In this document: positions 1 to 20,440 of the stretch, one piece after another
Layout of the letters: every line of letters begins with the position of its first letter
How positions within the stretch are numbered: the first letter of the stretch is position 1
DNA from: a virus
Length of the DNA stretch: 20,440 nt
Strand: one strand, 5' to 3'
IMG/VR virus record: IMGVR_UViG_3300046466_000562
Location: 1 to 20,440 of that record
Translations under genes and position numbers: made by a program
The notes under the pieces: model-generated
Told to the model about the DNA's origin: nothing
Seen by the model: the letters and a program-made list of their open reading frames with translations, nothing else
Databases searched by the model: none

Positions 1-1819
1 GAGGTGGTGGTAAAATCTTATCAATATTTTTTACACCAATTGCAGTGTACATATCTCTGTATGCTTCATACATATTATGCATTCCAGGATTTGACATTGC
101 AAGTTGTAGTTCAGTTTGAGCTAAACTAATTCTTTGCGATTGTGAAAATATATTTGGATCAGCTATAGGCATGATGTCTACTTTGTCATCAAAGTCTGCA
201 ACTTTAATATTTCTTTGTCCACCAATAACATCATAAGGATATTCTGGTGGTAGATACGTTTTGAATACATCTGATAATAAAACAAATTCTTTTTTTAATG
301 CCACATACAATCTTTTATGTATGGCTGACATGACCCTGGAGCCTCGCTCTAAGAGGGCAATGGTCGTTCCAACAGCTGCCTGCTGGTTGCCGTCACCGAC
401 CTGCATGTCAGCTATGGCGGCAAATCGTTGACCTGCGTTTACTACGATGCCCATCAGTTGTAATAATGTTGCTGATGGTTCTTTGAAAGGTAAAGGCATA
501 AATGCGTCTCTAATGTTTCCGCCAGGTGCATCTACGTCTCTAAACTCTCCAGGTTGAATCGATTGCGCTTCATCTCTAACACGAATACCTCTTTGCTTAA
601 ATCCAGCTGGCATATTTGAAAATGTACCAGCATCTAATAATTGTCTAAGTGCATTCGTTGCAGTTCTTGATAATCCACCGATCATGTGGATTAAGCCAAA
701 ACCATAAAACCCTAAACCCGGTAAAAATTTAAAATGTGCAAAGTATTCAATTTTATTTCTTAGTGGGTCTTCAGCTTTATAATTTCTTCTTATAGATAAA
801 ACTTCTCTTGACGATGTATCAATTGTTACAATGTATGGAAGTTTTATTCCTGTTGGGTTTTGTTCCATGTCTTTATCTTCAAAACCTTCAAGATCAAGAT
901 TAGTGTGTATTTCTAGAATAGTGAACATTTGTTCATCTCTAGTTTTTTTAACTCCTTCTAATTCTCTTTCTTTTTTATCTACTTCTGTTTCTTGAGAATA
1001 ACCAGGTGTGATTTCTATGTCTCTATAAAAACCAGCTACTTGTTTTTTTCTTAAGTCGTTTTCTGACATTTTTAAAACATGCACAATTGATTCTGCATCT
1101 TCTAAAGATGTGGCTGTGTAAGGTACTATCAAATCATCTGCCGGAACAAATTTAGACACGGCTCTGCCAAGCAGTTCATCGTAATAAACTTTCTTGAATG
1201 CAGAGCCGCTAAGAGGGAGATAAAAAAGTAACTGATCGAACTCGGGTTCATACTCTTTCATCACGTTCATGAGTTGATAGTTCATGAAATTTTTTACTCT
1301 CGTAGCTTGGTCTTCTTTTTGTCTATTAATCACACCCATAATTTGAGTGTGTACTGGACCATTTGCTGGAAGTAATTCTTTGTAAGCATGTGCTTGAAAC
1401 TGTGTTACCGCTTCAGCTAATACTGGGTGAGTTGCACCACTTGCATTTGTGAACGGCTGTGATCTGTTTTCATATTTAAATCCTAATAAATCTAAACCTT
1501 TAGTGTAAGCATCTTCCCAATCTTTTCTTGATGCTTTGTACTGCATATAGTTTTCATAAAGTTCAGAACCTAAAGTACCTAAAACATCCTCTGGTAATAG
1601 GTCTGCTAAATTATCAAAATGTTCGTTTGTGCCTGGTTGGTTTATGGCTTCTGGATCAAAAGTAATAGTAGCTCCACCATCCTCGTCTTGTTCAACTTGA
1701 ACATCTTCGGGTCCAACCTGTTCTTCGATATTCTCTTGAGATGCTTCTGCGATCTCTTCTTCGCTAGGTAATTTTATTTCCTGCTCTACGTTGGGTAAAG
1801 CTTTGTCTATATCTGCCAT
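1..1819 (-). CDS. portal protein, C-terminus cut by window edge
   Basis: This gene runs off the left edge; about 606 residues are visible with no in-frame stop. The portal is the dodecameric ring at one capsid vertex through which DNA is packaged and ejected. I recognise it from the body of the protein: a segment with MQVGDGNQQAAVGTTIALLE followed by an RGSRVMSAIHKRL stretch, typical of portal proteins of marine podo/myoviruses, and from its place downstream of the large terminase. The N-terminal 50 residues are very acidic and probably disordered. The start is the ATG at 1819, preceded by GGAG at good spacing. An overlapping micro-gene (1764-1928) covers this start. Portal identity is a family judgement made by eye; the missing end prevents a length check. 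Confidence 0.8.
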   Translation of the reverse strand, partial: MADIDKALPNVEQEIKLPSEEEIAEASQENIEEQVGPEDVQVEQDEDGGATITFDPEAINQPGTNEHFDNLADLLPEDVLGTLGSELYENYMQYKASRKDWEDAYTKGLDLLGFKYENRSQPFTNASGATHPVLAEAVTQFQAHAYKELLPANGPVHTQIMGVINRQKEDQATRVKNFMNYQLMNVMKEYEPEFDQLLFYLPLSGSAFKKVYYDELLGRAVSKFVPADDLIVPYTATSLEDAESIVHVLKMSENDLRKKQVAGFYRDIEITPGYSQETEVDKKERELEGVKKTRDEQMFTILEIHTNLDLEGFEDKDMEQNPTGIKLPYIVTIDTSSREVLSIRRNYKAEDPLRNKIEYFAHFKFLPGLGFYGFGLIHMIGGLSRTATNALRQLLDAGTFSNMPAGFKQRGIRVRDEAQSIQPGEFRDVDAPGGNIRDAFMPLPFKEPSATLLQLMGIVVNAGQRFAAIADMQVGDGNQQAAVGTTIALLERGSRVMSAIHKRLYVALKKEFVLLSDVFKTYLPPEYPYDVIGGQRNIKVADFDDKVDIMPIADPNIFSQSQRISLAQTELQLAMSNPGMHNMYEAYRDMYTAIGVKNIDKILPPP

Positions 1820-1928
1820 TATTTTTCTCCGAGTTCTTCACCACTATAATCTTTTTTTCAGGAACATTCAACCCCTGTGGGTTTGGTCCTCGAAGTGGTG
1901 GTATCGTCGTTGTTAATTTTTTAATCAT
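1764..1928 (-). CDS. 54-aa overlapping small basic protein
   Basis: An ORF of 54 codons starts at ATG 1928, overlapping the stop of the 753-aa gene by 8 nt, and ends at TAG 1764-1766 inside the portal gene in another frame. It fills the otherwise empty 101-nt gap between those genes. Its first half carries LTTTIPPLRGPNPQGLNVP, which reads like a conserved short phage protein; I believe similar small proteins sit next to portals in marine phages, but this is memory, not a search. The second half is basic and shares DNA with the acidic portal N-terminus. A GGA lies 8 nt before the ATG. The function is unknown; a small virion or assembly factor is possible from context only. Confidence 0.5.
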   Translation of the reverse strand: MIKKLTTTIPPLRGPNPQGLNVPEKKIIVVKNSEKNNGRYRQSFTQRRAGNKIT

Positions 1929-4182
1929 CAAATAAGTCCATACCTTGTATCACTGCAGAAGCTGCAAATCCACCTATTCCTGCTCTTGATAACCCTCTTA
2001 ATGCTAATTTAGGTAAACCTAATCTAGCTAACTTTTGAAGAGTTGGACTTAATCCTCTAGTTAATTTTGGTGTTTGATCTGCAAATGCCGGATACAAATA
2101 GTTTAATGGATCTGTTGCTATATCTGTAAATGAGTCTCCTTCTGCAACTTGACTAGCAATATCTCCGGCCATGAAAGGTGCGAGTAGTGCAGGTGATGCT
2201 GCAATTCCAAGTCCTCTTCCTAAAACTCTTAAACCTGTTTTTGCCATACCTGGTCTTGGTTTTTTCTTCTCAATACCAAGAGCTCTAGACTTACTAGCTT
2301 TAATTGTTGATGGCGCAGCAAGTGCTGTTGACCCTGCAAGTGTTGCACCTAATGCAGGTAATTGATAATCTAATATTGCTGGTCTTTCTATGTCGATAGA
2401 AATAGGATCTGTTGCCATATCAACTAACATATTTTTTTGTTGATCTTCATTTGATAAATAAGTTGTTGGATCATCATTACTAAATGCTTTGACCAATCCT
2501 ACGGCAGCTCCGACACCAGCACCGATACCAAATGTTTTAAAACCACCAGATTTTAAAACACCCATTACTGCATTTTTTGCTTTTGCAAGTGGACCACTTG
2601 TTGCTTCTACATTTGCAATTTTTTGTGCAGACCCTATTGGATCTTGATCAATTGCAGCTAAACAATCTGCAGGAACTCTACCACCTGTTGCTTGTGCCAT
2701 AACAAGTTGACAGCTTGTGGGAGCCCCTTTTACAATATTTTTTAATTTCTTTTTAATTGTAGGTAAAAATTTTTCTGGACTTGAAACAAACTCTGAAACG
2801 GTTGCTGTTTTTTTAGGAAATTCAAAAGTGTATCCTGCTCTTTTAGAAGCAGCCTCAATGTCTAAACCCTGATCTTTTAATTGTTGTAATCTTTCTGAAG
2901 AAAAAACTTGTGTAACATCTTCAGCTGGTCTTAACTTTGCTAATTTAATATCATACTGTTTTTCTAAATCTAAAGCTCTTTCATTTATTTTTGCAGCTTC
3001 TGTTTTAAACAAAGAAGGGTTTGCTTCTATTTTAGCTCTAACTTTAGATAATTGACTTTGATAACCTGTAAGAACATTTTGATTTAAATTTCCTTCCATT
3101 ACATCTACAAACTGAGAAAACTCCGCTGCTTTAGATGAAGCACTTCCACTAACCCCAACAATTTCATTAATATTAAAACCATAAGGATTTTTAGCCCTAC
3201 CATCGTAAATAGGTATTTTATTTTCTTGCAATATAGTTTTAGCTTGATCTTTTAAAGACTCAAATGTCCCTGTTCTATTTCCAAGTTTTTCATCAATCAT
3301 CTGCAAGTTTATTCTGTAAAACTGATCTAGATAAGGGTCTCCAAATTTTAATTTAGAAATTTGTTCAAACATTTTTTTAGAGGTTGGATTATTAATTTTT
3401 ATATTATTAATCTTGTTTGCAAATTTTTTGTCTATACCTTTAAAACTTGTATCAAATTTTTTACCTGCATATATCTGAGCTAATCTAATAGTTGCGTTTC
3501 CGGCTTGTGAACCAGTTGTTCCATCAGGTAGTTTTTTTAAAACTTCTGTAACGTTTGGAAGAACACCTTTTTTAAAAGTGTTTTTAAATTTATCGTGCAT
3601 GATAGAAATATTTTTTACAGTGTTTGGTCGTAAGGTATCTGTTTGACTTTTTCTTAAAACGTAAGCTTTTTTTAATTGTTCAATTTCATTTTTAGTAGGA
3701 ATTTTATAGAACAATTGTTTTTTCGTAAAGTCGTATGGTTTTAATATTTTTTTAACTACTTGACCAAACCCGGATGAAAACTTTTTACCGGTTCCTCCTC
3801 TGCCCACACTTCTACCTCGTAGTGTATTAACTGAAACAGTTTCACCAAACTCATTACTTAATAATTTAAGAATATCATCTTCAGTCATCATACCCTTAGT
3901 TTTACTCAAAAGATTTTTATAGTAAGGATAAATTTGATGTTTAAAATTTTGTCTTTGAACGTTAGTCAATTCTTCCCACTTCTTACCTTTGTATCTTTCT
4001 CCTGGACCTTTTGATCCTTTAGCCACAGGTAACTTATCTTCTAATAATAATTTAAAAATTCTAGATTGATCTCTGTTTAGTCCTTTAAAATTTGGGTTGT
4101 CTATTCCACCTCTATAGATAGGAGATTCTGGAGCATCAGTAAGAAAATTTCCATATTGATTTTTAACATATCGTTGAACCAT
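1921..4182 (-). CDS. large (753-aa) putative internal virion or ejection protein
   Basis: I do not recognise a named family. The N-terminal two thirds are lysine-rich and predicted helical, without catalytic motifs. The C-terminal third has glycine/alanine-rich hydrophobic segments at about residues 551-567, 608-625 and 655-675, and a helical hydrophobic end near 725-750, as in membrane-active ejection proteins. A cysteine-containing segment with GGRVPADCLAAIDQDP lies near residue 520. The start ATG follows a perfect GGAGGT 5 nt upstream, and the ATG shares one base with the stop of the 382-aa gene (TAATG), so the two are coupled. Lying between TerL and portal, it is probably a structural or ejection protein; this is inference from position and composition. 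Confidence 0.6.
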   Translation of the reverse strand: MVQRYVKNQYGNFLTDAPESPIYRGGIDNPNFKGLNRDQSRIFKLLLEDKLPVAKGSKGPGERYKGKKWEELTNVQRQNFKHQIYPYYKNLLSKTKGMMTEDDILKLLSNEFGETVSVNTLRGRSVGRGGTGKKFSSGFGQVVKKILKPYDFTKKQLFYKIPTKNEIEQLKKAYVLRKSQTDTLRPNTVKNISIMHDKFKNTFKKGVLPNVTEVLKKLPDGTTGSQAGNATIRLAQIYAGKKFDTSFKGIDKKFANKINNIKINNPTSKKMFEQISKLKFGDPYLDQFYRINLQMIDEKLGNRTGTFESLKDQAKTILQENKIPIYDGRAKNPYGFNINEIVGVSGSASSKAAEFSQFVDVMEGNLNQNVLTGYQSQLSKVRAKIEANPSLFKTEAAKINERALDLEKQYDIKLAKLRPAEDVTQVFSSERLQQLKDQGLDIEAASKRAGYTFEFPKKTATVSEFVSSPEKFLPTIKKKLKNIVKGAPTSCQLVMAQATGGRVPADCLAAIDQDPIGSAQKIANVEATSGPLAKAKNAVMGVLKSGGFKTFGIGAGVGAAVGLVKAFSNDDPTTYLSNEDQQKNMLVDMATDPISIDIERPAILDYQLPALGATLAGSTALAAPSTIKASKSRALGIEKKKPRPGMAKTGLRVLGRGLGIAASPALLAPFMAGDIASQVAEGDSFTDIATDPLNYLYPAFADQTPKLTRGLSPTLQKLARLGLPKLALRGLSRAGIGGFAASAVIQGMDLFDD

Positions 4183-5330
4183 TAGACCTCCAAGATCTTA
4201 GCTAAGCCACCACCTCTGAAAAGACCTTTCTCTCTTAACAGATCATCAATCTTATCTTTCAATGCTGGATCGCTGTCTGGATTTTTAAAAAACTTATATA
4301 GGTTTTTAAAATTTTTATTTGAACCTCTTTCTCCACCTAGGTGTTTGAAGATCGCAGACTTCTGAGCAGCTGTATATAAACCTCTTACAATATTACCTGC
4401 CATATAACCTGGTCTTACTGAACCACCGTCTGCAAAATCAAAGTCATCGACCATCTCAGGATTAAACGCTCTATCGGTAATTGTGTTACCTCTTGCGTCT
4501 TTTATCTTAACTAAATTTTCTGCAAACTTTTGAATGTCGTCTGCGTTATCTAATTGTGCAACTGACGATGCAACTTTTGGTCCAAAATATTTTTGTACTA
4601 ATAACATAGGGTCGCCCATACCACCGCCACCACCTTCAGTCATAAATTTAAAATCATCTGCTTCCATAATAGTAGACAATGATGGTCCACCTGGATTTGT
4701 TGGATCTTCTAAATCTTTTATTCTATTTAAAAACTCTCTAGCATTTGCTCTTGCAACAGGTTGAGCATTTGCTGATACACCGATATTTAAATAAATTTTA
4801 TCTACAATGTCATTTACAATTAAATTATTATTCTTAACATTTTTAATTGCCTCAAGTCCTGCACCTGTAAATGGCGCTGCAATATCATCTGGTCCACCAC
4901 GTGAACCTGGGGGTGGCAAGTCTTCTACTTCAGGAAAAGGAACTTCTTTTCCCCGTTGTCTTAATGACATCAAACCTTCTTGATCAAGGTTTCTAACTCC
5001 GGTTACCATGTCTGTAATGTTTGCTGGCGCTGCAGATGGAAAGTAAACACTATCCATTGTCTGCATATTTTTTAAAAGCTGACTTGCTTGTATGTCATTC
5101 AGTTTACCTGATACAGCGTAACCTACAGAACTTTTTAATTCATCAACTGCTTTCGATCTTGGTAATACACCTAAGGCCTCTGCGTTAATGTCCATGTCCA
5201 ACATCAACTCTGGAGATTTACCCTTTCCTAAAAAATTTACATTTGTTTTAGTCCCCATAACTTCATTTAAGTTTCCACCTAACTTTTTGTATAAAGCTAA
5301 AACTGCATCTAATGTTTGTTTCCTAGCCAT
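4182..5330 (-). CDS. 382-aa virion-arm protein of unknown function
   Basis: No domain is recognised. The protein has a helical N-terminal half, a proline/glycine linker around residues 135-150, a glycine run (TEGGGGGMGDP) near residue 235 and a basic C-terminus with FADGGSVRPGYMAGN, a small glycine-rich motif I associate with structural proteins of marine phages. Its start overlaps the end of TerL by 8 nt and its stop overlaps the next start by one base, so the three genes form one translationally coupled unit. The start has no clear ribosome site, which fits coupling. A role in the virion or in head completion is inferred from location only. Confidence 0.6.
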   Translation of the reverse strand: MARKQTLDAVLALYKKLGGNLNEVMGTKTNVNFLGKGKSPELMLDMDINAEALGVLPRSKAVDELKSSVGYAVSGKLNDIQASQLLKNMQTMDSVYFPSAAPANITDMVTGVRNLDQEGLMSLRQRGKEVPFPEVEDLPPPGSRGGPDDIAAPFTGAGLEAIKNVKNNNLIVNDIVDKIYLNIGVSANAQPVARANAREFLNRIKDLEDPTNPGGPSLSTIMEADDFKFMTEGGGGGMGDPMLLVQKYFGPKVASSVAQLDNADDIQKFAENLVKIKDARGNTITDRAFNPEMVDDFDFADGGSVRPGYMAGNIVRGLYTAAQKSAIFKHLGGERGSNKNFKNLYKFFKNPDSDPALKDKIDDLLREKGLFRGGGLAKILEV

Positions 5331-6789
5331 AGTATTCTAACCTACTTCTATCTGGTAGCGGTTCATCTTGATATGCATCTTTGTTACGAACCATACCACC
5401 TTGTTTAATACGCATGATTGCCTGTGTTGTGGAGTCAACATAGTCATCGTGATCTCCAAACGGAAATGATGCGCACTCTTCCACAACCTCTTGAGCAAAA
5501 TGTTCGTGCATAGGAGCCCAAATCATTCCCATCTCAAAAAGAGGTGCTACTGAGTTTACTCTAGCATGTTTATCATTTCCTCGGCTCGGCGTAAAGTTAA
5601 TTACTGGGATTCCCATATCCCTCAATTCTGCTGTCAGAGGAATACCAGAGGCCTTGGCCTCCACGATCACCATGTCAGGCCGCCAGTATAGATACTCTTC
5701 ATGAGCAACTTTTCTAAGTTCTGGAAACTCATAACGATCTTTGAAAGCATTGAGTAATATTATATTGGCTCTACCATCATCATCTTTGAAGACTCCCCAC
5801 GTTGTAATAGCTGAAAAGTCGGCAGATTCTTTTTTAAGAAAGGCAGTATCGTAAGACTGAAGTATAAAATCACAGCTTGGTGGATTCTTATGTGTCCAAT
5901 CTTGCCACCAGTCTCGTTTTAATATTGCACCTTCTTCAGCTGTTGGCTGTTGCATATACTGAGCATTCCAGTTGTTAACGGGAATAGATGCTTTAGTTTT
6001 CTCTAATTCATCCTTGGTCCAGTATTCCGGCCACACGGGCTTTCCATCAGGAAGCAGGGCAGGTAGTTCTACAACTTCCCATTGATCAGAGTTCTCTTCT
6101 CCCTGAGCCCTGATTAATTGTCCAGTTATGTCCTTGGTACTCCAACGTGTCATAACCACCACGATACGACCTCCTGGTTGTAAACGTTGACGTGGACCTG
6201 ATGTATACCAGTTCCATGCTTTATCAAACGACTTACTATCTTTTTTAATATCTTGTTCTTTGTGTGGATCATCAATGATTAGAAGATCAGCACCACGACC
6301 TGTAATTGCTCCACCAACACCGGCTGCGAAGTATTCTCCACCTTGCTCTGTTTTCCATTTACCAGCGGCTTGGGAGTCCTCCATCAGTCTAGTGTCGAAT
6401 AATTGTTTGTAATTAGATTGATCTACCAGGTTCTTGGTCTTACGGCCGAAGTCGATTGCTAGATCTGCCGTGTGTGTTGCTTGAATGATCTTTAACCGGG
6501 GATCGAGGCCAACCATCCATGCCGGGAGTAAGTATGAGGCAAACTCCGACTTCGTGTGTCTTGGCGGCATGTTAATGATTAGTCTTTTAATTTTCCCGCT
6601 AGCGAGATCATTAAATTTTTTATTAATTTTTTTGTGGTGTGAACCTTCAATAAATTCAGGCCAAACATACTTTACAAAACTCAAAAAGTCTTTTTTGATT
6701 TTAGGTCTGGCTTTATCTAATTCTACACTCTTTTCTAAATCCAGAAGGCGAGCTCTTTCTTCTGAAGTCAATCCTGAAAAATTTTCCAT
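5323..6789 (-). CDS. terL: terminase large subunit
   Basis: This is the ATP-driven packaging motor that docks on the portal and cuts the DNA. The 488 residues match the usual two-domain length. The ATPase shows a Walker A-like INMPPRHTKSE at about 72-82, Walker B DLLIIDDP at 168-175 and the VVVMTRWS coupling segment at 210-217. The nuclease domain shows acidic residues in QSYDTAF (D314), MVIVEAKASG (E377) and HDDYVDS (D449, D452). The pattern is close to the psiM2-ORF9-like TerL group. There is no convincing ribosome site before ATG 6789, only an A/T-rich leader. Its small-subunit partner is not next to it but at 11948-12427 on the other strand. Confidence 0.95.
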   Translation of the reverse strand: MENFSGLTSEERARLLDLEKSVELDKARPKIKKDFLSFVKYVWPEFIEGSHHKKINKKFNDLASGKIKRLIINMPPRHTKSEFASYLLPAWMVGLDPRLKIIQATHTADLAIDFGRKTKNLVDQSNYKQLFDTRLMEDSQAAGKWKTEQGGEYFAAGVGGAITGRGADLLIIDDPHKEQDIKKDSKSFDKAWNWYTSGPRQRLQPGGRIVVVMTRWSTKDITGQLIRAQGEENSDQWEVVELPALLPDGKPVWPEYWTKDELEKTKASIPVNNWNAQYMQQPTAEEGAILKRDWWQDWTHKNPPSCDFILQSYDTAFLKKESADFSAITTWGVFKDDDGRANIILLNAFKDRYEFPELRKVAHEEYLYWRPDMVIVEAKASGIPLTAELRDMGIPVINFTPSRGNDKHARVNSVAPLFEMGMIWAPMHEHFAQEVVEECASFPFGDHDDYVDSTTQAIMRIKQGGMVRNKDAYQDEPLPDRSRLEYYG

Positions 6790-6895
6790 AAAATTTTTTA
6801 TAATATTTTTAATATACCCTATTTTTGAAACCTTGGCTATAAGAGTCTAAATCTTACATATATGTATGACCTTGGGACCCCTTGTATATTATTAA

Positions 6896-6909
6896 GGGTG
6901 GGCCCTCCC
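6896..6909 (+). repeat. G-element copy 1 (GGGTGGGCCCTCCC)
   Basis: This is the first of five perfect copies of a 14-bp imperfect palindrome centred on GGGCCC. It sits in the 278-bp gap upstream of TerL, with a CAAGC unit 8 bp further on (6917-6921). It stands out sharply in AT-rich DNA. The other copies are at 9372, 10097, 10128 and 10533, all in the same orientation. Confidence 0.85.
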
Positions 6910-6971
6910 TAGTTTTCAAGCGAAAAATCAAGATGTAGTGGTACCTCTATCGGTACACACTAAATGTGGTT

Positions 6972-7011
6972 ATGCAAAAATAACATGGCTCGACCTATGC
7001 AGTTTTTGCAT
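6972..7011. other. stem-loop, 9-bp stem
   Basis: ATGCAAAAA (6972-6980) is the exact inverse of TTTTTGCAT (7003-7011), with a 22-nt loop. It lies downstream of the 85-aa gene on the minus strand, next to the stronger hairpin at 7020-7057. Its role is unknown; it could stabilise or end that transcript. Confidence 0.4.
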
Positions 7012-7019
7012 GGGATAGT

Positions 7020-7057
7020 GTAGGATTTGTGGCTCATACCTAAACCACAAACCCTAC
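7020..7057 (-). terminator. 13-bp stem hairpin after the 85-aa gene
   Basis: GTAGGATTTGTGG (7020-7032) pairs with CCACAAACCCTAC (7045-7057) with a single mismatch and a 12-nt loop. The hairpin begins 10 nt beyond the stop of the minus-strand gene 7068-7325. No U-tract follows on the minus strand, so it may be a weak terminator or an RNA-stabilising or processing site rather than a classical terminator. Confidence 0.45.
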
Positions 7058-7067
7058 TGCGAGATTA

Positions 7068-7325
7068 TCAGAAAGGCATTTCCGATTGTTGTTCTTTCAC
7101 TTCATCAGTTAGTATAAGTGGTTTATCAACTGCACTAAAACTAACTTCTTGTAAGTGATAAGAAATTTGTTTCTTGTCCTCGTTCAATGTATCAAGAGCC
7201 AACAACTTTCTTATTGCATTAGTCAAGTTATACATTTCGGACTCGTGAATACGATAGTTCGTAGCCCACGAATATTTTTCTTTTTTAATTATGAAAAACT
7301 TTTTTTCATCTATTGGTTTTGTCAT
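7068..7325 (-). CDS. 85-aa hypothetical phage protein
   Basis: I do not recognise the family. The protein is charged and soluble. A lysine/aromatic-rich N-terminus (about residues 8-25) is followed by a helical centre (residues 30-58), and it ends with EMPF after a Glu/Gln-rich tail, an acidic C-terminus somewhat like that of single-strand binding proteins, though no OB-fold can be claimed. AGGAG lies 9 nt before the ATG, a strong ribosome site. Two hairpins follow the gene (7020-7057, 6972-7011). It is separated from TerL by a 278-bp non-coding gap and probably belongs with the two genes upstream (7404-8673). Confidence 0.7.
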   Translation of the reverse strand: MTKPIDEKKFFIIKKEKYSWATNYRIHESEMYNLTNAIRKLLALDTLNEDKKQISYHLQEVSFSAVDKPLILTDEVKEQQSEMPF

Positions 7326-7403
7326 ATTATATTACTCCTAGTATGGTTAAAATAATGTAGCCATACAAAAGTACAGCTACATTAAAGATTGCTAATTGAA
7401 TAC

Positions 7404-7595
7404 TCACAGCTTGATACTCCAACTATCACTCGCTGTTCTATATCCGTCTTGATCAACATCAAAATAAGTCATTAACATACGACCACTTTTTGATATCCAA
7501 TATCTGCACTTATCTGTCCATAATGCATTTCTTGTTATTGTTTTCTTATCACTTGCTGAAAAGTAAGTGATTTGAAAAGGTTTATTATTTATCAT
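7404..7595 (-). CDS. 63-aa hypothetical protein
   Basis: This is a small protein of unknown function with many aromatic residues (ITYFSASDKK, CRYWISKSGRMLMTYFDV) and alternating charge, suggesting a compact beta-rich fold. It has no transmembrane segment or signal peptide. GAGAA lies upstream of ATG 7595. Its leader contains two strong inverted repeats (7613-7630 and 7628-7655), so translation could depend on RNA structure or on processing of the message from the upstream 334-aa gene. No homologous family is recognised. Confidence 0.6.
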   Translation of the reverse strand: MINNKPFQITYFSASDKKTITRNALWTDKCRYWISKSGRMLMTYFDVDQDGYRTASDSWSIKL

Positions 7596-7612
7596 TTGTT
7601 TTCTCGCTTTCT

Positions 7613-7630
7613 ATAACCTTATGTGGTTAT
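7613..7630. other. 6-bp hairpin overlapping the 28-nt palindrome
   Basis: ATAACC (7613-7618) and GGTTAT (7625-7630) can pair around a 6-nt loop. The last three bases are also the first three of the palindrome 7628-7655, so the ends of the two structures compete. It lies in the leader of the 63-aa gene on the minus strand. Confidence 0.45.
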
Positions 7631-7655
7631 GGGATTAATATATATTAATCCCATA
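7628..7655. other. 28-nt perfect palindrome
   Basis: Positions 7628-7655 are identical to their reverse complement: TATGGGATTAATAT followed by its exact inverse. It is 13 nt beyond the stop of the 334-aa gene on the minus strand. Without a U-tract it is not a typical terminator; it could be a DNA-binding site for a dimeric protein, an RNase III-type processing hairpin or a weak terminator. Confidence 0.6.
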
Positions 7656-7668
7656 GTTATTCAACAAA

Positions 7669-8673
7669 TTAATTCAAGTTATCCGAATTAATTTTCTGCT
7701 GTTGCATATATGCAACACGTTCTGCTATCTTTTGTTCTCTAGTTTTTTCAGTATTTTTCATACCTTTTATTCTTTCAGCTAGATTTTTCGGATTGTAAAT
7801 AACAAGCCCTGTACTATTAGTTCTTATTATTTCGTGGTCAGTAATTTGAACACCAAGTTCATTTGCTAACTCAATCGCCTCATCTAACCATTTGTAGCCC
7901 TTTAATCCAATCTTGATTTCTTTCATTTGTTTCAATACTGAATTAATCCATTTTTCGTGGGCAACAACAAATTGACCTTTACTCGCTTTCCAAGAAACAA
8001 GAAAATTAAATTCTTGTTCGGTGCAAGCAATAGACCTATCACGACAATAATCACGACCAATTAAATCAAGATTATATTTTTCGTTCCACTCTTTACCATA
8101 CTTGGTTTCATTGTTTCTTCCACCACTCAATCCAAGATACTCATTGTTATTATCAACAAATTTTCTTTTGTGTGGATTGTCGTCTTTGTCAGCTTGTTCA
8201 ATTAAGATATCTGCGTTGCAATTTTCTTGTGCGTTTATCTCATCTCTAAACAAAGCAAAACCATAACTACTATCACGATTAGAAGAATAATTATTTTCAG
8301 TATCAATGTCGCCATTTAATCTAAAATCAAAATGTTTTTCTATTGGTACATTTTCTTCTATCTCAACTTGATTGTCATAGCCTCTTTTTTCTTTTGTTCC
8401 AAGATAATGAAAATGAAAACAACTATCTTTTGCAATAGTTGAAACATTTTCAAACTTGTTTTGTAGATAGTATGCTTTCTCTACATCTTCTTCGGTATAG
8501 TGTCGTCTTACTATATCTTTTGCAACCGACCAAGCCTTGTCATTTAAATCAACTTGTTGCCCTTTGAGATCATCATACTTTTTCTTCTCTTGGGTATCTT
8601 CTTGAAATAAAGATTGCTTGATACGATTTGCAACTTTGTTTCGGTACTCTTGGTTTAGTCTTATTCTAGCCAT
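7669..8673 (-). CDS. 334-aa hypothetical protein
   Basis: No family is recognised. It is a soluble, highly charged protein without signal peptide or membrane segment. The N-terminal 80 residues look helical. The middle (about 95-190) is rich in Asn/Asp/Glu and likely flexible. The C-terminal part (about 200-300) has CRDRSIACTEQEFNFLVSWK and ANELGVQITDHEIIRT, and the end is a basic coiled helix rich in Arg/Lys/Gln, suitable for nucleic acid binding, though that is only inferred. AGAGGA precedes ATG 8673. It is transcribed away from 8939-9298, with a 265-bp shared control region. A second hairpin (8712-8740) is in its leader. Confidence 0.7.
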   Translation of the reverse strand: MARIRLNQEYRNKVANRIKQSLFQEDTQEKKKYDDLKGQQVDLNDKAWSVAKDIVRRHYTEEDVEKAYYLQNKFENVSTIAKDSCFHFHYLGTKEKRGYDNQVEIEENVPIEKHFDFRLNGDIDTENNYSSNRDSSYGFALFRDEINAQENCNADILIEQADKDDNPHKRKFVDNNNEYLGLSGGRNNETKYGKEWNEKYNLDLIGRDYCRDRSIACTEQEFNFLVSWKASKGQFVVAHEKWINSVLKQMKEIKIGLKGYKWLDEAIELANELGVQITDHEIIRTNSTGLVIYNPKNLAERIKGMKNTEKTREQKIAERVAYMQQQKINSDNLN

Positions 8674-8711
8674 GTGTCCTCTTTCTTTTTTATTGGTTAA
8701 TGTTTATCGGC

Positions 8712-8740
8712 TCGTGGGGTTTATTCAGATTGCCCCACGA
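8712..8740. other. 8-bp GC-rich hairpin in the leader of the 334-aa gene
   Basis: TCGTGGGG (8712-8719) pairs exactly with CCCCACGA (8733-8740) around a 13-nt loop. In the minus-strand transcript it would lie about 40 nt before the start codon at 8673, so it could act as an attenuator or stabilise the 5' end. It has no U-tract on either strand. Confidence 0.5.
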
Positions 8741-8803
8741 CACCTTTGCAAATTGTAAAATTGCTGAATTTATTTTTATTTGCATAAATATTCTTTTAAA
8801 CTA

Positions 8804-8833
8804 TTGACTTTTAAAGTCAAGGGATTATATAAG
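8804..8833 (+). promoter_or_regulatory. sigma70-like promoter with palindromic -35 region
   Basis: TTGACT (8804-8809), an 18-nt spacer and TATAAG (8828-8833) form a promoter directed at the gene 8939-9298. The -35 box is embedded in an odd-length perfect palindrome, 8804-8820 (TTGACTTT, T, AAAGTCAA), which could be a repressor operator. The mirror TTGACT on the minus strand lacks a good -10. Confidence 0.55.
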
Positions 8834-8875
8834 ATAATATATTAATTTATAAAAACTTTAATATCAATTAAAGCT

Positions 8876-8916
8876 AACTTGCGAGAGGTAGTTCTAGTGT
8901 AGAACACTCGCAAGTT
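8876..8916 (+). ncRNA. structured 5' leader hairpin
   Basis: AACTTGCGAG (8876-8885) pairs exactly with CTCGCAAGTT (8907-8916). Inside, GTTCTA (8891-8896) pairs with TAGAAC (8900-8905) around a GTG loop, leaving a 5-nt bulge on one side and 1 nt on the other. It lies between the promoter at 8804-8833 and the ribosome site of the gene at 8939. It may be a stability hairpin, a processing site or a ligand- or protein-binding leader. It matches no riboswitch class I know. Confidence 0.5.
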
Positions 8917-8938
8917 GCATAACGAGAAAGGACAGAAA

Positions 8939-9298
8939 ATGGCGTTAAAATATTGCCAAAGTCATAAGTGCCATACTTACGACACAAAGGACAGGAAACG
9001 AGGTAGCAAAGGCAACCGAGTTAATCAAACTAGAAGAAGATCAAATCTCTATTATGGAAGTGGAAATTTTTGCTCAATGAATTGTTATAATGATTGGGCA
9101 GAAGAATTCATTGATAGAGCAGTTGACCAAATTAGTGGCAGACTACACGAACCATTAACATTAACAGAAGAAAATGCGTGGCGACGAGTTTGGAACCCAA
9201 ACAGATATGACCGAGATTATAATAGGGTTGAAAGTCAACCAGATTATATTGAAAGGAATATGATTACCAACGAGGTAAGACCTTTACAAAATACATAG
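8939..9298 (+). CDS. 119-aa zinc-finger-like protein
   Basis: I start it at ATG 8939, preceded by AAAGGA, rather than at the earlier ATG 8915, which lies in the hairpin leader. The N-terminus has Cys6, His9, Cys11 and His12; a basic Arg/Lys/Asn stretch (residues 17-36) follows, then FCSMNC with Cys45 and Cys49. The C6-x4-C11 and C45-x3-C49 pairs look like a zinc-binding module with a basic insert, so nucleic acid binding is plausible but not shown. The C-terminal half is charged and rich in Arg/Asn/Tyr. It is a single-gene transcription unit, with its own promoter and a strong terminator at 9318-9370. Host-takeover or regulatory function is inference. Confidence 0.65.
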   Translation: MALKYCQSHKCHTYDTKDRKRGSKGNRVNQTRRRSNLYYGSGNFCSMNCYNDWAEEFIDRAVDQISGRLHEPLTLTEENAWRRVWNPNRYDRDYNRVESQPDYIERNMITNEVRPLQNT

Positions 9299-9317
9299 TT
9301 TCATCTGTCCTTGATGA

Positions 9318-9370
9318 TTTTCCTAGTTTAGAATTATTCTAAACTAGGAAAAATTTTTTTGTTTTTTTTT
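9318..9370 (+). terminator. rho-independent terminator
   Basis: TTTTCCTAGTTTAGAA (9318-9333) pairs exactly with 9337-9352 around a TTA loop, giving a 16-bp stem. It is followed by a long T-tract (9354-9370, interrupted only by one G). This is the clearest terminator in the window; it ends the 8939-9298 transcript. Confidence 0.9.
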
Positions 9371-9371
9371 T

Positions 9372-9396
9372 GGGTGGGCCCTCCCGGGTGGGCCCC
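9372..9396 (+). repeat. G-element copy 2 plus a degenerate tandem copy
   Basis: A perfect GGGTGGGCCCTCCC (9372-9385) is followed directly by GGGTGGGCCCC (9386-9396). It begins just after the T-tract of the preceding terminator. Two CAAGC units follow at 9403 and 9410. Confidence 0.85.
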
Positions 9397-9402
9397 AGCC
9401 CC

Positions 9403-9414
9403 CAAGCTTCAAGC
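9403..9414 (+). repeat. CAAGC pair
   Basis: CAAGCTTCAAGC: two CAAGC units 7 bp apart, lying between G-element copy 2 and the possible promoter at 9439. Confidence 0.75.
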
Positions 9415-9438
9415 CTGTGGATAACTTAAAAATAGTTA

Positions 9439-9467
9439 TTGACTTATTGTAGGATAAAATGTTAAGT
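9439..9467 (+). promoter_or_regulatory. possible promoter for the 131-aa gene
   Basis: TTGACT (9439-9444) is a good -35. The hexamer at 17-nt spacing (TTAAGT, 9462-9467) is poor, so the true -10 is uncertain. The stretch TATTGTAGGAT (9445-9455) recurs exactly at 10182-10192 in the next promoter region, which supports a shared control sequence. Confidence 0.35.
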
Positions 9468-9496
9468 TATGCGAAACTAATAAAGGAGAAATAAAT

Positions 9497-9892
9497 ATGG
9501 GACTAGATCAATACGCAGGACTTCGAGATAGTAAAGGCGAAGTTCACGAAAAGTTTTATTGGAGAAAACACGCTAGACTGCAGGTGCTTATGTCTAAGCA
9601 ATTCAATAAACAAAAAAAAGAACAGGAACATAACACACATGACGACCTGCAACATCTGGGTTTTAATGGTGGTCAAGGTGGTGTTACAATTACTGAAGAT
9701 GTAATCAAGGATCTGGAAGAGGCAATTAAAAATGATTATTATAGTCACTTTGCTTCTGATGGTTTCTTCTGGGGTCAACAATTCCAAGAGGAACAAGTTA
9801 AAGAATACAAAGCCCAAGATGAAGAGTTTTTAAAATGGGCTAAAGAACAAATCAAAGAGGGTAGAAATATCGGATACGATTGTTCTTGGTAA
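9497..9892 (+). CDS. 131-aa conserved phage protein (MGLDQYA-type)
   Basis: AAAGGAG lies 8 nt before ATG 9497. The N-terminus MGLDQYAGLRD followed by EKFYWRKHARLQ is a pattern I remember from small conserved proteins of marine phages; some databases label relatives with enzyme names I consider unsupported. The rest has a His-rich region (HNTHDDLQHLGFNGG, residues 45-59), an acidic helix and an aromatic segment SHFASDGFFWG near residues 83-93. There is no membrane segment. It is a single-gene unit: possible promoter at 9439, hairpin at 9897-9939 right after the stop. The function is unknown. Confidence 0.7.
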   Translation: MGLDQYAGLRDSKGEVHEKFYWRKHARLQVLMSKQFNKQKKEQEHNTHDDLQHLGFNGGQGGVTITEDVIKDLEEAIKNDYYSHFASDGFFWGQQFQEEQVKEYKAQDEEFLKWAKEQIKEGRNIGYDCSW

Positions 9893-9896
9893 AAAG

Positions 9897-9939
9897 TTTT
9901 GGGGGTGGCAAAGTCGGGCAAGTCCCACGCCCCCCAAAA
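9897..9939 (+). terminator. GC-rich hairpin after the 131-aa gene
   Basis: TTTTGGGGG (9897-9905) pairs with CCCCCAAAA (9931-9939). Further pairing of GTGG with CCAC inside is possible with bulges. It starts 4 nt after the stop codon at 9892. No T-tract follows on the plus strand, so termination strength is uncertain. Confidence 0.5.
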
Positions 9940-10084
9940 AATTTGGGTGATTTGGTGAGGGATATAAACCTCTATATCATAGGTGAAGATTTCGGAGGTG
10001 GCCTCTTCTAAGACAGTTAATAAATGCAATCACTGGCCCTACGAACCAACACCCAAGCTAAAAATAAAAATATAAGTTAGGTGT
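9940..10084. other. non-coding interval
   Basis: This is part of a 361-nt gap between genes. It holds a 6-bp hairpin (GATATA 9961-9966 with TATATC 9973-9978), a weak GAGG/CCTC hairpin near 9995-10004 and a lone CAAGC at 10054. A 30-codon GTG-started ORF (9983-10075) lacks a clear ribosome site and was not called. I see no tRNA. Confidence 0.5.
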
Positions 10085-10141
10085 CAAGCTTCAAGCGGGT
10101 GGGCCCTCCCTTATTTTTTTTTTTTGGGGGTGGGCCCTCCC
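10085..10141 (+). repeat. CAAGC pair with G-element copies 3 and 4
   Basis: CAAGC units at 10085 and 10092 are joined directly to GGGTGGGCCCTCCC (10097-10110). A T-tract (interrupted once near its start) follows to 10125, and then a second perfect copy at 10128-10141. The promoter for the 80-aa gene begins 22 bp further on. Confidence 0.85.
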
Positions 10142-10163
10142 TGAATAATTTAAAATTTTTTAG

Positions 10164-10192
10164 TTGACAGTATACCTGGGATATTGTAGGAT
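10164..10192 (+). promoter_or_regulatory. promoter for the 80-aa gene
   Basis: TTGACA (10164-10169), a 17-nt spacer and TAGGAT (10187-10192). The -35 matches the consensus and the -10 matches 4 of 6. In the leader, GCAGGT (10209-10214) can pair with ACCTGC about 18 nt later, shortly before the ribosome site. Confidence 0.55.
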
Positions 10193-10253
10193 GCTGTTAT
10201 CACCCGTTTGCAGGTATCCGGTGTAAAACTCAAACCTGCAGAAAGTAGGACAT

Positions 10254-10496
10254 ATGACAACACAAACTGAAGAGAAAAAATACGAACGTAAAAACAGGTT
10301 CAATGGTGAGTCTGCAATGTTAACAGCTGATGAAGCTAAGAGACATGACAGGATTTTTATCAATGAGCTTGCAGCTACGCTGGAGGATAAGGCGGCCGGC
10401 ATCGATGGCACATCGAAGCTGTGGAAGCAGGTCCAGAAGGATCTGAACTGGTTCAGGCAGCACAACGCCAGCGCTTATATGACGTTACTTGATTAG
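10254..10496 (+). CDS. 80-aa hypothetical protein
   Basis: This is a small soluble helical protein. A basic N-terminus (KKYERKNRF) precedes a helix-rich core with LTADEAKRHDRIFINELAAT and a C-terminal segment LWKQVQKDLNWFRQHN. No named domain is recognised; I have an impression of similar sequences in marine phages. AGGA lies just before ATG 10254. The second half of the gene turns strongly GC-rich, at the left edge of a GC island. It has its own promoter and is followed 9 nt after the stop by the tetraloop hairpin 10506-10523 and then by G-element copy 5. Confidence 0.65.
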   Translation: MTTQTEEKKYERKNRFNGESAMLTADEAKRHDRIFINELAATLEDKAAGIDGTSKLWKQVQKDLNWFRQHNASAYMTLLD

Positions 10497-10505
10497 TCCC
10501 GGAGC

Positions 10506-10523
10506 AGGGCCCGCAAGGGCCCT
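10506..10523 (+). terminator. GCAA-tetraloop hairpin after the 80-aa gene
   Basis: AGGGCCC (10506-10512), GCAA and GGGCCCT (10517-10523) form a 7-bp GC stem capped by a GNRA tetraloop, so it should be very stable as RNA. Only TTA follows, so it may block 3' exonucleases or pause polymerase rather than terminate fully. Confidence 0.5.
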
Positions 10524-10532
10524 TATCCACTG

Positions 10533-10599
10533 GGGTGGGCCCTCCCGTAAGGGGTCAAGCTACAAGCCCTCAAGCGCTCAAGCTTGACAGGTTACAAGC
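10533..10599 (+). repeat. G-element copy 5 and CAAGC run
   Basis: GGGTGGGCCCTCCC (10533-10546) is followed by CAAGC at 10556, 10563, 10571, 10579 and 10595. The steps are 7, 8, 8 and 16 bp. The run enters the promoter of the next gene; its fourth unit overlaps the first base of the -35 flank. Confidence 0.85.
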
Positions 10600-10612
10600 T
10601 CTATGTTATAAG
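10584..10612 (+). promoter_or_regulatory. strong sigma70-like promoter for the GP88-like gene
   Basis: TTGACA (10584-10589), a 17-nt spacer and TATAAG (10607-10612): the best promoter in the window. One CAAGC unit sits inside the spacer (10595-10599). Confidence 0.7.
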
Positions 10613-10630
10613 ATATTATAGGAGAATATT

Positions 10631-11233
10631 ATGTTAAAAAAAGAAGCAAGACAAATAACAGGCGGCCTAAGTAAGCCGTCCAAGATGCCAGGACCAGCGC
10701 ACAACCTGCCGGCCGTGGCGTGTAAGACTGGCGCTAAGCTGGTGAAGGTCCCGGGCTCAGTATGCGCGGGCTGCTACGCCCTGAAGGGGCGCTATAGATT
10801 TAACAATGTACAGCAGGCATTGCAACGACGCCTGGCAGCGCTCGAGGACCCGCGCTGGGTAGATGCGATGGTAACACTGATTAAGGACCAGGACTGGTTC
10901 AGGTGGCATGACTCAGGAGACATCCAGAGCATGAAGCATCTAGAGAATATATTTTTAGTGTGCAAGCGTACAAGCAAAACCAGACACTGGATGCCAACGC
11001 GCGAAGCGCAATTTCTAAAAAATTTAGATCCGGCCACAGTTCCGTCAAATTTAATAATTAGAATGAGTTCACACATGATAGACCAGGGACCAGTCAAACA
11101 ATGGCCCTGGACATCGACAGTCACCAGCGGAAGCGGCAGGACGTGCCCGGCCCCAGATCAGGGCAACGAGTGCGGGAGCTGCAGACAGTGCTGGGACAGG
11201 TCCACACCAAACGTGTGTTACGGTAAACATTAA
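10631..11233 (+). CDS. GP88-like cysteine-rich phage protein
   Basis: AGGAG precedes ATG 10631. The 200-aa protein resembles the phage GP88 family (named for a mycobacteriophage gene 88), with the signature Cys31, Cys45-x2-Cys48 in GSVCAGCYALKGRYRF, then WFRWHDSGDI near residues 89-98 and a conserved-looking HWMPTREAQF. The C-terminus adds Cys172, Cys181-x2-Cys184-x2-Cys187 and Cys196. Two cysteine groups suggest bound metal or iron-sulphur clusters; the biochemical role is unknown. Base composition is unlike the rest of the phage: sampled lines run from just under half to over 60% GC, against about a third elsewhere, which suggests later acquisition. Two CAAGC units (10963, 10971) lie inside it. 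It may be co-expressed with the 68-aa ORF that starts 1 nt after its stop. Confidence 0.65.
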   Translation: MLKKEARQITGGLSKPSKMPGPAHNLPAVACKTGAKLVKVPGSVCAGCYALKGRYRFNNVQQALQRRLAALEDPRWVDAMVTLIKDQDWFRWHDSGDIQSMKHLENIFLVCKRTSKTRHWMPTREAQFLKNLDPATVPSNLIIRMSSHMIDQGPVKQWPWTSTVTSGSGRTCPAPDQGNECGSCRQCWDRSTPNVCYGKH

Positions 11234-11234
11234 C

Positions 11235-11441
11235 ATGACTCACATCTGGCGACACCCAAACTATTACGCTGAGCTCAGGAAGGAGAGGCGCAAGCTTACA
11301 AGCTCTCAAGCTCCAAGCGACAAGCATCCCAACCAACGCGCAAGGGTTCAAGCTTCAAGCCAGAGTTCACAAGCTCCAGGATCTGATGACCAGGGTACAA
11401 GCGCACAAGCCCACGGTCCGGGGTACAAGCAACAAGGATAA
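11235..11441 (+). CDS. 68-aa protein with a repeat-encoded tail
   Basis: It starts 1 nt after the stop of the GP88-like gene, without its own strong ribosome site, so reinitiation is likely. The first 20 residues (MTHIWRHPNYYAELRKERRK) look like an ordinary small basic protein. From residue 21 on, the tail is low-complexity Gln/Ser/Ala and is encoded by the CAAGC repeats. The tail shares its DNA with the C-terminal tail of the nuclease on the opposite strand (stop at 11296). The N-terminal part lies outside that overlap, which argues that the ORF is not just a shadow. The function is unknown. Confidence 0.45.
   Translation: MTHIWRHPNYYAELRKERRKLTSSQAPSDKHPNQRARVQASSQSSQAPGSDDQGTSAQAHGPGYKQQG
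11291..11430. repeat. CAAGC (GCTTG) repeat array
   Basis: Eleven CAAGC units begin at 11291, 11299, 11307, 11314, 11321, 11349, 11356, 11370, 11398, 11406 and 11426. Neighbouring units are mostly 7 or 8 bp apart. The same units occur between genes at 9403, 10085 and 10556. Read on the minus strand, the array encodes the tail of the nuclease; read on the plus strand, the tail of the 68-aa protein. Confidence 0.85.
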
Positions 11442-11661
11442 AGGTGTTCTGTGGGTGCTTCACGTGGAAGGCTACCTGGTGGGGTGAAAAGCGAATTTTG
11501 TCACCCAATGTCACCTTTAACTCTACTGTAAAAAAGGTCCCACTAATAGCATAGCCCAACAAATCGGGAGTACCATGTAAGCTACGATTTTCAAGACGAT
11601 TCCATGATATTTTTGTAATTTTTCTTTTAAGATCATTATATAATTTAGCCTCTGGTTTCAG
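11296..11661 (-). CDS. VRR-NUC-like PD-(D/E)XK nuclease, apparent CTG start
   Basis: In this frame the protein has WNRLEN, then GTPDLLGY (Asp33), FFTVELKV with the E-x-K pair, SPHQ and HPQNTFILV. That is the order GxPD, ExK, Q of the VRR-NUC branch of PD-(D/E)XK nucleases, which cut branched DNA or act in repair. The coding region reads back without a stop to a TAA at 11680-11682 but contains no ATG or GTG before the motifs. The only TTG codons lie within the GTPDLLGY motif, too late. CTG 11661 has GAGGT 7 nt upstream and yields a natural-looking N-terminus (KPEAKLYNDLKRK), 121 aa in all. The last 25 or so residues (GLKLEPL, ACRLELE) come from the CAAGC array. Either translation begins at CTG or the start is mutated. 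It follows the 75-aa gene by 18 nt. Confidence 0.7.
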   Translation of the reverse strand: MKPEAKLYNDLKRKITKISWNRLENRSLHGTPDLLGYAISGTFFTVELKVTLGDKIRFSPHQVAFHVKHPQNTFILVACTPDRGLVRLYPGHQILELVNSGLKLEPLRVGWDACRLELESL

Positions 11662-11679
11662 GTGGGGTACCTCAGCTAA

Positions 11680-11907
11680 TTATAGTTTGCCAATTATCTT
11701 TGGCATCTTCCATGTTCCACCAAGTTTAACACCTTTTAAATTTAAAATGTGAGTGTCTCTATCACCAATCATTCGAGATTCCAACAACTGAATTTCAATC
11801 AGATCTATTTTTTCTCCATTAGGTAATTCAAGTTGCACTCTGGCATTTTGTGCCGCTGGTGATACTAAGAATTTGTCTAGATATTGTCTTAATTCTTTCG
11901 CTTTCAT
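11680..11907 (-). CDS. 75-aa hypothetical protein
   Basis: I use ATG 11907 (MKAKELRQYL). A GTG at 11928 in frame would add seven residues that read through the promoter region. The protein has a helical N-terminus, a QLELPNGEKIDLIEIQLLES beta-like segment and a basic C-terminus. It looks like the small phage proteins that bear a MKAxEL start, but I know no function. It diverges from the terminase small subunit across 40 bp and leads into the nuclease gene, same strand and same reading frame. Neither possible start has a ribosome site; the transcript may be almost leaderless (putative -10 at 11917-11922). Confidence 0.6.
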   Translation of the reverse strand: MKAKELRQYLDKFLVSPAAQNARVQLELPNGEKIDLIEIQLLESRMIGDRDTHILNLKGVKLGGTWKMPKIIGKL

Positions 11908-11912
11908 AAGTG

Positions 11913-11945
11913 TTGATATATATCCCACAAATGTATATATTGCAA
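11913..11945. promoter_or_regulatory. overlapping back-to-back promoters
   Basis: Plus strand: TTGATA (11913-11918), 17 nt, TATATT (11936-11941), which places transcription start at about the TerS ATG at 11948. Minus strand: TTGCAA (11945-11940), 17 nt, TATATA (11922-11917), directed at the 75-aa gene. The two overlap almost completely, so use of one should exclude the other. AT-rich DNA makes chance matches possible. Confidence 0.4.
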
Positions 11946-11947
11946 GT

Positions 11948-12427
11948 ATGAGTCAAGAGATTGTCAAAAAGAAGGCACAACCAGTTACAGATCTAACAGA
12001 GATGCAAAGAAGATTTTGCGAGTATCTTATATTCAATGAAGGTAGAACAACCTTTGCCGAAGCTGCTAGACATGCTGGATACAGCCCAGATAGAGCCAAC
12101 AGAGAAGGCTCAGAGTTAATGAGAAACCCAAAGATTCAAAACTATATAGCTAAGAGATCGGCAGACGTTAATAGAGCATTTGCTGTAACCAAACATAACT
12201 ATGTAAGAAGACAACAAAACCTATCTCAAAAACTTGTAGATGATGGTAAGATCAAAGACGCACTGGGATTTGAAACATTAATTGGTAAAGCTACAGGACA
12301 ATTCAGTGAAACTAATTACAATGTAAATATCAATGCAACAGACATTAAAGAACGTGAGGCAGAAATAAAACGACTCAAAGAATTAAACGAGAAAAGAATC
12401 ACAGATACAAAGCTGCTTAAAGAGTAA
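11948..12427 (+). CDS. terS: terminase small subunit
   Basis: The start is ATG 11948 (MSQEIVKKK); the longer in-frame reading from 11873 runs through the promoter region and the 75-aa gene. The 159-aa protein has the Terminase_2 pattern: LTEMQRRFCEYLIF, then FAEAARHAGYSPDRANREGS (helix-turn-helix) and LMRNPKIQNYIAKR at about residues 16-70. A central helical oligomerisation region follows, and a charged C-terminal helix that would contact TerL. It recognises the packaging site on the DNA and loads TerL. It has no ribosome site and the putative -10 ends 6 nt before the ATG, so a leaderless message is possible. It ends in an 11-nt tail-to-tail overlap with the 95-aa gene. Confidence 0.85.
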   Translation: MSQEIVKKKAQPVTDLTEMQRRFCEYLIFNEGRTTFAEAARHAGYSPDRANREGSELMRNPKIQNYIAKRSADVNRAFAVTKHNYVRRQQNLSQKLVDDGKIKDALGFETLIGKATGQFSETNYNVNINATDIKEREAEIKRLKELNEKRITDTKLLKE

Positions 12428-12704
12428 CCTTCTCCATCTTAATTATACATCCAATTGGAAATACATTACGGTCTGAAAACAACTCATCACCTTCTTCATA
12501 AGATGCAAACGTTCTAATATTCTTTTTATCTTTGTTAAATAGATACGCATGAGTGACCATAATTGATGGTAGGAATCCTAAGAAGTCAATCTCATTAGCA
12601 TGACCGCTATCACCTGTAATATCAGCCCATGTAATTTTATAAAAATAATATCTTTTCTTTTTGATTACAACTGATTTGTATTTAGATTTTTTTGCTCTTC
12701 TCAT
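12417..12704 (-). CDS. 95-aa hypothetical protein
   Basis: It starts with a very basic segment (MRRAKKSKYKS, KKKRYYFYK) followed by a compact region with DFLGFLPSIMVTHAYLF and a C-terminal SDRNVFPIGCIIKME. The pattern suggests a small beta-rich domain with a nucleic-acid-facing basic end; no family name can be given. AAAAGGGG lies upstream of ATG 12704. It is the last gene of the minus-strand early arm, separated from the exonuclease by the GGTACAATT repeat region, and converges on TerS. Confidence 0.65.
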   Translation of the reverse strand: MRRAKKSKYKSVVIKKKRYYFYKITWADITGDSGHANEIDFLGFLPSIMVTHAYLFNKDKKNIRTFASYEEGDELFSDRNVFPIGCIIKMEKVTL

Positions 12705-12979
12705 TGTATACCCCTTTTAACATATGAAAAAATAAAAAACAAAATTCATGTACGCGACCCCCTATTTCGTTGCAATTCCTAGCTTTTTTAAAAATTGTAC
12801 CAATTGTACCTAATTGTACCAAGGGTGTTTGGTACAAATTTGAGCGAATAACCGTTGGTATGTAACACTTTTTTAAATTGTACCAATTGTACCAGGGTTT
12901 TAAAAAAAATAAAAAAAATTTTTTTATTTTATAGAGAAAAAACGTATACAATTGTAAAAATATGCAATTATCCTTGATT
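12705..12979. other. non-coding AT-rich interval with repeat array
   Basis: This 275-nt gap has no convincing gene. A 101-codon reading frame across it is made of low-complexity and repeat sequence. It contains most of the TTGTACC array, an A/T block at about 12900-12942 with long T and A runs, and a near-duplicate pair of 28- and 26-nt blocks (12783-12810, 12868-12893). Confidence 0.6.
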
Positions 12980-13044
12980 TTACTCATCTTTTTGACCTAA
13001 AATTGTACCTGAGAGCTCTTTTTCTTTTGGTACAATTGGTACAA
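12795..13044. repeat. TTGTACC / GGTACAA iteron-like array
   Basis: TTGTACC occurs at 12795, 12804, 12814, 12878, 12887 and 13003; the inverse GGTACAA at 12831, 13029 and 13038. Adjacent units are 9 or 10 bp apart. The array extends into the last 22 codons of the exonuclease gene (stop at 12980), where it encodes KIVPIVPK and SGTILG. Such direct repeats near replication genes resemble origin iterons or multi-site operators. Confidence 0.8.
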
Positions 13045-13717
13045 TTTTATAATATTCATCAACTCTACGTAGAAATTCATGCATATACCCCTGAAATTCC
13101 TCATCATGCACCTCAAACTTTTGAAAAAAGCAATCCTTGCTACACATTAGAATAATTCCAGACTGTATTTTTGTGTCGTATACTTGATTGTGGGCCATAG
13201 CATAAGCTGCTAGCTGGGTGAAGTAGTCATCAATCCATTCTCTTTGTTTAGGCTTGTTTGTTTGTTTGAAGTCTATTATACTTTCGCGTCCGTTATAAAT
13301 TCCTACAACATCGGTAGCACCTGCATACAACCCAGGATAGTACAGTGTAACTTCACTACCCCATATTTCTTCCAGGTCCCCGAGTCCCGATTCAATAACA
13401 ACTTTAGCCATTCGTTCTGCTTCACGGCCAATTGACGTTAGGTCCATGTGGTTCTCACCAAGAATATACCCTTCCAAATAAGTGTGCATTGCTGTGCCTC
13501 TCATGGCGCTCACATCACGAATCCGGTCTGCTGCCTGGGTACCTACCCGCTTCTTCCACTCTTCCAACTTCTGTTTCTTTTCAGCACTCTGAGTCGCTGA
13601 CAATATCGTCGTAACACTCGGCAATTTTTCGTTCGTTCCTACATCGTAGTGTCGTTTACCATTAATCAGTGCACGTGTTGATGTCGGGTATTCAAATTTT
13701 TTATTCCACTTTAGCAT
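12980..13717 (-). CDS. PD-(D/E)XK exonuclease (MGME1/RecB-like)
   Basis: The 245-aa protein has the ordered motifs of the RecB/MGME1 exonuclease group: LPSVTTIL (residues 32-39), RGTAMHTYLEG with His78, SEVTLYYP with Glu122, YAGATDVVGI with Asp136, ESIIDFKQTN with Asp149 and Lys151, and YFTQLAAYA with Gln168. These are the metal-binding and catalytic positions. In phages such enzymes replace the T7 gene 6 exonuclease: they degrade host DNA, remove primers and assist recombination. AAAGG precedes ATG 13717. The start overlaps the lipoprotein gene by 17 nt. The 3' end is built from the GGTACAATT repeat, so the last 20 residues are likely a dispensable tail. Confidence 0.9.
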   Translation of the reverse strand: MLKWNKKFEYPTSTRALINGKRHYDVGTNEKLPSVTTILSATQSAEKKQKLEEWKKRVGTQAADRIRDVSAMRGTAMHTYLEGYILGENHMDLTSIGREAERMAKVVIESGLGDLEEIWGSEVTLYYPGLYAGATDVVGIYNGRESIIDFKQTNKPKQREWIDDYFTQLAAYAMAHNQVYDTKIQSGIILMCSKDCFFQKFEVHDEEFQGYMHEFLRRVDEYYKIVPIVPKEKELSGTILGQKDE

Positions 13718-13823
13718 TATTACTTACCTTTATTACTTGATTTAATACTGTCGTCCATGGATTAAATTCATAAGATTTATTCGCACAACCCGATAGTAAA
13801 ATTAATATTATTAATAATCTCAT
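13701..13823 (-). CDS. 40-aa predicted lipoprotein
   Basis: The first 13 residues, MRLLIILILLSGC, are a short lipoprotein signal peptide with lipobox LSGC; Cys13 would be lipidated, leaving a mature protein of 28 residues with FNPWTTVLNQ. Its ATG overlaps the stop of the preceding 28-aa gene (ATGA), and its end overlaps the exonuclease start by 17 nt, as expected for translational coupling. It could be an outer-membrane spanin (Rz1-like) or a superinfection-exclusion lipoprotein. It is very short for either, and that role is inference. Confidence 0.6.
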   Translation of the reverse strand: MRLLIILILLSGCANKSYEFNPWTTVLNQVIKVSNNAKVE

Positions 13824-13906
13824 TTTTCTTTATCCCACATAACCATCATACCTATAACAAAACAATAGATACCAATGACAAATCCTAGCGATGCTATTAT
13901 TTCCAT
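13820..13906 (-). CDS. 28-aa single-membrane-span peptide
   Basis: Almost the whole peptide (residues 3-24) is one hydrophobic helix with a short charged end, WDKEK. AGGAA lies 5 nt before ATG 13906. Its stop overlaps the lipoprotein ATG in ATGA, and its start overlaps the end of the 47-aa gene by 10 nt. Holin-like or membrane-depolarising action is conceivable, but nothing beyond the membrane segment can be shown. Confidence 0.55.
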   Translation of the reverse strand: MEIIASLGFVIGIYCFVIGMMVMWDKEK

Positions 13907-14040
13907 CGTTTCCTGTAGCCTGTTCCCTTGTCCCTGTCACCCCAACGTTTCTGCCAGGACCAGACATTTAGTTTACTGCTTAGACTTTCCAAGATGTTTA
14001 GAAACCAATCTATAATCCCCCAAGTCCACGATATTATCAT
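13897..14040 (-). CDS. 47-aa Trp-rich basic small protein
   Basis: The N-terminus MIISWTWGIIDWFLNILESL is amphipathic or membrane-associated. The C-terminus is strongly basic (QKRWGDRDKGTGYRKRWK). The ORF starts inside the 3' end of the LAGLIDADG gene in another frame (68-nt overlap) and ends inside the next micro-gene, filling what would otherwise be a gap. There is no strong ribosome site. The tryptophan/arginine pattern looks selected rather than random. The function is unknown. Confidence 0.5.
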   Translation of the reverse strand: MIISWTWGIIDWFLNILESLSSKLNVWSWQKRWGDRDKGTGYRKRWK

Positions 14041-14425
14041 ATTTTTCATCTGTGTAATGTTCTATAATCTGTTGTATTTTAGGTAGTTTAGTATGCGCAT
14101 ATGGCCATAGAAGTCTACAAACATAGAACGCATCTCTGAATGTACACCTCCACTTCCATTGCATCAAGTATTTTGTACCGTCTTTTCGTAAACCTTTTCG
14201 CGGTTTTCTGTTGACAGTTCCAACATTTAATACTTCATGCATCCATCGTATAACAGATTCATCTGTCATAGTGACTTCCATACTAATTCGTTGAGACAAA
14301 GACTCTCTATAACCTTTGCCTTTATGTTTCTTTTTCTTTTCTATTCTTTTAGCGAAATAGATACTACCTTCGCCATCAAAGAGTCCTGCTATGTAGGCTA
14401 TATCCTCACTGCTCAGTGTAGTCAC
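13973..14425 (-). CDS. LAGLIDADG homing endonuclease
   Basis: The N-terminal motif AYIAGLFDGEGSIYF (about residues 11-25) is the LAGLIDADG helix with its catalytic acidic residue. With only one motif in 150 aa, it should act as a homodimer that cuts a long, near-palindromic DNA site. The rest has the alternating basic and aromatic pattern of the DNA-binding saddle (MQWKWRCTFRDAFYVCRLL). The start is GTG 14425 with AGAGG 4 nt upstream, within the end of the 78-aa gene. It seems free-standing, with no intron or intein borders visible. It is a selfish mobile gene that may also exclude rival phages. Confidence 0.85.
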   Translation of the reverse strand: MTTLSSEDIAYIAGLFDGEGSIYFAKRIEKKKKHKGKGYRESLSQRISMEVTMTDESVIRWMHEVLNVGTVNRKPRKGLRKDGTKYLMQWKWRCTFRDAFYVCRLLWPYAHTKLPKIQQIIEHYTDEKYDNIVDLGDYRLVSKHLGKSKQ

Positions 14426-14642
14426 GCACCCTCTTTTCGTAAGATGGTCCGTCTCTGAGTCTAGCTTTAAATTTTTCTACCTCATCCTCTTTCCATTGAG
14501 TTGCTTCTTTTAGCTCAGCTTGTAACTTTTTAATCTGAGCACCTGCACGTCTACATGTTGCTTGTAAGAATTTTACTTTACCCTCAAGAGCTTCTTTGTT
14601 GTCTTTCAAATGTTTAATTTGACTTTCTTTGTCTATCAACAT
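14406..14642 (-). CDS. 78-aa coiled-coil protein
   Basis: Nearly the whole chain is a predicted coiled coil, with hydrophobic residues at heptad spacing between Lys/Glu (ESQIKHLKDNKEALEGKVKF, then AQIKKLQAELKEATQ). AGGAGG sits 9 nt before ATG 14642, the strongest ribosome site in this operon, so it should be well translated. It overlaps the zinc-knuckle gene upstream by 29 nt and the endonuclease downstream by 20 nt. A scaffold or oligomerisation role is possible; the partner is unknown. Confidence 0.65.
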   Translation of the reverse strand: MLIDKESQIKHLKDNKEALEGKVKFLQATCRRAGAQIKKLQAELKEATQWKEDEVEKFKARLRDGPSYEKRVRDYTEQ

Positions 14643-14793
14643 CTTCGTCTACCTCCTCTTCTATTTCACCTTGGTTGTTGCAAACAAAGCAATCAGCCCA
14701 TTGTTCTTCTCTGGCCTGTTCGAAAGGGACTCGGACAAATCCGTTTCCATTACAAACAGAGCAGATTACTTTACGCGTTTTTAAGTTTGCCAT
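14614..14793 (-). CDS. 59-aa double CxxC zinc-binding protein
   Basis: Two Cys pairs, ICSVCNGNGFV (Cys11, Cys14) and DCFVCNNQGEI (Cys35, Cys38), follow the CxxCxGxG style of the DnaJ zinc centre, so one zinc ion is probably bound by the four cysteines. The C-terminus is acidic (EIEEEVDEDVD). It overlaps the RHH-like gene upstream by 23 nt and the coiled-coil gene downstream by 29 nt. Phage proteins of this type often bind partner proteins or nucleic acid, but no target is shown here. Confidence 0.65.
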   Translation of the reverse strand: MANLKTRKVICSVCNGNGFVRVPFEQAREEQWADCFVCNNQGEIEEEVDEDVDRQRKSN

Positions 14794-14944
14794 TTAACTT
14801 CTTCTCTTTCTCATTTACTAATAATGTTATTGTTTGAGATCTACTTATTGTCATCTCAGGAATCATAACTTTTCTTATCTTATCTATTTTATTATATGTA
14901 TCTTTTGGTAATGATACATTTTTGTATTTGCTTATATCAGTCAT
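14771..14944 (-). CDS. 57-aa ribbon-helix-helix-like protein
   Basis: A short strand (YKNVSLPKDTYNKI) is followed by two helices (DKIRKVMIPE; SRSQTITLLVNEKEKKL), the layout of Arc/CopG/MetJ-type DNA-binding dimers. AAGGAG precedes ATG 14944. It is the first gene after the promoter at 14985-15013, the usual place for an autoregulator. Candidate sites to test are that promoter and the palindrome at 8804-8820. The assignment rests on pattern only. Confidence 0.6.
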   Translation of the reverse strand: MTDISKYKNVSLPKDTYNKIDKIRKVMIPEMTISRSQTITLLVNEKEKKLNGKLKNA

Positions 14945-14984
14945 AAACTTTATACTCCTTTCTTAGATTTAAACTAATATAGGA

Positions 14985-15013
14985 TTTATCTCACAATATA
15001 CAATAGGTGTCAA
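14985..15013 (-). promoter_or_regulatory. promoter for the left part of the early arm
   Basis: On the minus strand, TTGACA (15013-15008), a 17-nt spacer and GATAAA (14990-14985). It faces the RHH-like gene, and the genes downstream to 12417 could be read from it. The -35 abuts the ATG of the divergent gene at 15014. Confidence 0.6.
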
Positions 15014-15232
15014 ATGAAATTTTTATTAGCCTTATCAATTTGTTCAAGTGTAATAGGTGAATGCATGCCTCCATTCAATTGGCATGAAACTTTTAGAACT
15101 CATTATGAATGTGCTCAATTTGGGTATTCTGAATCTAGTAAAAAACTAGAAGAGATCGGTAGTAAAGAGGTTAATAAATACGGCGTGGTTGTAAGTTTTA
15201 CTTGTACTTTAATTCCTGGAGTTGATTCTTAA
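15014..15232 (+). CDS. 72-aa secreted cysteine-containing protein
   Basis: The N-terminus MKFLLALSICSSVIG is a signal peptide; cleavage near residue 15-16 would leave about 57 residues with Cys17, Cys33 and Cys64 (Cys10 is within the signal). The body has a Tyr/Glu-rich helical part and a beta-like GVVVSFTCTLI end. It is the only plus-strand gene within the minus-strand early arm. AGG lies 8 nt before the ATG. A periplasmic or envelope role such as superinfection exclusion is inference. Confidence 0.65.
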   Translation: MKFLLALSICSSVIGECMPPFNWHETFRTHYECAQFGYSESSKKLEEIGSKEVNKYGVVVSFTCTLIPGVDS

Positions 15233-15244
15233 TTCATATCAACC

Positions 15245-15275
15245 CTCCTAGTTTCCGTGCACGTACTCCTAGGAG
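15245..15275. terminator. hairpin between convergent genes
   Basis: CTCCTAG (15245-15251) pairs with CTAGGAG (15269-15275). The loop contains the palindrome CGTGCACG (15256-15263). It begins 13 nt after the stop of the plus-strand secreted-protein gene and overlaps the end of a minus-strand micro-ORF. No T-tract follows. Confidence 0.4.
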
Positions 15276-15376
15276 AGCAAAGGCTCCACACCTAACCTCA
15301 TTTTATTGCGAGGATCAACGGTTGTCGTACAGAGGCTAGCGCGAGGCATTACATGGACGCAGGTCCTTTTCATCAT
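15269..15376 (-). CDS. possible 35-aa micro-gene
   Basis: ATG 15376 overlaps the stop of the preceding gene in ATGA, the same coupling seen elsewhere in this operon. The peptide (MMKRTCVHVMPRASLC, then PRNKMRLGVEPLLS) is basic with two cysteines and matches no family I know. The DNA is more GC-rich and more structured than its neighbours, so this may instead be an RNA element or untranslated leader. Confidence 0.3.
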   Translation of the reverse strand: MMKRTCVHVMPRASLCTTTVDPRNKMRLGVEPLLS

Positions 15377-15582
15377 CGTTGAATACATCCATAAAAATCA
15401 CCACTGCCATCATTCATGACATGCTGATTAATAGGTGTATCTAAATACGTTGTAAGTTTAAGTCTTAAAATCTCACACAACTCAAACAAGTCAACTTCAT
15501 TTACTAAAACTGTATCTGCCATCATCTGTTTCGTCACTGGTACTAGATGAAACAGACCATCATTTAGAATGATCAGTTCCAT
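15373..15582 (-). CDS. 69-aa hypothetical protein
   Basis: I prefer ATG 15582 (MELIILNDGLFHLV); a TTG start at 15603 would add seven residues. The protein is hydrophobic-alternating and probably a small alpha/beta domain with LVNEVDLFELCEILRLKLTTYL at the centre and DGSGDFYGCIQR at the end. It overlaps the 63-aa gene by 23 nt. No family is recognised. Confidence 0.6.
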   Translation of the reverse strand: MELIILNDGLFHLVPVTKQMMADTVLVNEVDLFELCEILRLKLTTYLDTPINQHVMNDGSGDFYGCIQR

Positions 15583-15751
15583 ATTTTTTTGTACCCCAAT
15601 CAATAATTCTTTTCAAACCTGGTGCAGAAATATCTACGTTAACACCGTAGGTTTTCCATGCTCTTTTCATAAGATTTAATTCCAACAAAAAGATAGACCA
15701 TTGTTTATTTGTGATACCTTTTGGTCTTAGTGTTATAATTTTTTCTTTCAT
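15560..15751 (-). CDS. 63-aa hypothetical protein
   Basis: This is a small basic protein with RPKGITNKQWSIFLLELNL and KRIIDWGTKKYG. The pattern (basic, amphipathic helices, Trp) is compatible with nucleic acid binding but no family is recognised. There is no strong ribosome site before ATG 15751. It is followed by the 69-aa gene with a 23-nt overlap and preceded by a 31-nt gap. Confidence 0.6.
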   Translation of the reverse strand: MKEKIITLRPKGITNKQWSIFLLELNLMKRAWKTYGVNVDISAPGLKRIIDWGTKKYGTDHSK

Positions 15752-15782
15752 TTCTAGATACTAGGATATTTTGGGATGTTTG

Positions 15783-15929
15783 TCAACGACCTTGGCCATG
15801 ATATTTTTTGAAGCTACGTCGTTTTGATTTATTCATTTTGCATTTACTAGGATTTCTACCTATACTTGTTTTGTGAAATATAGGTTCGTGTGCAACTTTT
15901 GCGTATAAACCTTTAGCTTTCTTGGCCAT
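15783..15929 (-). CDS. 48-aa basic small protein
   Basis: The peptide MAKKAKGLYAKVAHEP is followed by HKTSIGRNPSKCKMNKSKRR and ends with KKYHGQGR. The KTSIG, MNKSKRR and GQG segments recall tiny basic proteins I have seen in cyanophage and other marine phage genomes. It overlaps the zinc-ribbon gene upstream by 17 nt. With about one third Lys/Arg it probably binds RNA or DNA; the function is unknown. Confidence 0.6.
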   Translation of the reverse strand: MAKKAKGLYAKVAHEPIFHKTSIGRNPSKCKMNKSKRRSFKKYHGQGR

Positions 15930-16134
15930 CTTCTATCTGTTCAAAGTATTTTGATATTTGTTTTGGGTTTTGTAATTTAGGTATGTATCTTATAGATCCA
16001 TTTACATGTTGTTCTAGATCTGCACCACAACTAACACATCTATAAAATTCTCTACTCAAACCAATTAACATTGTAAGTTCTTCACAAGTTGGACACGTTC
16101 CATTAACTATTTCTGTATAAATTTTAAAAGACAT
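15913..16134 (-). CDS. 73-aa zinc-ribbon protein
   Basis: Two Cys pairs, CPTC (Cys14, Cys17) and CVSC (Cys33, Cys36), separated by a hydrophobic helix or strand, form a rubredoxin-knuckle style zinc ribbon. The remainder is a short helical tail (ISKYFEQIEDG). The ATG shares a base with the stop of the 70-aa gene (TAATG). A DNA- or RNA-polymerase-interacting role is common for such ribbons but is not shown here. Confidence 0.65.
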   Translation of the reverse strand: MSFKIYTEIVNGTCPTCEELTMLIGLSREFYRCVSCGADLEQHVNGSIRYIPKLQNPKQISKYFEQIEDGQES

Positions 16135-16346
16135 TACTCCAATATTAACTTCTTTATAGATAAAGATCCATCAATATTTTTTTCTAGTTCTGCCATAGAT
16201 TTTATACACTGGTATTGCACTTGCTTTTTCGTATCACGCATTGCAATTCTTTTACCCTTCAAGCAGTCAGACATAGATTCTTGAATTCTGTGTTCCTTAA
16301 TTTCTCCGTTAATTATCATAAGAAGAGCCACGATCATCTCTGTCAT
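16134..16346 (-). CDS. 70-aa small protein with hydrophobic N-terminus
   Basis: The start MTEMIVALLMIINGEI is hydrophobic enough for a weak signal or membrane anchor. The body is charged with two Cys (DCLKGKR, YQCIKSM). Its ATG overlaps the stop of the 54-aa gene in ATGA and its stop overlaps the next ATG. A cell-envelope location with a disulphide is possible but unproven. Confidence 0.6.
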   Translation of the reverse strand: MTEMIVALLMIINGEIKEHRIQESMSDCLKGKRIAMRDTKKQVQYQCIKSMAELEKNIDGSLSIKKLILE

Positions 16347-16507
16347 AATACTTTACCTTTGTTTGGTCCTTCTTTTATTCTGTACTTATGTGTGCCTGTA
16401 CCATTAATTTCTACTTCTTTTTTAAGATCCTTTACATATCTCATTTGTTTAGCAGTACGTTGCATTTCTGTTATGTATTCTAATATCTGTCTACTAATGC
16501 GTCCCAT
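16343..16507 (-). CDS. 54-aa basic small protein
   Basis: A helical N-terminal half (RISRQILEYITEMQRTAKQM) is joined to a basic, turn-rich end (GTGTHKYRIKEGPNKGK). ATG 16507 lies within the end of the 126-aa gene (14-nt overlap) and the stop overlaps the next ATG (ATGA). It reads like a small DNA- or RNA-binding protein, without a known family. Confidence 0.6.
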   Translation of the reverse strand: MGRISRQILEYITEMQRTAKQMRYVKDLKKEVEINGTGTHKYRIKEGPNKGKVL

Positions 16508-16874
16508 TTCCATTGGCTCTTACCTTATCTTTTAATTCTTCAATATCTTTTAATGCTTTTTCTAATTGTTCTCTTAAAAATTCTATATTTACTTTGTTAG
16601 TCATATTCATTTCTTGAGTTTCTTCCATCTTCTCGACACTTTTGTAAAGATCCTCAAGTAAAAAATGTTGTTCCTGGTCTACGGGTACTTGCTCACTTTT
16701 CTTTAACAAATCATTCTCAAACAACTCACGTGATGTCTCTAACGATACTAATCTTGAAGTCAGCTCCGTGTATGCGAACACACCCATTGCTACGAGAATT
16801 ATAAGACTAGCTACGGTTTTCATCGGCATCTGTACAGCTGCTGATTCGGATATGTTTAGTGGTTTGTTATTCAT
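16494..16874 (-). CDS. 126-aa membrane-anchored coiled-coil protein
   Basis: Residues 1-18 are polar. One membrane helix follows (about 19-36, KTVASLIILVAMGVFAY), then an 80-residue coiled coil rich in Glu/Lys/Leu. The N-in topology with a periplasmic coiled coil is like that of inner-membrane spanins (Rz), although such proteins in marine phages are often unassigned. Its ATG overlaps the stop of the 24-aa peptide (ATGA). A spanin would need an outer-membrane partner; the only lipoprotein seen is 2.7 kb away (13701-13823). Confidence 0.65.
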   Translation of the reverse strand: MNNKPLNISESAAVQMPMKTVASLIILVAMGVFAYTELTSRLVSLETSRELFENDLLKKSEQVPVDQEQHFLLEDLYKSVEKMEETQEMNMTNKVNIEFLREQLEKALKDIEELKDKVRANGNGTH

Positions 16875-16945
16875 TGCGCTGGTCCCCCAAGAAATGCTAA
16901 TAGCACCAACATTATAATTAATATTGCTGTAAACCTATAGTCCAT
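16871..16945 (-). CDS. 24-aa membrane peptide
   Basis: MDYRFTAILIIMLVLLAFLG is a single membrane helix after four polar residues. GGAG lies 9 nt before ATG 16945; an in-frame ATG at 16960 would add five residues and is also possible. The stop overlaps the next ATG in ATGA. It is too small for known holins. Confidence 0.5.
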   Translation of the reverse strand: MDYRFTAILIIMLVLLAFLGGPAQ

Positions 16946-16968
16946 CTTGGCAATCTCCATTGTAGAAC

Positions 16969-17097
16969 CTATAATATAATTGCGCCGGCCAATATAACTG
17001 CAACAGCTACAATACAAATTTTATGGTCTTGCCATAACTGTCTGTATCTTCTGTTTTGCCATGCACTCAAAACTTTATTTTTTATTTCATTAATCAT
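16969..17097 (-). CDS. 42-aa membrane protein
   Basis: A basic N-terminal half (KNKVLSAWQNRRYRQLWQDH) leads to a C-terminal membrane helix (ICIVAVAVILAGAIIL). AGGAG stands 8 nt before ATG 17097. The ATG overlaps the end of the 216-aa gene by 8 nt. It is the first of three consecutive membrane-protein genes. Basic N-terminus plus one helix is compatible with a pinholin-like or membrane-remodelling protein; the function is not known. Confidence 0.6.
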   Translation of the reverse strand: MINEIKNKVLSAWQNRRYRQLWQDHKICIVAVAVILAGAIIL

Positions 17098-17740
17098 TTT
17101 TTTTCTCCTCAATTTCATAGAAGAATTTATCTGTATCCTCTGTTCTCCAGGCTCTACTATCTTCTACGTTCCAATCACTCGTCTGCACTTTCCAGTCAGG
17201 AATACTATCTTTAACTGTAAAAGAAGGTATGTCCCATATAATTCTATTGTTGGGCTGTGCTGCAAAATTACCATCATCTAAGGCAATAATGTGAGCGCAC
17301 TTATGTTCGTGCGGTATCTCCGAATGATCGGTGTCAAGTATATTACTCTCTGGATGTGCAAAGTCAACGGTAAATAAGTATTTACCAGAGTGCCATTTTT
17401 TATCTTTGCCTATATATTTGCCGGCCTGGCCATCTAAAATATCGAAAGTGTGAACAGCAGGATAATAAGAAAAACAATTCCAGAGCTGTAGTTCATCAAG
17501 TCGTCTTGTGGGCACTCGGGATGGTTCAAATCCCTTTTGAATAAACGCGCTAATTGGTAAGCGATAAAAAATTGCACCGTTTTCCATAATAGCATGAAAT
17601 AGTATAGGCTTTCCTGTAATACAGCTAAGACCAAAGATAATGCAGTCTTCAACTTCTCCATGATGTTTTTTAAGATCATATAAATATTCTCTTCTTATTT
17701 GAGCATAAGTTGCCGGAGTGTTTGCATTTAAATAAGCCAT
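17090..17740 (-). CDS. 216-aa hypothetical protein
   Basis: No family is recognised. The protein is soluble and probably all-beta or alpha/beta: CIIFGLSCITGKPILFHAIM and GAIFYRLPISAFI early, a middle with His-rich SEIPHEHKCAHIIALDDGNF, and a Trp/Asp-rich acidic C-terminus. It begins 2 nt after the polymerase stop, so the two are one operon and it may work with replication. No catalytic motif can be claimed. Confidence 0.65.
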   Translation of the reverse strand: MAYLNANTPATYAQIRREYLYDLKKHHGEVEDCIIFGLSCITGKPILFHAIMENGAIFYRLPISAFIQKGFEPSRVPTRRLDELQLWNCFSYYPAVHTFDILDGQAGKYIGKDKKWHSGKYLFTVDFAHPESNILDTDHSEIPHEHKCAHIIALDDGNFAAQPNNRIIWDIPSFTVKDSIPDWKVQTSDWNVEDSRAWRTEDTDKFFYEIEEKKND

Positions 17741-17742
17741 AA

Positions 17743-19599
17743 TTAATCATGTATCTCACCCCAGTTGTCACCGTATTCATAGTCGACTTTGTTTGGGACT
17801 TCCAGTGTAACAGCGTGTTCCATAATTTCAACAATCTTTTTAGCATGTGCTTCATCTTGCACAGATATATCTAGCTCATCATGTATTTGTATGTGAGGTA
17901 TGATACCTTCTCTGTACAATTCTAACATTGCTTTCTTAGTCATGTCAGCAGCAGACCCTTGTATCAATTTGTTTAATGCTTTGTATGTGTAAGCTCTTTT
18001 GATCCCCGGTCCATGCTCCCTGAGTGCATCTTCGTGAGTCATAGCTTTATGCATACCGAAACTGTTAGGCTCCCACAGGTGAAACCTGCATAGTCTACCC
18101 AGCAATGTTCGTATCTGACCACGGTCTTGTGCTCTGTTAGATGCTTTGTCCATCAGTTGTTTTACAAATGGTACACGTGAGTGATACGTATTAAATAAAT
18201 CTGCAGCTTTGTCTTTAGTAACTCCTAGCTCTGCCTGAAGTTTACCTTTACCCATGCCATAGAAAAGACCCAAATTGATCGTCTTGGCCTGTGATCTTGG
18301 TATGTCTGCCATATCTGCTACAGTCTGGTGAAAGTCTGAATTAGAATCATTTTGATAAGCATCTATTACATCGTATACCGACGGTAATTTGTACAAAGAT
18401 GCATAATGCACTACCAGCCTAGGCTCTTGCTGAGAATAGTCAAAACAACCCCATGTATGGCCTTCCTCGGGTATAAATAACGACCTTATCTTAGGTCCTA
18501 GATCTTTGTTTCTTGCAGGAATTTGCTGAAGGTTTGGATTCTGATAAGAGAACCTACCAGTAACCGTACCACCTCCAGCGTTCCTTAACTGATTTATCTC
18601 GGCATGTATTCTACCGTTATGCTCATAACGTAGTATAGAATCTAAAAATGTTGTGTGTGCTTTGTTAATCTCTCTTGCCTGTGCGATCATATTTACAACA
18701 GGGTGTTTGTGTTCTTGTAAAAAGTTCTTTGTAAAACTAGGTGCCTCTGTTTTTTCTGTACGAGGGTATTCTAATCTTAACATATCAAATACATTCGCAA
18801 TAGATCTAGCTGCCCAGATCTGTGTATCAATATTTGTTTCACCTTTTATTTTGTGCAGTAATTCTTGTTCTGCTTTCTTAAATTCTTTTTTCATTTTGTG
18901 TGCACGTTCTACATCTACACGTACACCTTTGAATCTCATGTCAACAAGACAAGGAAACAAATCAGACTCCAGGTCAAATATATCTTCTAAGTCTTGATTG
19001 ATAATTTCTTTTTTCATCTCTTGCCAAAGTCCTAATGTAACTTCAGCATCACGTTCAGCGTATGCACCAACGTGCATTGATGGTAGTTTGTACATTTCTG
19101 ATTTAGGATTGATACCCCATTCTTCTGCAGCTTCTGCAAGTGCAGCTTCGTTTTTACCATAACCAAGATAGTGCCATGATAAACTATTTAAATCATATCT
19201 GAATCTATTCTCATCGGTCACAGCTGCGGCTATCATTGTGCAGGCTATGTCACCATTTATTTTAAATCCCATTGCTCGCAACCAACATACGTCGTAAATT
19301 GCATTGTGAAAAACTTTTGTTGATGGTGCTTCAAGTACATCCTTTAACCAAGATAAAACTCTTGATCTATCCATGTTACCACCACCTTCATGTGCAATTG
19401 GAAAGTACCCTTTGTAAAATTTTGTAGCAACAGCGATACCTATAACTTCACCATTACCTATTACAGAACCAGATCCCCTCTTTAACAGGTCTGGATCTTT
19501 TGTCTCCAAGTCAATTGCTATTTCATCTACATCACGTAGGTCTGGAAACTCTGTAGGTTTTAGCCACTCAGTCGGTGCTTCGAACTTAGGAATTTTCAT
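17743..19599 (-). CDS. polA: family A DNA polymerase (PolA, Leu762 type)
   Basis: I start at ATG 19599 (AAAGGGA upstream); the TTG at 19614 is too early. The 618 residues hold a 3'-5' exonuclease domain (AIDLETKD with Asp30 and Glu32; FHNAIYD with Asp103; YAERDAEVT with Asp184) and a polymerase domain (motif A DYSQQEPRL at about 387, motif B RSQAKTINLGLFYG at 435-448, motif C HIQIHDELD near 570). There is no 5' nuclease domain, as is usual in phages. In motif B the residue aligned with E. coli Phe762 is leucine (Leu443 here). It replicates the phage genome, probably with the UvrD-like helicase upstream. All key acidic residues are present, so the enzyme should be active. Confidence 0.95.
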   Translation of the reverse strand: MKIPKFEAPTEWLKPTEFPDLRDVDEIAIDLETKDPDLLKRGSGSVIGNGEVIGIAVATKFYKGYFPIAHEGGGNMDRSRVLSWLKDVLEAPSTKVFHNAIYDVCWLRAMGFKINGDIACTMIAAAVTDENRFRYDLNSLSWHYLGYGKNEAALAEAAEEWGINPKSEMYKLPSMHVGAYAERDAEVTLGLWQEMKKEIINQDLEDIFDLESDLFPCLVDMRFKGVRVDVERAHKMKKEFKKAEQELLHKIKGETNIDTQIWAARSIANVFDMLRLEYPRTEKTEAPSFTKNFLQEHKHPVVNMIAQAREINKAHTTFLDSILRYEHNGRIHAEINQLRNAGGGTVTGRFSYQNPNLQQIPARNKDLGPKIRSLFIPEEGHTWGCFDYSQQEPRLVVHYASLYKLPSVYDVIDAYQNDSNSDFHQTVADMADIPRSQAKTINLGLFYGMGKGKLQAELGVTKDKAADLFNTYHSRVPFVKQLMDKASNRAQDRGQIRTLLGRLCRFHLWEPNSFGMHKAMTHEDALREHGPGIKRAYTYKALNKLIQGSAADMTKKAMLELYREGIIPHIQIHDELDISVQDEAHAKKIVEIMEHAVTLEVPNKVDYEYGDNWGEIHD

Positions 19600-19807
19600 T
19601 ATAGTCCCTTTCAAGTATCATTTCTATAAAGTGTATTGCTTTCAATAGATCTTGCTTCTTTCCCTTGTCACGATGTCTAATTATATATTTTATAGCACAA
19701 CCCTCAGGATATAGCAATTCATTCTCTACTACAAACTTACTTGGTTGAATTTTATACTTTTGATAGTGATTCCCGCCGTGCTGCTTATCCCAAACTTTCG
19801 ATGTCAT
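19586..19807 (-). CDS. DUF3310 family protein
   Basis: The pattern HGGNHYQKYKIQP, then YPEGCAIKYIIRHRDKG and DLLKAIHFIEMIL is that of DUF3310, a small helical family widespread in phages and sometimes loosely called nucleotide-kinase-like. Its activity is not established. AAGG lies just before ATG 19807, inside the 3' end of the helicase gene (23-nt overlap), and its stop overlaps the polymerase start by 14 nt. It is a standard neighbour of replication genes. Confidence 0.85.
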   Translation of the reverse strand: MTSKVWDKQHGGNHYQKYKIQPSKFVVENELLYPEGCAIKYIIRHRDKGKKQDLLKAIHFIEMILERDYNENS

Positions 19808-20440
19808 AACCTTGATCCTCCTTTTTTGCTGCCATGATGTATAAGTTTTGTTTTGTTCGTGTCACCCCCACATACCAAACTCTATGTTCTTCATCTTGTT
19901 TATCTAAACTTTTTTCTACTGCATCTCGTATTGTTTTTGTGTTATCTAAAATTAATAATACATTGTCAGCTTCACCACCTTTTGCTGAGTGTATTGTAGA
20001 TAGTTTTACTCTTGGGTCCTTTCTTAATTCTTCTCCATTACTTAACATTTCTCTTATGTATAAACATTCTTCATAGTCTGATTGAAACACATCATACCAA
20101 GGTGTGTCTTTAATGAAACCAAATTCTGTTAGATTATACATTCTTTCTTCTGTTAGTTCTGTATCTGTACCTGTATATTCAAATATATCTTTTACTTCTG
20201 CTAAAGATAATTCATCTCCTTTTTGCCATCTTAAATAATTTAGAATAGTTCTAAACAAAGTTACCTTGTAACTTTTTCTATCTTTGTATTCAAAATAAAT
20301 ACCACGTTCTTTTAAAAATGGTTTGAGTCTATTTAATTTATCGTTGTATCTTGCTAACACCAACCATTTACCTTCATCTATTGGAACATCTTCTAAACTA
20401 TAAACATAGTTTACTGTGCCTTGTTCTTTTCTTGCTTTCC
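19785..20440 (-). CDS. UvrD-like helicase, C-terminal part
   Basis: The frame is open to the right edge, so the N-terminus with Walker A/B is outside the window. What is seen is the second RecA domain of a superfamily 1A helicase: motif IV-like KWLVLARYNDKL at the edge, motif V LSTIHSAKGGEADNVLLILD and motif VI RVWYVGVTRTKQNLYIM, ending in an acidic tail. It unwinds DNA ahead of the polymerase in 3'-5' direction, by family knowledge. It lies upstream of and overlapping DUF3310 and the polymerase in one operon. Confidence 0.85.
   Translation of the reverse strand, partial: KARKEQGTVNYVYSLEDVPIDEGKWLVLARYNDKLNRLKPFLKERGIYFEYKDRKSYKVTLFRTILNYLRWQKGDELSLAEVKDIFEYTGTDTELTEERMYNLTEFGFIKDTPWYDVFQSDYEECLYIREMLSNGEELRKDPRVKLSTIHSAKGGEADNVLLILDNTKTIRDAVEKSLDKQDEEHRVWYVGVTRTKQNLYIMAAKKEDQGYDIESLG

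Follow-up and report, generated by a model that had tools for sequence, protein, structure and literature searches.

An oriented, clade-specific 14-bp intergenic element is a candidate protein-binding site in HTVC023P-type pelagiphages

What is the role of a short GC-rich word that recurs, unchanged and always on the same strand, between the genes of a phage? In the window, i.e., the whole 20,440-bp virus record analysed in this work, the 14-mer GGGTGGGCCCTCCC is present in five exact copies, starting at positions 6896, 9372, 10097, 10128 and 10533, all on the plus strand. The initial annotation denied that such repeats could arise by chance, and we have reached the same view, as 100 dinucleotide shuffles give an expectation of 0 copies. 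HTVC023P-type pelagiphages, a group in which vSAG 37-F6 has been placed, rank with the most abundant viruses known, and they are described as lytic. A conserved, oriented, clade-specific site at their module promoters and in their late-operon leader provides a handle for finding what regulates their transcription. Our best explanation, to which we assign a probability of roughly 0.55, is that the 14-mer is the form, in the clade of the window, of a dispersed asymmetric recognition site for a phage DNA-binding protein acting in transcription control.

The window represents part of the genome of an HTVC023P-type pelagiphage, and the genes that can be recognised in it include those for TerL, portal, DNA polymerase, exonuclease and TerS. 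Among annotated phages, its TerL is closest to those of 023Pt_psg01 (66%) and of Pelagibacter phage HTVC027P (63%), both of the HTVC023P type (PMC9599517, PMC12753301). In addition, a 59.5-kb contig of the SAR11 single-cell genome AG-422-I02 holds a close relative with ~95% DNA identity. Considering this relative and the HTVC023P-type kinship together, the host is most likely SAR11 (Pelagibacteraceae). We have also scanned 84,980 prokaryote genomes for the element together with two CAAGC units, a composite pattern that would miss lone copies, and have seen no use of it by a host; two records matched, both labelled Pelagibacteraceae, one of them being the 59.5-kb phage contig from the single-cell genome. 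As for the gene layout, nearly all genes read leftward, including the large terminase subunit gene terL (5323–6789, minus strand), except in the terL–terS interval, a module of ~4 kb in which the majority of genes are inverted relative to the rest of the genome. The last gene of this module is the small terminase subunit gene terS (11945–12427, plus strand). HTVC027P has been described as lacking a phage RNA polymerase, and the functions of all its early genes are unknown (PMC12753301).

All copies in the window lie outside plausible genes, and four of them are found in the inverted module. Copy 2 (9372–9385, plus strand, as are all the sites described here) comes immediately after the T-tract of an intrinsic terminator (9318–9371; hairpin z −4.5), and is followed by a degenerate tandem copy with three mismatches, GGGTGGGCCCCAGC (9386–9399), a CAAGC pair of spacing 7 (9403–9414), a weak promoter-like pair TTGACT-17-TTAAGT (9439–9467) and a 131-aa gene of unassigned function (9497–9892). 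Copy 3 (10097–10110) is directly abutted by another CAAGC pair of spacing 7 (10085–10096), and copy 4 (10128–10141) stands after a T-tract and 22 bp before the TTGACA of a promoter-like pair TTGACA-17-TAGGAT (10164–10192); both precede an 80-aa gene, also without an assigned function (10254–10496). Copy 5 (10533–10546) precedes a four-unit CAAGC array of spacing 7–8 (10556–10583) that abuts the −35 box of TTGACA-17-TATAAG or -19-TAAGAT (10584–10614), behind which lies a gene with a GP88 domain (PF17338; 10631–11233). The remaining copy 1 (6896–6909), with a CAAGC unit at 6917, is located in the terL leader. Thus the initial annotation was accurate on the degenerate copy, the intergenic placement, the CAAGC units beside four sites and the −35-like boxes before three genes, and its gaps of 24, 22 and 0 bp to these boxes are right if measured from the end of the composite, whether this is the element or the last CAAGC unit.

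Then we have searched IMG/VR for relatives carrying the element. The matches listed include 98 low-GC contigs, of which 96 share proteins with this phage family and the other two are shorter than 500 bp; 23 high-GC contigs among them are probably chance matches. After redundancy was removed, 91 contigs carried the pattern GGGTGGGCCC[T/G]CCC in at least 280 copies, the opposite strand having none, and for the 28 records that were searched whole, all copies in a record are on a single strand. Among the matches listed, only 4 of 314 copies overlap homology-supported coding DNA, though such DNA makes up 63% of the sequence, and in three complete genomes the copies are confined to the ~4-kb terL–terS module and the terL leader. 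A placement in relatives that is non-syntenic or random, coding DNA included, had been named beforehand as evidence against a conserved regulatory role; what we observe, within the clade of the window, is a syntenic one.

The conservation of the element is extreme. Among the near-exact copies in the matches listed, 304 of 338 are exact and every deviation falls at position 1, 11 or 14, so that positions 2–10, 12 and 13 are invariant, and this holds even for contigs in which TerL is about 65% identical to that of the window. At position 11, T is present in 144 copies, G in 166 and A in a few (matches listed). The 14-mer of the initial annotation does exist as reported, but its T at position 11 marks one form among several. 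In the wider group, the form with G at this position is the commonest (GGGTGGGCCCGCCC), and further versions are found in related clades. At position 4 only T occurs, while an A at this site, together with T at position 11, would give a perfect palindrome. Since the T has been kept despite the possible palindrome, it appears that the asymmetry of the element is selected, and base pairing is not.

The element is not universal in the family. We have surveyed TerL independently and built a TerL tree, on which a single deep clade is distinguished by the element (45 of 46 rows) and the element type changes 6 times, versus 44 times with shuffled labels; the element-bearing rows were mostly collected via the 14-mer and the contigs with the other versions via their own patterns, which biases the frequencies, yet this collection bias alone does not explain the clustering. 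Two other clades have longer versions of their own, V1 (GGGTGGGnCCCGCCCACAtGCtCTtctCt; 405 copies on 98 contigs) and V2 (GGGaGGGTGGGCCCnnAGnnCACrAGC; 373 copies on 105 contigs). Both are single-strand, with no mixed-strand contig and with the whole records in agreement, and they occur at the same kinds of places as the 14-mer. No element was seen in the isolate HTVC027P, in the searched part of HTVC023P or in further clades, which means that it cannot be essential to the basic machinery of the family. Clade-own versions at like sites are expected if a site and its reader change together, and the existence of different versions in different branches suggests that a viral protein reads the element. 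The three versions, one per clade, constitute a natural specificity experiment.

The surroundings of the element point to transcription. For the copies outside the terL leader, 106 of 232 (46%) are followed within 130 bp by a sigma-70-like pair, compared with 3.2% of random positions, and 22% have a terminator-type T-tract directly upstream, compared with 2.3%. Conservation is highest at the GP88 gene, where the element, the CAAGC units and the TTGACA box are found in this order in many contigs, and where the promoter-like pair is kept upstream of the gene in relatives. This gene is present in most relatives and has its homologue in the gp33 region of HTVC027P; gp33 shows an unusual early-to-middle expression pattern (PMC12753301). 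The distance from the element to the −35 box is variable, mostly 22–53 bp with modes near 22, 29 and 37, which leads us to reject a fixed activator spacing and does not imply direct contact with the polymerase.

CAAGC is found directly before the element in 59 of 280 copies among the matches listed. The units are spaced by 7 or 8 bp, almost never by 9–11, and the spacing differs between clades: 7 on the HTVC027P side, where the element is missing, mostly 8 in the psg01 type, and both in the clade of the window. Tandem CAAGC arrays also exist in relatives without the 14-mer, and in complete genomes they are almost entirely restricted to the same terL–terS module and to the strand of the element. 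The closest parallel we know for them is the tandem, unspaced 7-bp repeats bound over promoters by omega/ParB, a ribbon-helix-helix (RHH) protein of pSM19035 (PMC9499535). However, the sequence is another one, the 8-bp spacings depart from strict heptads and, unlike the omega sites, the 14-mer does not itself belong to any heptad array.

Based on the above analyses, a mechanism can be proposed. A phage-encoded protein would bind the element at each boundary of the transcription units in the inverted module, where the parts would be arranged as terminator, element, CAAGC array, host sigma-70 promoter and gene, and the same protein would also bind the element at terL, in the late-operon leader. 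Once bound, it would set the promoter activity jointly with a second protein sitting on the adjoining CAAGC tandem array, or alternatively it would keep stray transcription from running on into the unit behind. We infer from the sequence pattern that the element is bound by a protein, that this protein would be encoded by the phage and in which direction it might act. Several points weigh against this explanation, namely the variable spacing, the orientation at terL, the isolates whose searched sequence is free of the element, the failure to find a DNA-binding family confined to the genomes that have it, the homogeneity of copies within a genome, which recombination could also give, and the collection bias among the element-bearing contigs of the tree. 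Of the earlier suggestions, a site for a phage regulator or an insulator is still the best class, whereas a purely mobile repeat and a packaging or origin signal are not favoured.

Could the composite be maintained for another reason? One possibility is that terminator, element, CAAGC units and promoter form a homology patch for gene exchange, kept mainly by recombination and with little binding. The genes between elements are indeed mosaic: when the window is compared with G008, G012 and G002, the region 9910–10500 falls to 30–60% identity in places, and G008, with 99% identity in TerL and TerS, has 66% in a 119-aa gene. In two of these three genome pairs, identity rises again close to the element at 10533, and the one shared orientation is like that of direct repeats. 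The within-genome homogeneity of the copies could also result from recombination instead. But the element is constant between lineages too, with substitutions limited to three positions, which recombination alone does not give; it follows the TerL tree, is absent from other modules and other phage groups as far as seen, and its terL copy takes preferred places relative to two boxes. We therefore regard gene exchange as an unlikely main cause. Given the mosaic gene replacement between elements, the composite unit may nevertheless also serve as homology for shuffling.

PeSLs of T4-type phages, as they are cited in PMC4503421, place a terminator and an early promoter between genes in plastic regions and are linked to gene shuffling. 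The make-up in our phages may be similar, with the terminator hairpin at copy 2 and the promoter-like pair behind 46% of the non-terL copies, although not all copies have both. While PeSLs, from that source, consist of a promoter and a stem-loop, the units here add a fixed GC-rich word and CAAGC arrays, and are inherited by lineage. The 17-bp repeats of Cluster O mycobacteriophages (Corndog) are likewise numerous, invariant and often intergenic, with recombination between copies (PMC4351075), but they are palindromic and about one third of them are in genes, whereas our element is asymmetric and almost never in genes. A Chi-like recombination hot spot can be rejected, as it would be genome-wide and the copies are confined to one module; and a mobile intergenic repeat (REP- or MITE-like), which had been among the first suggestions, does not agree with one strand, one module and a distribution that follows the TerL tree.

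The SAS/ESAS of Cluster K mycobacteriophages are 13-bp asymmetric sites (GGGATAGGAGCCC) with 11–19 copies mostly in one orientation, and resemble the element in lying upstream of a subset of genes and having an unknown function (PMC3203893). But SAS stand immediately next to translation starts, where they may pair with 16S rRNA, while the element is upstream of promoters and not at start codons: in the module of the window, the copies are about 84–143 bp before the next plus-strand start codon, with the promoter in between. The likeness is also clear for the L5 stoperators of Cluster A mycobacteriophages, short (13 bp) asymmetric sites in many copies, intergenic and at promoters, with a fixed orientation (PMC9283540). 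They are genome-wide, follow the direction of transcription and have a known repressor of a temperate phage, whereas the element is confined to one module plus terL, keeps one genome orientation where transcription reverses, and belongs to phages described as lytic. Overall, dispersed, oriented short repeats are a kind already known in mycobacteriophages; in the literature searched, we have not found the present family, its clade versions, the confinement to the inverted module or the CAAGC coupling described. The author of the initial annotation was aware of no description of the element either, and the literature searched on pelagiphage intergenic repeats and promoters gave none, including an HTVC023P-type paper and a 37-F6 paper.

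The orientation deserves separate consideration. The copies in the module point with the genes, but the copy at terL points against its gene, so that all share one strand of the genome and, in contrast to the L5 sites, do not track transcription. This shared orientation, even at terL, is the least explained fact, and it keeps alive a model in which the element and its bound protein halt leftward RNA polymerase or replication forks and thus shield the rightward module and the late operon from readthrough, nearly all other genes being read leftward. Such a polar block would account for one genome orientation at both places despite the opposite gene directions, and the L5 stoperators are a precedent of asymmetric, orientation-dependent sites (PMC9283540). 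Yet there is no copy at the convergent end of the module (12427–12700), where a block would be most useful, and the element is not a leftward intrinsic terminator, as the U-tract is missing. We consider this model rather improbable.

In the terL leader, copy 1 lies between box 1, GGGACCCCT (6874–6882), and box 2, GGTACCTCT (6940–6948), 66 bp from box 1. This belongs to a family-wide pair of direct boxes, TGGgaCCCcTTt and TGGTACCTCTAT, which are 61–67 bp apart in 96 of the 96 pairs found. Each of four complete genomes has the pair once, though some contigs have no recognisable second box. Where the element is absent the pair is kept, and HTVC027P and HTVC023P have boxes of the same kind at terL; where it is present, the elements of the leader occupy preferred places between or behind the two boxes. 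The box pair may be a late promoter control or a packaging site. That one class of copies sits inside a pair of such fixed spacing is also the argument for taking the element itself as a pac or cos signal or a small-terminase binding site, which is very unlikely, since the pair persists in relatives that lack the element, the majority of copies stand at promoters at a distance of kilobases, and contig ends are scattered with no pile-up at the element. For a unique cos or pac site near the terminase, the copies are too many and too dispersed over kilobases. The origin signal suggested with it is likewise not favoured, as the element is mostly at module promoters, follows the TerL tree and has one orientation.

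An RNA hairpin serving as terminator or stability signal is hardly credible: GGGTG and CKCCC can fold and the tandem copies at 10085–10145 fold strongly, but the single copy that was folded does no better than shuffles (z +0.8 and +0.1 on the two strands), its position 4 is always U while the partner position 11 varies and breaks the pair in nearly half of the copies, and where a promoter follows a copy, that copy is not within the mRNA of the downstream gene. A Rho-independent terminator, i.e., a GC-rich stem and then a U-tract, is rejected because that copy folds no better than shuffles and the T-tract, where there is one, mostly precedes the element, with copy 3 in the window as an exception in the position of its T-tract. 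No known RNA family or tRNA was found.

Returning to the recognition site, we have looked for its reader. The presence/absence comparison gave no convincing gene family of DNA-binding appearance confined to the element-bearing genomes; the best-correlated ORFs, C10 and C12, were rejected as cognate genes, being not DNA-binding-like and confounded by phylogeny. A family-wide protein of 57 aa (14771–14944, minus strand) reads like an RHH regulator and is a candidate, but only a lead. It has no Pfam match above the cut-off and no meaningful PDB sequence match. Its predicted model has a pLDDT of 80.6 with helices at 14–27 and 35–50, and the fold search places the centromere-binding ParB 3no7 first, a weak match (E 4.3, probability 0.13). 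As a tentative extension, which we hold to be possible but doubtful, the composite might be a two-part code specific to the HTVC023P type, made of a GC-rich anchor rewritten in each clade and a CAAGC array read by a small RHH-like protein. If true, both the inverted early module and the late operon would be switched by it with the host RNA polymerase only. The terL box pair and the CAAGC arrays are additional cis elements open to testing, in genomes for which genetic work is difficult. The presumed DNA-contacting strand of the 57-aa candidate also differs by clade, being KNVSL in the element-bearing clade, KSLSV in the psg01 type and KSLAV in the HTVC027P type.

Upstream of terL, we have observed a conserved direct box pair, TGGgaCCCcTTt / TGGTACCTCTAT (window 6872-6951), whose spacing across the HTVC023P-type family is 61-67 bp in 96 pairs. 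Each complete genome has a single such pair upstream of terL, and it is kept both in genomes with the GC-rich intergenic 14-mer and in those without it. The pair is a candidate control site for the late promoter or for packaging.

Genomes without the 14-mer carry CAAGC tandem arrays too, as in the Pelagibacter phage isolate HTVC027P (16506-17730). The arrays, whose spacing is 7 or 8 bp depending on the clade, are found in the inverted module between terL and terS (10556-10583 and 11291-11409 in the window), and some of them extend into a small ORF behind the GP88-domain gene. In a further lineage, record L189, the same part of the genome (~3826-4803) holds a different GC-rich repeat between genes, CACGGGCTCCCC(C)TCCC, with GGGTGGGGGT ahead of it.

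Comparison of close relatives reveals mosaic gene replacement in window 8939-10500: the 119-aa gene and segment 9910-10500 are strongly divergent, while their flanks are 95-100% identical. A close relative of the window was recovered within a single-cell genome of SAR11, AG-422-I02 (contig QCMS01000007.1, 59,509 bp), and this links the phage to a host in the Pelagibacteraceae.

A family-wide 57-aa protein (14771-14944, minus strand; start MTDIsKYKNVSL...) reads like a ribbon-helix-helix regulator, though it passed none of the family cut-offs. A LAGLIDADG-type homing endonuclease gene (PF00961) is located at 13973-14425 (minus strand). Repeats based on AATTGTACCAATTGTACC, with both direct and inverted copies (12786-13052), lie close to the point where terS and the exonuclease operon converge.
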